62,036 nucleotides of DNA from Salegentibacter echinorum (GTDB lineage Bacteria > Bacteroidota > Bacteroidia > Flavobacteriales > Flavobacteriaceae): contig NZ_FQVT01000016.1 of NCBI RefSeq assembly GCF_900129445.1, forward strand, positions 1 to 62,036, read 5' to 3'. Of this stretch, positions 1 through 62,036 are shown piece by piece. Position 1 is the first letter of the stretch; each line of letters opens with the position of its first letter. Both the position numbers and the translations under genes were made by a program. The notes below the pieces were generated by a model that was not told the DNA's origin, made no database searches, and was given only the letters and a program-made list of their open reading frames with translations.

Positions 1-88
<88 letters not shown>

Positions 89-96
89 TTTTTTTG

Positions 97-130
97 AAAG
101 CCTTTGGATTTGGTTCCAAAGGCTTTTTTT
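97..130 (+). terminator. rRNA operon terminator
   Basis: A perfect 12-bp stem (97-108 with 115-126), a 6-nt loop and a run of T form an intrinsic terminator just after the 5S end. No gene is seen between here and 563. Confidence 0.85.
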
Positions 131-199
131 GTTTGTAATAGTTTGGTTTGGCCAGTTGGGATTGGTTAACCAAAGAATAAACTTTGTGATGAATTAGCG

Positions 200-326
200 C
201 TTCGACAGGCTCAGCGTGACCTACGGGTGAAACCTTCACGTAGGAGTGAGCACTTCGAAAAACGCAGCACAGATCTGTTTAAGTCTAATTTGGTGAACTA
301 TTTCTGTCAGACTGAGCTTGTCGAAG
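200..326. repeat. Inverted repeat pair in the rRNA-distal intergenic region
   Basis: Two 21-nt arms, CTTCGACAGGCTCAGCGTGAC at 200-220 and its near-complement at 306-326, face each other about 85 bp apart. A smaller hairpin (220-231 with 235-244) lies between them. This CTTCGACA-GCTCAG element resembles the dispersed intergenic palindromes of Bacteroidota. The surrounding 131-562 stretch holds no convincing gene. Confidence 0.55.
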
Positions 327-562
327 TCATGGCTTATAAACCCCGTACGATGTTATTTTTCAATTGTGTGCCTCAAAAGCACGAAGAAAATCACCAACTA
401 TAATCCTCTCGCCGAAAAAATCTCATAATTAGGTCCACAAAACCTACACTTCAGGTTTATAAGTTTTAAGATTTTGGAAACCCCAGGGGTATTGATTTCA
501 GAAGAAATATCTTTAATTTACTTGTTTTCCGAAGTGATTTATAAAACACTATTTTTGCTGTT

Positions 563-1027
563 ATGATAGTAAACAATTTAGAGCAGGGATTTTTTGGAAT
601 TGGGATTCAAAATGGAAAAACTCCTGAAAATTTAGGAGTGCTGTGGCGTTCTGCTCAGAATATGGGCGCCAGTTTTATTTATACTATAGGCAACCGTTAT
701 GCGAAACAAGCTTGCGATACGCATAAGGCAGTGGGTGCAATGCCTTATTTTCATTATGAAACTTTTAAAGATTTTTATAAACACCTACCTAAAAGTGCAA
801 TGCTGGTTGGCGTAGAACTAACAAAGAATGCTGAAAACCTGGAGCAGTTTACACATCCTCGAAGATGTGTTTACCTCCTGGGGGCCGAAGATCATGGACT
901 CTCAAACGAGGCTATTGAAAAAGCTCATTTCCTGGTGAAATTTCAATCTACTTTAAGCTTAAATGTATCGGTTGCGGGAAGTATCATCATGTATGACAGG
1001 AATTCTAAAGCTACTTTTTCTACATAA
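563..1027 (+). CDS. SpoU/TrmH-family RNA 2'-O-methyltransferase (short form)
   Basis: A 154-residue SPOUT-class methyltransferase with no extra N-terminal domain. Motif 1 (NLGVLWRSAQNMGAS, residues about 23-37) carries the conserved Asn and Arg. Motif 2 (YLLGAEDHGLS) and motif 3 (LNVSVAGSIIMYDR) build the trefoil knot that binds S-adenosylmethionine. Family members methylate the ribose of tRNA or rRNA; the target cannot be named from sequence. The gene stands alone between the rRNA operon and a secreted peptidase. A second SpoU gene is at 21865-22428, but the two are different subfamilies. Confidence 0.88.
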   Translation: MIVNNLEQGFFGIGIQNGKTPENLGVLWRSAQNMGASFIYTIGNRYAKQACDTHKAVGAMPYFHYETFKDFYKHLPKSAMLVGVELTKNAENLEQFTHPRRCVYLLGAEDHGLSNEAIEKAHFLVKFQSTLSLNVSVAGSIIMYDRNSKATFST

Positions 1028-1323
1028 AGCTGTATTCTAGAATTCTATTTTTTGGATTTAAATGAGCTGACCTACTCTAAGCGACTGTCTGGAATAAAAG
1101 AGAGTTAAAAGCAAACTTTCCTGAATCAAAAAGATGATGTCTCATTCAAGCATTTTCTAAAAATTATATTGTCTCTAAAACCTCATCTTAAACTAAACTT
1201 TGACGATTTATTTTGCTTTTACCGAACCTCACTAATTTTAAACTTTTATATTTAATATTTATAAGGCTTTTTTACTTAGTTTGGTTAAATTAGCACGAAT
1301 TTCAATAAAAATTTTAAAAAAGA

Positions 1324-3270
1324 ATGAGATACTTATCCAGAGCTATGCTCAGCCTGGCTATTGCCGGCTTGTTTAGTACTGTCGCAACAGCGCAGGATGT
1401 TAAAGAACGTAATCAAAAGGACTTTAGTGAATTTATGGATCGCAGCGGTAATCGTTACCGTACCGCCATGGGAACTCCCGGGCCGGAATACTGGCAAAAT
1501 GAAACAGATTACAAAATTAAAGCAAATTTAGATGATGAAAACCATAAAATTAGTGGAGAATTAACTTTAACCTACACAAACAATAGTCCACAAGATTTAG
1601 ATTTCATCTGGATGCACCTGGAACAAAATAGGTTTAAGGAAGATTCAAGAGGTACTTTAACCACGCCGGTACAGGGTAACCGTTATAACGGCGATATAGA
1701 TGGTGGATATACAATTACCAATTTGGAGGCAAAAGTGAAAAGAAGCTCATCTTCTAAACATATTATTGATGATACCCGTATGCAGGTCTTCTTTGATAAA
1801 CCTGTTCCTGCTAATGGCGGCAAAGCTACCATTTCAATGGATTTTGAATATAAAATTCCTGTAGATGGTATGGATAGAATGGGACGACTGGATGTTGAAG
1901 ACGGAATTATTTATGCCCTGGCACAGTGGTTTCCAAGAGCGGCTGTTTTAGATGATATTGAGGGTTGGAATATAGAACCATACCTTGGTGCTGGAGAGTT
2001 CTATTTAGATTACGGAGATTATGATTTTGAAATTACCGCTCCCGCCAGTCATATTGTAGTAGCATCTGGAGAATTGCAAAACCCAAGAAGGGTATTGTCT
2101 TCTAAAGTAAGGGAAAGGATGGATAAAGCTGCAAAAAGTGATTCTACGGTTTATCTTATTAAACCTTCTGAAGTGAATGATATGTCACTTAGAGCAGCGC
2201 AAGAAGGTACACTTACCTGGCATTTTAAAATGGAAAATACTCGTGATGTTTCCTTTGCTTCCTCAAAAGCATTTATATGGGATGCCGCAAAAATTGACCT
2301 TCCAAGTGGTAAAAAAGCCATGGCGCAATCGGTTTATCCTAAAGAAAGTGATGGGCAGGATGCCTGGAGCCGTTCTACCGAATATTCTAAAGCTTCCGTA
2401 GAACATTATTCTGAAAAGTGGTATGAATATCCTTACCCGGTAGCGGTAAACGTAGCTGCCGATATAGGTGGGATGGAATACCCCGGTTTAAACTTTTGTA
2501 GTTGGAAGAGTGCCGGAGAATCTCTTTGGGGAGTTACAGATCACGAATTTGGTCATAACTGGTTCCCAATGATTGTGGGGTCTAACGAGCGTAGATACGC
2601 CTGGATGGATGAAGGTTTTAATACATTTATAAACCATTATAGTACAAAAGCTTTTAATAACGGTGAATATCCCGCGAACCTGGATAAAACTCGAAATATG
2701 AACGGATGGTTTACCAGTAAAGAACGAGAGGGAATAGATACTTACCCAGATGCCACTAATTTGAGAAACCTGGGGATGACTGCTTATTACAAGCCGGCTA
2801 TCGGGCTTGTCTTATTGCGAGAATATATTTTGGGAGAAGAGCGTTTTGATAATGCATTTATTTCTTATATCAATGCCTGGGCTTATAAGCACCCTCAACC
2901 GGCAGATTTCTTTAACCACATGGAAAGCGTAGCCGGTGAAAACCTATCATGGTTCTTTAAAAAATGGTTTTATGGTACCGGAAATATTGATATTTCTATA
3001 GATGGGGTAAGACAATACCAGGGTAACTATGTGATCACCCTCTCTAACGAAGGGGAAATTCCAATGCCGGTAAAACTTCATATTACTTATAGTGATAATT
3101 CTTCGGAAGAAGTTATGTTGCCGGTAGAGATTTGGCAGCGTGGTAATTCCTGGAATTACCTACACCGCACCGATAAGCAAATTAAAAAGGTAGAACAGGA
3201 TCCAGATAAAATCCTTCCAGATGTAAATTCCGGAAATGATAGCTGGCCAAGTACTTTTTATAAAGATTAG
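1324..3270 (+). CDS. Secreted M1-family zinc aminopeptidase-like protein
   Basis: A 648-residue protein with a Sec signal peptide ending near residue 24 (TVATAQ). The gluzincin site is complete: HEFGH at residues 407-411 (His407, Glu408, His411) and the third ligand Glu430 in the DEGFN motif. A GGMEYP segment stands in for the GAMEN exopeptidase motif, as in many Bacteroidota M1 proteins, so the specificity may differ from classical aminopeptidase N. An N-terminal beta-rich domain and a C-terminal helical region complete the family fold. It probably trims peptides in the periplasm or outside the cell. A terminator follows directly, so the gene is monocistronic. Confidence 0.92.
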   Translation: MRYLSRAMLSLAIAGLFSTVATAQDVKERNQKDFSEFMDRSGNRYRTAMGTPGPEYWQNETDYKIKANLDDENHKISGELTLTYTNNSPQDLDFIWMHLEQNRFKEDSRGTLTTPVQGNRYNGDIDGGYTITNLEAKVKRSSSSKHIIDDTRMQVFFDKPVPANGGKATISMDFEYKIPVDGMDRMGRLDVEDGIIYALAQWFPRAAVLDDIEGWNIEPYLGAGEFYLDYGDYDFEITAPASHIVVASGELQNPRRVLSSKVRERMDKAAKSDSTVYLIKPSEVNDMSLRAAQEGTLTWHFKMENTRDVSFASSKAFIWDAAKIDLPSGKKAMAQSVYPKESDGQDAWSRSTEYSKASVEHYSEKWYEYPYPVAVNVAADIGGMEYPGLNFCSWKSAGESLWGVTDHEFGHNWFPMIVGSNERRYAWMDEGFNTFINHYSTKAFNNGEYPANLDKTRNMNGWFTSKEREGIDTYPDATNLRNLGMTAYYKPAIGLVLLREYILGEERFDNAFISYINAWAYKHPQPADFFNHMESVAGENLSWFFKKWFYGTGNIDISIDGVRQYQGNYVITLSNEGEIPMPVKLHITYSDNSSEEVMLPVEIWQRGNSWNYLHRTDKQIKKVEQDPDKILPDVNSGNDSWPSTFYKD

Positions 3271-3288
3271 TAAGATTTAATGTTTCTT

Positions 3289-3321
3289 AAAAAGCCGATT
3301 GAACTTCAATCGGCTTTTTTT
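3289..3321 (+). terminator. Terminator after the M1 peptidase gene
   Basis: A 14-15-bp perfect stem, AAAAAGCCGATTG pairing with its complement, has a very short loop and a T run, 19 nt after the stop codon. Confidence 0.85.
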
Positions 3322-3427
3322 ATGCCGTAAAAAGAAACTTTTTTATCTGAATGTTTTCGCATCAGTCTAGGGTTATTATCAGAAAACAATAGCACCTGTT
3401 TCAAGAAACCTAATTAAGCATTCTTTG

Positions 3428-3435
3428 TACCTTTG
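3428..3435 (+). promoter_or_regulatory. Candidate -7 promoter box (TACCTTTG)
   Basis: TACCTTTG is an exact match to the Bacteroidota -7 consensus TAnnTTTG and lies 14 nt before the ATG of the DUF4230 gene. No clear -33 TTTG was found at the expected distance. Confidence 0.5.
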
Positions 3436-3449
3436 ATAAAAATGGAAAC

Positions 3450-4064
3450 ATGAAGAACTTTTTTATCGGTGCTATTTTGGTACTACTTATCGTCTTTGGG
3501 GTGCGATATTGTGAGAATAGAGGGAGTAGTGAAGATGAGCTAGCAGAAAATACGGCTCTGTTACAGGAACAAATAAGGAATGTAGGCAAACTTGTGGTTA
3601 CAGAGGGCACTTTCTCGCAGGTTTATTCCTATGAAAACTCTAAAAAATTCTATTTAGATATTTTTTCAGCAAGAAAAAAAGCTTTGATCATTGTAAATGC
3701 TACAGCTACGGTAGCTTATGATCTAAGTAAATTAAAAACCGAAATTGATGAAGAAAATAAAACGGTACGCATAACGTATATCCCCAAAGAAGAGCTGAAA
3801 ATTAATCCCGATATTAAATATTATGACGTTACCCAGGATTATTTAAATCAATTTGAAGCTGACGATCACAATAAAATCAGGAAGCGTATAGAGGACTCTA
3901 TTAGAGAAAAGGTTATGGCCTCTCCTTTAATTTCTAATGCCAAAAACAGGTTAATAAGTGAACTGCAAAAAATCTATATTCTAACGAATTCAATGGGTTG
4001 GACGCTGCAGTACAGCGACCAGGATTTTCAGAATTCTGAAGAATTGGAAAGGATAAAACTTTAA
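3450..4064 (+). CDS. DUF4230 domain protein, membrane anchored
   Basis: A 204-residue protein with one N-terminal transmembrane helix (residues about 3-20) followed by an extracytoplasmic domain. The N-terminal hydrophobic anchor, the VVTEGTFSQVYSYE strand pattern and the alternating beta/helix layout match the DUF4230 family, which has no known activity. The start is supported by the adjacent -7 box. It faces the phenylalanine-hydroxylase-like gene and no clear terminator separates them. A role in envelope maintenance is only a guess. Confidence 0.8.
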   Translation: MKNFFIGAILVLLIVFGVRYCENRGSSEDELAENTALLQEQIRNVGKLVVTEGTFSQVYSYENSKKFYLDIFSARKKALIIVNATATVAYDLSKLKTEIDEENKTVRITYIPKEELKINPDIKYYDVTQDYLNQFEADDHNKIRKRIEDSIREKVMASPLISNAKNRLISELQKIYILTNSMGWTLQYSDQDFQNSEELERIKL

Positions 4065-4212
4065 GTTATTTATTACTATTGTGCGGTTAAAGAACCAATC
4101 CCGATATCCATAACGGGACGCTTCACTGCAAGGAAAAAGAGAAAAGACTAAATTGTAAGTAACTGAAAAATTTTGTTTTTACGGGACAATGATGGTTATT
4201 TACTAAAAATGA

Positions 4213-5967
4213 TTAAACCTTTTGTTTACTTTCAATTAAACTAATACCATCTTCAATTAAATGGGCGATTTTAGGTCTTTGTACTTTTACTTCTTCCAGG
4301 TGGTTCAAGACAGCTTTTGCTAGTTTCTGGTCTTTACCCAGACTTAATTCATAAATTTCTACCGAAAGCAACCAGTCTTTTGGGTGGTGTTTTTTAACCA
4401 GCTCCAGGGCTGCATCTAAAGAGAATTTTGCGTTTTTCCCTTCGCTAATATTCCTTACTGAAGCATACAGGGACGCCAACTCTTCCCGCTCGGGACTAGA
4501 TTTGCTTTTAATAGTACTACTGGAGGTTTTATGATTTATTAAATCGAAAGAAAGATTATCTGCCGGGCCGGCAAAAGCCGAAATCACTTCTTTCCCAATC
4601 GCCATATCATACTGGCCCCATTCGGGTTTAAAGAGTATTTCCTCGCCAAAAGTGACCGTACAGTTTTTAAGGCTAATGAGAATAATTTTTCCCTGTAGAT
4701 TCCTGGTGCCGGTAATAATTTCTCCTTTCACTAAAACTCCCCCTTCAAATTCAAAAGCTATCTTTTCGCTTTCATAAATATCGTAAGCTCTCAAGTCCCG
4801 CGGACTCATATCTTCTATGGCCAGATTAATGCCTTTTAAACGCCCAATGGGAGAACTGAAACCTTCAGGATGGTTGTTAATACCGTGTCCAACTAATTCT
4901 TTTTCGCGGTGGGAAAGTGCGGTTTTTCCCGAAGTCTGGATATAAATAGGTTTCCCCTGGTGCGCTATTACCCGCGAAAAGTCTCCTGAAATTTGCAAAC
5001 CAGTGCTTAATTCTACTGTGCCTAAATTCTTGGAATCGATTAATTTCTGAACGCCTTCCAGTCCACCTTTTCTCAGGGCCATCTTATTTGCAAATTCTTC
5101 CAAAACCAAACTTAAATGGGCAAAATCTGGGGTTACATAAAGCTGGGGTTGAGGCTTGGTAATATCAAACTCCTGTGCGCAAGCTTCAATGGAATAAGGT
5201 CGTTTTTCGACTTTTTCTGTCAAACACGAGGCACTTTCTCCAATAGAAGATAATAAGCCTGCGCCATAGATTTTAGGATTTTCCAAAGTGCCAATTAATC
5301 CATATTCTACCGTCCACCAATGCAAATTTCTAATTTGCGCCATTTCGCTGGGAACACCCATATTGTTTTGCAGGTAATCTACTTTTTTCTCGGCCGCTTC
5401 AATTTCAGCTTCGGGAGTATCTTCGGCTTCTTTTATAATGGAAAGGTGTCTAATGGCCTCATACATTTCATAATCTTTTGCGCTGGAGATCGCTTTACAG
5501 CCAATTTCCCCAAAACGTCTAAGATATTCTGCATATTCAGGATTAGCGATAATTGGGGCGTGACCGGCACCTTCGTGAATAATATCGGGGGCGGGAGTGT
5601 ATTCTATATTTTCCAGTTGGCGAATATCGCTGGCAATTACCAACACATTAAATGCCTGAAATTCCATAAAAGCCGCTGGGGGAATAAACCCATCGACAGC
5701 TACGGCGGCCCAGCCAATTTCTTTTAGAATCCGGTTCATGCCATACATATTGGGGATACTTTCAATAGAAATCCCTGTTTTTTTTAATCCGTCTAAGTAA
5801 GATTCGTGGGCTACCTTGCTTAAATAATCCACATTTTTACGCATCACATAGCGCCACACGGCATGATTAATTGGCGTGTAATCTTCATAATTCTGTGGTT
5901 TTATATACTGCTGAAGATGTGCCGGGAGCCGGTCTAAAATGGGGTTTGATTCAATTTTATCAAGCAT
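4213..5967 (-). CDS. Aromatic amino acid (phenylalanine 4-) hydroxylase with long C-terminal extension
   Basis: Pterin-dependent aromatic amino acid hydroxylase of 584 residues. The iron site is visible: HEGAGH supplies His131 and His136, and WWTVEYGL supplies Glu221, matching the WFTVEFGL signature of phenylalanine hydroxylase. The family converts phenylalanine to tyrosine using O2 and tetrahydrobiopterin. Ordinary bacterial PAH is about 260-300 residues. Here about 250 further residues follow, with no motif I can name, as in other Flavobacteriia. The minus-strand neighbours upstream (a DUF4136 lipoprotein and HutU) suggest an amino-acid catabolism context, although a hairpin separates them. 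Confidence 0.9.
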   Translation of the reverse strand: MLDKIESNPILDRLPAHLQQYIKPQNYEDYTPINHAVWRYVMRKNVDYLSKVAHESYLDGLKKTGISIESIPNMYGMNRILKEIGWAAVAVDGFIPPAAFMEFQAFNVLVIASDIRQLENIEYTPAPDIIHEGAGHAPIIANPEYAEYLRRFGEIGCKAISSAKDYEMYEAIRHLSIIKEAEDTPEAEIEAAEKKVDYLQNNMGVPSEMAQIRNLHWWTVEYGLIGTLENPKIYGAGLLSSIGESASCLTEKVEKRPYSIEACAQEFDITKPQPQLYVTPDFAHLSLVLEEFANKMALRKGGLEGVQKLIDSKNLGTVELSTGLQISGDFSRVIAHQGKPIYIQTSGKTALSHREKELVGHGINNHPEGFSSPIGRLKGINLAIEDMSPRDLRAYDIYESEKIAFEFEGGVLVKGEIITGTRNLQGKIILISLKNCTVTFGEEILFKPEWGQYDMAIGKEVISAFAGPADNLSFDLINHKTSSSTIKSKSSPEREELASLYASVRNISEGKNAKFSLDAALELVKKHHPKDWLLSVEIYELSLGKDQKLAKAVLNHLEEVKVQRPKIAHLIEDGISLIESKQKV

Positions 5968-6050
5968 AATGGTGTGTGGTTTTATTTCAATATAAATGTA
6001 AGGAATAATGCTGAAACTAATAAATTGATAATAGGAACTATATAAAACTA

Positions 6051-6077
6051 AAAATGCCCCTATAGAAGGAGCATTTT
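6051..6077 (-). terminator. Hairpin after the DUF4136 gene
   Basis: AAAATGC (6051-6057) pairs with GCATTTT (6071-6077), with two further G-C pairs inside. Read on the minus strand it is followed by a T-rich tract, consistent with a terminator for the hutU-DUF4136 unit. Confidence 0.6.
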
Positions 6078-6096
6078 ATTGAAGATATGTGGTTTG

Positions 6097-6636
6097 TTAT
6101 TTATTAATTTCGGGAGGATATTTGGCCAGTATTTCCTGTACAATTTCATTAATCCTTTTTTGCTTTTTGTTGACATCGCTGGCCAAAGCCGCGGTTCCCA
6201 TTCCCTGCCAAACCAGTTCTTTTCCGTCGGCATCAATAAGGTCTATGTAGAGCGTGCCTTCGCTGGTACGGTTTACGGTATTATAGCCAGAGCCCCAATA
6301 CCACGGGTGCCAGCCCCAGCCGTAACCATAACCCATATTGTTCTGATAAATATTGATATTTTCATTGGTTTTGGTGAAAATACTTACCAACAGGTCTGGA
6401 TTTTGGGATTTTGTAAAACCCTTACGTTGCATTTCGGCTTCAATGGCACGAAGGATACGTTTTTTGTCTAAATCTGAAATTTCAGCTTTATCTATTCCCG
6501 GTTTAAAAAAAGCGTAGCTGGAATATTGGTTAAAGTTTACTTCCCTGTCGTAATCTGAAGCGACCCTTACACTACTGCAAGAGCTTACAAATACTGCCAG
6601 AAGCAATAAAACCGGAGTAATTTTTAAGATTCTCAT
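6097..6636 (-). CDS. DUF4136 domain lipoprotein
   Basis: A 179-residue lipoprotein with signal peptide and lipobox ending at Cys20 (VSSC). The mature part fits DUF4136: an early Tyr/Phe-rich strand (SSYAFFKPG), a helix with IEAEMQRKGF, then a Gly/Trp/Tyr-rich loop (residues about 104-118) and a final WQGMGTAAL strand. The function of the family is unknown. The start codon lies 16 nt after the hutU stop, so the two are probably cotranscribed. Confidence 0.85.
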   Translation of the reverse strand: MRILKITPVLLLLAVFVSSCSSVRVASDYDREVNFNQYSSYAFFKPGIDKAEISDLDKKRILRAIEAEMQRKGFTKSQNPDLLVSIFTKTNENINIYQNNMGYGYGWGWHPWYWGSGYNTVNRTSEGTLYIDLIDADGKELVWQGMGTAALASDVNKKQKRINEIVQEILAKYPPEINK

Positions 6637-6652
6637 AAGTTAATAGTTTTAG

Positions 6653-8695
6653 TTATTTTGAATCGAAAAGCGCCGGATCTACTAAATTTGGGATGGTCAC
6701 TTTAAGTTTTGGTTCCATTTGCATAGCCCTCTTAGCTGCGAAGATCGCTTCCTTATTTCGGGCCCAACTTCTACGGGCAATTCCATTATTTACATCCCAG
6801 AACAGCATAGACTTTAATCGCTCTTCCGATGCTTTATTTCCTTCAAGAACCATACCAAATCCGCCATTCATCACTTCTCCCCAGCCAACGCCACCGCCGT
6901 TATGAATGCTTACCCAGGTGGCGCCCCTAAAGCTATCGCCTATCACGTTTTGTATCGCCATATCTGCGGTAAACCGGGAACCGTCATAAATGTTTGAAGT
7001 TTCACGATAGGGAGAATCGGTGCCGGAAACATCATGGTGATCGCGACCTAAAATAATTTTTCCTATTTCTCCCTTTCCAATGGCGTCATTAAAAGCTTTG
7101 GCAATTTTCATGCGGCCTTCAGCATCGGCATATAATATTCTGGCTTTAGAACCAACCACCAACTTGTTTTCCCTGGCTCCTTTTATCCATTGAATATTAT
7201 CGGTCATTTGCTGCTTTATTTCTTCAGGGGAATCTTTACGCAATTCCTCTAAAACTTCCGTAGCAATTTTATCGGTTTTATCTAAATCTTCTTCTTTTCC
7301 AGAAGCGCAAACCCATCTAAAAGGGCCAAATCCATAATCGAAACACATAGGCCCCATAATATCCTGAACGTAGCTGGGGTAGGCCCAGGTTTCCATTCCT
7401 TCTTCTGTAGTTTCAGAATTTATAAAGTTTCCGTCCTTGTCTTTAAAAACTTTGGCTCCCGCTCGTGACGCTTCCAATAAAAAGGCGTTTCCGTAGTCAA
7501 AAAAGTAAGTACCTTTTTCTGAATGTTTGTTGATTGCTGCAGTTTGCCTTCGTAAACTTTCCTGCACTTTTTGTTTAAATTCTTCAGGATTTTTAGTCAT
7601 CAACTCGTTAGCTGCTTCAAAAGATAAGCCCACCGGATAATAGCCGCCGGCCCATGGATTATGCAAAGAAGTTTGATCGCTTCCCAGGTCTATATAGATG
7701 TCATGTTTCTCAAAATATTCCCAAACTTCAACGATATTGCCTTCAAAAGCAATAGAAACCACTTCTTTTTCTGACTTTGCTTTTTCAACTCTTTTGGCTA
7801 GTTTTTCGAGATCATCAATTACTTCATCTACCCAGCCCTGGCTATGCCTGGTTTTGATCGCTTTGGGATTTACTTCGGCACAAACTGTGATGCAACCGGC
7901 GATATTTCCCGCTTTAGGTTGAGCGCCGCTCATGCCGCCAAGTCCGGAGGTGACGAATAATTTACCTTTTAAATCCTCGCCAGATTTAGATATTTTTCTT
8001 CCCGCATTAAGTACTGTAATCGTAGTACCGTGAACTATCCCTTGTGGCCCAATATACATATAGCTGCCGGCGGTCATTTGGCCATATTGGGTAACACCAA
8101 GTGCATTAAACTTTTCCCAATCGTTTGGTTTTGAATAATTCGGAATCATCATTCCGTTGGTCACTACCACTCTTGGTGCATTCTCGTGAGAAGGAAAAAG
8201 TCCCATAGGATGGCCCGAATACATTACCAGCGTTTGATCGTCTTGCATTTTGGCGAGGTATTGCATCGTAAGTAGGTATTGCGCCCAATTTTGAAAAACG
8301 GCTCCGTTCCCGCCATAAGTAATCAATTCTTCGGGATGTTGGGCCACATTGGAATCCAGGTTGTTTTGAATCATCAGCATAATAGCTTTTGCCTGAACGC
8401 TGTTTCCCGGATACTCGGCAATATCGCGGGCATAAAGTTTATAAGTTGGCTTAAACCGGTGCATATAGATCCTTCCATACTCTTCCAGTTCCTGCTGAAA
8501 CTCTGGCAATAATTCTTTGTGATGTTTGGCGTTAAAATAACGCAGAGCATTTTGCAGGGCTAATTGCTTTTCCTCGTTGTTTAGAACAGATTTTCTTTTT
8601 GGAGCGTGATTTACAGCGGGATCGTATTCTTTTGTCTTCGGAAGCTCTTCGGGTATTCCCTGTAATATTTCTTCTTTAAAACTAAGGTTTTTCAT
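6653..8695 (-). CDS. hutU: Urocanate hydratase
   Basis: A 680-residue urocanase. It uses NAD+ as an electrophile to hydrate urocanate to imidazolone propionate, step two of histidine degradation. Visible signatures are YGGNGAVFQNWAQY, the glycine-rich NAD segment GLGGMSGAQPKAG and the FGPFRWVCASG block that holds the conserved active-site Cys. It is about 120 residues longer than the Pseudomonas enzyme (about 557), with extra sequence at the N terminus and in the middle, as in other Bacteroidota. No hutH, hutI or hutG is in the window, so the rest of the pathway must be elsewhere. Confidence 0.95.
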   Translation of the reverse strand: MKNLSFKEEILQGIPEELPKTKEYDPAVNHAPKRKSVLNNEEKQLALQNALRYFNAKHHKELLPEFQQELEEYGRIYMHRFKPTYKLYARDIAEYPGNSVQAKAIMLMIQNNLDSNVAQHPEELITYGGNGAVFQNWAQYLLTMQYLAKMQDDQTLVMYSGHPMGLFPSHENAPRVVVTNGMMIPNYSKPNDWEKFNALGVTQYGQMTAGSYMYIGPQGIVHGTTITVLNAGRKISKSGEDLKGKLFVTSGLGGMSGAQPKAGNIAGCITVCAEVNPKAIKTRHSQGWVDEVIDDLEKLAKRVEKAKSEKEVVSIAFEGNIVEVWEYFEKHDIYIDLGSDQTSLHNPWAGGYYPVGLSFEAANELMTKNPEEFKQKVQESLRRQTAAINKHSEKGTYFFDYGNAFLLEASRAGAKVFKDKDGNFINSETTEEGMETWAYPSYVQDIMGPMCFDYGFGPFRWVCASGKEEDLDKTDKIATEVLEELRKDSPEEIKQQMTDNIQWIKGARENKLVVGSKARILYADAEGRMKIAKAFNDAIGKGEIGKIILGRDHHDVSGTDSPYRETSNIYDGSRFTADMAIQNVIGDSFRGATWVSIHNGGGVGWGEVMNGGFGMVLEGNKASEERLKSMLFWDVNNGIARRSWARNKEAIFAAKRAMQMEPKLKVTIPNLVDPALFDSK

Positions 8696-8888
8696 AATGG
8701 AAAAGTTAAGGTTTTAGCTGATAAGGTTATGTATGTTCATAATCATTTTTTGATTCTTGCTCTTGGTTAAACCAATTTTTAGTATTGTAAGGGCTTAATT
8801 TCTATGACAGAAATACGAAAAAGTTCTAATTCAATTCCCAATTGAAATAAACATTTGTATCTTTAATAAGAGTAAAAAGCAGATTAAA

Positions 8889-9107
8889 ATGGATATTCAA
8901 ACACTAAAATATGAAATCATTGAATCGATTACCAAAACCAATGATAATTCTTTGCTAAAGACACTAAAATCTATAATAGATTCAAAATCTAACGCCAAAG
9001 AGACGTGGTATGATGAACTGAGTAAAGAAGAAATTCAATCTATTAATCGTGGACTTGAAGACCACGAAAAAGGAGAAGTTTTAACAAGTAAGGAATTCTG
9101 GTCTTGA
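8889..9107 (+). CDS. Antitoxin of a ParE/RelE-type module (orphaned)
   Basis: A 72-residue acidic protein. Its N-terminal helix region and the C-terminal pattern WYDELSKEEIQSINRGLEDHEKG are typical of small Bacteroidota addiction-module antitoxins that sit directly upstream of a ParE/RelE toxin. The next gene starts one base after its stop and reads as the first 24 or so residues of such a toxin before breaking off. The antitoxin frame is intact and has a full-length appearance. Confidence 0.75.
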   Translation: MDIQTLKYEIIESITKTNDNSLLKTLKSIIDSKSNAKETWYDELSKEEIQSINRGLEDHEKGEVLTSKEFWS

Positions 9108-9108
9108 T

Positions 9109-9195
9109 ATGGAAGCTAAATTTGACATACTCTGGTCTAAAGAATCAAAAACTCAACTGGAAAGAATTGTTTTTTATCTTTTAATCGGTTGCTAA
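9109..9195 (+). pseudogene. Truncated ParE/RelE-like toxin, 5' remnant
   Basis: ATG at 9109 opens a 28-codon frame, MEAKFDILWSKESKTQLERI and on to a TAA at 9193-9195. The first 24 residues have the normal start of a Bacteroidota ParE toxin (WS..S..QLE.I..YL). The remaining two thirds of the toxin are missing. At about 9181 the sequence becomes the tail of the oppositely oriented HigA-like gene. The toxin is therefore non-functional. The join looks like a deletion or recombination point between two modules. Confidence 0.75.
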
Positions 9196-9498
9196 TTCGA
9201 TTTTTTGATTCAACAATTCTACGTTAAAATTAATTTTTGCGTTTAAAGCTCTAAATACTTTTAAGATCGTTTTAAACCTGACATCGGTTAAATTATTTTC
9301 GATTTTAGAGATTTGAGCTTTTTTAACTCCTACCAATTCACCAAGTTGAGTTTGGGTTAATTTTCTTTCTTTTCGAGCTTGTTTTATGGCTTCCCCAAGC
9401 AAATCAAGTCGTAATTCGTTATCATAGGCGTCTCTTTCTGCTGTTCCTTTTTTCCCGATGTACTTATCTTTTACCTTGTCAAATGAATATGTTTTCAT
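9181..9498 (-). CDS. HigA-type antitoxin, XRE-family DNA-binding protein
   Basis: A 105-residue protein with a helix-turn-helix of the XRE class at residues about 32-85 (ARKERKLTQTQLGELVGVKK, then QISKIE). An N-terminal segment DKVKDKYIGKKGT is typical of the Bacteroidota HigA group that pairs with a Gp49-like HigB toxin. Its ATG overlaps the stop of a HigB remnant (ATGA), the usual higBA layout. HigA normally represses its own promoter and neutralises HigB. Here the promoter and most of higB are gone, so expression is doubtful. Confidence 0.82.
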   Translation of the reverse strand: MKTYSFDKVKDKYIGKKGTAERDAYDNELRLDLLGEAIKQARKERKLTQTQLGELVGVKKAQISKIENNLTDVRFKTILKVFRALNAKINFNVELLNQKIELATD

Positions 9499-9590
9499 CG
9501 TTTTTTATTTTTAGATTCAAAATATTTATTCATTAGTTTGGTCGCTTTTTCAATTTCCTTTTTTGGGGTTTTCTGTGTTAAAAAAAGGTT
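9495..9590 (-). pseudogene. HigB-like toxin, 3' remnant
   Basis: Upstream of higA, in frame and ending in a TGA that overlaps the higA ATG, the minus strand encodes FLTQKTPKKEIEKATKLMNK followed by YFESKNKKR. This is the usual C-terminal tail of HigB/Gp49-family toxins (...KKTQKTPkkEIekA). Further upstream the frame runs into the sequence CACGAATCCACGAATA, a dispersed intergenic motif, and then a stop. Only the last 30 or so residues remain, so no toxin can be made. Confidence 0.7.
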
Positions 9591-9675
9591 GCCACGAATC
9601 CACGAATATTTAGAGATTCAATGATTTTTAAGCTTAGAAAAACTGTTATTAACTGATTAAATCTACCTAAATTCT

Positions 9676-9836
9676 ATCATATATCAACCCTTCCGACTTC
9701 TTCCGCTATCGCAGAAGAAGCCACCTTCCCTTCGAAGGGAAGGAGCGCTTTCAATTCACCTAACTCACTCGATAAGCCTGCTCCCCTACTTGGCAAGGAG
9801 GGGATGAATTCAGCTTTGCTGAAGAAGGGGTGGTTG
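9676..9836. repeat. Cluster of intergenic palindromes
   Basis: The 9591-10050 stretch has no gene. It contains a run of short hairpins: CTTCTT/AAGAAG arms around 9697-9720, a perfect 20-nt palindrome at 9724-9743 centred on TTCGAA, and CCCCT/AGGGG arms around 9783-9803. A further hairpin TTCAGC-TTT-GCTGAA lies at 9809-9823 and is followed by GAAGGGGTGG. These resemble repetitive extragenic elements of Flavobacteriia and probably accompanied the rearrangement of the adjacent toxin-antitoxin genes. Confidence 0.6.
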
Positions 9837-10050
9837 CGTTTTTTTTGTTTGTCATTTTTATTTAAAATCTCAAAAAAATTATTATATTTTTAAGTTTTTA
9901 AGTGTCTCAAAATTAATATATTAAAAATTTCATCAAGGATAGCGCAGTCGAGAAGTTTTTTACGAATTGTTTAGTTCTTTAATTATTTAGGACGTTATTG
10001 ATTTAGAATATAGTTTTTACGCTACTAAACGCAACGGCTTTAAAAACACA

Positions 10051-10221
10051 TTACTCCTGTCGCCCGGTTTTCTTATTAAATCCATACGGACAATGGCGAC
10101 AGCCACTTTCGCAACAATAGCCTCGTTTTAGATGATATTGGGCGGTAAAACATTTATAACCTTCTGGCGTTAAATAATAGTCACCCTCTTCTAAAGGGAT
10201 TTTTTTCTTAAAAAAACTCAT
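10051..10221 (-). CDS. DUF5522 small cysteine-rich protein
   Basis: A 56-residue protein when started at the MSFFKKK methionine (10221). An upstream in-frame ATG at 10236 would add five residues. The family hallmark is CCESGCRHCPYGF near the C terminus, a Cys-rich motif that probably binds metal, preceded by the YYLTPEGYKCFT block. Function unknown. It is transcribed divergently from the hemL-containing operon, 32 bp away. Confidence 0.8.
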   Translation of the reverse strand: MSFFKKKIPLEEGDYYLTPEGYKCFTAQYHLKRGYCCESGCRHCPYGFNKKTGRQE

Positions 10222-10253
10222 AGCACAAAAGTACAATTTCTTATCTTCAAGCC

Positions 10254-10580
10254 GTGATTCTAATTGTGAACAAATATTTGCTTGGCAAATCCATCTCGGG
10301 TGCCAGTGTTTGGCCTTTTGTCATTGTAAAAAACAAGGAACTCAAAGAGGACTTTACTTTTATTAATCACGAAAAAATCCATCTTCAGCAACAACTGGAA
10401 TTGCTCATCATTCCGTTTTACCTGTGGTATTTTACCGAATATTTGCTGCGATGGTTACAATATAAAGATAGATTTCTGGCTTATAAGAATATTAGTTTTG
10501 AACGCGAAGCCTACACCCAGGAAATGAAAGAGAATTACCTGGAAGAACGCCGTTTTTGGGCATTTTTACAGTTTCTATAG
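10254..10580 (+). CDS. Conserved flavobacterial protein with an HExxH-like motif
   Basis: A 108-residue protein with GTG start. NHEKIHLQQQLELL at residues 38-51 gives an HExxH pattern (His39, Glu40, His43). It is followed by an aromatic membrane-prone stretch (IIPFYLWYFTEYLLRWLQY) and a conserved FEREAY segment whose Glu could be a third ligand. This layout is like a minimal membrane-bound metallopeptidase core, but no catalytic activity is established. It is the first gene of a tight four-gene run ending in hemL (gaps of 32, 1 and 2 nt). Confidence 0.7.
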   Translation: MILIVNKYLLGKSISGASVWPFVIVKNKELKEDFTFINHEKIHLQQQLELLIIPFYLWYFTEYLLRWLQYKDRFLAYKNISFEREAYTQEMKENYLEERRFWAFLQFL

Positions 10581-10612
10581 GTAAGTAAGTTTTGATTTTA
10601 GATATTTGCATT

Positions 10613-11548
10613 ATGGCAAATTTTCTCAATATTGCTGAAAAAATAACTAAAAATCAGTTTATTGCTGAATTCCCCAACGATATTTCTTTTTTTCTAAAAC
10701 GAGAAGATTTGTTGCATCCGGAAGTTTCCGGTAATAAATTTAGAAAATTAAAGTATAATATTGCTGAAGCACTTGAACAGGGGCACCAAAACCTGCTCAC
10801 TTTTGGAGGCGCCTATTCCAACCACATAGCTGCTACCGCTGCCGCCGGAAAGATTGCAGGTCTAAATACGATTGGTGTGATTAGGGGAGAAGAGTTAGGA
10901 GGAAATTTAACAAAAACCCTGGCACAAAATTCCACCTTAAAGTTTGCTGATTCCTGCGGAATGCAATTCAAATTTGTTACAAGAAGTAAATATCGTGAAA
11001 AGGAAACTGCATCATTTTTGCAGGAATTAAAGGAAGAATTTGGAACATTTTACCTGGTGCCGGAAGGCGGTACAAACGCTTTAGCTGTAAAAGGTTGCGG
11101 GGAGATTTTAACCGAAAATGATAAGGAATTCGATTTTATAGCGACTTCAGTAGGAACGGGCGGAACAATTTCGGGCATAATCAATGCTTCCGGTAAAAAC
11201 CAAAAAGTTCTTGGTTTTCCCGCGCTGAAAGGAGATTTTCTTTCCGAAGAAATAAAGAAATTCAGCAGTAAAAATAATTGGGAGTTAATACTAAAGTATC
11301 ATTTTGGCGGTTATGCTAAAGTAGATGCACATTTAATTGAATTTATAAATAATTTTAAGGAAGAATACCAGATTCAATTGGACCCCATTTATACTGGGAA
11401 ATTAGTTTTTGGTATTTTTGACCTGATAAAAGCAGGATATTTCCCGGCGGGGAGTAAAATTCTGGGAATCCATACCGGAGGATTACAGGGAATTGCCGGA
11501 ATGAACAGCTTTTTGAAAAAGAAAAATATGCACTTAATTACTGATTAA
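10613..11548 (+). CDS. PLP-dependent ACC deaminase / D-cysteine desulfhydrase family enzyme
   Basis: About 311 residues from the MANFLN start. The upstream ATG at 10592 adds seven residues unlike the family. Fold-type II PLP features are present. Lys in SGNKFRKLKYN forms the Schiff base. FGGAYSNHIAATAAAG is the substrate and phosphate-side loop, and SVGTGGTISGI is the PLP-phosphate glycine loop. The family includes 1-aminocyclopropane-1-carboxylate deaminase and D-cysteine desulfhydrase, which release ammonia plus a keto acid (and sulfide for cysteine). Sequence alone does not decide between them; D-cysteine desulfhydrase activity is more common in such bacteria. Confidence 0.88.
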   Translation: MANFLNIAEKITKNQFIAEFPNDISFFLKREDLLHPEVSGNKFRKLKYNIAEALEQGHQNLLTFGGAYSNHIAATAAAGKIAGLNTIGVIRGEELGGNLTKTLAQNSTLKFADSCGMQFKFVTRSKYREKETASFLQELKEEFGTFYLVPEGGTNALAVKGCGEILTENDKEFDFIATSVGTGGTISGIINASGKNQKVLGFPALKGDFLSEEIKKFSSKNNWELILKYHFGGYAKVDAHLIEFINNFKEEYQIQLDPIYTGKLVFGIFDLIKAGYFPAGSKILGIHTGGLQGIAGMNSFLKKKNMHLITD

Positions 11549-11549
11549 T

Positions 11550-12422
11550 ATGAACATTAACCGGTTTTTGTTTTCCAACAGTGGGTTTAAGATTGGCCCG
11601 AGAGTATTGGTTTTAATTTTTCTGGGGGTTTTTGCCATTTCCTGCGGAAGTAAAAAAAAGGTGGTAACCAAAAAGAAAAACGCCGATATTTCCCGAACTT
11701 CTAACACCAGAAACCTCGAAAATATTAAACCATTGGGAGGCGAGCCCAAATTACCACCTGTAAATCCAAGACTTTATACCGTAGAAGATTATATAAGGGA
11801 TTTTGCTGCGGTGGCTATGGAAGAAATGCGACTATATGATGTGCCGGCAAGTATCACTTTGGCCCAGGGGATTTTAGAATCTGGCGGTGGGAAAGGAGAT
11901 TTAACGTTGCGGGCTAACAATCACTTTGGGATAAAATGTCACGACTGGAAAGGCGGTAGGGTTTATCACGATGACGACCGGCGGGGGGAATGTTTTAGAA
12001 AATATAAAGACGCCCGTTATTCCTACCGGGATCACTCGCTTTTTCTTACTGAAAGAAAACGATATGCCAGTCTTTTTGATTTGGACAAAGATGATTTTAA
12101 AGGCTGGGCAAAGGGTTTAAGAAAAGCCGGTTATGCGACAGACAGGCGATACCCCGATAAATTAATTGGATTAATCAAGCGCTATGAGTTATACAGGTTT
12201 GATGCGGAAGTTTTAAAACGTCCCACCCCAGATTATGCTTATACGCCAGAGTCTCCCGAATCGCCTAATTCTATTACTTATAGAGTGAAAAAAGGTGATA
12301 CGCTTTACGGTATAGCAAAGAAACACAATACAACGGTAGAAAAATTACAACGATTTAATAATCTAAGGGATACCAACCTTGCTGTAGGGCAACTGTTGGT
12401 TATTATCTCACAAGAACAATAA
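11550..12422 (+). CDS. Glucosaminidase (GH73) lipoprotein with LysM domain
   Basis: A 290-residue cell-wall hydrolase. The N-terminal hydrophobic segment ends in a lipobox at Cys32 (AISCGS), followed by a Lys-rich linker. The GH73 domain covers residues about 88-225: [16 protein letters not shown] holds the catalytic Glu, and [14 protein letters not shown] and [15 protein letters not shown] are family blocks. A LysM peptidoglycan-binding domain occupies residues about 243-289 ([16 protein letters not shown]). It probably cuts the glycan strands of peptidoglycan during growth or division. It starts one base after the previous stop. Confidence 0.92.
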
Positions 12423-12424
12423 TT

Positions 12425-13714
12425 ATGGAGTATAAGAGAAGTAGCGAATTGTTCGCTTCGGCACAAAAAGTAATTCCCGGTGGCGTAAATTCCCCGGTAA
12501 GGGCATTTAAAGCAGTAGGCGGAGACCCGGTGTTTATAAAAAAGGCTGAAGGTGCTTATTTGTTCGATGAAGACGGCAACAAGTTGATTGATTATATTAA
12601 TTCCTGGGGACCGTTAATTTTAGGTCACGCCCATAAACCGGTAATTGATGCCGTAATTGACATCGCCAAGAAAGGAACTTCATTTGGGACACCCACAGAG
12701 ATTGAAACCAAAATAGCCGAGCTGGCCGTAAAAATGGTTCCCAATATCGATAAAATTAGAATGGTAAATTCCGGGACCGAGGCTACGATGAGTGCGGTGC
12801 GCCTGGCTCGAGGTTTTACCGGAAAAGAGAAAATAATTAAATTTGCAGGCTGTTACCACGGGCATAGTGATTCGTTTTTAATCCAGGCGGGGAGTGGTGC
12901 TGTTACTTTTGGCACACCTAATAGTCCTGGGGTGACCCAGGGAACGGCAAAAGATACTTTATTGGCAAAATATAATGATTTAGCTAGTGTAGAAGCTTTG
13001 CTGGATGCCAATAAAGATGACATCGCCTGTATAATTGTAGAACCGGTTCCAGGAAATATGGGATGTATTCCTCCGGCTAACGGCTTTTTAGAAGGCCTTA
13101 GAGAGTTATGTGACGCCAACAATACATTATTGATTTTTGATGAAGTAATGTCTGGTTTTAGGCTTGCACCGGGTGGAGTGCAGGAGCGGTTAAATGTAAA
13201 TGCCGATATCGCCTGCTTCGGAAAAGTGATTGGTGGCGGGCTTCCCGTGGGGGCTTTTGCAGCGCGAAATGAAATTATGGATTATCTGGCACCGGTTGGC
13301 CCGGTTTATCAGGCGGGTACTTTGAGTGGAAATCCTTTGGCAATGGCGGCCGGTTTAGCGATGCTGACCGAACTTGATAATAACAGGGGGATTTTTGAAA
13401 GCATCGATAAAAAGACCAAATATCTGCACGAAGGAATGGAAAAAGCACTTAGCGCAAATAACGTAGATTTCACTATAAATAGAATAGGCTCTATGATTTC
13501 GGTGCACTTTGGAAAAGAGCCGGTAACCGATTTTGAGTCGGCGGCAAATTCTGCAGGCCTGGGGACTTTCAACAAATTTTTCCACGGAATGTTAGAAAAT
13601 GGTATTTATATCGCACCCAGTGCTTTTGAAACCTGGTTTATTAGCGATGCCCTTTCTTACGAAGATCTGGATACTACTATTAAAGTAGTCGATAGAGTAG
13701 CGAAAACGCTTTAA
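12425..13714 (+). CDS. hemL: Glutamate-1-semialdehyde 2,1-aminomutase
   Basis: A 429-residue fold-type I aminotransferase. It converts glutamate-1-semialdehyde to 5-aminolevulinate, the first committed haem precursor in the C5 pathway. The PLP lysine is in [15 protein letters not shown] (residue about 265). [25 protein letters not shown] and FDEVMSGFR are the other cofactor and substrate signatures. Length is normal. It is the last gene of the 10254-13714 run and a strong terminator follows. Confidence 0.96.
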
Positions 13715-13807
13715 AAATAAAATGAATTTCTAAGTAATCCCAAAGAATAATATTGCTTACACAATCATTTTATTATGGTTTTTGTGACTAAAAGCCCTTA
13801 TTATAAG

Positions 13808-13848
13808 AGACCTCACAGGTTTTTAAAACCTGTGAGGTCTTTTTATTT
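13808..13848. terminator. Bidirectional terminator between hemL and the GH3-family gene
   Basis: A 16-bp perfect stem (13808-13823 with 13825-13840) built on AGACCTCACAGGTTTT is followed by a T-rich tract. The two genes converge here, so it can serve both. The arm sequence is also a dispersed intergenic element in this phylum. Confidence 0.85.
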
Positions 13849-13903
13849 TTTTTGTCTTAATGTATTATGCCAGAAAAGTATTCTTTGTCGTAAGTTGAGG
13901 AAG

Positions 13904-15418
13904 TCAATTGTTCATTTCTAATAATTCTTCAACATAATTTCTGGAATTGGAAAGTCTGGGGATTTTATGTTGTCCGCCTAATTTATCATGTTTTTTAAGC
14001 CAGTCATAAAATAGCTTTTCACGTGCCTGATGGATTTTGGGTAAATTAAGCGTCATATTATTATACCTTTTGGCTTCATAATCGCTATTCACCTGTTGTA
14101 GAGCCAGATCTAATTCTTTGATGAATTTATCAAAATCCTGGGGTGGCCGTTTAAATTCTATAATCCACTCGTGCGCACCCTTTTCCTTACCTTTCATAAA
14201 TACAGGTGCTGCCGTATAATCTACAATCTCACAGTTGGTGACCAGGGAGGTTTGTTTTAGCGCTTCTTCGGCATTTTCTATGATTAGCTCTTCTCCAAAT
14301 GCGTTGATATGGTGCTTGGTTCTACCTGTTACTTTTATGCGGTATGGATTGGTAGAAGTAAACTTTATCGTATCGCCTATTTTATATCGCCATAATCCCG
14401 CATTGGTGGTAATTACCACAGCATAATTCTTGTCGATTTCTACTTCAGCCAAAGGAATAGCTTTTTCTGTTTCCCTTCCGTAGAGATCCATAGGGATAAA
14501 TTCATAATAGATGCCGTAATCCAGCATTAATAAAAGTTCTTTAGAATCGTTTTGATCCTGGCAGGCAAAAAAACCTTCCGAAGCATTATAAATTTCATAG
14601 AACCTAAAATCTTCTTTGGGTAATATTTTTTGATATTGCGGGGCATAAGGATCAAAGCTCACCCCGCCGTGAAAGTAGGCTTCCAGGTTAGGCCAAACCT
14701 CAAATAGGTTTCCCTTGCCCGTGGTCTCAAGAATATTATTCAGCAAAACCAACATCCAACTGGGAACTCCCGCGAGGCTGGTTACATTTTCCTTTTTTGT
14801 TTCATCTACTATGGTACCCATTTTAACTTCCCAGTCGTCCATTAGGGAAACCTCATTACTGGGTGTACTGCTAAATTCGGCCCAAAAAGGCATATTGGCA
14901 ATTAAAATCGCAGAAAGGTCCCCATAAGCGGTGCCGTTATTTTTATAGATTTCTTTGCTGCCGCCCAGGCGCAAACTCTTGCCGGTGAACAGTTTAGATT
15001 CTGGATTATTGTTTAGGTACATGCACAATAAATCTTTTCCCGCATTGTAATGGCACTGTTCAAGGGAGTCTTCACTCACGGGAATAAACTTACTTTTTGC
15101 ACTGGTGGTTCCGCTAGATTTAGCAAACCATTTTATAGTTGTAGGCCAAAAAATATTGTTTTCTCCCCTTCTGTTGCGTTCAATACAATCCTGATAATTT
15201 TCATATTGCTGAATAGGCACATTTTTAGCAAAATCTACCTGGTTTCTAATTTCTGCAAAACCATATTTTTTACCCATTTCGGTGTTTTTAGCCTTGGCAA
15301 GTAGGTTTTTTAACAACTCCTGTTGCACTTCGTGAGGATACTTTATAAACAGCTCCATTTGATGAATTCTCTTTTTGAGAAACCACGAAGCAATAGAGTT
15401 CACTAATGGGATTGGCAT
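13904..15418 (-). CDS. GH3-like (auxin-responsive promoter family) acyl-adenylating enzyme
   Basis: A 504-residue member of the GH3 family of the ANL superfamily, which activates carboxylates with ATP and in plants couples them to amino acids. The P-loop-like ATP motif KSSGTTSAKSKFIPVS is at residues about 100-115. FYEIYNASEGFF and the hinge region DTIKFTSTNPYRIKVTGRTK, with the GEELI block, are also present. The bacterial substrate is unknown. Note that this name refers to the GH3 plant gene family, not glycoside hydrolase family 3. It is divergent from the DUF2797 gene. Confidence 0.87.
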   Translation of the reverse strand: MPIPLVNSIASWFLKKRIHQMELFIKYPHEVQQELLKNLLAKAKNTEMGKKYGFAEIRNQVDFAKNVPIQQYENYQDCIERNRRGENNIFWPTTIKWFAKSSGTTSAKSKFIPVSEDSLEQCHYNAGKDLLCMYLNNNPESKLFTGKSLRLGGSKEIYKNNGTAYGDLSAILIANMPFWAEFSSTPSNEVSLMDDWEVKMGTIVDETKKENVTSLAGVPSWMLVLLNNILETTGKGNLFEVWPNLEAYFHGGVSFDPYAPQYQKILPKEDFRFYEIYNASEGFFACQDQNDSKELLLMLDYGIYYEFIPMDLYGRETEKAIPLAEVEIDKNYAVVITTNAGLWRYKIGDTIKFTSTNPYRIKVTGRTKHHINAFGEELIIENAEEALKQTSLVTNCEIVDYTAAPVFMKGKEKGAHEWIIEFKRPPQDFDKFIKELDLALQQVNSDYEAKRYNNMTLNLPKIHQAREKLFYDWLKKHDKLGGQHKIPRLSNSRNYVEELLEMNN

Positions 15419-15528
15419 TATTCTTTATATCTTTATACGCTGACAATGCTGCAGCTTGGTTGGCTGGATAAAATTAATTTAAACTTAGAAGTTTACAAAT
15501 CAACTTAGGATAAAAATAGCGAAAAACG

Positions 15529-16323
15529 ATGAGATACGAAGGCGTGTTAAGAAAAATGAAAACAGAAATCACAGATAAAGTGCAATATTATCTCTTATTT
15601 GAGAAAGATTTTATAAATATTAACCAGATTTTGAACAAAAAAATCAGTCTTAATTTTCTTCGTTTTCAATGTCTAAATTGCAGTCTGGAAAAGAAAATTT
15701 TTAGACAGGGCTATTGTTATGATTGTTTTTCTTCTATTCCGCAGGCCGGGGATTGGATTATGAAACCAGAGTTAAGTAAAGCCCATTTAGGGGAAGAGGA
15801 CAGAGACCTGGAATTTGAAAAGCGCTCGCAATTGCAACCGCACATTGTTTATCTAGCCAATTCCAGTAATGTAAAAGTAGGCGTGACGCGTAAAACACAA
15901 GTTCCCACCCGATGGATAGACCAGGGGGCACACGAGGCGATTGAGATTGTAGAAACCCCCAACAGGTATCTTGCCGGGATTACCGAGGTAGCACTTAAAG
16001 AACACGTAGCCGATAAAACAAACTGGCGAAAAATGTTAACTAATGACATTTTAGATTTGAATCTATCTGAAGAAAGGGATAAACTTAAAAATTTTATTCC
16101 TGAGGAAGCAAAAGACTACTACCTGCCTGAAAGAAAAGAGCTGGAAATAGCATTTCCGGTTTTGGAATTTCCGAAGAAAATAAAAACCCTCAATTTGAGT
16201 AAAATTCCGTTTTATGAAGGAATTTTGAAGGGAATTAAAGGACAATATTTAATTTTCGAAGATGGGATGGTTTTTAACGTGCGAGCCCACGAAGGTTTTG
16301 TAGTAGAGCTGGAAGTGAAATAA
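15529..16323 (+). CDS. DUF2797 protein with zinc-ribbon-like Cys pairs
   Basis: A 264-residue protein. Two CxxC pairs, CLNC (residues about 47-50) and CYDC (about 63-66), form a zinc-ribbon-like site. The next block, VYLANSSNVKVGVTRKTQVPTRWIDQGA, resembles the core of GIY-YIG-type nuclease domains, which DUF2797 is thought to resemble. No nuclease function is proven. It begins about 110 bp from the divergent GH3-like gene. The 26-bp gap to the next gene suggests cotranscription with the two nucleotidyltransferase genes. Confidence 0.8.
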   Translation: MRYEGVLRKMKTEITDKVQYYLLFEKDFININQILNKKISLNFLRFQCLNCSLEKKIFRQGYCYDCFSSIPQAGDWIMKPELSKAHLGEEDRDLEFEKRSQLQPHIVYLANSSNVKVGVTRKTQVPTRWIDQGAHEAIEIVETPNRYLAGITEVALKEHVADKTNWRKMLTNDILDLNLSEERDKLKNFIPEEAKDYYLPERKELEIAFPVLEFPKKIKTLNLSKIPFYEGILKGIKGQYLIFEDGMVFNVRAHEGFVVELEVK

Positions 16324-16349
16324 TTTAGAAATATGCGTAAATTAGTGAA

Positions 16350-16766
16350 ATGGAACCTGAAGAAAAAAGATGGCAGCAGCGATTTCAAAACTATAAAAAA
16401 GCATTACAGCAATTAGAAAACGCGGTAGAACTTGCCAAAAAACGGAAACTAAGTGAATTGGAGATGCAGGGACTTATTCAAAGTTTCGAATATACCCACG
16501 AATTGGCCTGGAAAACCATAAAGGATTTTCTTAAGGAAAAAGGAAATTTTGATATTTATGGTTCTCGTGATGCTACCAGACAGGCTTTTGGTTATGGTTT
16601 AATTAAAAATGGAGAGACCTGGATAAATATGATTTTAAGCCGTAATAAAACCTCACATACTTATAATGAAGAAACGGCCAAAGATATCGTCTTGGAAATA
16701 AGATCGCATTATTTTAAAGAATTTAAATATCTTGAAGATAAATTTAATGTTTTAGACAATGATTGA
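16350..16766 (+). CDS. HI0074-family nucleotidyltransferase substrate-binding subunit
   Basis: A 138-residue all-helical protein of the HI0074/KNTase-binding group, related to HEPN. Family blocks seen are RWQQRFQNYKKALQQLENAV, FEYTHELAWKTIKDFL, GSRDATRQAF and RNKTSHTYNEETA. The RnxxxH-like R-N-K-T-S-H segment (about residues 92-97) recalls the HEPN RNase motif. It overlaps the following MNT gene by 8 nt, the standard pair layout. Such pairs act as toxin-antitoxin modules in some bacteria, the MNT partner modifying the HEPN one. Confidence 0.88.
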   Translation: MEPEEKRWQQRFQNYKKALQQLENAVELAKKRKLSELEMQGLIQSFEYTHELAWKTIKDFLKEKGNFDIYGSRDATRQAFGYGLIKNGETWINMILSRNKTSHTYNEETAKDIVLEIRSHYFKEFKYLEDKFNVLDND

Positions 16767-17088
16767 AAAACACGGTCTTTCTAAAAATACAGTTTGCAAA
16801 ATAAATAGTGTTTTTGCTGAATTTTTCAAGGTTAAAAAAGTGGTTTTATATGGCTCTCAGGCAATTGGTAATTATCGCCCGGGGTCTGATATTGATCTTG
16901 CTATTTTTTCTGAAGAAATAAATTTCACAGAATTATTGGATATTGAAAGAAAACTGGATGGATTAGATCTTGTTTACACAATAGACTTACTACTTTTTTC
17001 AAAATTGGATAACGAAAAGCTAAGACAGCATATTTTAAATTTTGGAAAGGTGTTTTATAAAAAGTCTTCTTCAGAAGTGAAGATTTAA
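16759..17088 (+). CDS. Minimal nucleotidyltransferase (MNT, HI0073-like)
   Basis: A 109-residue protein of the polymerase beta superfamily. The catalytic signature is intact: GS at residues 32-33, then Asp44 and Asp46 in PGSDIDLAIF. A third acidic residue is likely Asp in YTIDLLLF. MNT proteins transfer nucleotides from ATP to a partner protein; with the upstream HI0074-like subunit it probably forms a regulated complex. A hairpin terminator follows. Confidence 0.87.
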   Translation: MIEKHGLSKNTVCKINSVFAEFFKVKKVVLYGSQAIGNYRPGSDIDLAIFSEEINFTELLDIERKLDGLDLVYTIDLLLFSKLDNEKLRQHILNFGKVFYKKSSSEVKI

Positions 17089-17119
17089 AATTACGTATAA
17101 CTTCAAACGATTTATTAAA

Positions 17120-17164
17120 CCTCGTAAAATTTCCCGGTATAGATGCTATTGAGAATTCTACGAG
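17120..17164. terminator. Bidirectional terminator between the MNT and AsmA-like genes
   Basis: CCTCGTA-AAATT (17120-17131) pairs with AATTC-TACGAGG (17153-17164) with one mismatch, in the short gap between two converging genes. Confidence 0.6.
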
Positions 17165-17172
17165 GATTTATT

Positions 17173-19827
17173 CTAATTCCCCGTGGTGTCTTTTTTAGGT
17201 TCTTTTTTCTTAAAGATTCCTTCCAAAATATTCTTCGCGGCATCTTTAACCTGTTCTTCCTGGGTTTTGGGTTGTTCGGGACTTTTAATTGAATCGTTAA
17301 CAGCAGTGGTGTCTTCTTTTTGCCCCAGGTTTTTATTGATAATATCTTTTATAGCATCCTGGCCGCGTTTTTTAAGATCATCCTTCTGTTTTGCAACAAT
17401 GCGCTGAGTAAGATCGGTGATTGCCTGCTCCATATTGATCTTTATCTGCGGATTTTGAAAAGTTCCGTTTAACCCAATAGGTAAAGCTACCGAAGTATTT
17501 TGAAGTTCCTCGCCACTCAATCGGCTAAGGGTACTTCCCAATTGGCTGCCAAGCATTTTTGCCGGTACGTCTAATTTTAAATTGTAATTCATATCCATAT
17601 CGAAGCCGTGGCTACCCGATACTTCCACATTCATCCCCTTAATATCAAAGTTAAAAGGTTCAATGGCGACTTTTCCATCATTAAAAGTGAGCTGTGTTTT
17701 TAATTTATCTAAATTGATATTATCAAGGTTTATAAACTTTACTTCCTGGTCTAATCTGGAGAGCAGTGGTAATTTTTCGGGATCTACTTTAGCTGTGAGT
17801 ATTTCGGCCAGGGCATTTCCCGCCAGGGTGTTTAGCTTCGGAGTTAAATCGTCGTTGAGGTTTCCTTTTAAATTAAGGTTGGTTTGCAATTTTCCTTCCA
17901 GTGCTTTTGCAATGGGAGCAAGACCTTGTAACAGGTCTAAACCAGAAAAAGACTCGGCGATATTTAAGGAATTTAAATTTAAATCCATATCGAAGCTGGA
18001 AGTTTCACCTTTAGTAGAGACTTTTCCCTTTAACGCGATACTGCCATCAAAAATATTAGTGCTAATATTTTTTAAAGTAGCCGTTTCATCCCGCAAAATG
18101 ATGGTGCCTTTGGCGTCTTTAAGTTTAAGATTATCATAGATGAGTGTATTTACCTGGAAAGCTAATTCAGTATCAAGGAAAGAAGGAATTTTAACCTTTT
18201 CTGCCGGTTTTGCCGGTTTGTTCTCTTTTGGTTTTTCGGTTGTTGGTTTAGATTCCTCTTCAGCAATCATAAAGTCGTTTACCGCAAAAACATTAGAATT
18301 CACTTTGAAATTACCTTTCAACTTTTGATCGGTAAATAAGAAGCCCATTAGGTTTTGAATATTCCCTGAAGCAGAAAGATCGGTTTGCCCGGTGGTTAGT
18401 TTTAACTCGGGAACTGATACATTACCCTGATTAAAATTTAAACTGGCTGTAGCAATTTTCACCTCATTTGGAATTTCGGGAGAGCTGTATCTAAAATCTT
18501 TAATATTAGCTGTACCGCTACTTTTTACATTTTGATACTGCTCTTTTTCTATGGTATTCATATCGAATTGGGTAGTGACATCGGCGGTAAGAATTCCGTT
18601 AAGGTCCTGTTCCAGTTCTAAAGGATAAGCTTTCTCTAAATTTGCGAGATTAAGCTTCCCTTTAAGTGCCATATTCACCAACATGTTGCCCATAAGGTTT
18701 TTTACACTACCATTGGCGGCAAACCTATCCTCATCTATCCTAAAGGTCACATTATCGAAAGTAAGGTAAGTATCATCTAAAAGTCCCGTTTTGTTTAAAA
18801 CCTCTAAATCTATATTAATGTCTTCCACACTTTTTGGTAGGTCTGGATATTTAAAAGAAGCATTATTAGAACTTACTTTTATATCCATTTTTGGGATATA
18901 GGTTTCATCAATAATGCCCTGAATGTTTCCTTCCAGGATAAAATCCCCGCTGGTTTCTACGTTTTCTATGTTTTTCGCATAGGTTTCAGGAATAACTGCC
19001 AGGAAGTTTTTAAAGTCTGAAGATGGGGTTTGAAAACTCAAGTTAATTTCATTGCTGTTTTCATTCAACTGAATCCAACCTTCAAAAGTAAGTGGCAACT
19101 GGTTTACCTTCGCCTTGTTTTCTAAAAACGTATAACGCATATTCTCCAGATCCATCTGTATTAAAGCGTCTAAAGAAAGTTTATTTCGGTTTAAATAATT
19201 TACCCCATCAAAAGTAAGGGACACCAAAGCATTAGATTCGGTATCCAGTTCACTTTTTGCTAAAGAAAAATCCCCGGTTCCCTGATGGTTTAATTCTTCG
19301 ACATCTAGCATTAACTTTTGGCCTTCGTCGATATATTTAAGTCTGGAATCATTGATTTCATAATGTTGTAAATCAAGGCTAAAGCCGGTTGAGGTGGTGT
19401 CTGTTTTAGTGTTTTGGCTGGTATTTTCTTTGGCAATATCATAGTTAGCATTACCCATAGAATCTACTTTAATATTTACATAAGCCTTATTTAGCCGAAG
19501 CTCATCCAGAACTTTAGGTTCATCACTGCCTTTAAATAGTTCTTTAATAGACATTTCTAAAAGTGCTTCCTTCCCGCTAGCCAGGGTGTCGCCTTCAAAA
19601 GGAGCTTTATTGATCACGCTAAAATCTTCTATCACCACGGTAGCTTGCGGAAAGCTCCTAAAAAGGCTTAAACCTATGTCATTAAAGGCAATTTCTGCAT
19701 TTACACTTTCGTTGGCCGTTTTACGTACATAGTCTTTTATTTGAGACTGAAATAAAAACGGTGCAGCGACCAGTATGATAATTATACCAAGAACAACAAA
19801 TCCAATGATTTTAAGTACTTTTTTCAT
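17173..19827 (-). CDS. AsmA-family large envelope protein
   Basis: An 884-residue protein with one N-terminal transmembrane helix (residues about 5-27) and a long repetitive beta-rich periplasmic part. The N-terminal block FNDIGLSLFRSFPQATVVIEDF marks the AsmA/TamB-like superfamily. The middle carries a low-complexity Lys/Pro/Glu linker near residues 525-545, and the C terminus is charged and Lys-rich. AsmA-like proteins are thought to bridge the periplasm and carry lipids to the outer membrane; this one may act in envelope lipid traffic. The downstream side faces the MNT gene; the broken queuosine transporter gene lies 37 bp upstream. Confidence 0.85.
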   Translation of the reverse strand: MKKVLKIIGFVVLGIIIILVAAPFLFQSQIKDYVRKTANESVNAEIAFNDIGLSLFRSFPQATVVIEDFSVINKAPFEGDTLASGKEALLEMSIKELFKGSDEPKVLDELRLNKAYVNIKVDSMGNANYDIAKENTSQNTKTDTTSTGFSLDLQHYEINDSRLKYIDEGQKLMLDVEELNHQGTGDFSLAKSELDTESNALVSLTFDGVNYLNRNKLSLDALIQMDLENMRYTFLENKAKVNQLPLTFEGWIQLNENSNEINLSFQTPSSDFKNFLAVIPETYAKNIENVETSGDFILEGNIQGIIDETYIPKMDIKVSSNNASFKYPDLPKSVEDINIDLEVLNKTGLLDDTYLTFDNVTFRIDEDRFAANGSVKNLMGNMLVNMALKGKLNLANLEKAYPLELEQDLNGILTADVTTQFDMNTIEKEQYQNVKSSGTANIKDFRYSSPEIPNEVKIATASLNFNQGNVSVPELKLTTGQTDLSASGNIQNLMGFLFTDQKLKGNFKVNSNVFAVNDFMIAEEESKPTTEKPKENKPAKPAEKVKIPSFLDTELAFQVNTLIYDNLKLKDAKGTIILRDETATLKNISTNIFDGSIALKGKVSTKGETSSFDMDLNLNSLNIAESFSGLDLLQGLAPIAKALEGKLQTNLNLKGNLNDDLTPKLNTLAGNALAEILTAKVDPEKLPLLSRLDQEVKFINLDNINLDKLKTQLTFNDGKVAIEPFNFDIKGMNVEVSGSHGFDMDMNYNLKLDVPAKMLGSQLGSTLSRLSGEELQNTSVALPIGLNGTFQNPQIKINMEQAITDLTQRIVAKQKDDLKKRGQDAIKDIINKNLGQKEDTTAVNDSIKSPEQPKTQEEQVKDAAKNILEGIFKKKEPKKDTTGN

Positions 19828-19864
19828 TTTTCTATTTTATGTTATAAGCTTTTAAAGCTAATAA

Positions 19865-20563
19865 TTAACTTAATTCTAATTCTTCGCCTTGTTTCAGTTT
19901 AAACCTTTTTCTAAATGCATAAACCGCAGCATAAAGAAAAGGAGTATCTAATCCAGCTACAATTACTTTAAAGAGAAATCCGCTTAAAAGAAGTGAGCCA
20001 AACAAGTTCCAATCAATTTTATTAAAACTACAAAGCAAAAACAAGACCGAAAATGTATCTACAAACTACGATAGAAATGTAGAAAAATTATTTCTAAGCC
20101 ATAAATGTTTTCCTTTGGTTAATCTCTTCCAAAAATGGAACAGTTGTATATCTATATATTGCGCCAGGAGATAAGCGACCATAGAGGCGAAAACCGCAAT
20201 GGCCGTGGCCCCAAACACTTTGCTGAAAAGGGCATCGTTAACGGGAGACCAATCTGTGGCCGGTGCTATATTGCTAACATACACAATTAATAACGAAAAT
20301 AAAGAAGCAAATATTCCTGTTGTCACCACCTGGTTGGCTTTTTTCTTACCGTAAATTTCACTAATTATATCGGTGATAAGAAAAGTAACAGGATAGGATA
20401 AAATTCCCACAGAAATCTCGAAAGTATAAAGCCCAAAAAAATCCCAGTAGAAAAACTTCTGAAAAATCAGGTTAGAGACTACCAGCGAAGAAATAAACAA
20501 AGCGGCTAAAATTAGGTAAATTCGTTGCGCCTTTAGTTGATCTGTGAGTGCGAATTTGGTCAA
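19865..20563 (-). pseudogene. yhhQ: Queuosine precursor transporter, interrupted by one TAG
   Basis: The frame starts with MTKFALTDQLKAQRIYLILA and reads as a normal YhhQ/QPTR inner-membrane transporter of preQ0/preQ1, with hydrophobic helices and the conserved TDIISEIYGKK segment. After residue 165 (NNFSTFLS) a TAG at 20066-20068 stops it. The same frame continues without shift for 66 more codons (FVDTFSVLFLLC ... LDTPFLYAAVYAFRKRF) to a TAA at 19865-19867. Homologues have Gln at this position (STFLSQFVDT), so a single C-to-T change (CAG to TAG) explains it. Full length would be 232 residues. A candidate -7 box, TATTTTTG, lies at 20586-20593 on the minus strand. Confidence 0.85.
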
Positions 20564-20669
20564 ATTATTTTTTTAAGTCCTGCGACAAAAATAGGAGTAT
20601 GTGATTTTGTTTTACTTAATTTGCTGTGAAATTTATTCGGTACTTTTAATAATCTTTTCTACAGTTAAT

Positions 20670-21827
20670 TTGAATCTCCCTAAAATAGTATATATCGCGC
20701 TGGGCAGCAATGTAGGTGAGCGTTTTGAGATTTTACAAAACGCCTTAGATGAGATTTTCCTGGAAGTGGGCGATGTGCAGCAAGTCTCCCGGGTTTATGA
20801 AACCCCGGCCTGGGGCTTTTCGGGGAATGCTTTTTTAAATGCCTGTGTTAAGGTATCTACCCGATTTACTGCGGAAGAAGTGCTTCAGAAATTGCTAAAA
20901 ATTGAAGCAAATGCCGGCCGCAAGCGTTCTGATTCTAAGAACTACCAAAACCGAAGCCTGGATCTCGACATTATTTTTTATGAAGACAAAGTGATTAAAA
21001 CTGAAAGTCTGGTGGTGCCCCACCCGCAAATGCAGTATCGAAAGTTTGTCTTAATGCCATTGGTAGATATTGCAGCCAGAGAAATTCACCCACTTTTAGA
21101 ACAAAGTGTCTCTTCACTTTTAAGTACTGTAGAGGACAAGGCAGAAATAAAACTAATCGCAAAAACACTTAGTTTACCCAAGCATTCATTTTCCTCACAT
21201 CAATTTAATTATATCGCGGTAGAGGGAAATATAGGTGCAGGAAAGACCAGTTTTACCAGCATGGTTTCGCAAGACTTTAATGCAAAGCTTATTTTAGAAC
21301 GCTTTAAAGACAATCCTTTCTTACCTAAATTTTACGAAAATAAGGAACGTTATGCCTTTCCTTTAGAAATGTCTTTTCTCGCCGATAGGTACCAACAACT
21401 GTCAGATGATTTAGCGCAATATGACTTATTTAAAGATTTTGTCATTTCAGATTACGACGTTTTTAAGTCTTTAATTTTTGCACAAATCACGCTTCCCGAA
21501 GAGGAGTTTTTCTTATATCACAAACTTTTCCATCTTATGTATAAAGAATTGGTGAAGCCCGATCTTTATATCTATCTCTACCAGGATACCGGGAGATTGC
21601 TGGAAAACATCAAATCCCGTGGGAGGGATTATGAGCAGAACATTCAGCCAGAATATTTAATGGAAATCAATAAAAGCTACCTCAATTTTATAAAAACCCA
21701 AACCAGTATGAAGGTACAGATTATAGATATTTCCGGAAAAGATTTTGTGAATAACCGGAGAGATTATTTAGAGATATTGAAGGAGATAAAAGCTCAAAAA
21801 GCCCCCCAGCCCCCAAAGGGGGAGTGA
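20670..21827 (+). CDS. folK: FolK-deoxynucleoside kinase fusion
   Basis: A bifunctional protein of about 385 residues. Its first half is HPPK (FolK): YIALGSNVGERFEIL, ETPAWGF and RSLDLDIIFYED. It transfers pyrophosphate to 6-hydroxymethyl-dihydropterin in folate synthesis. The second half is a deoxynucleoside kinase: P-loop EGNIGAGKTSF and DRYQQLSDDL, with the ERF and RGRDYEQNI lid-type segments. This fusion is known in Bacteroidota. I chose the TTG at 20670, four codons before the conserved KIVYIALGSN. A GTG at 20601 would add 23 hydrophobic residues foreign to the family. Confidence 0.9.
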   Translation: MNLPKIVYIALGSNVGERFEILQNALDEIFLEVGDVQQVSRVYETPAWGFSGNAFLNACVKVSTRFTAEEVLQKLLKIEANAGRKRSDSKNYQNRSLDLDIIFYEDKVIKTESLVVPHPQMQYRKFVLMPLVDIAAREIHPLLEQSVSSLLSTVEDKAEIKLIAKTLSLPKHSFSSHQFNYIAVEGNIGAGKTSFTSMVSQDFNAKLILERFKDNPFLPKFYENKERYAFPLEMSFLADRYQQLSDDLAQYDLFKDFVISDYDVFKSLIFAQITLPEEEFFLYHKLFHLMYKELVKPDLYIYLYQDTGRLLENIKSRGRDYEQNIQPEYLMEINKSYLNFIKTQTSMKVQIIDISGKDFVNNRRDYLEILKEIKAQKAPQPPKGE

Positions 21828-21864
21828 GCCTGGAGTTAGCATAATAACTTATTTTTATAAGAAA

Positions 21865-22428
21865 TTAATGAATTCCCCCTTTAGGAGTTGAGCGGACTTG
21901 TATTTTTGAAAATAAATCCCAAAGCACCACGCCAACACTCACCGAGATATTTAAAGAATGTTTAGTCCCCAATTGCGGAATTTCAATAATTCCATCGCCG
22001 GCAGTGACCACTTTCTGCTGTACTCCTTTAACTTCGTTGCCAAAAACCACGGCGATTTTTTCATTGGGCTGTGGATTAAAATCGTTTAACATTACCGCGC
22101 CCTCGGCTTGCTCTATAGAAAATACTTTAGTTTTTTCATTCTGAAGTTTCTCAACAACCTCCAGCGTGTTTTCGAAGTATTCCCAGCTTACGGTTTCTGT
22201 AGCTCCCAATGCTGTTTTTTGAATGTCTTTATGTGGTGGTTTTGCGGTAATACCACAGAGGTAGATTTTCTCGATTAGAAAAGCATCGGCACTCCTAAAA
22301 ACAGATCCGATATTATTAAGGCTTCTCACATTATCCAGAATCACAATAATGGGCGTTTTTTGAGATTCTTTAAACTCTTTTATAGTTTTACGATCTAGCT
22401 CACTGTTTTTTAATTTCCTGTTCTCCAT
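21865..22428 (-). CDS. TrmH/SpoU-family RNA methyltransferase
   Basis: A 187-residue SPOUT methyltransferase. Motif 1 is NVRSLNNIGSVFRSADAF, motif 2 is AVVFGNEVKGVQ and motif 3 is HSLNISVSVGVVLWDLF, all complete. Such proteins methylate ribose 2'-OH in tRNA or rRNA. It converges with the folK fusion, ending 37 bp from its stop. It differs from the short SpoU protein near the rRNA operon. Confidence 0.9.
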   Translation of the reverse strand: MENRKLKNSELDRKTIKEFKESQKTPIIVILDNVRSLNNIGSVFRSADAFLIEKIYLCGITAKPPHKDIQKTALGATETVSWEYFENTLEVVEKLQNEKTKVFSIEQAEGAVMLNDFNPQPNEKIAVVFGNEVKGVQQKVVTAGDGIIEIPQLGTKHSLNISVSVGVVLWDLFSKIQVRSTPKGGIH

Positions 22429-22630
22429 AGCAGCAAAAATAGCTTATCCCTTATTTCTTCGGAAGAAAATAGTTGATATATTTGAGTACTTCAAATAATG
22501 CGAAGATTATGGGTTATGGAAGTATTGAAGCGCTGGAGACTGGAGCGCTAATGCGTAATCGAGAGATGTCGTCTCTATTAAAACTCGTGGAGATTTGGCT
22601 TGAAGGGCTGAAATATCATAAACACAAAAC

Positions 22631-23872
22631 ATGAATTTAAAACATATCGCCATTTTTGGGAATAAGCTTTCTGTAAAAGGAAAATTTATTCAGGATTTAT
22701 TGGCAGGTTCATCCTTTGATGAGTTGGAGGATTTTCAAGGTAAAAAAGGTTTGTTGTTTTCTGAAGTGGTTTTAACAAAATATCTTGAAGAAGATTATCG
22801 GCACGGGAAATCGGCGATCAATAAGAAAGGGAATAGGCCCTTAAGCACGTTTTCCAGCGGAGAACGACGAAAAGCTTTACTGGAATATCAATTAAAACAA
22901 ACCCCCGATTTCTTAATTTTAGACAACCCGTTTGATAGTCTCGATAAGGCTTCCGTTGCTCAATTACGTGAGCGATTGAAAGAGATTTCAGAAGAAATTC
23001 CAATTATTCAAATATTTAAACGAGAGGCAGATTTACTTCCTTTTGTTACAATGATTTTTGAAATTCAGAAAGAAAAAATAGTTGGGAAATACAGCGGCAA
23101 TAATTTTAAAAAAGTGGCTTCAGAAAATACTTATACTAATTTAGCTAAAATTCCGAAGCCAGCCTTAGCATTTAAAGAAATCCCAGATATCCTGGTAGAT
23201 TTTAAAGAAGTTTCGCTTAGCTATGAAGGCAAACCAATTTTAAAAGATATTTCTTGGCAAATTAAAAAAGGAGATTTCTGGCAGCTTTCTGGGCCAAACG
23301 GGTCTGGTAAAAGCACGCTACTTTCTATGATTTTTGGCGATAATCCAAAAGCCTATGGAGAGGATCTATATCTTTTTGGAAATAAAAAAGGGAGTGGAGA
23401 AAGCGTGTGGGAGTTAAAGCGTAAAATAGGATATTTTTCCCTGGCTTTAACCGAGCTTTTTAATAGAAGGGATACGGTTTTGGAAATGCTTATTTCGGGA
23501 ATGGTGGATAGTGTGGGCTTGTACCGGCGACCAGGTGATAAGCAAAAACGTATAGCCAGAGGCTGGCTTAAGGTTTTGGCTTTAGAGCAGAAGGAAAAGG
23601 CAATTTTCACCAAACTCTCTGCTTTAGAGCAACGTTTAGTATTAATTGCCCGGGCGATGATTAAACATCCGCCGCTGCTTATTTTAGATGAGCCTACCAC
23701 GGCTTTAGATGATAAAAGTGCAAAGTATATCGTGCAATTAATTAATCATATTGCCAAAGAAAGCAATACGGCTATAATTTACGTTTCTCACCGGCGGGAG
23801 CCTGGCCTGGAGCCAAAGGCTGTGTATCGCCTGGTTCCTTCAGAAAAGGGTTCTATAGGCGAAATTGTATAA
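22631..23872 (+). CDS. Double ABC ATPase with degenerate first domain (ModF/PhrA-like)
   Basis: A 413-residue soluble protein with two ATP-binding cassettes and no membrane helices. The first cassette (residues about 1-150) has no Walker A. It keeps a signature (LSTFSSGERRK) and a Walker B with Asn instead of the catalytic Glu (FLILDNPFDSLD). The second (residues about 190-413) has a full Walker A (GPNGSGKST), Walker B (LLILDEPTTALD) and switch His (VSHRREP), but its signature is altered to LSALEQR. One composite ATP site can therefore form. It resembles ModF/PhrA-type proteins, whose role is unclear. Confidence 0.85.
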   Translation: MNLKHIAIFGNKLSVKGKFIQDLLAGSSFDELEDFQGKKGLLFSEVVLTKYLEEDYRHGKSAINKKGNRPLSTFSSGERRKALLEYQLKQTPDFLILDNPFDSLDKASVAQLRERLKEISEEIPIIQIFKREADLLPFVTMIFEIQKEKIVGKYSGNNFKKVASENTYTNLAKIPKPALAFKEIPDILVDFKEVSLSYEGKPILKDISWQIKKGDFWQLSGPNGSGKSTLLSMIFGDNPKAYGEDLYLFGNKKGSGESVWELKRKIGYFSLALTELFNRRDTVLEMLISGMVDSVGLYRRPGDKQKRIARGWLKVLALEQKEKAIFTKLSALEQRLVLIARAMIKHPPLLILDEPTTALDDKSAKYIVQLINHIAKESNTAIIYVSHRREPGLEPKAVYRLVPSEKGSIGEIV

Positions 23873-23967
23873 GCGTTAATGTGAAAAAAAATGAATAACT
23901 TGTAAGTTATATCTTTCTTCTAAAATATGGGATTCTGTACCTTAGCAGGAAATAAAATTATAACATT

Positions 23968-26589
23968 TTGGCGACAAAAAAATCTCCTAAAGTAACTCCT
24001 TTGATGAAACAATACAATGCCATTAAGGCAAAGTATCCAGATGCTTTACTGCTTTTTAGGGTGGGGGATTTTTATGAGACTTTTGGGGAAGATGCAGTTA
24101 AAACTGCCCGAATTCTAAATATTATTTGTACCAATAGAAACAACGGGAGCGAGCGCACCGAGTTAGCCGGATTTCCTCATCATTCTTTAAACACTTACCT
24201 GCCAAAACTGGTAAAGGCTGGGGAGCGGGTGGCTATTTGCGATCAATTGGAAGACCCTAAAATGACCAAAAAAATCGTGAAACGTGGCGTAACCGAGTTG
24301 GTGACCCCCGGTGTGGCCCTAAGTGATGAGGTGCTGCACAGTAAGTCGAATAATTTTTTGTGCGCCATTCATTTTGCGAAGAAAAACTTCGGAATTTCCT
24401 TTTTAGATGTTTCCACAGGTGAGTTTCTAACAGCCCAGGGTAATGCAGAGTACATTGATAAATTGCTTCAAAACTTTGGTCCCAGTGAAGTTTTAATTCA
24501 GAAAAAATATAAGAAAGATTTTGCAAAGATTTTTGGTGAAGATTTTCATACTTTTTATTTAGAAGACTGGATTTTTAAACAAGATTTTGCCTACGAGACC
24601 TTAAACGAACATTTTAATACCAAGTCCTTAAAAGGTTTTGGAGTAGATCATTTAGAAGAAGGAGTCATTGCATCTGGTGCTATTTTGCATTATTTGGCCG
24701 AAACCCAGCATAGAAAATTGCAACATATCACTTCTATTAACAGGATTGCCGAGGAAGAATATGTTTGGATGGACCGCTTTACCATTAGAAACCTGGAGTT
24801 GTACCATTCTACGGCGGCCCAGGCGGTAACTTTGCTGGATGTAATTGACAAGACAATTTCGCCTATGGGCGGAAGGCTGCTTAAACGCTGGCTCGCCCTG
24901 CCACTTAAAAACGCCGATAAAGTCAAAAAGCGGCACGAAGTGGTGGAATTTCTACTCCTTAATACTTCGGTATTAGCTGAAATTCAGCAGCATATTAAGC
25001 AAATTAGCGATTTGGAACGGCTTATTTCTAAAGTCGCCACGGGTAAAGTGACGCCAAGAGAAGTGAACCAATTAAACAGTTCGCTGCAGGCAATAATTCC
25101 TATAAAAAAACTGGCGCTGGAGAGTGAGAATGAAGCTATAAAAGTAATTGGTGATAATTTACATTCCTGCGAGGTTTTGCGTTCCAAAATTAGTGAAAGC
25201 CTGCAAGAAGATGCGCCGGTAAATATTCTAAAAGGCAATTGCATAGCCGATGGTTTTTCTGAGGAGCTGGATGAACTTCGAAAAATAGCTTTTTCAGGAA
25301 AAGATTACCTCGATAATATGCTGAAGCGTGAAACCGAAGCAACCGGGATTTCCTCGCTTAAAATTGGAAATAACAACGTATATGGTTACTATATTGAAGT
25401 GCGAAATACCCATAAAGATAAAGTTCCAGAAAGTTGGGTGCGAAAACAAACCCTGGTAAATGCCGAGCGCTACATTACCGATGAATTGAAAGAATATGAA
25501 GCCAAAATATTAGGTGCCGAAGAGAAAATTTTGCATTTGGAACAGCATTTGTTTGGTAAACTGGTGATTTGGATGAACGATTATATTCAGCCGGTGCAAC
25601 AAAATGCCCAGCTTATCGCGCAGTTGGATTGCCTGGGTTCTTTCGCCCAGCAAGCCAAAGCAGAAGATTATTGCAAACCAGAGATTGAAGAACACCATGA
25701 GCTAAATATTGAAGAAGGCAGGCACCCGGTTATTGAGAAGCAATTGCCTATTGGGGAACAATACATAACCAACAATGTTATGCTTAACAGGGAAAAGCAA
25801 CAGGTTATCATGATCACCGGTCCCAATATGAGTGGTAAATCGGCTATTCTGCGCCAAACTGCGCTTATCGTTTTAATGGCGCAAATGGGAGGTTTTGTTC
25901 CGGCAAAAGCTGCGAATATTGGTCTGGTGGATAAAATTTTTACCCGCGTGGGTGCCAGTGATAACATCTCTATGGGAGAATCTACTTTTATGGTAGAGAT
26001 GAATGAAACTGCCAGTATTCTAAATAACATTTCAGATCGCAGCCTGGTGCTTTTGGATGAAATTGGTAGAGGAACCAGCACCTACGATGGTATTTCTATT
26101 GCCTGGGCCATTAGCGAGTATCTGCACGAACATCCGGCAAGACCAAAAACCCTTTTTGCAACCCATTACCACGAACTCAATGAAATGTGTGATACTTTTG
26201 AACGGATAAAAAATTATAACGTATCGGTAAAAGAATTAAAGGATAATGTGCTTTTTCTACGGAAACTGGTGCCGGGTGGAAGTGAGCATAGTTTTGGAAT
26301 TCACGTGGCAAAAATGGCCGGGATGCCACAGCAGGTTTTGCACAGGGCTAATAAAATTCTAAAGAAGTTAGAGAAATCTCATAAGATGGAAGATAGTGGA
26401 GAACTGCTAAAGAAATCGGCAGAAGAAGAAATGCAGCTCAGTTTTTTTAATCTTGATGATCCTATTTTAGAAGAGTTAAAAGAGGAGCTTATTCATATAG
26501 ATATTGATACGCTTACTCCGGTAGAAGCACTTATGAAGCTCAATGAAATAAAAAGAATGCTGGCTGGTAAAAATAAGGCAAAAGCTTAA
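23968..26589 (+). CDS. mutS: DNA mismatch repair protein MutS
   Basis: An 873-residue MutS. Domain I carries the mismatch-reading Phe-x-Glu motif in [12 protein letters not shown] near residues 32-43. The ATPase domain has Walker [11 protein letters not shown] (Gly618 on), the [12 protein letters not shown] Walker B/D-loop and ATHYHEL. The start is a TTG at 23968 (TTGGCGACAAAA); no ATG fits upstream. It binds base mismatches and recruits MutL. The gene stands alone, followed by the tRNA region. Confidence 0.97.
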
Positions 26590-26740
26590 ATGGGGAAGAG
26601 TAAGTTTTGAAAAAGTACTTAAGTAAGTTTTTTTGTTCCTTTAAATATTGAACCACAATTGTTTATATTTTTGGATGTGGGTTTTAGAAATTAGCAGGAA
26701 ATTATTTACGCTAATTTTTCTTTATTTTTTATAAAAAGCC

Positions 26741-26770
26741 TTTGACATTATAAGATTTATATTAAATTTG
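26741..26770 (+). promoter_or_regulatory. Bacteroidota-type promoter for the tRNA genes
   Basis: A -33 TTTG (26741-26744) and a -7 TAAATTTG (26763-26770) are 18 bp apart, a full match to the housekeeping sigma consensus of this phylum. Transcription would start near 26777 and run through the tRNA-Gly copies and probably tRNA-Leu. Confidence 0.72.
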
Positions 26771-26825
26771 CAACCGCAATATGGCATTGCAGCTGTGTGT
26801 AAAACATAGGAAGTTCTTTAAAATC

Positions 26826-26872
26826 GCGAAAATAGCTTCCCGAGTCCTCGGGAGTAGGGCGCCACGTTGCTC
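26826..26872 (+). pseudogene. tRNA-Gly 5' half-copy with a palindrome in place of the D loop
   Basis: GCGAAAATAGCT (26826-26837) repeats the acceptor and D-arm start of the intact tRNA-Gly 72 bp downstream. TAGGGCGCCACGTTGC repeats the sequence up to the anticodon with two changes. Between them the D loop is replaced by a 7-bp palindrome, TCCCGAG-TC-CTCGGGA (26838-26853). The 3' half is missing. It cannot fold as a tRNA. Confidence 0.7.
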
Positions 26873-26897
26873 TATTTATTTTCAATGTTTTAATATT

Positions 26898-26970
26898 GCG
26901 AAAATAGCTCAGTTGGTAGAGCGCCACCTTGCCAAGGTGGAGGTCGCGGGTTCGAATCCCGTTTTTCGCT
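26898..26970 (+). tRNA. tRNA-Gly (GCC)
   Basis: The cloverleaf is complete: acceptor GCGAAAA/TTTTCGC, D arm GCTC-AGTTGGTA-GAGC, anticodon stem CCACC/GGTGG with loop TTGCCAA (anticodon GCC), and T arm GCGGG-TTCGAAT-CCCGT. The CCA end is not encoded. It lies between two damaged copies of itself. Confidence 0.96.
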
Positions 26971-26991
26971 CTGAAATAGAGAGATATCTCT

Positions 26992-27033
26992 GAGGTCGCG
27001 GGTTCCCCCGAAGCCTCGGGGCCGTTTTTCGCT
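26992..27033 (+). pseudogene. tRNA-Gly 3' half-copy with a palindrome in place of the T loop
   Basis: GAGGTCGCGGGTT (26992-27004) and GTTTTTCGCT (27024-27033) repeat the variable/T-arm and acceptor 3' strand of the intact tRNA-Gly. The T loop and its 3' stem side are replaced by a GC palindrome, CCCCGA-AGCC-TCGGGG (27006-27021). The 5' half is absent. Confidence 0.7.
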
Positions 27034-27048
27034 CATTTAAAAGTTTAC

Positions 27049-27137
27049 GCTCGGATGGTGGAATTGGTAGACACGTTGGACTTAAAATCCAATGGACAAA
27101 TGCGTCCGTGCGGGTTCAAGTCCCGCTCCGAGTACCA
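27049..27137 (+). tRNA. tRNA-Leu (TAA)
   Basis: A class II tRNA with long variable arm. The acceptor GCTCGGA pairs with TCCGAGT (one G-U pair). The D loop is GGTGGAATTGGTAGACAC, the anticodon loop CTTAAAA gives anticodon TAA, the variable arm is TGGACAAATGCGTCCG and the T arm is GCGGG-TTCAAGT-CCCGC. The CCA end is encoded at 27135-27137. Confidence 0.96.
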
Positions 27138-27141
27138 GAAG

Positions 27142-27175
27142 CCCTCTTAATCATTCGATTTTGAGGGTTTTGTGT
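27142..27175 (+). terminator. Terminator after tRNA-Leu
   Basis: CCCTC (27142-27146) pairs with GAGGG (27163-27167), with a second short stem inside, and a T-rich tract follows. It lies five bases after the tRNA CCA end. Confidence 0.6.
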
Positions 27176-27188
27176 TTTTATGAAGTTG

Positions 27189-27211
27189 AATCTGTACGCT
27201 AATCTGTACGC
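27189..27211. repeat. Tandem 11-bp repeat next to tRNA-Leu
   Basis: AATCTGTACGC occurs twice (27189-27199 and 27201-27211), one base apart, 52 bp past the tRNA-Leu end. A pair of short direct repeats beside a tRNA 3' end is what a recombinase arm site can look like, but no integrase gene is nearby. Confidence 0.5.
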
Positions 27212-28281
27212 AAGAAAAGAATAAGGAAGTTTTATTCTGTTTTACACCAAGTGATTTTATTTCTTAAATTCAATGATATAGATTTGATCTAATCTAATTA
27301 TCACTCACTTTTAAAATCGCGCCCTGTACATAAATAAAAGGTGGAATACTACATTCGTCTTGCTTGTATTATCTTACGAATTACACTCAAATAAATTTGA
27401 TGAGTCTATTGTCGTTTCTATAAAATTGGATGTTAAATAGTATTATAGACCATCGTAGTCCCTTATTTTGCAGAATATCGTGTCAAATAACATCAAAATA
27501 CAACATATTACTATTTATAAAGCTAAATAAATATAAATAATTAGATACTGAATGATGAAGATTTATGAATAGGATTAGTGGTCTGCAATTAGAGATATTT
27601 GATGGATTTCCTTTTTTTTATTTCGATTGGTTTCATTTAAAATAAACTGTTAATTTCACTCAAATTATCACTCATCAAACTACTTACTATTATACTTCCC
27701 TACTACACAAATTTTCATTCTGGACAAGGGACCTTTATGTAGTTACTATTGAAATTTAGTTATTTGGGAACATCTGTTCCATTCCAAAGTTCGAAATTTG
27801 TTGATATGCACGATATCAGAAGTACGTCATTTACATTATCTTATTGGTTGATATCTCGGTTTATTTCTGAAAAACTTAAAATGTATTACAAATACTTCCA
27901 TTTTTATTATTGAGAATACCCATTATATTTAATAAAAGTTGTGGAGTTTAGTTGAAAATTGCTTATTTAAAATTAAAAATAAGTTAACCTTTTGTATTTC
28001 AGCATAATATTGAGTGCGGAAATGATTAAGTTTATAGAATTAACCCTGCCAATTGTAAGTCATCTTATGTTCTGAATCATAAGAAGTTACAACAGATTAA
28101 TGAGTAGTAGATGTTAGGAAGATAACTGAGGCTCTCCACTTTTATTTATAAGAATAGGTCGGTGAACGTTTCTAAATTATTAGGGTTTAATAAAATAAGG
28201 TATAACGAAAATAATTTAATGCATTTTTATATAAAAACATAAATATAAACTTTCAAAACACAAATTTTTAATAAATTTTTA
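27212..28281. other. Gene-poor AT-rich stretch
   Basis: About 1.1 kb without a credible open frame on either strand and without RNA genes I can recognise. It is very AT-rich and has only weak direct repeats (ATTATCACTCA near 27298 and again near 27664). It separates core genes and tRNAs from the GH109-like gene and could be eroded mobile-element DNA. Confidence 0.5.
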
Positions 28282-28289
28282 TATTTTTG
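28282..28289 (+). promoter_or_regulatory. Candidate -7 box for the GH109-like gene
   Basis: TATTTTTG matches TAnnTTTG, 70 nt before the ATG at 28360. No convincing -33 element is seen in this AT-rich region. Confidence 0.35.
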
Positions 28290-28359
28290 AATAAATAATT
28301 AAAGATGAAAATACTTTATTTTCTAGCTTCATCTATTAACTTAAACTAAAACATTTAAT

Positions 28360-29841
28360 ATGAGTTCAGACCGCAGATCATTCTTAAGAAATATGGCTCT
28401 GGGAGGAGGGGCAATCGCAACCGGATCTATGTTATCCTCTTGTAGTAGTGAAGAAAAACTAGCTCAAATAAAAGCCGCCGCGAGCCGCAAGCCTAGTATG
28501 AATTTTAATATGAGTGGTTATGCTGCCCCACCGCTTGATACTGTTAGAATAGGTATTGTGGGGATTGGTGACCGCGGTGCGGGTGCGGTAGAACGCATGA
28601 CCTATATTGAAGGCGTAGAAATTACCGCGCTTTGTGATAAACGCCAGGCAGCCGTAGATGGCGGACAAAAAATTCTTCAGGAAGCCGGACTTCCAAAAGC
28701 AGCAGAATTTGCCAATAGTGAAACGGCTTATAAAGAAATGTGCCAGAGTGATCTGGTAGATTTAGTATATGTAGTAACTTCCTGGGATTGGCATATCCCT
28801 ATCGCTTTAGAGGCAATGGAAAACGATAAGCACACGGCAGTAGAAGTTTCTACCGCCAGGACGATGGACGAATGCTGGCAAATCGTGGAAACTTCAGAAC
28901 GCACCAAAAAACACTGCGTGATCCTGGAAAATTGCTGCTATGATTATTTTGAACTGCTAACCCTTAATATGGTGCGCCAGGGTGTTTTTGGTGATCTTAT
29001 TCACGGGGAAGGCGCTTATATCCACGATCTGGATTACTGGCATTTTAACAAGCCGCAGGACGATAAAATGACAGATGGTGCTTATACAGATTATTGGCGC
29101 CTTGAAGAAAACAGAAGACACGCCAATGTATACCCTACTCACGGACTTGGGCCCATTTGTCAGGCCATGAATATAAACCGCGGCGATAAAATGGATTTTC
29201 TTACCTCCATTATGTCCGATGATTTTACTTTAGGAAAAAGGATTGAAGAAGAAGCTAAAGAAAACCCAGAGCTGAAGCAGTTTGTAGGTGCAGATATGAG
29301 AGGTAATATGGATATCCAGCTTATTAAAACCAATAAGGGCCGTACTATTATGATTCAGCACGATGTGACCTCACCAAGGCCTTATTCCAGAATTCATATG
29401 TTGAGCGGAACAGAATGTTTTGCTCAAAAATGGCCTTTAAAACATATTGCCTTTGGTCACGATGTAGCCGATGATGCAAAAATGAAAGAACTGGAAGAAA
29501 AATACACCCCAGAGATTTTAAAACGCGTAGGTGAAATGGCCAAGAAAGTTGGCGGCCACGGTGGGATGGACTTTATTATGGACTGGCGTTTAATTGACTG
29601 CCTCAGAAACGGGTTGCCAATGGATATGGATGTATATGATGCCGCTTCCTGGAGTTCTTTAACCCCGCTAAGTGAATGGTCTATTGCCAATAAATCGAAT
29701 TCTATTGAAGTGCCAGATTTTACCCGGGGTGCCTGGAAAACCAATAAGCCTGTAGATCTAAGTATGTCTGGTAAAGCTGGTTCTACTGGAGTTAGAAACC
29801 TGGAACGTACAGGAGCTGGAACCCAGTTGGATGTAGAGTAA
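28360..29841 (+). CDS. GH109-family NAD-dependent glycosidase (alpha-N-acetylgalactosaminidase-like), Tat lipoprotein
   Basis: A 493-residue Gfo/Idh/MocA-fold protein. A twin-arginine motif (DRRSFLR, residues 4-10) precedes a lipobox Cys28. The residues after it (SSEE) resemble a Bacteroidota surface-export signal. The NAD-binding loop GIVGIGDRG begins at Gly65. The blocks THGLGPICQAMNINRGDKM and GGHGGMDFIMDWRLIDC, with the VYDAASWSSL tail, match GH109. This family removes terminal alpha-GalNAc by an NAD-assisted oxidation-elimination mechanism and is known for cleaving A-antigen and mucin-type glycans. It faces away from the glycoprotein-degradation genes to its right, which probably share its substrate. 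Confidence 0.85.
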   Translation: MSSDRRSFLRNMALGGGAIATGSMLSSCSSEEKLAQIKAAASRKPSMNFNMSGYAAPPLDTVRIGIVGIGDRGAGAVERMTYIEGVEITALCDKRQAAVDGGQKILQEAGLPKAAEFANSETAYKEMCQSDLVDLVYVVTSWDWHIPIALEAMENDKHTAVEVSTARTMDECWQIVETSERTKKHCVILENCCYDYFELLTLNMVRQGVFGDLIHGEGAYIHDLDYWHFNKPQDDKMTDGAYTDYWRLEENRRHANVYPTHGLGPICQAMNINRGDKMDFLTSIMSDDFTLGKRIEEEAKENPELKQFVGADMRGNMDIQLIKTNKGRTIMIQHDVTSPRPYSRIHMLSGTECFAQKWPLKHIAFGHDVADDAKMKELEEKYTPEILKRVGEMAKKVGGHGGMDFIMDWRLIDCLRNGLPMDMDVYDAASWSSLTPLSEWSIANKSNSIEVPDFTRGAWKTNKPVDLSMSGKAGSTGVRNLERTGAGTQLDVE

Positions 29842-29863
29842 TAAGGTTTTAAAAGCGCTTGAA

Positions 29864-29908
29864 AGAAGGTGGGGTATTAATTTTAATTATTCCTACCTTC
29901 TTTTTATT
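29864..29908 (+). terminator. Terminator after the GH109-like gene
   Basis: AGAAGGT (29864-29870) pairs with ACCTTCT (29895-29901), extended by G-U/G-C pairs, and a T run follows. The stretch 29909-30222 holds no credible gene. Confidence 0.7.
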
Positions 29909-30222
29909 TAAATCAGAATTATCATTTTGCGGTTAGAGAGTCAATAATAAGTTCTCATTCCTTTCTTTCTGGAGCAAAGAAATACGCCGTATATTCAATG
30001 TGATCTTTGCCGGCAGGATCTGCTCTCTACAAAAAGCGATAAATATACTCTTTTTGCATATATATCGTTTATTTTGTGCGTCAGAACCTTCATTTCCCAA
30101 CTCTTCGGTATTCACCTCATCTTCTTTGTTAAGTAAAATTATTTTTTGATTTTTCGAAATTTCAGAAGAATTTTGGATATTATAGCAAAAGCCTATGTTC
30201 TATTTTTTCAAATACAAATTCG

Positions 30223-30256
30223 AAAACACTACATCTTTAAGGTGAATTAGTGTTTT
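30223..30256 (-). terminator. Hairpin at the end of the 30-kb minus-strand gene block
   Basis: AAAACACTA (30223-30231) pairs perfectly with TAGTGTTTT (30248-30256), downstream of the last minus-strand gene. The T tract on the minus strand is modest. Confidence 0.5.
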
Positions 30257-30292
30257 AGGTTTAGTCATTCACAATCTATTCCAGCTATGTAA

Positions 30293-30499
30293 CTAATCCT
30301 GTTTTTTCACTCTTTGCTTTCTTCCCATAAAAAGATATAAAATACCCCCAATGATGTTAAGGAAGATGACCATAAGAATCCAGATAAGTTTATCGTTTTT
30401 CTGAAAATCATTCCGAAGAATATCAATTAATGCGATTAAAGGTATGATGGAAACACCTATTAAAATGATTTGTGGAGTGCCTAAAGCTAATGCGGTCAT
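30293..30499 (-). CDS. PLDc_N domain small membrane protein
   Basis: A 68-residue protein with two transmembrane helices. The LIALIDILRNDF start and WILMVIFLNIIGGILYLFMGRKQ end are the hallmark of the phospholipase D nuclease N-terminal (PLDc_N) domain, which also occurs as stand-alone small proteins of unknown role. It lies 23 bp after the preceding minus-strand gene. Confidence 0.8.
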   Translation of the reverse strand: MTALALGTPQIILIGVSIIPLIALIDILRNDFQKNDKLIWILMVIFLNIIGGILYLFMGRKQRVKKQD

Positions 30500-30522
30500 A
30501 TTTTGGATTATGTAAAGGGTTA

Positions 30523-30951
30523 TTACTCTTTTTCAAACTGCAATTCGTTTCCACTCATAATTATCTTTTTATTTTTCTCGAATATTTTTAACAGTAGAAT
30601 AGTCTTATTTTGTTTGTTGGGATAATAGGTTATCCCAATATCAGATTTAAAAACTAAACCAGAGCTTTTCCAGTTTTTTTCAAATCCGTTTTCCCAGGTT
30701 CCGTTTATAATTCTTTCACCGGCAGAGTCTATTAGTTGTATTTTAGCAATAGAATCGTTTACGAAACGTATTGATTCAATTTTAGAACCTTTCTTATTTG
30801 AAGATTCACTTGAACTTACCGCAGCCCATTTTCCAAATAATTGAACATTAGTGTAACCTTTTTCACCATTATTTTGTGACTCTTTATTTACACAAAATAT
30901 AAAAGAAATGGCTAAGCTTATTGCCAATAGAAGGGTTTTGAACGTTCTCAT
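30523..30951 (-). CDS. Secreted protein, unrecognised (lipocalin-like layout)
   Basis: A 142-residue protein with an N-terminal export signal (residues about 1-20; Cys20 is in a poor lipobox context). The mature part has a GKWAAVSSSES strand near the start, INGTWENGFEKNW in the middle and short alternating strands to the end. This is the pattern of small lipocalin-like proteins common in Bacteroidota, but I cannot assign a family. It is probably cotranscribed with the PLDc_N gene. Confidence 0.6.
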   Translation of the reverse strand: MRTFKTLLLAISLAISFIFCVNKESQNNGEKGYTNVQLFGKWAAVSSSESSNKKGSKIESIRFVNDSIAKIQLIDSAGERIINGTWENGFEKNWKSSGLVFKSDIGITYYPNKQNKTILLLKIFEKNKKIIMSGNELQFEKE

Positions 30952-31121
30952 TAATATGGTTCTATGATTTATAATTGTCTTTTTAATGGGTTACAAGGCT
31001 TTCGAGAATGGCTGTTGCTGACAAGTTTGTTAGGTTGTGACCGCTCCTAATAAATTTCGCTAAAACATCGAATCTCGAAAAACTATTTAGCCGCAATTGG
31101 TTCTATGCGTCCTTGTCACAA

Positions 31122-31958
31122 TTATTTTTCAGGCGTAAGTTTAAATTCAGTTCGTTTGTTTACCCCAATCCCCATTATAGAAATATTAGTTTCAACATTC
31201 ATATTGCCTTCATAAGATATCCAATAGCCTTTTTGTAAATCAAATTCAGCTGTTGCCTTGTGAGACATTTTCATAAACGTTTTTTTATCAGTTTTATCTT
31301 TTGAAAACATTGACATCATTTTATTTTCAATATCTCCAGAAACGAATTCTTCGATATCATATTCGATAATGGCAATTTTTTTTCCGTTTTTCATTTTTAT
31401 ATCTTTAAGTCGAACAAGGTTTTTCCTGTAAATTGAGTCTGGTTTAAAGGTTTGGTCCACAGCAATCATATCAACTTGTAAATTCCATTCGTCTCCAATT
31501 TTAACTGGTTTTGTTGGAAGTTCAAATAATACTGAAATTATGTTTTTTTGAGCTCTTTTGTAATAGAAGCTTAACATTTCGCCTTCCGGACTTATTTTTC
31601 CTCGTAAAACTACATTTCCGTTCATCGCGGCCATTACTGGAAATATACTTCCGGTTGTGTCTGCTTCAACTTTTTTGAGCATCATTGCAATATCTATATT
31701 TCCGCTTTTGTCTGGATATAGTTTTGTTTCATATTTCAAGTTGGATAATTGCTTTTTCATTGCGTTGAACATTCCGCTCATTCCTTTCGAAAGAGAATCC
31801 TTTTCATCTTGTTCATTACTTTTTTCAAAAATTACATCTTTCATTACAGTTTTGTAAGTCAGGGTATCCGAAATTTTCCATTTCAAATTTACAGTTTCTC
31901 TTTGCTGTGCATTCAAGTTAAAAGCAATAAAAATTAATAGTAGTAGAAGTTTTTTCAT
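31122..31958 (-). CDS. Secreted DUF6263-like protein
   Basis: A 278-residue exported protein if started at MKKLLLLLIFIAFNLNAQ (31958). Four codons upstream an ATG gives MTAI, which would lengthen the signal oddly. The mature region begins LKWKISDTLTYKTVM and contains PTKPVKIGDEWN and IAIIEYDIEEF, a pattern seen in secreted proteins labelled DUF6263 in Bacteroidota. Function unknown. It lies downstream of the three TlpA-type genes, 103 bp after the last. Confidence 0.6.
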   Translation of the reverse strand: MKKLLLLLIFIAFNLNAQQRETVNLKWKISDTLTYKTVMKDVIFEKSNEQDEKDSLSKGMSGMFNAMKKQLSNLKYETKLYPDKSGNIDIAMMLKKVEADTTGSIFPVMAAMNGNVVLRGKISPEGEMLSFYYKRAQKNIISVLFELPTKPVKIGDEWNLQVDMIAVDQTFKPDSIYRKNLVRLKDIKMKNGKKIAIIEYDIEEFVSGDIENKMMSMFSKDKTDKKTFMKMSHKATAEFDLQKGYWISYEGNMNVETNISIMGIGVNKRTEFKLTPEK

Positions 31959-32061
31959 AATTGCGGTCACTTTTTTAAATTCATATTTTTGGTCGAGGTA
32001 TTCAAGATTATTTAATTCATTTTTTAGATTATAGCTGATAGAATTGCTTTGTCAAGGGTTT

Positions 32062-34917
32062 TTATTTCCTTAACTCTTCCTTAAATATTTGTTTATACCC
32101 ATCCATGTGTGAAACTGGAGGTAATTTAGTCTTGATGACTTCGCCTTTTTTGTTTACCAGGGTATAATGTGGTATTCCCGTGATGTTGAATTTATCGGCC
32201 AAATAATTCCATTCATCCCGGGAAACCCTGTAATGCTCTCCATTAATATCCGGAATTAAATTATTATAAGCGGTTTTTGGCGATGATTGGTTAGTGATAT
32301 ATACAAAAACAATGTCTTTACCTTCTAAATCTGCCTTTAGAGGTTTCATCTTTTTTATTCCTGATAGGCAGGGGGCACACCAGGTTGCCCAAAAGTCTAT
32401 AAACACAACTTTACCTTTATATTTTGAAATGATGGCATCAAAAATATTATCGGCTTCTGTTTTTGGAAGTTCCCTGGCAAGAAAACCAATTTTAGATTTG
32501 TTGGTCTCTATCTTTTTTTTAATTCTATTATTCTCAACTTCAATTACTTTGGCAATAAAGGGTTCAGATACTTTTTTTTGAGAAGCTATAAGTTCAGTTT
32601 TGCTTAACGGAATAAAATTAAGGCCCATACTTCCCAAAATATATTGCGACATAATAACATCGGCGCTAAAGGTATTCCCTAAGTTCTCCCTTATTTTTCC
32701 TGTTTGCTGTTGTAGTAGCTCACTTTGCACATAAGCATTTATAATATTTTCATGCTTTTGGATAAAACTTTTACTTTCGTTACTATTTTCTTTGGTATAG
32801 TATGCCGCGAGATGTTTATACTCTTCTTCCGTCAATAACTCCTTTCGGGCTTTTTGCACAGCTATTTCTTCTGAAGTGAAGCTAACATCCAGACCTTTAT
32901 TCTCCATTATTTCTAAAATGAGATTAATATTGACACCATCTCTGCTAGAGATTTGAGACTTCTCTTTATCGGTTAGCTTTCTATAAACACTACTTAATTT
33001 AAAACTATAGCTTTTTATAACTTCCTGATTTTTTTTTCTAAACTGTTCTTGTTTTTCTAAGGATGCTGCATTCTCTTTTCTAAATTTCTTGAGTTCATGA
33101 ACGAGTGCTTTCTCTTGTTTTGTTAGCGCTATGTTTTTGGATTCAAGAATTTTAGCTAATTCAATTGGTTTAGGATGAACCACGCTTATTTCGCCCAGCA
33201 TTGGAGGCACAAATCTCAGGCGGTTGATAAAACTTTTATAAGCGCTGGAAACCACCGCCAATTTATTATCATATATTTTTGGCGTCAGGAAACTCATGTA
33301 CGCGCTATTAATTTTTGAAGAATTTCTGTCTTTTGAATAGATGTCGTAACTGAGGAGATACTCGTAAAGGCCATAATCCAGGTCTAAATTAAACACCTGC
33401 AGGGCTTTGTCACTGATAAACCTGGTTTTTAATACACTGTCACGTTTTTGTACCTGACGATTATATTGAGAAATACATTCTTTTTTATATGCTGCTAAAG
33501 AAAACTGATCTACCCGAATTAACACTTTGTCATAAAAAGAGAAATCCCTTGTTATAAACTCCAAACTCATTAAATCGGTATTAAGTTGAGCAATATCACC
33601 TGTAAAATATATGCCCTCCGGTTTATGTGCGTTTATCAACTGCCAGGTCTCTTTTGCCGGTTCTACCAATACCGAAATATTATAATTGGGGAACCGCACA
33701 TAAACCTGCTGCGGATGGTACGATGGGAATTTCACCGAAAAACTACCATCATCCTGAATTTTAATTAAATGAGAATCCTGATTTCCGGTAAAAACATTGT
33801 TCACATACACCATACCCGTTTTTTCTTTGCCATGAGGGTTAAAGCCCCTAATAATCCCCGAATAAGTGGCGGAGTCTATTTTAAACAGTTCATCTTCTTT
33901 GTAGACAACATCATTGGGCAATGTAAACCCCGGTTTATTTAGCGTTTTGAGGGTATAGGTTTTGAGGGTTTGTGGACTATATCCAAATTTTGCAGTTTTG
34001 TTTTTGCCTTGTTTTGCGTAAACCGTTTTTTTCTCTCTTTCGTTTTCCAAAATGATTTTATAAGCACCATTAGTCTTATCTACACTTTTATAGCTCCAAA
34101 TCTTTTTATCCAAAACGGCATAGTCGTAATAAAAACTAAAGGCCCAGGCATTGCTTCCGTCGCCCTTTAACCAATCCCCCCTTAGTTCTTGCGGAAATTT
34201 TGAGGCTAAATATTCTTCAATATCATTTATTCTATAGTCCGGATAATCTTTATTGGCTTTGTACAAATCCCCAAAACCACCATTAAAACTAACCTGCAAA
34301 TAATGCTCGTCCCAATTTTTAAAATAGAACATCCGGTAATCTTTCCCGTTTTTTACGATAAAACGATATTCCCCGGTTTCGTTTGGTCTAAAATGAACCA
34401 CTTCTTCAATGGTATATGGCTTGGTCCTAAAAAATATTTTTTCTGCTTCTACCTTAAATTCAGCATTATTTTCCCCATCTGTGGTAAACCAGGTTTTCTT
34501 TATTTTATTAGGAACATTGGCCATCGTTACTCGTTTGGACCCCAACGGATCCTTGTGCTTTATAAAGAGCTGGAAATTATCATCGCCCCTTTTTAGTTTA
34601 ATGGAATCTTCGGCCAAAATTTCCATTTGATAACGCTGAATGTTTTTTTGTCTATCCATAGCCTCAAAAGCGAAAATGCCATTGGGCTCTTTACGAATGT
34701 TCTGGTACATAAATGGGCGGTAACCGAATTCTATAAAATCGCGATGGATCAGGAGTCCGTTGTATTCGCCATTTCCTGTATTTCCCTGCCACTCGCCAAA
34801 GACGCTTTCCGGAAGTTTTATTTTGCTATTTTTTGTGTTTTGAGCATAGCTAAAGCTTACAAAAAGTATAAAAAGGGAAATACCGATGTATTTTGGGAGT
34901 TTGGTTGGGTTTTTCAT
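32062..34917 (-). CDS. Large secreted TlpA-type thioredoxin-domain protein (copy A)
   Basis: About 951 residues from the MKNPTKLPKYIG start. An ATG six codons upstream also exists, but the sister protein aligns with this one. A signal peptide ends in SYAQ. Residues about 30-240 form a beta-rich domain nearly identical to that of the next gene. A long helical middle of unknown family follows. The last 130 residues are a TlpA/ResA thioredoxin domain with WATWCAPC (Cys847, Cys850) and the cis-Pro loop ITGIPHYTLV. It probably exchanges thiols and disulfides outside the cytoplasm. It starts 32 bp after the preceding TlpA-type gene. Confidence 0.85.
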   Translation of the reverse strand: MKNPTKLPKYIGISLFILFVSFSYAQNTKNSKIKLPESVFGEWQGNTGNGEYNGLLIHRDFIEFGYRPFMYQNIRKEPNGIFAFEAMDRQKNIQRYQMEILAEDSIKLKRGDDNFQLFIKHKDPLGSKRVTMANVPNKIKKTWFTTDGENNAEFKVEAEKIFFRTKPYTIEEVVHFRPNETGEYRFIVKNGKDYRMFYFKNWDEHYLQVSFNGGFGDLYKANKDYPDYRINDIEEYLASKFPQELRGDWLKGDGSNAWAFSFYYDYAVLDKKIWSYKSVDKTNGAYKIILENEREKKTVYAKQGKNKTAKFGYSPQTLKTYTLKTLNKPGFTLPNDVVYKEDELFKIDSATYSGIIRGFNPHGKEKTGMVYVNNVFTGNQDSHLIKIQDDGSFSVKFPSYHPQQVYVRFPNYNISVLVEPAKETWQLINAHKPEGIYFTGDIAQLNTDLMSLEFITRDFSFYDKVLIRVDQFSLAAYKKECISQYNRQVQKRDSVLKTRFISDKALQVFNLDLDYGLYEYLLSYDIYSKDRNSSKINSAYMSFLTPKIYDNKLAVVSSAYKSFINRLRFVPPMLGEISVVHPKPIELAKILESKNIALTKQEKALVHELKKFRKENAASLEKQEQFRKKNQEVIKSYSFKLSSVYRKLTDKEKSQISSRDGVNINLILEIMENKGLDVSFTSEEIAVQKARKELLTEEEYKHLAAYYTKENSNESKSFIQKHENIINAYVQSELLQQQTGKIRENLGNTFSADVIMSQYILGSMGLNFIPLSKTELIASQKKVSEPFIAKVIEVENNRIKKKIETNKSKIGFLARELPKTEADNIFDAIISKYKGKVVFIDFWATWCAPCLSGIKKMKPLKADLEGKDIVFVYITNQSSPKTAYNNLIPDINGEHYRVSRDEWNYLADKFNITGIPHYTLVNKKGEVIKTKLPPVSHMDGYKQIFKEELRK

Positions 34918-34949
34918 TTTAAGTTGGTTTTTCATTGTGGTTGGGAGGA

Positions 34950-37514
34950 TTATTTATTTTCTTTTAAAATTCCGCTTAGTTCACCTTCAAAATTATGCAT
35001 AGGGAAATTATCGTTAATGACATCTCCCTCTTTGTTAATGGCCACATACCTCGGGATACCATTAAATTGGAACAATTCCCTTAAATATTTGTAGTCATCA
35101 TCAGATAGTCTATAAACATGTTCAAGCTCCTGCTCTTCAACAAATTTTTTATATTGGGGAATCGGGGAAGAATGGTCGGTTATAAAAATGAAGACAAAAT
35201 CTTTATTGCCCTTATATTTTTCGCGGGTATCTTTCATCCTTTTAATGCCGGCAATACAAGGACCGCACCAGGTTGACCAAAAATCCACAAATACTATTTT
35301 TCCTTTAAACGGATCTACGATGCCTTTAAACACATCAGTTGCTTTTCCTGGAGGTAGTTTGTAGGCCGTTTTTCCGGTTTCCGGAAATAATTCTTCTACA
35401 ATCCTATCGCCTTCCTCAATTAAAAACGGATGGCTTATGTCTTTCTTTAAGCGCTTCCAATAGTCTCTTGCAACTTCGGGCTTAGACCTTTCTATGTCAA
35501 ATTTAAGTGCCCTAAGTTTTACAATTTCATAAGCCAGGGATTTTTCCAAACCCATTGCCTGGGTCAACACAGAATCGCGTAACCTCCATTTTTCCATGGA
35601 AATTTGTTGGGGTTTAGCTTGAGCGGCTTTTAACGGCTTAAGATATTTATCTGAATAAACTTCCAGCTCTTCTTTATATTTTTCCCTAAATGCTATAAAA
35701 TTCTCATGGTTTTCTTTATAAAACTGTTTCGCTTTTTCTAAAGACGTCCATGAACGCTCTGCATATAATGCTTTTTCGTCTTTTGAAATTTGTATGCCCT
35801 CATCTTCAAAGTATTCTAAAATGCTTTTTTCAGGTTGGGTCGAATTATTCTTTGGATGGATATTTAATGGTTCAGCAAATTCCAACTGGTTTATAAAACC
35901 TCCAAATTCTCCAGAAACTAAGAGACTTTTAGCATCTAAAGGCATATCCTTTAAAAAATCATAGAAATCTATAGGAACAGGTAATTTTAAAACCGCATTT
36001 GTAGTATCCCTTGTGGCTTCATATTTTCTATCATTCACATAGTTCAGTAGGGTGTAAGCATTTTTCAACAGGATTTTGTTCTTTAAAACCGAATAGACTT
36101 TAGGCAAAATAGTTGTTTTCTTTCCCTGTGTTTTTCCGTCCAGGCTCTTTTCAGTTTTAATCACAGATGCATGGGCTTTATAAGCATCAAGAGCATCTAA
36201 ATCTTGCTTTAGATTTTCTAATTGCTCTTCCTTAAATGCTTTGGGCGGTAGTGTTTTTAGCTTATTCCTTAATTCATTATAATCTGTACCCCTAAAATCA
36301 AAACCTATTAATTCCTGGTTCTCGGTTGCCAAGGGGCCTTTAAAGTCCACATTTTTGAATTTATTTTCAAATAAACTCGCTATATCCATCTGCAAAAGCT
36401 CAAACAAATCTAGCGTTATTGCCAGGGTTTGGCCGGATTCTATATAAAAAGGGATCACTTTATTTTCTATAACAAATTGTGTGGTATATAAGGGGGCCGA
36501 TATGGATAAATCTGCTTCAAATCGGCCATCTGGGTGAATTTGAACTACAACTGGAAAATCTTCGCCGGTAATATCATTGCCCAGGTATATAATCCCTGTG
36601 GTAAAGCCTAAACTCACATCATAGCCTTTTAGATAGCCTATTATCCTAGCAGTGCCCCTTTTAAAAAATTGTGGCGAATCAAAGTCTTTTAGCGGTTTTG
36701 CCTTTACTTTTGCCAGTTCATTATCTATCCACTTAGATACTTTTTCAGGAACACTGGAAGCTCCTTTTTCAGCGGACAGATATTTTTTACCATTTTCTGA
36801 AGAAGCATATTCCGCGAAATTTTTAATTCTTACATTAGGAAGTTCTTTGTGCGCTTTATACGCATCGCCGGCCTTCCCATTAAAACCAACCTGCAAATAA
36901 TGCTCATCCCAATTTTTAAAATAGAACATCCGGTAATCTTTCCCGTTTTTAACGATAAAGCGGTATTCCCCGGTTTCGTTTGGCCTAAAATGAACCACTT
37001 CTTCAATATTATAAGCTTTGTCCCGGAATACAATTTGTTCCGGTTCCAACTTGAATTCCAGGTTGTTTTCCCCATCGGTGGTAAACCAGGTTTTCTTTAT
37101 TTCATTTGGAACATTGGCCATCGTTACACGTTTGGATCCCAACGGGTCCTTGTGCTTTACAAAGAGACGGAAATTGCCATCGCCCCTTTTTAATTTGATG
37201 GAATCTTTTGCCAAAATTTCCAATTCATAACGCTGAATGTTTTCTTGTCTATCCATTGCTTCAAAGACAAAAATGCCATTAGCTTTCTTACGAATGTCCT
37301 GATATAAAAAAGGACGATACCCAAATTCTATAAAATCGGGATGGATCAATAAACCGTTGTATTCCCCGTTTCCGGTGTTGCCCTGCCACTCGCCGAATAC
37401 GGTTTCGGGGAGGCTTGTTTTGCTGCTATTTATATCTTGGGCATGGCCAATACTTATAAAAAGCATAAAAAGGCAAATACCGGTTTGTTTGATGGTCCTG
37501 GTTCGGTTTTTCAT
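34950..37514 (-). CDS. Large secreted TlpA-type thioredoxin-domain protein (copy B, mosaic)
   Basis: An 854-residue protein with a signal peptide ending GHAQ. Residues about 30-240 repeat the N-terminal domain of copy A almost residue for residue. From residue about 255 (VSKWIDNELAKVKAK) to the end it is instead homologous to the TlpA-type protein at 50535-52415. That part includes the ARIIGYLKGYD block, the helical middle and the thioredoxin domain WSTWCGPC (Cys750, Cys753) with FNGIPRYVAI. The gene is therefore a fusion of two paralogues' parts. Likely a periplasmic or surface thiol-disulfide protein in the same operon as copies A and C. Confidence 0.85.
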   Translation of the reverse strand: MKNRTRTIKQTGICLFMLFISIGHAQDINSSKTSLPETVFGEWQGNTGNGEYNGLLIHPDFIEFGYRPFLYQDIRKKANGIFVFEAMDRQENIQRYELEILAKDSIKLKRGDGNFRLFVKHKDPLGSKRVTMANVPNEIKKTWFTTDGENNLEFKLEPEQIVFRDKAYNIEEVVHFRPNETGEYRFIVKNGKDYRMFYFKNWDEHYLQVGFNGKAGDAYKAHKELPNVRIKNFAEYASSENGKKYLSAEKGASSVPEKVSKWIDNELAKVKAKPLKDFDSPQFFKRGTARIIGYLKGYDVSLGFTTGIIYLGNDITGEDFPVVVQIHPDGRFEADLSISAPLYTTQFVIENKVIPFYIESGQTLAITLDLFELLQMDIASLFENKFKNVDFKGPLATENQELIGFDFRGTDYNELRNKLKTLPPKAFKEEQLENLKQDLDALDAYKAHASVIKTEKSLDGKTQGKKTTILPKVYSVLKNKILLKNAYTLLNYVNDRKYEATRDTTNAVLKLPVPIDFYDFLKDMPLDAKSLLVSGEFGGFINQLEFAEPLNIHPKNNSTQPEKSILEYFEDEGIQISKDEKALYAERSWTSLEKAKQFYKENHENFIAFREKYKEELEVYSDKYLKPLKAAQAKPQQISMEKWRLRDSVLTQAMGLEKSLAYEIVKLRALKFDIERSKPEVARDYWKRLKKDISHPFLIEEGDRIVEELFPETGKTAYKLPPGKATDVFKGIVDPFKGKIVFVDFWSTWCGPCIAGIKRMKDTREKYKGNKDFVFIFITDHSSPIPQYKKFVEEQELEHVYRLSDDDYKYLRELFQFNGIPRYVAINKEGDVINDNFPMHNFEGELSGILKENK

Positions 37515-37568
37515 TTTGGCTGGGTATTTCTTATTAGTTTATTCTATGATAAAAGAGCTATGCAAAGC

Positions 37569-38825
37569 CTACTTGATTTGTGTTTTCAATACTTTTCTTA
37601 CTTCATCTGCCGTTGGATTTTTGGATAAAATTTCCCCGTTTTTGTCAATTAGGAACATTGCACCACCGCCGCGAACGCCATATTTTTGCCATACCTTCTG
37701 CTGTCTGTCCAGATCTACTAAGTTTAGCCAGGGATATTTTTCCTTTTCAAGAAAGCTTTCCAACCTATTCGTGCCGCGAAATTCCCCGGCAACCCCCACT
37801 ATGGTGAATCCTTCATCGTGAAATTCGTTGAACACGGGAACCATCGTTCGGCTTTTGGCAATACAGGGGCCACACCAGGTTGCCCATAAATCCAGTAGCG
37901 CAACTTTTCCTTCTATTTTGTCGGAAAGTTTTATCAGCTTGCCCTCTAAATTGGGAGCTGAAAAATCTACATATTGTTTTCCTACTTTTATGTTATCAAT
38001 AGCATCAATCAACCCCAAAGCCATGTCATTATAAGGATGATTGGGATTGGCCTGGGAAAGCTTTTTGTAATTGTGCCGGGCCAAATTTACATCGGGTGTT
38101 TCTATGGGATTAATAAGACTTTTTAAAAATAAGTAGTAGGAAACTATCGTGGGGTTTTCGTCTATATAATCCTGTTGGTATTTTTTTGTTTTTTTTCGAA
38201 GCTTATATGCTTTATCATCCAATGCTTTTGCCTTCGGCGTTTTATCCAGTCTCTTTTCTTCTAAGCGTTCCTTTTTTTTATAAATAACAAGTTTCTCTTC
38301 TTGTGATTTGGCTTCGTTCAGTTCGGCTAAAACTGCTTTCATCTGCTCACTGTGATATTCGTCGCTTTTATAAAGCGCCCTCATCTTATCTGTATATTGA
38401 GCTATTTGACTTCCAAACTTTGATTCACGTTCATCCCTATATGCTTTATATTCGGCATTAAGCTTCCCACCTTCTACCTCGTTTTTGTCAAAATCCTCTT
38501 CTGGATAAATGATCAATTCAATTTTTTCGTTTTCTAGAAACAAGGGCATATAACGTCCGCCTCCGTTTTCTTTTACGTTTCCAAAAAATAAGCTAACGGC
38601 CTCTGGATGTTGCAGTTTGGTTTTATAGGTGAATTTTCCTTTTTTTACCGGTATCTCTATCACGGGATCAAACCTCCAATCCTGATTTAACTTGATTAAC
38701 AAGATTGATTCCACAGTGGTATCAAGCACTTTTCCGTTGATTTCCAAAGATTGGGCTTTTGTAGCTGAAGAACTAAGCAAGCATACTATGAATAGTAGGA
38801 ACGTGGTTTTTGTAATGAATTTCAT
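37569..38825 (-). CDS. Secreted TlpA-type thioredoxin-domain protein (copy C)
   Basis: A 418-residue protein with a signal peptide ending TKAQ. An N-terminal DUF4369-like beta domain (residues about 28-130) and a charged helical region precede a TlpA/ResA thioredoxin domain. That domain has WATWCGPC (Cys318, Cys321) and an unusual glycine-rich loop, YGVRGGGAMFLID, at the cis-Pro position: the usual Pro is not present. The missing cis-Pro would weaken classic thioredoxin substrate binding. It begins 83 bp after the LytTR regulator gene and probably belongs to its transcript. Confidence 0.85.
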   Translation of the reverse strand: MKFITKTTFLLFIVCLLSSSATKAQSLEINGKVLDTTVESILLIKLNQDWRFDPVIEIPVKKGKFTYKTKLQHPEAVSLFFGNVKENGGGRYMPLFLENEKIELIIYPEEDFDKNEVEGGKLNAEYKAYRDERESKFGSQIAQYTDKMRALYKSDEYHSEQMKAVLAELNEAKSQEEKLVIYKKKERLEEKRLDKTPKAKALDDKAYKLRKKTKKYQQDYIDENPTIVSYYLFLKSLINPIETPDVNLARHNYKKLSQANPNHPYNDMALGLIDAIDNIKVGKQYVDFSAPNLEGKLIKLSDKIEGKVALLDLWATWCGPCIAKSRTMVPVFNEFHDEGFTIVGVAGEFRGTNRLESFLEKEKYPWLNLVDLDRQQKVWQKYGVRGGGAMFLIDKNGEILSKNPTADEVRKVLKTQIK

Positions 38826-38908
38826 ATAGTTGTATTAAGTTTTTGTAACAAGAATTAAAGTTATGGACAGGAAAGATTTTTATACTGAAATCTAATTTAA
38901 CAAATTAT

Positions 38909-39670
38909 TTACATATTTAACCAATTTTTAATCTTTTTCTTATAATTTCTACCGGTTGTTATTTTCGTTTTCTTTCTATTTCTTAAAGTGATTATATATC
39001 GGCTATTGAAATATTTTTGAACGTTTTCAGCATAATTCTTATTGATGATAAAGCCTCTGTGTACCCTTAAAAAGTAAGGGGGCAGTTTCATCTCCAATTG
39101 CGATAATGAGAGTTCAGTGAGATGGGTTTCGGTATCGGTATGAACACTACTGTATTTTGCATCTGCTTCAAAATAGTGGACGTCTTCCAATTTCACGAAA
39201 AACAGTTTCTCTCCTTTCCTAACGGTAATGGAGGTCATTGTTTTAGTATCCTTTTCGGTAGCTATTTCTTTAATGGCTTCCAATAATTTCCCGGAACTCT
39301 GCCTTCCCTCAAATAAAGTCAGTTTTTTAATTGTTTTTTCCAGGCGTTCCAACCGTACAGGTTTTACCAGGTAATCGATGCTGTGGGTTTCAAAAGCCTG
39401 TAACGCATATTCATCAAAAGCGGTGCAAAAAATTACCAGGGGGATGTGGTCTAATTCTTCCAACAACTCAAAGCCCGTAAGCCCCGGCATTTCAATATCC
39501 AAAAAAATAATATCAGGATTTAACCGGTTTATTTTCTCCTTGGCTTCCGTCCCGTTTTTTGCAGTATCAATAACCTCAAAGTGCTGCGGAAAATGTGCCA
39601 CTTGTTCCAACAAGCGTTCCCGGGCCAAAAGTTCATCGTCTATAATAATTATTCTATAAGGTGGATTCAT
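38909..39670 (-). CDS. LytTR-type response regulator 1
   Basis: A 253-residue regulator. The receiver domain (residues about 5-120) has the acidic pocket Asp11-Asp12 and phospho-acceptor Asp58 in IIFLDIEMPG. A LytTR DNA-binding domain (about 150-253) has FFVKLEDVHYFEADAKYSSV and LRVHRGFIINKNYAE. LytTR domains bind paired 9-bp direct repeats. It starts 2 nt after its histidine kinase stop. Likely target: the repeat pair at 41618-41644 ahead of its own operon. Confidence 0.93.
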   Translation of the reverse strand: MNPPYRIIIIDDELLARERLLEQVAHFPQHFEVIDTAKNGTEAKEKINRLNPDIIFLDIEMPGLTGFELLEELDHIPLVIFCTAFDEYALQAFETHSIDYLVKPVRLERLEKTIKKLTLFEGRQSSGKLLEAIKEIATEKDTKTMTSITVRKGEKLFFVKLEDVHYFEADAKYSSVHTDTETHLTELSLSQLEMKLPPYFLRVHRGFIINKNYAENVQKYFNSRYIITLRNRKKTKITTGRNYKKKIKNWLNM

Positions 39671-39672
39671 GG

Positions 39673-41547
39673 CTAATACTCGTTTTCTATGCTAATTTTA
39701 ATATGTTTGGTGGGTGCATTTTTCCAGCTTATGGAGGCTTTATTGCTATAGGTTAAGCGCAATAAATCGAAGACCGTTTGCAGCCCGTGGCCACTCACTA
39801 AACTTTCCTGGAAATTGGGGCCATTATCCTCTACCGTAATACTAAAGCCCACCTCTTCTTTTTGGATGATAAGGCTTATTTGACCGCTATCCTCCAATTT
39901 GGAAATCCCGTGTTTTACCGAATTTTCTATTAAAGGCTGAATAAGGAACATGGGGATTCTTGTGTTTTCCAGGGATTTATCAACGTTGAGGGTGAAGTTT
40001 AAACGGTCGCCAAAACGAATCTGCTCTACCTCCAAATAGTTGTTAACCATTTCCACCTCATCGCCAATAGTGCTGTCTTTTCTGCCTTTACGGTTAATGG
40101 TATATTTGAAAAGATCTGATAAAGACAAGGCCATCTTCTCGGTTTTATCGGCGTTTTTATGCGCCAAACTTGCAATGGAATTTAAGGCATTGTATAAAAA
40201 ATGGGGGTTGATTTGCGATTGTAAGAGTTTAACCTGGGCTTGCGAGTTTACTTCTTTAAGTTTACTCATTTCCAGGTCTTTTTGTTTGATTAAGTTTTCT
40301 GAAAAATGATTGAGGTAAATTAAAAAACCTCGGCCTACTGATAAGGCAATCCACAGAAATAGCCCCGGCAAAAAGAAATCGATACCTTCATCTCTGTGCC
40401 CGTTAAAGAAAAATATTAATATAAGGGGTGCAATAAAAGCAATAAATGTAAAGAGTACTTTTTGTAGTAATTGCGAACTGAAGTTTATTTGCTTTTTAAC
40501 AAGAAATTTATCCGTTGCCCACATTATAAAAGAGGTCAATAGTGCAAATAATGGAATAGCTGTCATCATAAACAAAACTGAATTCCACCAACTAATAAAA
40601 CTATCAAAATCTGTAAGATAGTTGTAGATCCAATGGAGATTAGCAAGATGTGCCCATATTAATAATACAGGAAGGAAGTAATTTAAATAGGAATACTTGA
40701 ATTTCTTATTCTGAAAAAAACTGAACAACAACAAAAAAACGACCAATCCCAATAGACTGACAACACCTATTGCCAGCAAATCCATACTTTTCTTGTGTAA
40801 AAAAGAATAGGCATACCGCCAAGGGTAATTAGCATATAAATAATCTTCAAATTGTTCTAAAAAATCATCTGAATACAACTTTTGTAATAAAAATTTGTCT
40901 CTGTCCCTAATAAAAAAATCTAAACTGGTTATCTTTTTGCTCCGGAATAAAGATCTTCCTTCGATCTCTGAATCATTTTGAAGAAAGACCAGTTTTCTTA
41001 ATAACCCTGCTTTTAAAGATTTCTTTCTTACTTCATGGCTGTTAGCAATATAAGAGCGCTCCTCTAAAATATAAACTCTCATGTAAGGCCCTATTTCCAA
41101 CTTATTGCCCTTCCTAACGTTCCGAGGTATCTCTAAAAAATGTCCATTTGCTAAATCTATAATCTGCTTGTTGGGATTAGTATAGATTGATTCATGAACA
41201 AATACGATATGTATCCAAGGCTCAGTAATTTTACCGGAAGGCTTTAAAATACGAATTTCCTTGTTCGGCAATATTTCTCTAATGTCTAAAATCGCTTCTT
41301 CAACCAATAAGCTATCTTCCTTTTTCGTCGAATCTGCTAAAACAATGGTAATATCTCCTTCCAGTCTCCCAAAAAATGGAGTTTTTCCATCGAATATTCT
41401 ATCTTTTATATAGTCCCATTTTTTTAGTTCAGATTGCTTAGCATGAGAAGCTTCTATTTCCTCAACCTGCTGACTTATAGACTTGTCGGAATGGATAAAA
41501 AACGGAGTAATTATTAAAATAAGTATTAATGTGATAATTCTCTTCAT
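39673..41547 (-). CDS. LytS/YehU-type sensor histidine kinase 1
   Basis: A 624-residue membrane kinase with an N-terminal signal-anchor. About 200 residues lie outside the cytoplasm, five transmembrane helices cover residues about 255-420, and a His_kinase domain follows. The H-box is QINPHFLYNALNSIASL and the N-box PLIENSVKHGI; the G-box region ends GHGLQTVFDLL. This class signals to LytTR regulators. The extracellular domain has no recognised ligand family. It is paralogous to the kinase at 42581-44479 with the same layout. Confidence 0.92.
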   Translation of the reverse strand: MKRIITLILILIITPFFIHSDKSISQQVEEIEASHAKQSELKKWDYIKDRIFDGKTPFFGRLEGDITIVLADSTKKEDSLLVEEAILDIREILPNKEIRILKPSGKITEPWIHIVFVHESIYTNPNKQIIDLANGHFLEIPRNVRKGNKLEIGPYMRVYILEERSYIANSHEVRKKSLKAGLLRKLVFLQNDSEIEGRSLFRSKKITSLDFFIRDRDKFLLQKLYSDDFLEQFEDYLYANYPWRYAYSFLHKKSMDLLAIGVVSLLGLVVFLLLFSFFQNKKFKYSYLNYFLPVLLIWAHLANLHWIYNYLTDFDSFISWWNSVLFMMTAIPLFALLTSFIMWATDKFLVKKQINFSSQLLQKVLFTFIAFIAPLILIFFFNGHRDEGIDFFLPGLFLWIALSVGRGFLIYLNHFSENLIKQKDLEMSKLKEVNSQAQVKLLQSQINPHFLYNALNSIASLAHKNADKTEKMALSLSDLFKYTINRKGRKDSTIGDEVEMVNNYLEVEQIRFGDRLNFTLNVDKSLENTRIPMFLIQPLIENSVKHGISKLEDSGQISLIIQKEEVGFSITVEDNGPNFQESLVSGHGLQTVFDLLRLTYSNKASISWKNAPTKHIKISIENEY

Positions 41548-41573
41548 AGCCCTGCTTTTAAAAGATCATAACC

Positions 41574-41644
41574 CAAAGAAACTTGAAAAGTCGTTGCGCT
41601 GAAACCTTTTTCTGACAAACTGCATATAGTTGGTATTAACTGCA
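41574..41644 (-). promoter_or_regulatory. LytTR-operator-like direct repeat and promoter of kinase-regulator operon 1
   Basis: On the minus strand two TGCAGTT copies (41638-41644 and 41618-41624) stand at a 20-bp period, 71-97 nt before the kinase ATG. A weak -7 box, TTTCTTTG, follows at 41574-41581, 26 nt before the ATG. The geometry is identical in operon 2 (44506-44576). Paired direct repeats about two helical turns apart are the known binding pattern of LytTR domains such as AgrA (ACAGTTAAG). Confidence 0.7.
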
Positions 41645-41752
41645 TTAAAAAACTCTTGACAGATCTAGTGCTGACCTGAAATGTCCATGTTTGACCCAGG
41701 ACCTAAAGGGAACCAAGGTCATTTCAAGCTTTTCATCCTTTAGGGCGGGGGT

Positions 41753-41774
41753 AAAAAAGATTGAAATTTTCAAT
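41753..41774 (-). terminator. Possible terminator after regulator 2
   Basis: ATTGAAA and TTTCAAT arms (41760-41774) are followed on the minus strand by six T. The stem is short, so the call is weak. It would separate operon 2 from the promoter of operon 1. Confidence 0.35.
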
Positions 41775-41826
41775 ATTTACTTAGACTGTTTAGTTCCACC
41801 CCTCAAATAACTTGATCTATGATGCA

Positions 41827-42588
41827 TTACAAATTCATCCATTTCTTAATCATTTCCTTATAACTTCTGCCTGTAGTTATTTTCGTTTCTTTTTTAGCTT
41901 TTAAAGTAATGACATACCTGCTATTAAAATATTTCTGTACTTCCCGCACATAGTCTTTGTTTATGATGGCTGAACGCTGCACCCTTAAAAAATTATCCGG
42001 TAACTTTTGCTCCAATTGGTCTAAAGGCTCTTCGGTTAAAAATTTTCCTTCTTTGGCGTGTACCGCCACATAGCGTTCTTCGGCGCTAAAGTGACTCACT
42101 TCCTCCAGTTTTATAAAAACAAGTTTATCGTCTTTTTTAACCGTAAGGGAAGTCATTTCCTGTTTCTGCTTTCTGGAAGATAGCTCCTTTAAAAGGCCTG
42201 CAATATTTTGATCAGGAATAGTTTTGCTGAATTGCTTTAACTTATTGACCGATTGCTGCAAGCGTTCTAGGCGCACCGGTTTTACCAGATAATCGATGCT
42301 ATTGGTGGTAAAGGCCTTTAGGGAATATTGGTCGTAAGCCGTGCAAAAAATCACGATGGGGATATAGGTTAAAGTTTCCAGCAGTTCAAAACCGGTCAAT
42401 TCCGGCATTTCGATATCCAGGAAAATAAGGTCTGGTTTTAAGCTTTCAATCTTTTCCCTTGCGATCAACCCATTTTCGGCAACCCCGATTACTTCAAAGG
42501 TATCGGTGAAATTTTCCAGTAAATTGAGCAAACGTTTTCTTGCCGGCGGTTCATCGTCTATTACCAGGGTCTTATATATTCTAGTCAT
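41827..42588 (-). CDS. LytTR-type response regulator 2
   Basis: 253 residues from the MTRIYKTLVIDDEPPARKRL start at 42588. A longer frame from 42666 lies entirely inside the kinase gene, and this ATG overlaps the kinase stop by 8 nt in the usual way. The receiver has Asp58 in LIFLDIEMPE. The LytTR domain has VFIKLEEVSHFSAEERYVAV and LRVQRSAIINKDYV. It is the same length as regulator 1 and closely similar, a duplicated pair. Its likely operator is the repeat pair at 44550-44576. Confidence 0.93.
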   Translation of the reverse strand: MTRIYKTLVIDDEPPARKRLLNLLENFTDTFEVIGVAENGLIAREKIESLKPDLIFLDIEMPELTGFELLETLTYIPIVIFCTAYDQYSLKAFTTNSIDYLVKPVRLERLQQSVNKLKQFSKTIPDQNIAGLLKELSSRKQKQEMTSLTVKKDDKLVFIKLEEVSHFSAEERYVAVHAKEGKFLTEEPLDQLEQKLPDNFLRVQRSAIINKDYVREVQKYFNSRYVITLKAKKETKITTGRSYKEMIKKWMNL

Positions 42589-44479
42589 GGGCGTTACTTT
42601 TTTTAATGCTGATAAGGATTTGTTTTTGGGGGCTGTTTTCCCAACGCAGACTTGCGTTTTTGCCATAGCTTAAGCGCAGCAGGTCATAGACGGTTTGCAA
42701 GCCGTGACCACTTACCAGGCCTTCCGGAAAACCGGGGCCATTATCGCTTACGCTGATCAACAGGCCTTCCTTTTCTTTTGTGATGTTTAAACTTACCTTC
42801 GCTTCGCCGCCTATTTTAGAAACGCCGTGTTTAATCGCATTTTCCACCAAAGGTTGAAGCATAAACATCGGGATTTTCTCTTCTTCTGCTGTCTCATCAA
42901 CTTTAAGCGTGAATTTTAAGCGCTCGCCAAAACGTATTTTCTCGATCTCCAAATAATTTTCCACCAGGGCTACTTCCTCTGCAACCGTACTCATTTTTTC
43001 ACCTTTTTTATTGAGGGAGTACCGGAACAAATCAGACAAGGATAAAGCCATTCGCTCTGTTTTATCGGAATCGTCTTTGGCCAATCCCGCAATGGAATTT
43101 AATGCATTGTATAAAAAATGCGGATTGATATGCGACTGTAACAATTTTAACTCGGATTGCGTATGGGCTTCTTTAAGCTGGCTGAGTTCGACGTCTTTTT
43201 CGTTGACTAAAGAATTGGAGATATGGTTTAAGTAGATGAGTAAACCTCTGCCCAATGAAAGGAATATTGAAATGATTAACCAAGGAAAATAAAATTCTAA
43301 AAATTCAACATCTTTTAGTGCGATATTTTTGCCAGTTAAATATAAAGAAATGAATAGCGGTAAATGAAGTGCTATAAAAGTGAATACTATTTTTAATATC
43401 AGTTGAAAAGAAAAATCAAAACTCATTTTGATAAACATTTTTTCTAAAAAATAAAGTAGTGTTGCACTAATAATTGCTAATAACCCAATAAATATAAAAC
43501 CAAACGATATACTTCCACCCCAAGTAATCGAACTATTTAACTCTGTTAAATAGTCATAGATCCAAGTAAGGTTCATTATATGAAAGTCTATTAACACCAT
43601 GGGGAACAAGTAATTAAGATAGGCATGTTTAAACTCTCTATTTTGAAAAAAACTAAATAGAAGAATAAATATAATAATTCCAACAGCTGTAACTATACTG
43701 ATGGCCAGCATCTTCATTTTCTCTTTGTTCAAAAAAGAATAGGCATATTGCCAAGGATAATAGGTACATAAATAATCTTCAAATTGTTGTTTAAAATCAT
43801 CTGCATATACTTTTTGAAGAAGGAATTTATCCTTATCGCCTAAAAACCCATAAGAATGATTATAATCGCTATTGTTAAATCGTTGCACATCAAATTGGTT
43901 ACTGTACCCTTTTTGGGTTGCTTTAGTACCAAAAACACCTTGCCATAATTCGGTGTTTATATACATTTCTCTATTCTGGTCAGAAATATCTTCTTTAAAT
44001 TTAAACTCGAATAAAGTGTGTCTACTCATATCTGAAGTAGTCACAAAACCCGAGTATGACTTTAAGATAATGGTGCCATCTTCTAACTCTCTTTTTTCAA
44101 AATAGTCATGAAGTTGAGATTCTGTTCCAAAACTTAATTGCACATAGTGGAACGGAAATCTTTCGCCATCTAAATTATTTAAACCTATTTTTATAGAGGG
44201 TAGTAAATTTTTTACTTTTTTTATAAAGTCAACAACTATTAAACTGTCTTTTGCAGGAGTACCATCGTTCAAGATAATTATAACTGGCTTATTGTAACCT
44301 GTATACAAAACCTTGTTTTCATTAAAAGCCCTGATTTTTACATATTCCCATTTAACCGTTTCAGGAGTTTTTGAATTATGTTCACTTATTTTTTGTGCTT
44401 TTTCACTTATTGATTTCTCAGAAGTAACCAAGAATGGTGTGATTAGTAAAATAAGAATAAGCGCTATGAGCTTTTTCAT
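42581..44479 (-). CDS. LytS/YehU-type sensor histidine kinase 2
   Basis: A 632-residue paralogue of kinase 1 with an N-terminal anchor, an extracellular region, several transmembrane helices between residues about 255 and 425, and then the kinase core. The H-box is HINPHFLYNALNSIAGL, the N-box PLVENAIKHGV and the G-box DNGPGFPEGLVSGHGLQT. The kinase core is well conserved with kinase 1, while the extracellular part is much less so, suggesting different ligands. The regulator gene overlaps its end. Confidence 0.92.
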   Translation of the reverse strand: MKKLIALILILLITPFLVTSEKSISEKAQKISEHNSKTPETVKWEYVKIRAFNENKVLYTGYNKPVIIILNDGTPAKDSLIVVDFIKKVKNLLPSIKIGLNNLDGERFPFHYVQLSFGTESQLHDYFEKRELEDGTIILKSYSGFVTTSDMSRHTLFEFKFKEDISDQNREMYINTELWQGVFGTKATQKGYSNQFDVQRFNNSDYNHSYGFLGDKDKFLLQKVYADDFKQQFEDYLCTYYPWQYAYSFLNKEKMKMLAISIVTAVGIIIFILLFSFFQNREFKHAYLNYLFPMVLIDFHIMNLTWIYDYLTELNSSITWGGSISFGFIFIGLLAIISATLLYFLEKMFIKMSFDFSFQLILKIVFTFIALHLPLFISLYLTGKNIALKDVEFLEFYFPWLIISIFLSLGRGLLIYLNHISNSLVNEKDVELSQLKEAHTQSELKLLQSHINPHFLYNALNSIAGLAKDDSDKTERMALSLSDLFRYSLNKKGEKMSTVAEEVALVENYLEIEKIRFGERLKFTLKVDETAEEEKIPMFMLQPLVENAIKHGVSKIGGEAKVSLNITKEKEGLLISVSDNGPGFPEGLVSGHGLQTVYDLLRLSYGKNASLRWENSPQKQILISIKKSNAHD

Positions 44480-44505
44480 CGTGATATATTTAGAAATTTA
44501 CACCA

Positions 44506-44576
44506 CAAAAGAACACCAACAATGGTGTGTATAAAACCAATTTCGGTTGAACTGCAACTATGGGGAGTGAACTGCA
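44506..44576 (-). promoter_or_regulatory. LytTR-operator-like direct repeat and promoter of kinase-regulator operon 2
   Basis: On the minus strand TGCAGTTCA occurs twice (44568-44576 and 44548-44556) at a 20-bp period. A weak -7 box, TTCTTTTG, lies at 44506-44513, 26 nt before the kinase ATG. Repeat-to-ATG distances (71-97 nt for the TGCAGTT core) equal those of operon 1. The -7 box lacks the TA of the consensus, as expected for an activator-dependent promoter. Confidence 0.72.
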
Positions 44577-44588
44577 TTTTTTAGGGAT

Positions 44589-45008
44589 TTAAGGCTGTTG
44601 TTCCCTAGTGTTTGTAGCGGTGACCTGGTTAAGGATTAACTTCCGGGCTTTGTTGAGTCCGATACCTACGAATAAGAGGATTATCCCAAAGGATAAGTCT
44701 TCCCAGGCACCGGCAATACTAAACTTTGGGGCAGCACTGGAATAAATTTCCTCAAAGATATTTTTAATAATGTTGGCCACAATAAGGCCAATCCCGCCAA
44801 AAAGGAAGATTTTGTTTAATATAATCAGCAGCAAAACGATATAGTCCCGGGCCGGGGATTGCTTTGAACTTGTAAAAATGTTTTTAAATAAATTGACAAG
44901 GATCAAAAAAGCGAAAAACAGCAGGAGGATAAAAACAAAGTCTTTAAACATGGTTGGGAACTGCGCCTGCAGCAGGTCGGTTTTTAAATTAAAAGATTGG
45001 TTTTCCAT
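44589..45008 (-). CDS. Small integral membrane protein, unrecognised
   Basis: A 139-residue protein with three predicted transmembrane helices (about residues 20-42, 55-82 and 105-122) and short charged loops. No family motif is seen. It lies directly upstream of the kinase 2 promoter and 56 bp downstream of the DUF4419 gene, so it may be cotranscribed with the latter. A membrane accessory role is conjecture. Confidence 0.65.
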   Translation of the reverse strand: MENQSFNLKTDLLQAQFPTMFKDFVFILLLFFAFLILVNLFKNIFTSSKQSPARDYIVLLLIILNKIFLFGGIGLIVANIIKNIFEEIYSSAAPKFSIAGAWEDLSFGIILLFVGIGLNKARKLILNQVTATNTREQQP

Positions 45009-45064
45009 TGTTGGGTTTTAAAAGATTTCTGAAGTTTACATATTTAAGTTGCGGTTTGCTGCTG

Positions 45065-46930
45065 TTACTGCACCCGCACCCGGTTTACATAGATTTTTGT
45101 TTCCGGTAAAAGGCTTTTGATCTTTTTTATGTTTTCGGGAGTGGTCTTATTGATCACCGATATGTTTCTGATTTTTATATCCCCAATCCAATCCGGTATT
45201 TGGATTTCATTTTCAAAATTATAATTACGCACCTCCAGCACCCAGATCTCATCCAGTTTTTTCAGACTTTCCGGAATCGAATCTCGGACAACGATCCAGC
45301 TGTTATCCCTAATTCTGTGGCTTTTAGGATTATTTTTAATTTCGGCTTCCGTAAAAGATTTTATGGCTGTTTCTTCTCCAGAATCCGGGTTTCGGTCTTC
45401 TTTATTTATTTCATCTGATTTATTTGGTGTTGGAAATGGAACGATCACAAACTCATCGTTTATTTGCCCTGATTTTTTGGATGTTTGAAACGGAAAAATA
45501 ATAATTTCAGCCGTACCTTCTTTTCGGGTTTTACGACCGTTGATTTCAATTTGAGTCTTCGGAAACCATTTTATGATTTTTTCTTTTTCAGATTTTGAAA
45601 TCTCACCTGTTATCTTCAATTGTCCTATACGGATCTCCTTAAGCCATTTTGGAATATGCACTTTTTGAGTGAATTCAAGGTTTAGGGTATAAATTTCCTC
45701 CAAATTCTTTAGTACCTCCGGTATCTCGATTATCCTGAGGTTAATTCCAGATCCCGGAAAATAAGAAGGATAATTTTCCGCCTCCAATTTTTGCTGCAAA
45801 GCTTCCTGATCCACATCTTTTTTCCTGATCATCCAGCTGATCTTTGGCGTGAGCGCAAAGGTCTCTGGGTTTTGCTCCAAACCGATAAAACCGGCCCACA
45901 ATTCCAGCATGGTCGTTTGGGTGTGCCCTCCATTAACCTCAACATGCTTTAAATCGACTTTTACCATTTCTTCGGGCAGGCTTCCGCCGCCTTCCAGCTT
46001 TTTTAGATTGTTTCGTTTTCCATCTTTGTCATAGGGAAAGAATTTCACGATCCAGCCGTCGATAATGTTGGGGGCGCCGTATTTTTCCTGGGAGTGATAC
46101 TTAAACATATTTCTCCAGAAGTCTTTGTCTATAACCCCACTTGAAGCTCTTACAAATTCCTGAAGCAGAGGCTCAAGTTCGCCGGTCCACCATTTTAAAT
46201 TGTATTCTTCCAGTTTCCTGGTCTTATCAAGTATTTTTTGCCAATCTTCAGGAGTTCCTTCTAAAGTGATTTTAGGAATACCGCATACCACCAGCATGTG
46301 TACAAACTCGAAATAAGGCTCCATAGCTTCCATTATGGTGATTTCAGAAGCTACTCTTTCAATTGATGTAGTAGTTGAAAAATCTGATGACAGGATACCG
46401 ATGAGTTCTTCCCCCGTATGTTCCGCTATTTGTGAAGTAAATTGGGGAAAAACCGCTTCCCATTTTTTTACGTCTGAGGTCAGTCCATCTTCTGATTCGA
46501 CTACCAGGCTGAGTTTTCCCGAAAAATCAACAAGATCTTTTCTTAAAATCTCGGGATTGGCATTTACGTGCCGGGCAAATCCCTGGCTGATCAGCAACCA
46601 AACCATATCCGGAGACAATACAAAAGGCCGATGGTCTGCATAAGCCGCGTACATCCCATTGAAGAAAGAGTTGTAGCCATAATTTACCAGGCTGTCCGGT
46701 GCGGCGCTTTTTGCCATAATTTTGTAATCGAAGTCTAGATTGTGCTGCTCCAGGTCCCATTTGCGGAGGTCTGCATCTTTTAAGATCAGGTTTTCATAAA
46801 TATCATTGTAAGATTGCAGGCGCAAGAACTTATCCGGTGGAGAAAGTTCCTCGACCTCAAAAGTGATTCCTTCCTGTCCGCAGAGGATAAGCGGAAAGCA
46901 GATCAGTAGGGTTTTTATAAGGTTTTTCAT
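45065..46930 (-). CDS. Secreted DUF4419 protein with C-terminal extension
   Basis: A 621-residue protein with a signal peptide (CGQ near residue 19). Residues about 90-420 match DUF4419: HRPFVLSPDMVWLLISQGFA, the VHMLVVCGIPKITLEGTPEDW block, and WWTGELEPLL followed by FWRNMFKYHS and INGGHTQTTML-like segments. The last 200 residues contain two similar blocks (ending KWFPKTQIEINGRK and SLLPETKIYVNRVR), each preceded by a leucine-spaced stretch. They look like a repeated small domain. Family function unknown; it sits between glycoprotein-degradation genes and the kinase genes. Confidence 0.85.
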   Translation of the reverse strand: MKNLIKTLLICFPLILCGQEGITFEVEELSPPDKFLRLQSYNDIYENLILKDADLRKWDLEQHNLDFDYKIMAKSAAPDSLVNYGYNSFFNGMYAAYADHRPFVLSPDMVWLLISQGFARHVNANPEILRKDLVDFSGKLSLVVESEDGLTSDVKKWEAVFPQFTSQIAEHTGEELIGILSSDFSTTTSIERVASEITIMEAMEPYFEFVHMLVVCGIPKITLEGTPEDWQKILDKTRKLEEYNLKWWTGELEPLLQEFVRASSGVIDKDFWRNMFKYHSQEKYGAPNIIDGWIVKFFPYDKDGKRNNLKKLEGGGSLPEEMVKVDLKHVEVNGGHTQTTMLELWAGFIGLEQNPETFALTPKISWMIRKKDVDQEALQQKLEAENYPSYFPGSGINLRIIEIPEVLKNLEEIYTLNLEFTQKVHIPKWLKEIRIGQLKITGEISKSEKEKIIKWFPKTQIEINGRKTRKEGTAEIIIFPFQTSKKSGQINDEFVIVPFPTPNKSDEINKEDRNPDSGEETAIKSFTEAEIKNNPKSHRIRDNSWIVVRDSIPESLKKLDEIWVLEVRNYNFENEIQIPDWIGDIKIRNISVINKTTPENIKKIKSLLPETKIYVNRVRVQ

Positions 46931-46956
46931 TTTGTCGATTAATTTCAGATATTTGG

Positions 46957-47382
46957 TTATTCAACCTTTTTCCAAATTTCGTTGTATGGGTTTCCTATTC
47001 CTTCAATAGTCAACAAATCATCTTCAATTTTATACTTATAAGAAAATGTATCCCCTAATAAAGTATTGAAATTTGAATTTGTATATAAAATATGCTCTGT
47101 ATATACGTCTTTATCAATCGTATAAGAACCCACGAAACTATTTAATACTTGTTTGTGTTTTGAATTTAAATCTATTAAAGTGAATTTATCTGACGATATT
47201 ATCTTGTACCTAATCTGGTTTTTATTTCCATAAAGATTTTCTTCTACCTCTCCCGCAGCATTACACATTTGCCAGGTTCCAATTAAATCATCTTTTGGAC
47301 TATTCACTTTTTGTACACCACAACTAATAATTGTCATCATTACTGTTATAGCAAAAACACTTTGTTTAATAATTTTCTTCAT
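46957..47382 (-). CDS. Small lipoprotein, lipocalin-like
   Basis: A 141-residue lipoprotein with lipobox Cys21 (IISCGV). LIGTWQMCNAAGE begins the mature fold and INGK-like strands follow: KFTLIDLNSKHKQVLNSF, VGSYTIDKDVYTEHI and a terminal YNEIWKKVE. The pattern is that of lipocalin-like domains in Bacteroidota (DUF4488-like). Function unknown. It lies 26 bp upstream of the DUF4419 gene and is probably in its transcript. Confidence 0.65.
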   Translation of the reverse strand: MKKIIKQSVFAITVMMTIISCGVQKVNSPKDDLIGTWQMCNAAGEVEENLYGNKNQIRYKIISSDKFTLIDLNSKHKQVLNSFVGSYTIDKDVYTEHILYTNSNFNTLLGDTFSYKYKIEDDLLTIEGIGNPYNEIWKKVE

Positions 47383-47520
47383 CTTTTTTAATTTTATGGT
47401 TTTTGTTTCTTTGCTTATCCGCTTTATTTCCTATGCCAGGAGCTTAGAATTTAAAAGCCGAAAAAGTTTTTCCTCAACCCTATAGGGTGAACTTTTTCTA
47501 TATAATTTATTCTTTAATTA

Positions 47521-47560
47521 GAATTTTAGCTCCCTTTAGGGCCGGAGAAAACTAAAATTC
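47521..47560 (-). terminator. Possible terminator after the DUF4190-like gene
   Basis: GAATTTTAG (47521-47529) pairs with CTAAAATTC (47552-47560), with a further CTCC/GGAG stem inside. It lies in the 308-bp gap 47383-47690, which otherwise holds no gene. The trailing T tract on the minus strand is weak. Confidence 0.4.
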
Positions 47561-47690
47561 AGCTTTTTATTTTTTAGGAGTCTTTACGATATGCATTTAT
47601 TTTTTATAAATGGAATTTCGAAAAAACTAATTTCTTACAGCTCCAAAAAACAGGGCAATAACGGTCTTCTATATTGCAGTCGGTTTCTAT

Positions 47691-48011
47691 TCAACTAAAT
47701 GAAACCAGGCTCCCAAATATTGCTAATCCTGCAAATAAGAAAATCAATAAAATTACACCTATCAGTGATATTACAAGTCCGGCAATTGCGAGTCCGTTGG
47801 GCTTGTTGAATAGGCCAACAAAAGACAAAATCAAACCCAGCAGCCATAAAATCCAACCTAAAAACGGGATCCATCCAAGAAATAAAGCAATCAAGGCTAA
47901 AACAAAACCTGCGGTTCCAGTTCCGTTCGATTCATTTTGACCTGGTTGCATAATAATGGTTTGTCTTTTATTGTCATTTTCGGGTTCGTAAGCTTGTCTA
48001 TTTTCATTCAT
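47691..48011 (-). CDS. DUF4190-like small membrane protein
   Basis: A 106-residue protein with a polar, Asn/Gln-rich N terminus (residues 1-32), then two or three hydrophobic helices. TAGFVLALIALFLGWIPFLG and GLAIAGLVISLIGVILL are typical of the DUF4190 group. The final residues FAGLAIFGSLVSFS recur as a broken copy at 50406-50463. No function is known. Confidence 0.75.
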   Translation of the reverse strand: MNENRQAYEPENDNKRQTIIMQPGQNESNGTGTAGFVLALIALFLGWIPFLGWILWLLGLILSFVGLFNKPNGLAIAGLVISLIGVILLIFLFAGLAIFGSLVSFS

Positions 48012-48240
48012 GATTTTTCACGGTTTTTTAATACTGGTTTCAATAATCTTTCTTTTAGCTGAATATCCACATTTGCGAATACGGGATGTTAGCAGTTTTA
48101 CCGATACGTTCAACCTGGCAAGCTCCTTTATCTCATCGGTTGGAGTTTATGCCCAATTTTATCATATATCGGTTCTCCGTGCTTTTAAAATTTGTTAATA
48201 TCAGACTAAGAAATAGAATTTTATTTGAACAGGGGTGATT

Positions 48241-48669
48241 TTATAAATTTGATCTATTGTAAACGAAATTCCTCACTTCCTTTGAAACTTCAATATCAAT
48301 TCCAATTACCCTATTTTTTTTCTTTTTACCATTGCTTACGAATGAAATCCAAACTTTACTATAATTTTCAGTTTTCTTTGAAGCCTTAGAGATTATTTTC
48401 GCACAGCGTTTTCCAAATGATTCATAATCTTCAATTGGCTTACTGGCATTAAAAATTTCTACTTTTATGGTGCTTAAAGGTCCTTCCTTTAAGTCGTTTG
48501 AGGGATTTCCTATCATTTTATATTCAATTTTTTGGCATTCTGATAATGTTTTAATGTTAGCGATTGCTGCTGATATATTTTTATCGGTTGGAGTAAATGG
48601 ATCTGATTTACAGGACGAAAATAAAATCAATGCCAATCCAATGAGCAGTATTATTTTCTTATTTTTCAT
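48241..48669 (-). CDS. Small lipoprotein, unrecognised
   Basis: A 142-residue protein with lipobox Cys20 (SSCKSD) and a mature domain with the pattern ISAAIANIKTLSECQKIEYK, then a Lys-rich stretch and two beta strands. I recognise no family. Its start overlaps the end of the M60 peptidase gene by 11 nt, so translational coupling with that protease is likely. Confidence 0.65.
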   Translation of the reverse strand: MKNKKIILLIGLALILFSSCKSDPFTPTDKNISAAIANIKTLSECQKIEYKMIGNPSNDLKEGPLSTIKVEIFNASKPIEDYESFGKRCAKIISKASKKTENYSKVWISFVSNGKKKKNRVIGIDIEVSKEVRNFVYNRSNL

Positions 48670-50257
48670 CTTTTAAGGTGCTAATATCAACCTTTGGCTT
48701 TGGTAGGTTCATTGCCTCAATTTCTGCCTTGCATTTGTCCACCATTTTCTGGGTCATTTTATAGCTGTAATTTCCGTAGTCGTTATAATCAAATTCCCCT
48801 ACGTAGAAAAACCCATATTTGTCAAAGAAATCGGTTAGGTCTGTCTGACTAACTTCAGAAGCTGTTTTTACAAAATTCAGTTGATATTGCGCAGGATTAT
48901 TACCCCTGGCTCCCCAGCCACCGGAATGTCGTGCCCCTCTTCCTTCCTTCCGGCTTTCCTGCCCTTGTTGCCGAAAAGCTTCAAAAAGATCGGGATAGAA
49001 ATCTGGATTTTCTCCTATTCCCGCAAAATAGAGTTGTAATTGCCAAAATGGAACTACTCTATTAAAAACATCTCCATCCTGTAAATAGTTTATATCTCCT
49101 TCGATAATACTTTCTCGCGATTTCGCATAATTATTTTGTCTGGAAATTCTACTTTCATTGCCGAAGGAGGTAGTTACATATAATGAAAAAATGTTATTAC
49201 TTACCTCTCCTAAACCGCCCCAATTAAAATATGGGCGCAACTGGTGTACATGGCCAACCTCGTGACTAAAGCCCCAGCAGGGATCGCCTTTTATCACGCG
49301 GTCTGGATCTACCACCATAGGCATCGCATTGCCCGGCTCTGTACCCATATATGCAACTCCATCTCCATCCCTAAACATATAGTAGTTATAATTTACCCGG
49401 GCTAAAATGTGGTTTTTGGGAACTTTGTCATATTTAATCAATCCCAATATGCGATGTTGTTTATAGACCAGGGAATCGTAATTATTTATCAACTCCATTC
49501 CTCTATTATAGGCATATTTTTTTATGGCTGCTGCCGGGTAAGCAATTTGGATATGTTTTCCACGCGCATCCACTATAGGATACACGGCATCATCAACCAG
49601 CGCATTCCAGTCTGCATTACTATCAGTGGTACTATCAAAATAACCATTTACTTTTGCTGCGGGGAAATGTACTTGTATTTCCTTTTCTTTTTCTGGCTCG
49701 TCAGAAAAATAATCTATGTAGGCCAGGCCATCAAATTCTGTTAGGTTTATGATGTTTGCTCCATTTTGAAGTCGGAATTCCTTTTTTTGAATGCCCCATC
49801 CCATGGGATCTTTAGTTGGATCTGTGCCTTCCGGGGCACGACGGTTCCAGTTTACAATTACTAATCCTACTTTGGTGTCCTCGCGAATTCCATCTACAAG
49901 TACAAGCTGCTTTCCTTTAGGCATATAAATACCTGTAATATTTTCATACTTGCTATAGCCGTCTCCTATCATTAATTCCTGTCCTAAAACAGTAGGGGAG
50001 AGGTAAGCTTTATAATTTGCCATTCGAAAGTTAGGATCGTAGTTTTTAGAATATAACTTATTCGCCGTTTCCCGTAAACGTTCATTTTTAATTTTGGCAA
50101 TATCCCGTTTCTTAACCTTCCTTTTTAAAGAAAGGGCCATGGGAGTCTCAAACACAGAAAGGTCCTTGTATATAGAGGCTATTTCGGTAGCTGATTGGCC
50201 GTGTGCCGTCACTATAAAAAAAGTGCCAATGAGAATTGAAATTAACTGTTTTTTCAT
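48659..50257 (-). CDS. Secreted M60-family metallopeptidase (copy 1)
   Basis: A 532-residue protein with a signal peptide ending AHGQ. The M60 catalytic site is HEVGHVHQ (His332, Glu333, His336) and downstream Glu351 in GLGEVSNNIFSLYV, the HExxH-x(n)-E pattern of this family. M60 enzymes, such as the Bacteroides mucinase and SslE/enhancin relatives, cut O-glycosylated proteins next to the glycan. An N-terminal accessory region (residues about 30-290) has a beta-rich fold. The protein has no lipobox, so it is probably periplasmic or secreted. Confidence 0.88.
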   Translation of the reverse strand: MKKQLISILIGTFFIVTAHGQSATEIASIYKDLSVFETPMALSLKRKVKKRDIAKIKNERLRETANKLYSKNYDPNFRMANYKAYLSPTVLGQELMIGDGYSKYENITGIYMPKGKQLVLVDGIREDTKVGLVIVNWNRRAPEGTDPTKDPMGWGIQKKEFRLQNGANIINLTEFDGLAYIDYFSDEPEKEKEIQVHFPAAKVNGYFDSTTDSNADWNALVDDAVYPIVDARGKHIQIAYPAAAIKKYAYNRGMELINNYDSLVYKQHRILGLIKYDKVPKNHILARVNYNYYMFRDGDGVAYMGTEPGNAMPMVVDPDRVIKGDPCWGFSHEVGHVHQLRPYFNWGGLGEVSNNIFSLYVTTSFGNESRISRQNNYAKSRESIIEGDINYLQDGDVFNRVVPFWQLQLYFAGIGENPDFYPDLFEAFRQQGQESRKEGRGARHSGGWGARGNNPAQYQLNFVKTASEVSQTDLTDFFDKYGFFYVGEFDYNDYGNYSYKMTQKMVDKCKAEIEAMNLPKPKVDISTLKDEK

Positions 50258-50405
50258 GATTGTATTAATTTTAGTTTTTTATGTTGATGCTTTCCTTTTA
50301 CAATAAAATTCTCGTTAATAAAACGGATCCTTAATTAGTTGTTTTCATAATAACTCTAAAAAAGTTAGACAATAATAATCTTCCTTAATTGAGCCAGGTT
50401 TTTAT

Positions 50406-50463
50406 TCAATTAAATGAAATAGGACTTCCAAATATTGCTAAGCTGGCAAATATGAAAATTCCT
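50406..50463 (-). pseudogene. Remnant of a second DUF4190-like gene (3' end only)
   Basis: The minus strand encodes GIFIFASLAIFGSPISFN and then TGA (50406-50408), nearly the same as the C terminus of the intact gene at 47691-48011 (LIFLFAGLAIFGSLVSFS). The DNA downstream of the stop is also similar over about 30 bp. Nothing of the 5' part remains. A hairpin (50481-50486 with 50499-50504) lies just upstream. The rest of the 50258-50534 gap is empty. Confidence 0.7.
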
Positions 50464-50534
50464 CGGCAGGAGAGATCTCAAGTCCCCGTATAGCTGCCGG
50501 GACTGTGAGGTCTGGCACCTGTTGTAGCCTATTA

Positions 50535-52415
50535 TCACTTATAATTTTCTAATATTTTAGGCAAAAAGCTGTCAAATCTATACATCTTAAAATCCTCGTA
50601 TATCAAAGCCCCGTTTTTATCGACTACAATATATTTAGGAATGCCGTTGAATTTGAACAATTCCCGAAAACGGTTAAAAGTATCTGTGTCCACCCGGTAT
50701 GTATTGTTTAATTCCTGTTCTTTTATAAAGCTCTCGTAGCGTCCTAATGGAGAAGATTCATCGGTAATAAACACGAAATCCAAATCGGGATTGTTTTTAT
50801 ATTTTTTGCGGGTTTCTTTCATACGCTCAATAGTGCCAATGCATGGTGCGCACCAGATCGCCCAAAAATCAACAAAGATAATTTTGTCATTATGGTTTTC
50901 CATCAAAGCTTTAAAAGCGTTGCGGCCTTTTCCCCTGGGTAGTGGGATGGTTTTATTCTTTATACTTAAGTTTCCTACATTTTTACTATCGGGATTTATA
51001 TCTTGTTTATCTGAAGGGAATTTCTTTTCAATAATCCTTTTTCCTTCTTTTTTTAGAAAAGGGTTTTCTATACTCGCGGAAAGTTCTTTCCAATAATCAT
51101 AGGCTTCCTCTTCTGAATTTATAAGGTTACTCAGTCGGTTTTGCAATTCCCTTGTTTTGGTAATATCATACACCAGGTTATTTTTTAAATCGAGATGGTT
51201 TGCCAGCACGGAATCTTTCTTCCTCCAGGGCTCCATTAAATCCATCTTGGGAGCTCCAAATGATTTCACATATTTGGCGTAAGCTCTTACTTCATTTTCA
51301 TATTTCTTACCAAAGGCTTTCATTTCAGCTTGAAACTTTTCCTTTCCTTCATTAGAGGTCATCCTTTCTCCAAGGTTTAGGTGAAGTTCCTTTTCTTTTT
51401 CGGTAAGTTCCACGCCAAGCTCCTCAAAATATTCCAAAAGACTTTTTTTAGATTTGTGTTCTTTAAAGCGAGGTGAGAATTTTAATGGAGCAATATATTC
51501 AAAACGATTAATAAATTCAGGGAAAACCTGCAACACCAGAAGACTTTGTTCATCCAGGGGAAGTTCTTTTAAAAAACTGGTATAGTAAGCATTCTCTACT
51601 TCGGTGTTTAAAATATTATTTAAGGAATCTTTACTTTTTTCATAACTGCGATAATCCAGGAAGTTTAAAATATTAGTAGCAGTTTGTAAATCATTTTTTA
51701 AGATTAGTAATGTTTTAGATTTATTTGAAATTGTATTCTCTTTAAAATATTGGACTAATTTCTCCTTATTTTGAAGATGTAATGCATCTTGTTCCTCCTT
51801 AAATTCATTTGGCGTGAGATTTTTAACTTTATCCATAAATCGGTTGGAATCCATTTGGATTAATTCAAAGTTAGAAAGCTCCTCGTTTATCGATGCCAGT
51901 TTACCTCTAAATTCTACAGATTTTTGTGGATCATCCCTACTTTTATTACGCTCAGCTTTTTTTAAATCCTGCCAATCCAAAATCACGGCCAGCGTTTGTC
52001 CGGGTTCTAAATAAAACCTGATATATTTATCATTAAGGTCAATAAAAGAACTTACAGGATGTATTAGGGGTATATCGGCTTCAAACCTTCCGTTGGGATA
52101 AATTTCTATGGTTACGGGATAACCCTCCCGGGTAAGATCATTACGGGCATTGTACATCCCTGTTTCAGAGCCAATCTTAGGATCAAAACCTTTTATATAA
52201 CCAATAATTTTTGCGGGCGCCCGACTAAAAAACGAATCCGATTCAAAATTTTGTATAGGAGGTTTTTCCACTTTCGATAATTCCTCGTCAATCCATTTTG
52301 ATACTGCTTCTGGAACTTCTGTGGAGTCTATTATGATTTCTTTTAATTCTGAAGCTTGAATATTTGAAAGAAAAAAGATGCTGAAAAATATTGCAATTGT
52401 AGTTTTAAAAACCAT
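50535..52415 (-). CDS. Secreted TlpA-type thioredoxin-domain protein (copy D)
   Basis: A 626-residue protein with a signal peptide near residues 1-22. The N-terminal beta-rich region includes VSKWIDEELSKVEKP and PAKIIGYIKGFD, a long charged helical middle follows, and the C-terminal TlpA/ResA thioredoxin domain has WAIWCAPC (Cys522, Cys525) and the cis-Pro loop FNGIPKYIVV. It is homologous along its length to residues about 255-854 of copy B but lacks copy B's N-terminal domain. It sits between the two M60 peptidase genes. Confidence 0.86.
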   Translation of the reverse strand: MVFKTTIAIFFSIFFLSNIQASELKEIIIDSTEVPEAVSKWIDEELSKVEKPPIQNFESDSFFSRAPAKIIGYIKGFDPKIGSETGMYNARNDLTREGYPVTIEIYPNGRFEADIPLIHPVSSFIDLNDKYIRFYLEPGQTLAVILDWQDLKKAERNKSRDDPQKSVEFRGKLASINEELSNFELIQMDSNRFMDKVKNLTPNEFKEEQDALHLQNKEKLVQYFKENTISNKSKTLLILKNDLQTATNILNFLDYRSYEKSKDSLNNILNTEVENAYYTSFLKELPLDEQSLLVLQVFPEFINRFEYIAPLKFSPRFKEHKSKKSLLEYFEELGVELTEKEKELHLNLGERMTSNEGKEKFQAEMKAFGKKYENEVRAYAKYVKSFGAPKMDLMEPWRKKDSVLANHLDLKNNLVYDITKTRELQNRLSNLINSEEEAYDYWKELSASIENPFLKKEGKRIIEKKFPSDKQDINPDSKNVGNLSIKNKTIPLPRGKGRNAFKALMENHNDKIIFVDFWAIWCAPCIGTIERMKETRKKYKNNPDLDFVFITDESSPLGRYESFIKEQELNNTYRVDTDTFNRFRELFKFNGIPKYIVVDKNGALIYEDFKMYRFDSFLPKILENYK

Positions 52416-52477
52416 ATTTCGAGGGAATTAATTAGTCACAATATGAATTTTACATAATTCTATGTATAATTTAATAA

Positions 52478-52513
52478 AAAACCCTGAAACTCATAATTTA
52501 TGCTTCAGGGTTT
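52478..52513 (-). terminator. Terminator after M60 peptidase 2
   Basis: AAACCCTGAA and TTCAGGGTTT arms (52478-52488 and 52504-52513) make a 10-bp stem 35 nt after the stop of the M60 gene, with T residues on the minus strand. Confidence 0.75.
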
Positions 52514-52548
52514 CTTAAGGCTAACTATCTAAATATGAAAAACAAATT

Positions 52549-54768
52549 TTAATTCTTCTGTATTTCTTCTCGTTCCCCATCTACACCTACTGCGTAGAAG
52601 GTATCGTCCTCGTCATAAGACTTAACACTAAATGATGTCCTAGGGGAGGAGTAAATCACTTCTCCACCTCTTTCCTGTTCGAATGCTGTGGCATTGCTTG
52701 CTCCCGTAATGGAGATTTCTTTTCCAGAAACATTAACACTGCCAGGAGACAAGCTACCAGAACTTTTATATAAACTCACACTTTGATCGTGAATATACTC
52801 CACAGCTTCGCTGGGTTCTGAATATCCTTTAGACTTTACATAGGCAATAGCATCGTCGGCCATTTGCTGGGTAACGGTAAGCGTACCGCTCCCGTAATCA
52901 TCTAAATCAAAACTCCCCGGTGTGAGGAAGCCCCAGGATTTAAAGAATTCGGTAAGGTCTAACTGGGCTACATCTGAAGCGAGCTTCACAAATTCTACCT
53001 GACTTGCGCCGGGATTAGGTTGATTTTCCTCTACCCGAACCTTCTCATATAAATCTTTATAAAAGTCTTCCTGCCCGCGCACGTTATCCATATATAACTG
53101 TAACTGCCAAAATGGAATTAGTTTTACAAAAACATCTCCTTCTTCAGCATGGGCTTTTTGATTAAGCAGATTAGTAAAGCCTTTTTCATAGCGATTGCTA
53201 TATTCCCCTAAATCTTCCACATCAATCCTGGCACCATTACCCCAGGTAGTTTGAACATATAATGAATGGATATTGTTGGTAACCTCGGTCATTCCCAACC
53301 ATTTTAATCCAGGCCTGGTTTGGTTCACGTGACCTACCTCGTGAGCAGGGCCCCAGGGTGAAGACTTAAAGGTTTGAGCATTGGTAAGTGTTCCCATAGT
53401 TCCCTTGGCATACTCGGTACGATAGGAAGTAGCAAACATATACATATCCTGGTGAGTATTGGTACGGAAGTACATACGGGTTTTATTGGCCCGGTCGTAC
53501 TTGTACAAGCCCATAAACTCCTGTTCCATATCTACCAACTCATCATAAAGTCCAATGAGTTCTTCTATATCATTAGTGTTTTGGCGTAAATCATCTGTAG
53601 TAAAAGTTAAATGCGCAAATTCTCCAAGAATATCAAAGTGACTATACTCGGCATTCCCAATAAGCTCTTGCCAATCTGCATTAGTATGTTTCGAACTATC
53701 AAAATAGCCGTTTATTTTCCCGGTAGCGAAATTGGCTTTTACCGTATAATCTTGCTCATCCTGATAAATTAAATAAGCGAGACCTTCGGTGGTTACTTTA
53801 AAACGATTTAATCCCGGTTGTAGCACATGGTCCTCACCACCAAATCCCTGATTATGGTTTACCACACGAAGAATTATTTCTCCCTCAAAATCGTTCATAA
53901 AAACCACCATTTCGGTGCCCCATTTCACATACATACCTGTTGCATTATCATAGATTCCATAGGGTACGGTCTTGTTTTCGGCTGCGATTATGTTGGGATC
54001 TGGGTAGCTTTTAAATTCGCCTATTCTGAATTCATCATAAACATCTTCGTAAATAGCCATAGCCATATTTCTGATGAATTCATTTTCTATAGCTTCAATA
54101 TCCTCAAGGCTGGTACCGGGTTTTAATTTTGTTGCTGCTTTATCTTCAAAAATGCTTAAGCTTTCCTCTACAGAAGCACTTTTTTTGTAAAATTCAATTT
54201 CGGCAAGGCTTACAAAATCATTAATTCCTTTAGTAACCGAAATTTTAAGGCTTTTAGGGTCTTTAAAACCTTCCGGGAAACGTATAATCTTGGGGTTTCC
54301 TGGTTTATCAAATTCAAATTCAAGAAATTCCTGGTACTCCTGGTCATCACGGTTTTGGATATAAATAACTCCTTTTTTTATCCATCCGTTATTATTCCCA
54401 TCACTACGGGGATAAAGAATAAAATAATCTATCTGTTCGGTATCTTCAGTAAAAAAGTATTCCAATTCAACAGGATATTCCGTGCCATTGCCCCAGGGGC
54501 TATGGTAATTGGTGCTTTTATCGCCGTCTATTGACTTTTCAATATTTGTCCCTGGCTGGTGTTGACTGGCAGTAGCATTTTCCGGGCTAATTTTTTCATC
54601 TTTTGCAATTTTGTTAGCATCTCCAGGATCGTATTCTGTAGGAGGCTCAGGTTTTGCAATAGGTGGTTCTGTGATTTCTTTTTCTATCTCATCTTTATCA
54701 GAGCAGCCAATGCTCACTAAAAGAAAAAGCATAAAAAAAATAGGTGATTTATTGATGATAATTTTCAT
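52549..54768 (-). CDS. Surface lipoprotein M60-family metallopeptidase with discoidin-like domain (copy 2)
   Basis: A 739-residue lipoprotein with lipobox Cys22; the next residues (SDKDEIEKE) fit a Bacteroidota surface-export signal. Residues about 55-195 form a discoidin (F5/8-type C) domain: ATASQHQPGTNIEKSIDGDKST and VSLAEIEFY. The M60 domain has HEVGHVNQ (His476, His480) and Glu495 in MTEVTNNIHSLYV. A short C-terminal domain of about 95 residues follows. It probably binds and cuts glycosylated proteins at the cell surface. A hairpin separates it from the upstream lipoprotein gene. Confidence 0.9.
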   Translation of the reverse strand: MKIIINKSPIFFMLFLLVSIGCSDKDEIEKEITEPPIAKPEPPTEYDPGDANKIAKDEKISPENATASQHQPGTNIEKSIDGDKSTNYHSPWGNGTEYPVELEYFFTEDTEQIDYFILYPRSDGNNNGWIKKGVIYIQNRDDQEYQEFLEFEFDKPGNPKIIRFPEGFKDPKSLKISVTKGINDFVSLAEIEFYKKSASVEESLSIFEDKAATKLKPGTSLEDIEAIENEFIRNMAMAIYEDVYDEFRIGEFKSYPDPNIIAAENKTVPYGIYDNATGMYVKWGTEMVVFMNDFEGEIILRVVNHNQGFGGEDHVLQPGLNRFKVTTEGLAYLIYQDEQDYTVKANFATGKINGYFDSSKHTNADWQELIGNAEYSHFDILGEFAHLTFTTDDLRQNTNDIEELIGLYDELVDMEQEFMGLYKYDRANKTRMYFRTNTHQDMYMFATSYRTEYAKGTMGTLTNAQTFKSSPWGPAHEVGHVNQTRPGLKWLGMTEVTNNIHSLYVQTTWGNGARIDVEDLGEYSNRYEKGFTNLLNQKAHAEEGDVFVKLIPFWQLQLYMDNVRGQEDFYKDLYEKVRVEENQPNPGASQVEFVKLASDVAQLDLTEFFKSWGFLTPGSFDLDDYGSGTLTVTQQMADDAIAYVKSKGYSEPSEAVEYIHDQSVSLYKSSGSLSPGSVNVSGKEISITGASNATAFEQERGGEVIYSSPRTSFSVKSYDEDDTFYAVGVDGEREEIQKN

Positions 54769-55011
54769 GTAAAAATTTTTTAGATAATGGGGATGTTTGG
54801 TTTAAAAGAATTCAGCTTTTTTGAAGTCGAGTGTTTATTAAAATAATTTTATGTAGCTGAAACTTTTTTAGGATCGAAAATGAAACGAAATCCTAATAGG
54901 CCATTGGGGAAAAAAGTCACTTATTTCCAACAACTAAATTATGTAAGAATTGTAAAACATAAGTAATCATTAAAAAAATGAAACTACAAAAAGAAGTTTA
55001 TTAAAATAAAA

Positions 55012-55042
55012 AGCCAGGCTGCTACTAGTGAGCAACCTGGCT
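55012..55042 (-). terminator. Terminator between the discoidin lipoprotein and M60 peptidase 2 genes
   Basis: AGCCAGGCTGC (55012-55022) pairs with the AGCAACCTGGCT arm (55031-55042) around CTAGTG, followed on the minus strand by TTTTTATTTTAA. It lies 12 nt after the stop at 55054, so it could stop or attenuate the SusC-SusD-lipoprotein transcript before the protease. Confidence 0.75.
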
Positions 55043-55053
55043 GATTTCTATCT

Positions 55054-55938
55054 TTAAAAGTTATAATATTCTTCTTCGGCCTCTTCTTCTTTATCAACTA
55101 TAGCAGATTTCATTTTGTAAACGGATAATTCTCCTAAGTGCACATAATTTTGCCCTCCATTTTTTAAAAACATTACTCTAAAATAAGAAGAAGAGTAATT
55201 TTCATCAAAATTAATTTTGTATTCTCTAGAGTTATCGTCTACGGGTAAATTTTCTCTTGACTCCCATACACGTTCCCAATTTTCACCATCTGAAGAAATT
55301 TCCAGACCAAATTGTGAAGGACGTCCAGATACATCCGCATTTTTTCTAAATCTATACTTGACAGCACCAATCTCTTTCTCTTCCTTAAAATTTATCTGTA
55401 CCCAATGTGGTAACGGTTGGACACCACTAGACCAGGCAGAATGCCAAAACGTGTCTGGATCTCCATCTATAAGATCTTCTTTTGGCCCTGCACGTTCCTC
55501 TTGAGTGTAGGTATCGATAATTTCGGGTATCAATTCTTGTTTCTGTAAATCATCTGGAAAATAAGTGATTTCAGGTTTCCTTTTAATGGGACGTACGGGT
55601 TCAGTAGTTAAAATTTGCCCATCAGTTTTTGCTGTTGGAGTTTCATTAACTGTTTGTACTTCAAAACTAAATTCCTCTGCATTAATTAAGCCTTCAACCA
55701 ATAAGGTGTCGGTAAATTTACTCACTTTTTCAAGCACATCTTTCCCATTCTTTTTATATCTCACTTCTAGATAAGTAAACGCGCTATCAGAAGGTATTTC
55801 CCATTTTACCAGGGCGGCACCAACCCTAGGTTCAGCGGAGACATTCGTCACATTGGACGGTGCCGGTAGGTTTTCATCATCCTTATCGCAACTTATTACG
55901 AAAAGAGACAATAAAGCAATATATAATAGTTTTTTCAT
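55054..55938 (-). CDS. Surface lipoprotein with Fn3-like and discoidin domains
   Basis: A 294-residue lipoprotein, Cys17 then DKDDEN, a clear surface-export signal. Residues about 28-120 form a fibronectin type III-like (DUF4998-type) domain: PSNVTNVSAEPRVGAALVKW. Residues about 130-280 form a discoidin/F5/8 C domain: LIDGDPDTFWHSAW, WVQINFKEEKEIGAVKYRFR and YVHLGELSVYKM. Such proteins bind glycans beside SusCD pairs. It starts 19 nt after the SusD stop and is the third gene of the transport operon. Confidence 0.88.
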   Translation of the reverse strand: MKKLLYIALLSLFVISCDKDDENLPAPSNVTNVSAEPRVGAALVKWEIPSDSAFTYLEVRYKKNGKDVLEKVSKFTDTLLVEGLINAEEFSFEVQTVNETPTAKTDGQILTTEPVRPIKRKPEITYFPDDLQKQELIPEIIDTYTQEERAGPKEDLIDGDPDTFWHSAWSSGVQPLPHWVQINFKEEKEIGAVKYRFRKNADVSGRPSQFGLEISSDGENWERVWESRENLPVDDNSREYKINFDENYSSSYFRVMFLKNGGQNYVHLGELSVYKMKSAIVDKEEEAEEEYYNF

Positions 55939-55956
55939 TACGTTTGTTTTTTAATG

Positions 55957-57771
55957 TTAGTATCCAGGATTCTGAATTAACAGTTCGTTTTTATTGATTT
56001 CAGCCTGTGGAATAGGCATTAAATAATTTCTTTGACTAAAATTCCTTGGAAATTTAACCTCGGTCACCTGGAAAAATTCTTCATCTGTTTCTCCCTGTAT
56101 ATTCATTCCCTTAGCTTTCGAATCAAGATATTCTTCAGCAACTTGCCACCTTCTTAAATCCCAAAATCTATGATTTTCTAAATAGAGTTCTATGGTTCTT
56201 TCCTGGCGAACAATTTCCCTAAGGGTTTCCTGGTCGTTAGCTCCGCCAATAGGTGCCCAGGCCTCATCTATAGTTGGAATTCCAGCTCTAACCCGTACTT
56301 TATCAATATACTCTTTAGCAGTATTCAAATCCTGCCCGGCTTCGATTAAAGCTTCCGCATAATTTAAATACAATTCGGCTAGCCTAATTTTAGGCCAGGG
56401 ATAGTTAACACTTACCTGAAGACGACTTTGGTTCAATAAAGGAGCAACACCTTTTTTATTCAAATAGCCCGTAGGACTATAGTTATTGCTACGTCCTTTG
56501 ATTCCTTCATCATCATTCCTACGATAATTAGTTACTATTCTTTTTTTGTCTCCTCGAATTATCTCATAATAGTCATTGTGATAAGATATCCAGGCTTCAA
56601 AACGTGGTTCTCTATTGAGATTTAAAGACAAGGTATTACCTAAAGCAGTGCTGTCAATATTATAGCGGCCCTGGTAATCATATTCCGGATCTTTATCTAT
56701 AGGTAAGCCATTTTCAGAATAAAAAGCTTCTAATATTGTCAAGGTTGGCGCCACACCATTCCAAGAAGTACCTGCGATAAAAGGTGTGCTTTTATTCTGA
56801 AAGTCATAAGCAGTTTCCTTTCTTGTCTCGGCCCAAATCAATTCTTTAGTTTGTTTATCTACGAAAACATAGCGCAAATCTTTTTCAATAGGATCTTCGG
56901 GGAAATCTGAATCATAATCGCTATTTTTATACAGTTTTTTTCCAGCTGCCAAAGCCATATCTATTGCTTCTTTATTAGCCGCAGCTGCTTGTTGCCACTT
57001 TTCCTTTTCATAAGAAGTACTTATCAATTGATTGCCATCCATATCTGTAAAGCCACTGAACAAGCTAGATTTATTGGCACCTCCGCCATTAAATAAAGGC
57101 GATGCGGCATAAAGCAACATACGCGCTTTAATGGATTTTGCAATTACACTGGTAGCTCTTCCATAGTCACTAGAACTGGTTTGTTCCATAGGAAGTGCTT
57201 GCGCAGCTTCATCTAACTTATTAGAGATAAAAGTTACACTTTCATCATAAGTAGATCTTAAAGGATATTCCTCAACCGGCATGTTGATATCAAATTGTTT
57301 ATCGGCAATTACTACAGGTCCATACATTCTTAATAATAAAAAGTGGAAGTAGCCAATTAGAAAGTCTGCTTCAGCTTTATATTGAGTTTTTGTACTTTCT
57401 TCTATTCCTGCTACACCATCAATATTATTTTTAAAGATATAAGCCTGTCTTATTCCTTTATACAAGTCGTTCCAATAGGAAATTACTGGACTGGATGCGG
57501 TATATTCTCCACGTGGGAATTTTGCGAAAGTTTCATGTTCAAAAGCGGTAACAACTTCATCAGTTGTCATTAAATCAATGGAGTAAGTTCCCGATCTTTG
57601 TTTTGGAATATAACCATAGATGGAGTATAAATAACCAAGGGCAGCATTAGGGCTTCTAAAAGCATCCTCATCGGTTGGTCTTTCGTCTGGAACAATATCC
57701 AGATATTTTTCACAGCCTGTAAAAGAGATTGCGAAAGTGAAAATAAATATAAGTATAAGTGGTTTTTTCAT
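55957..57771 (-). CDS. SusD/RagB-family surface nutrient-binding lipoprotein
   Basis: A 604-residue lipoprotein, Cys20 in FTGCEK. The N-terminal helical repeats are typical of SusD: EDAFRSPNAALGYLYSIYGY, ADFLIGYFHFLLLRMYGPV and KIRLAELYLNYAEALIEAG. The C-terminal DLRRWQVAEEYLD and PIPQAEINKN motifs close the fold. It captures oligosaccharide or glycopeptide and hands it to the SusC pore. The gap to the SusC stop is 14 nt. Confidence 0.95.
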   Translation of the reverse strand: MKKPLILIFIFTFAISFTGCEKYLDIVPDERPTDEDAFRSPNAALGYLYSIYGYIPKQRSGTYSIDLMTTDEVVTAFEHETFAKFPRGEYTASSPVISYWNDLYKGIRQAYIFKNNIDGVAGIEESTKTQYKAEADFLIGYFHFLLLRMYGPVVIADKQFDINMPVEEYPLRSTYDESVTFISNKLDEAAQALPMEQTSSSDYGRATSVIAKSIKARMLLYAASPLFNGGGANKSSLFSGFTDMDGNQLISTSYEKEKWQQAAAANKEAIDMALAAGKKLYKNSDYDSDFPEDPIEKDLRYVFVDKQTKELIWAETRKETAYDFQNKSTPFIAGTSWNGVAPTLTILEAFYSENGLPIDKDPEYDYQGRYNIDSTALGNTLSLNLNREPRFEAWISYHNDYYEIIRGDKKRIVTNYRRNDDEGIKGRSNNYSPTGYLNKKGVAPLLNQSRLQVSVNYPWPKIRLAELYLNYAEALIEAGQDLNTAKEYIDKVRVRAGIPTIDEAWAPIGGANDQETLREIVRQERTIELYLENHRFWDLRRWQVAEEYLDSKAKGMNIQGETDEEFFQVTEVKFPRNFSQRNYLMPIPQAEINKNELLIQNPGY

Positions 57772-57784
57772 AATGTTTTGTTTT

Positions 57785-60700
57785 TTAATTGAATCTCAAT
57801 TGTACGCCTAAGTTTACTATAGTCTGTGTAGGATAGCTTAAACCGCTACCGCCACCTTGTTCTGGATCCCATTTGTCAAACTTAGAGAAACGCAATAGGT
57901 TATAGCCACTTACAAAGAATCGTGCCTGTTCATAAGAATAACCTATTTCTGCACTTCGTAATTTAAGAAATGACCCATCCCTTAGCCAGTAAGAGGAATT
58001 TGCCGTGGTATTTCCATTATCCAATTTTGATAGTTTAGGATATGCTGCATAAATATCTGGATTAGTAGGACTATAATGATCATCTGCCACCCATTGCAAT
58101 ACACTTCTCAAGCCCTGGCTTCCAAAAGGATGAAAGCCATTAACATAAAATGAGGTTCTGGCTACACCCTGCAAAAGAAAGGACATATCCCAATTTTTAT
58201 AATACATAGAGGTACTTAAACCATATACGATCTCAGGCGTAGTGGGATTGCCCATTCTTACGCGGTCATCACTATTAATTATACCGTCACCATTAATATC
58301 GGTGTATTTAATATCACCTCCAGATACAAATCCTCCCAACTGTTGTACAGGGCTGGCATCAACCTCAGCCTGGTCTATAAAAAGCCTTTCTGCTTTATAA
58401 CCTAATAATGTTCCAATAGGATGACCAACAGCTGATAGATTTGGAAATTCTGAAAAAGGAGGTTCATTATTTACATCTACATTGTTATGAGCGTATGTAA
58501 AAGTACCCTTTGCAGTTATTTGAAAATTATCATTGAATTGTTTGTTATAATCTAAAGAAAAATCCACACCTTGATTTGTTACTTCTCCCAAGTTGGCATA
58601 AACGTTAGTTCCTGCGGTTCCAAAAATAGTTGGTATTGTTGAAGAAATATCCACAAAGATATTCTCTCGTTTTTCATGATAAAGATCAATTTCCAGGGCA
58701 AATTCGTTAAACAATCCTATTTGCAAGCCTATATCTAACTTATTGGCTGTTTCCCAGGTAATATTTCTATTTGCAAATTGATTGTAAACAGGACCACTAT
58801 ATGAAGTGTTTTGTTCAATACCGGTAGTAAAGCCACGGCCACCTAAATCGATGTCTGAAAGATAAGGGAATCTTGCTCCGCCAATCCTGTCATTACCAAC
58901 CTTACCATAACTCACTCGCAATTTCAACATGTTAATAACATCCTTTAAGTCTTTAAAATAATCTTCATTACTAATTACATAACCTACTGCAGCAGAAGGA
59001 AAAAATCCATATCGCTGGCCTTCGGCAAAATTCTCAGAACCATTATACCCAAAATTTGCTTCAAATAAATATCTAAAATCATAGTCATAGGTAGCCCTTC
59101 CTGCATAGCCTACTCTTCTTTCAGGTAAACTACTAATTAAACCATCTGGATTATTAACAGCAAACTCAGTTTGGTTGTACAATAATAATCCCGAAACACT
59201 ATGCTTGCCAAATTGCTGGTTATATTCTAAAGAAGGTTGGAAATAGAACCTCCTGTCACCTGATGTACCCGTGCCTGTGCCCAGAGACAAATCTTGCGGT
59301 TGCCCTACCATGCTTAGATTGTAACTACCATCTGCTGATTTCGGAGTGCCGTCTAACTCGTACTGGTTATACCCCCTGGTTCTTACAACGTTGGTGTTAG
59401 CCCAGTTTTTAAAAGATACCAGTCCTTTAAAGGCAAGACCATCTAAAAGAAAATCCAGTTTTTGTTCTCCGCTAAAGTTAGCCAAAACAGTACTTTGAAA
59501 ATTACTGGTATAACCACGAGTCAATTCAGCAAAAGGGTTTGGCCAACCACCATTGACTGCACCTCCCGTTTTACCACCATATTGGATATCACGGGGATCA
59601 GTAATACTATCTAAGGGGTAATACATTGGGAAATCTACAGGATTAGTGTTCATCGCACCATTATATATTCCCTGTACGCTGGTTGAAGGACCATCGTAAT
59701 ACCTTAACTGAGTATTTAATTTTAAAGCTACCTTCGTAGTGGGGGAAAGTTGTGCATCTATGTTATTCTGAAAGGTGAATTTCTGAACTTCGATGTTATT
59801 GTCATAAGAGTTCATATCAAAATTCTTTAAAAGACCTGTTTGGCGATTAAGAGTTGCACTCATAAAATAACCAACTTTTTCTCCCCCACCTTGAATGTTT
59901 ACGTTTGCTTCCTGGTTATAGGCTGCATCTTTAAACATTTCATCATACCAATTTACATTAGGATAGAGGTATTTATCTCTTCCTTCTGCGGTACCTTGAA
60001 TTTTATCTTGTGTATATAAAATCTCCCCGGTACTTCTATTGGTTACCGCTTCATTATATAGCTTCATATAATCTACCCCATCTGCAAAATTAGGAGTCTC
60101 GGTAGGAACAGTAACCTGAGATTGCACTCTTGTGTAAATTCGGGGCTTATCGAAGTTCTTTCCCGTTTTAGTAGTAACAATCAATACCCCATTTGCACCA
60201 CGCGTACCATAAACAGCTGTCGCGGTTGCATCTTTTAGAACCGAAACGCTTTCTATAATTTCTGGAGACAGTCCATTAAGGTCTCCATTTGAGATCTCCA
60301 CTCCATCTAACAGGATCAAAGGATTTTGCGCTCCACTAAAAGTAGATATACCCCGAATAAAAAAGTTAGCAGCATCAGCACCAGGTTGCCCAGTACGTTG
60401 TACCGCTATAATACCGGACAAATTACCGGCTAAGGAGGTGGAAATGTTTGTGGAAGCCGTCCTTAATTTCTCTGGTTCCATGGTTGATACAGCACCTACG
60501 ATACTAATTTTCTTTTGTTCACCGTAACCTACAACAACAACCTCATCCAAAGCATCGGCATCCTGCTCTAATACGATATCGATTTCGCTGCGATTATCGA
60601 CTTTAATTTCCTTAGTTGAGTAACCTATGTAGCTTACTACAATAGTAGCGTCTTCAGGAACTTCAATGGTATAATTTCCGTCAAAATCGGTCATCGTACC

Positions 60701-60850
60701 ATTTGTGGTGCCTTTTTCAATAATGTTTACCCCCGGCAGAGGTATGCCTGTGGCATCTTCTACAATTTGACCTGTAATTTCAATCGTATTTTGCCCAAAC
60801 ATTATATAGGGCACAATAACGATTGCGAAGGTTAGTAATAGTTTTTTCAT
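57785..60850 (-). CDS. SusC/RagA-family TonB-dependent outer-membrane transporter
   Basis: A 1021-residue protein. A signal peptide (about 1-19) is followed by a carboxypeptidase-D regulatory-like domain (residues about 22-95, GIPLPGVNIIEKGTTNGTM). The TonB-box region DALDEVVVVGYGEQKK precedes the plug, with FIRGISTFSGAQNPLILLDG and TAVYGTRGANGVLIVTTKTG. A 22-strand barrel ends QTIVNLGVQLRFN with the terminal aromatic that BamA recognises. It imports substrate captured by SusD. The order SusC-SusD-lipoprotein-M60 protease suggests glycopeptides. Confidence 0.96.
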   Translation of the reverse strand: MKKLLLTFAIVIVPYIMFGQNTIEITGQIVEDATGIPLPGVNIIEKGTTNGTMTDFDGNYTIEVPEDATIVVSYIGYSTKEIKVDNRSEIDIVLEQDADALDEVVVVGYGEQKKISIVGAVSTMEPEKLRTASTNISTSLAGNLSGIIAVQRTGQPGADAANFFIRGISTFSGAQNPLILLDGVEISNGDLNGLSPEIIESVSVLKDATATAVYGTRGANGVLIVTTKTGKNFDKPRIYTRVQSQVTVPTETPNFADGVDYMKLYNEAVTNRSTGEILYTQDKIQGTAEGRDKYLYPNVNWYDEMFKDAAYNQEANVNIQGGGEKVGYFMSATLNRQTGLLKNFDMNSYDNNIEVQKFTFQNNIDAQLSPTTKVALKLNTQLRYYDGPSTSVQGIYNGAMNTNPVDFPMYYPLDSITDPRDIQYGGKTGGAVNGGWPNPFAELTRGYTSNFQSTVLANFSGEQKLDFLLDGLAFKGLVSFKNWANTNVVRTRGYNQYELDGTPKSADGSYNLSMVGQPQDLSLGTGTGTSGDRRFYFQPSLEYNQQFGKHSVSGLLLYNQTEFAVNNPDGLISSLPERRVGYAGRATYDYDFRYLFEANFGYNGSENFAEGQRYGFFPSAAVGYVISNEDYFKDLKDVINMLKLRVSYGKVGNDRIGGARFPYLSDIDLGGRGFTTGIEQNTSYSGPVYNQFANRNITWETANKLDIGLQIGLFNEFALEIDLYHEKRENIFVDISSTIPTIFGTAGTNVYANLGEVTNQGVDFSLDYNKQFNDNFQITAKGTFTYAHNNVDVNNEPPFSEFPNLSAVGHPIGTLLGYKAERLFIDQAEVDASPVQQLGGFVSGGDIKYTDINGDGIINSDDRVRMGNPTTPEIVYGLSTSMYYKNWDMSFLLQGVARTSFYVNGFHPFGSQGLRSVLQWVADDHYSPTNPDIYAAYPKLSKLDNGNTTANSSYWLRDGSFLKLRSAEIGYSYEQARFFVSGYNLLRFSKFDKWDPEQGGGSGLSYPTQTIVNLGVQLRFN

Positions 60851-61557
60851 AAAATTTGACTAATTTTTGGTTAATATTAGTAATTAAAACATTAATAATT
60901 AGTTAATCGAAATAACAAACTTTCGTATTCTTTTGCTAAACTATATTTTTCATGTGTAAAACCCAATCTTTTCTTAACTAAATATTAAATTTAACTTTTA
61001 ATCCTTGAAGTATTACGTTGCGAGTCTCTTTTTTAATTAAGTATTAAACTTTATTAATAACTTTATAAAACTTATTGAATCTAACATAAATGAGCTTCTT
61101 AGTTTAAAAAGAATTTTAGTTTTATTAGGCTTTAAACTTGTACTTGGTTTTTTCTCGATGTCCTAATTTTAAAGTTTTTTCATAGAAATTTTTGATTGGT
61201 TTGTAGTCTGCTTTATAATGGATTGATATGTTAACTATTATGACCATTTATCCAGGCCTACCACAATTACAAAACCTTCGGTGAGTCTGGAAAACCTATA
61301 AGCATAAAATGCGTTATTCTTATTACGATAATTTCCACTATTAAAATACAAAGGTCATTAGTGTTGATTATCGGACAAGAAATTTTTGTTTTTACTGTAT
61401 TTTCCAAAGGAGTATATTTAATGATCACGATAAGTCTGGGATTTTTCGAATATTGAGGATATTCTTGAAGAGTAGCTTTGAATATTGTTCAAATTGCCTA
61501 GTCCGAACGAATATTGGGTTTGATCAGTATGAAAATATATCCTTACAAAAAATAAGT
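60851..61557 (-). other. Intergenic region upstream of SusC
   Basis: About 700 bp with no open frame I can support on either strand. It is AT-rich and must hold the SusC promoter on the minus strand. I see no strong TAnnTTTG box and no TGCAGTT repeat pair, so the LytTR systems probably do not bind here. It may also contain the end of a mobile element, given the gene that follows. Confidence 0.55.
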
Positions 61558-62036
61558 TCAATTCTCCAATCGTCGTTTTAGGATACTAAGCTTTGTTGCG
61601 TCCATTTCAACTTTAAGATAAGACTTTCCAAAATGTGGTTTCACTTGGCTTATGCTGTTTAAAATTTTCAAAAACTCTCGTCGTTCGCGTTGTAAGTCTT
61701 GATGGAGAACGTTATATTCTTCCATAGAAATCTTGGGTTCAATATTTTCTAATTCCTCTTGTTTCCGCTCTTTGTACCTAGGCTCTTCTATGGCTGGTTG
61801 GTGTATTTTATCCATCGCAGTTCCGTCAAATAAACTTTTCAGCATATCGTGGGTAGGCTTGTGGTATAATCTTTCCTGTTCACGAAGCAGTTCTGCGATA
61901 TAATCAATTCTACGCAGTATAAAATTATACAACTTTAGTCGGTGCATCATCAACCTATTCCGGGGAGAAATGTTTACCACTTCAAAAAAGTCCATCATCT
62001 GATCCAGGGTATCGGAATGGGAACCGGTAACCTTCT
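61558..62036 (-). CDS. BfmA/BtgA-like mobilisation protein (5' end outside window)
   Basis: The frame is open to the right edge: upstream of the first ATG (61998) it continues as KVTGSHSDTLDQMMDFF, so at least 159 residues are present and the start is beyond 62036. The SHSDTLDQMMDFFEVVNISP block and the later LREQERLYHKPTHDMLKSLF block match BfmA/BtgA-family proteins of Bacteroidota mobilisable and conjugative elements, in which a TH(S/T)-TL-MLDFF motif and a KPT-ML-LF motif recur. The C-terminal half is coiled-coil-like and charged. Not an exact assignment; a relaxase gene would be expected just outside the window. Confidence 0.65.
   Translation of the reverse strand, partial: KVTGSHSDTLDQMMDFFEVVNISPRNRLMMHRLKLYNFILRRIDYIAELLREQERLYHKPTHDMLKSLFDGTAMDKIHQPAIEEPRYKERKQEELENIEPKISMEEYNVLHQDLQRERREFLKILNSISQVKPHFGKSYLKVEMDATKLSILKRRLEN

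Follow-up and report, generated by a model that had tools for sequence, protein, structure and literature searches.

Conserved, probable direct-repeat operators with differing flanks head two paralogous LytS/LytTR operons in Salegentibacter echinorum and suggest partly insulated autoregulation

Two paralogous LytS/LytTR operons of Salegentibacter echinorum are each headed by a predicted activator site for the operon's own LytTR regulator, an arrangement that would give positive feedback on each operon and, through differing flanks of the two sites, partial insulation of one from the other. We put the probability of this reading at roughly 0.78. It is drawn from sequence comparison, namely the conservation of the sites before related kinases, their fixed geometry relative to a promoter, their rarity elsewhere, and the association of a single regulator residue with the operator flank. 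The DNA analysed was a stretch of 62,036 nucleotides (positions 1 to 62,036 of contig NZ_FQVT01000016.1), referred to as the window; its relevant features are collected in Table 1.

Table 1. Features of the two operons and their upstream regions (window coordinates).
Feature	Coordinates	Strand	Basis
Operator 1, distal half-site TGCAGTT	41638..41644	-	sequence match
Operator 1, proximal half-site and flank, TGCAGTT-TGTCAGAAA, GTC class	41609..41624	-	match and comparison with relatives
-33-like element GGTTTC, kinase 1 promoter	41601..41606	-	sequence
-7-like box TTTCTTTG, kinase 1 promoter; ends 44 nt past the proximal half	41574..41581	-	
Operator 2, distal half-site TGCAGTT	44570..44576	-	sequence match
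Operator 2, proximal half-site and flank, TGCAGTT-CAACCGAAA, CCG class	44541..44556	-	match and comparison with relatives
-33-like element GGTTTT, kinase 2 promoter	44533..44538	-	sequence
-7-like box TTCTTTTG, kinase 2 promoter; ends 44 nt past the proximal half	44506..44513	-	
Kinase 1, His_kinase PF06580, 624 aa	39673..41547	-	Pfam
Response regulator 1, Response_reg and LytTR, 253 aa	38909..39670	-	Pfam
Lys172 codon of regulator 1, candidate specificity residue	39155..39157	-	
Thioredoxin-like protein, 418 aa, probable downstream gene of operon 1	37569..38825	-	
Thioredoxin-like protein, 854 aa, LPETVFGEW type, probably secreted (by eye), probable output	34950..37514	-	
Second LPE-type thioredoxin-like protein, 957 aa, probable output	32062..34935	-	
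Kinase 2, His_kinase PF06580, 632 aa	42581..44479	-	Pfam
Response regulator 2, Response_reg and LytTR	41827..42588	-	Pfam; start by alignment
Arg172 codon of regulator 2, candidate specificity residue	42073..42075	-	

In each operon a PF06580 kinase gene is followed by the gene of a receiver-LytTR regulator, which on both domain criteria places the pairs among the LytS/LytTR two-component systems. The kinases scored 95 and 99.5 bits against PF06580 (cut-off 25.2), and both regulators exceeded the Pfam cut-offs for the receiver and the LytTR domain. The start of regulator 2 at 42588 was picked from the alignment with relatives, while the list of open reading frames gives 42666. His449, within the INPHFLY motif, and Asp58 of regulator 1 were invariant in the alignments and would be the residues of kinase-to-regulator phosphotransfer. 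The structural model of the kinase (mean pLDDT 62.6) found its best Foldseek matches in the cytoplasmic parts of histidine kinases, which give no identity for the sensor domain; the regulator model had a mean pLDDT of 68.7 and a poor C-terminus. The 418-aa gene is probably co-transcribed with operon 1 because the gap between them is 83 nt.

The earlier note had described TGCAGTT-N13-TGCAGTT on the minus strand before both kinase genes, and its coordinates were exact: the distal and proximal halves lie at 41638-41644 and 41618-41624 for kinase 1 (ATG at 41547) and at 44570-44576 and 44550-44556 for kinase 2 (ATG at 44479), identically placed in the two. The -7-like boxes, TTTCTTTG and TTCTTTTG, both end 26 nt before the ATG, as it had also stated. 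Two further elements common to the operons were absent from that description: GGTTTY, which occupies the -33 position, and GAAA, which lies downstream of the proximal half. Six bases of the flank behind the proximal half, by comparison, read TGTCAG in operator 1 and CAACCG in operator 2. The arrangement matches exactly the two direct repeats, about 20-22 bp apart, by which LytTR operators are recognised.

The pair is rare. Within the window, exact matches were confined to the two operator sites; at up to three mismatches there were 11 sites against 5.27 expected, a number reached in 1 of 100 shuffles. The genome of the organism (3,963,528 bases) held three exact matches, two being the window operators and the third lying inside a dispersed CAGT-rich repeat. 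At up to two mismatches the genome contained 52 sites, and NNNNNGAA followed only the two in the window. The CAGT-rich repeat accounts for 17 of the 52 (at least three CAGT in 27 bases), none of them within an open reading frame of 100 aa or more. An intergenic repeat family that mimics the motif could suggest that the repeats before the kinases arose by chance or belong to that family, but internal CAGT units are missing from the window sites, and such sites hold their position before relatives in other genera; conservation rules this origin out, and we allow it next to no probability.

Scans of other genomes agreed with this. A stringent pattern, TGCARTT-N13-TGCARTT-YGTCAG with at most one mismatch, occurred four times in 397 genomes, each time just before one of these kinases by coordinates, and its reversed control gave no match in the 397. 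In the 16 genomes carrying the system the looser exact pair TGCARTT-N13-TGCARTT gave 13 sites (eight before these kinases, two before other genes of one genome, G203, and three unrelated), and its reversed control none. A matrix of site plus promoter gave 30 matches of at least 31.8 bits, comprising the 28 operators of the comparison described below and the two G203 sites, with the next best at 15.9; it was trained on the 28 operators that it recovers, whose leave-one-out scores ran from 26 to 55, and the 1,786,173 bases of fetched loci that it scanned include the whole window and count overlaps repeatedly. The expectation in the earlier note that the pair would not be frequent at random genome positions was thus upheld, by the three exact matches in the genome itself and by the restriction of the stringent form to these kinases. 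An operator site common to all 11 LytTR genes of the genome was also considered and rejected: within 1.5 kb on each side of the nine other LytTR loci, a reach that misses more distant promoters, no comparable pair was found, and the best total at period 20 was 11/14.

Relatives were collected with a profile of four kinases over 397 genomes of the family, which gave at least 22 kinases in at least 16 genomes; three candidates were scored per genome, so that 16 of 397 is a lower bound. The first set of 22 operons consisted of 20 of the 22 upstream regions together with two from Polaribacter septentrionalilitoris (L052). The latter came from a kinase-alignment scan of a wide collection, in which the common INPHFLY motif drew many matches; among the 80 loci listed, L052 was used, L053 and L054 were inspected by eye, and the best matrix score of the remainder was 15.9 (L059). 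The regions L138 and L152 were left out of the first set, their true starts lying outside the frame shown; their operons (G209 and G061b) were among six added later, which were sought near G228, in the genera of G374 and G006, and across the order. This brought the comparison to 28 kinase-regulator operons in 20 genomes, in three of which operons (G209, G398a and G061b) the kinase gene is in pieces.

In the first 22 operons both halves matched at 6/7 or better in 14 at period 20 and in 3 at period 21; at period 20, 200 dinucleotide shuffles averaged 0.1 operons and never exceeded 1 of the 22. Over the full set both halves reached 6/7 in 21 of 28 operons (15 at period 20, 6 at period 21). The proximal half did so in 27, the exception being G250 with 4/7, and the distal half fell below 6/7 in seven. 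Across the 16-base stretch formed by proximal half and flank, C3, T6, T7 and A14 were invariant in 28/28. The claim that TGCAGTT-N13-TGCAGTT is the operator therefore stands with respect to its function as judged by comparison, but the site extends to TGCAGTT-NNNNN-GAAA and has a period of 20 or 21; likewise, the pair is kept before related kinases in most operons, with a weak distal half in 7 of the 28. No site was found before the short kinases of another family (G576, G581 and G760). The likeness of the two window operators is not independent evidence, since it probably reflects a common ancestral operator. By every comparison made, the repeat pair appears to be a real, conserved operator of these operons, of the known LytTR direct-repeat kind.

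The position of the operator relative to the promoter bears on the direction of control. A box ending in TTTG was present at 37-44 nt past the proximal half in 26 of the 28 operons (exceptions G271 and G115c), so that the operator lies just upstream of the predicted promoter of the regulator's own operon, the box ending at a fixed 44 nt. All 28 boxes begin with TT, and none with the TA of the Bacteroidota primary promoter consensus TAnnTTTG; we take the box here to be a weakened form of that consensus. In the window, transcription would be expected to begin about 5 nt past each -7 box, near 41569 and 44501. In a flavobacterium the consensus box spans -12 to -5 (PMC9723704, partial text); on that numbering the proximal half would cover roughly -55 to -49 and abut the -33 element. 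This is an activator's place, and the shared deviation of the box fits a promoter that needs an activator. Autoregulation of both operons, proposed in the earlier note, gains support from the retention of the site in relatives, the fixed promoter spacing and the rarity of the site elsewhere, and is very likely. The same sequence would be compatible with a regulator that binds as a repressor and gives negative feedback. We consider such repression improbable: the proximal half sits ahead of the -33 element without covering the -7 box, the box deviates at the same base in 28/28 operons, and LytTR repeats in a similar place activate (PMC6193735, partial text).

The likely output of some of these systems, though not of all, consists of thioredoxin-fold proteins that are probably secreted. 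A BLASTP match to the 854-aa thioredoxin-like protein was encoded downstream on the same strand in 6 of the 28 operons (window operon 1, G021, G228, G398, G061 and G159), a count in which the contigs of G203a and G271 end too soon to tell. In G203 a gene of this kind is unlinked and is preceded by an exact TGCARTT-N13-TGCARTT site of its own; another exact site lies before the gene of a 364-aa protein whose match to cellulase is below threshold. These two extra sites are alike only in a stretch of some 60-80 nt that starts with the site, and both lack the usual -7 box at +44. Among three genomes with unlinked LPE-type genes, the operator preceded the gene in one (G203) and was absent in two (G378 and G250).

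The flank behind the proximal half corresponds to the identity of LytTR residue 172 in all 28 operons: Lys accompanied GTC in 16/16, Arg accompanied CCG in 7/7, and Asn or Val accompanied CAA in 5/5. The rule was fixed after 22 operons, and the six later operons served as a held-out set. All six fit, one of them (G463) loosely with CAAA and not CAAG, in a set that is not fully independent: G398a and G398b are close orthologues of G228_1 and G228_0, and the genes of G209 and G061b were known before the rule was made, their sites being read only afterwards. The normalised mutual information between residue 172 and the flank was 0.92 in the full set, and that of the next regulator column 0.45. 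In a linkage control of 27 rows, which omits G209 with its genes in pieces, residue 172 scored 0.91, the other 252 regulator columns at most 0.48, and 559 kinase columns at most 0.50. Residue 172 aligns two residues ahead of AgrA His169, on a numbering anchored at FFRCHNS = 196-202 (PMC4227749, partial text), and His169 is one of three DNA-contacting residues of AgrA (PMC4064291, partial text). The regulator model places residue 172 in a turn predicted to join strands 164-170 and 173-178.

The earlier note had suggested that the two regulators may cross-bind. Identical core half-sites, period and promoter spacing in the window, LytTR domains that are 58% identical, and the precedent of ComE and BlpR, for which hybrid or shared LytTR sites are described (PMC5295010, partial text), would all suit a single coupled loop, in which the regulators share one operator and activate both operons. 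The flanks, however, differ and follow residue 172 in 28/28 operons, and all four tandem pairs (window, G228, G398 and Polaribacter) combine two classes, G228 and G398 belonging to one genus. Cross-binding is thus not favoured; it appears less probable than insulation, and we regard such a coupled loop as unlikely. Six of the seven genomes with more than one copy mix classes, both paralogues of G061 being of one class, and two of the three paralogues in G115 share a class. The two extra sites of G203 carry CCG, yet the subfamily regulators found there are of the Lys and Asn types; a third regulator may be missing from the fragmented assembly, or the residue rule may fail in this case.

Insulation could reside in one amino acid per regulator, which may suffice to keep the two sister systems apart. 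Under such a code the amino acid two positions ahead of that aligned with AgrA His169 (Lys, Arg, or Asn/Val) would pick GTC, CCG or CAA behind TGCAGTT, a proposal whose chances we hold to be about even. It rests on few events: on the regulator tree four class changes suffice, and one independent pair falls on well-supported branches. For that reason the correspondence might instead reflect shared descent of a close-lying operator and regulator gene, with residue 172 having no role in specificity, the more so as a single origin of each class is compatible with the supported branches. Equally linked columns nevertheless score far lower (0.48 and 0.50 against 0.91), the residue sits in a loop that touches DNA in AgrA (PMC4064291, partial text), and two changes apiece are required on the best tree for the Arg-CCG and the Asn/Val-CAA combinations. 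Shared descent is a possibility to be taken seriously, although we lean against it.

In the model that we favour, a signal would lead each membrane kinase to phosphorylate its regulator, which would then bind as a pair to the direct half-sites, spaced by 20 or 21 bp or roughly two turns of the helix. The promoter would be weak alone because its -7 box is TTnnTTTG and not TAnnTTTG; the bound regulator, with the proximal half-site adjoining the -33 element, would recruit RNA polymerase. Positive feedback would then act on kinase and regulator and, in operon 1, probably also on the downstream thioredoxin-like proteins. Both paralogues would use the core TGCAGTT and each would read its own flank, Lys172 of regulator 1 going with GTC and Arg172 of regulator 2 with CCG, leaving the loops at least partly insulated.

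If the residue code is correct, tandem paralogous kinase-regulator operons could be run as separate autoregulatory loops, and operator class could be predicted from regulator sequence within the subfamily. Paralogues with one core that differ in a short flank and one loop residue make the question of specificity directly testable. The open-licence literature yielded no residue-level specificity code for LytTR regulators, although one may exist elsewhere. The analysis also supplies a promoter-anchored operator for a group of regulators with a named member in Polaribacter, and connects it to thioredoxin-fold proteins.

LytTR regulators contact DNA by loops and have no recognition helix. YpdB and BtsR of Escherichia coli resemble the present systems in pairing a LytS-like kinase with a LytTR regulator, but their half-sites and transporter targets differ from those described here. 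The core CAGTT is common to the present sites and the AgrA motif quoted in the earlier note, ACAGTTAAG. At agr P2/P3 of Staphylococcus aureus, as here, direct repeats for a LytTR regulator immediately precede the promoter of the operon that encodes it (PMC4227749, partial text). In contrast to agr, the present operons have a promoter of the -33/-7 type, a conserved flank after the proximal half and thioredoxin-like outputs; no peptide precursor or AgrB-like processing gene was recognised among the open reading frames of at least 80 aa at 36000-50000, some of which were Pfam-scanned. The LytTR Regulatory System (LRS) operons have 9-bp direct repeats with a gap of 12 (11 or 13) bp, placed some 10 bp ahead of the -35 element, and show positive feedback, and LRS-like repeats of Bacteroides are 11 bp with an 11-bp gap (PMC6193735, partial text). 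Direct repeats upstream of the promoter and positive feedback on the own operon, here proposed, are thus features in common, but an LRS pairs a LytTR protein with a membrane inhibitor, whereas the present operons encode a kinase and a receiver-LytTR regulator and so fall outside that class as the same source describes it. ComE and BlpR of Streptococcus pneumoniae are likewise paralogous regulators with similar direct repeats distinguished by very few bases; there cross-talk is shown and used (PMC5295010, partial text), whereas the class differences found here, with a proposed protein residue to match them, suggest insulation.

The operator, the direct repeat TGCAGTT-N13-TGCAGTT preceding both kinases, was imitated in the window's own genome by a dispersed repeat containing several CAGT units (GCAGTnnCAGTcGCAGT). 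This CAGT-rich repeat supplied 17 of the 52 operator-like sites with at most two mismatches, and none of the 17 lay within an ORF of at least 100 aa. A separate operator-like site, at locus L018, had a flank resembling the GTC class (TGTCAG behind the proximal half-site in operator 1) and was directly preceded by a 488-aa gene and followed by a terminator-like hairpin. Because no ORF of at least 100 aa started within 300 nt, this site would either serve a short RNA or have arisen by chance.

In three genomes with related kinase-regulator operons, the operator and promoter were seemingly intact despite splitting of the kinase gene, accompanied in G209 by splitting of the regulator gene.

Features of the window, its genome (G000; C, contig) and related genomes (L, locus)
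Feature	Location	Sequence
Kinase gene and regulator gene, each in two or more open pieces	L172 (G209) 9041-11703	
Kinase gene in two or more open pieces	L208 (G398) 3861-5721	
Kinase gene in two or more open pieces	L211 (G061) 4858-6713	
139-aa protein, upstream of kinase 2	window 44589-45008	
M60 peptidase, first	window 48659-50257	
M60 peptidase, second	window 52549-54768	
SusD-like protein	window 55957-57771	
TonB-receptor (SusC-like) protein	window 57785-60850	
Protein with C-terminal glycoside hydrolase 109 domain	window 28360-29841	
Operator-like site, two mismatches	G000:C17:24994-25020 (L018)	TGCCGTT-N13-TGCCGTT-CGTCTAAAA
CAGT-rich repeat, example copy	G000:C16:259830-259856	
CAGT-rich repeat, example copy	G000:C21:60169-60215	
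CAGT-rich repeat, example copy	G000:C38:60495-60527	
Large thioredoxin-like protein, 626 aa	window 50535-52415	

The 139-aa protein encoded upstream of kinase 2 had no Pfam match at E 0.001. The additional thioredoxin-like protein of 626 aa was related over residues 252-299 to the 854-aa protein, a probable output of operon 1, and its gene had no operator. The two M60 peptidases and the SusD-like, SusC-like and glycoside hydrolase 109-domain proteins near the two operons suggest a locus for glycoprotein use.
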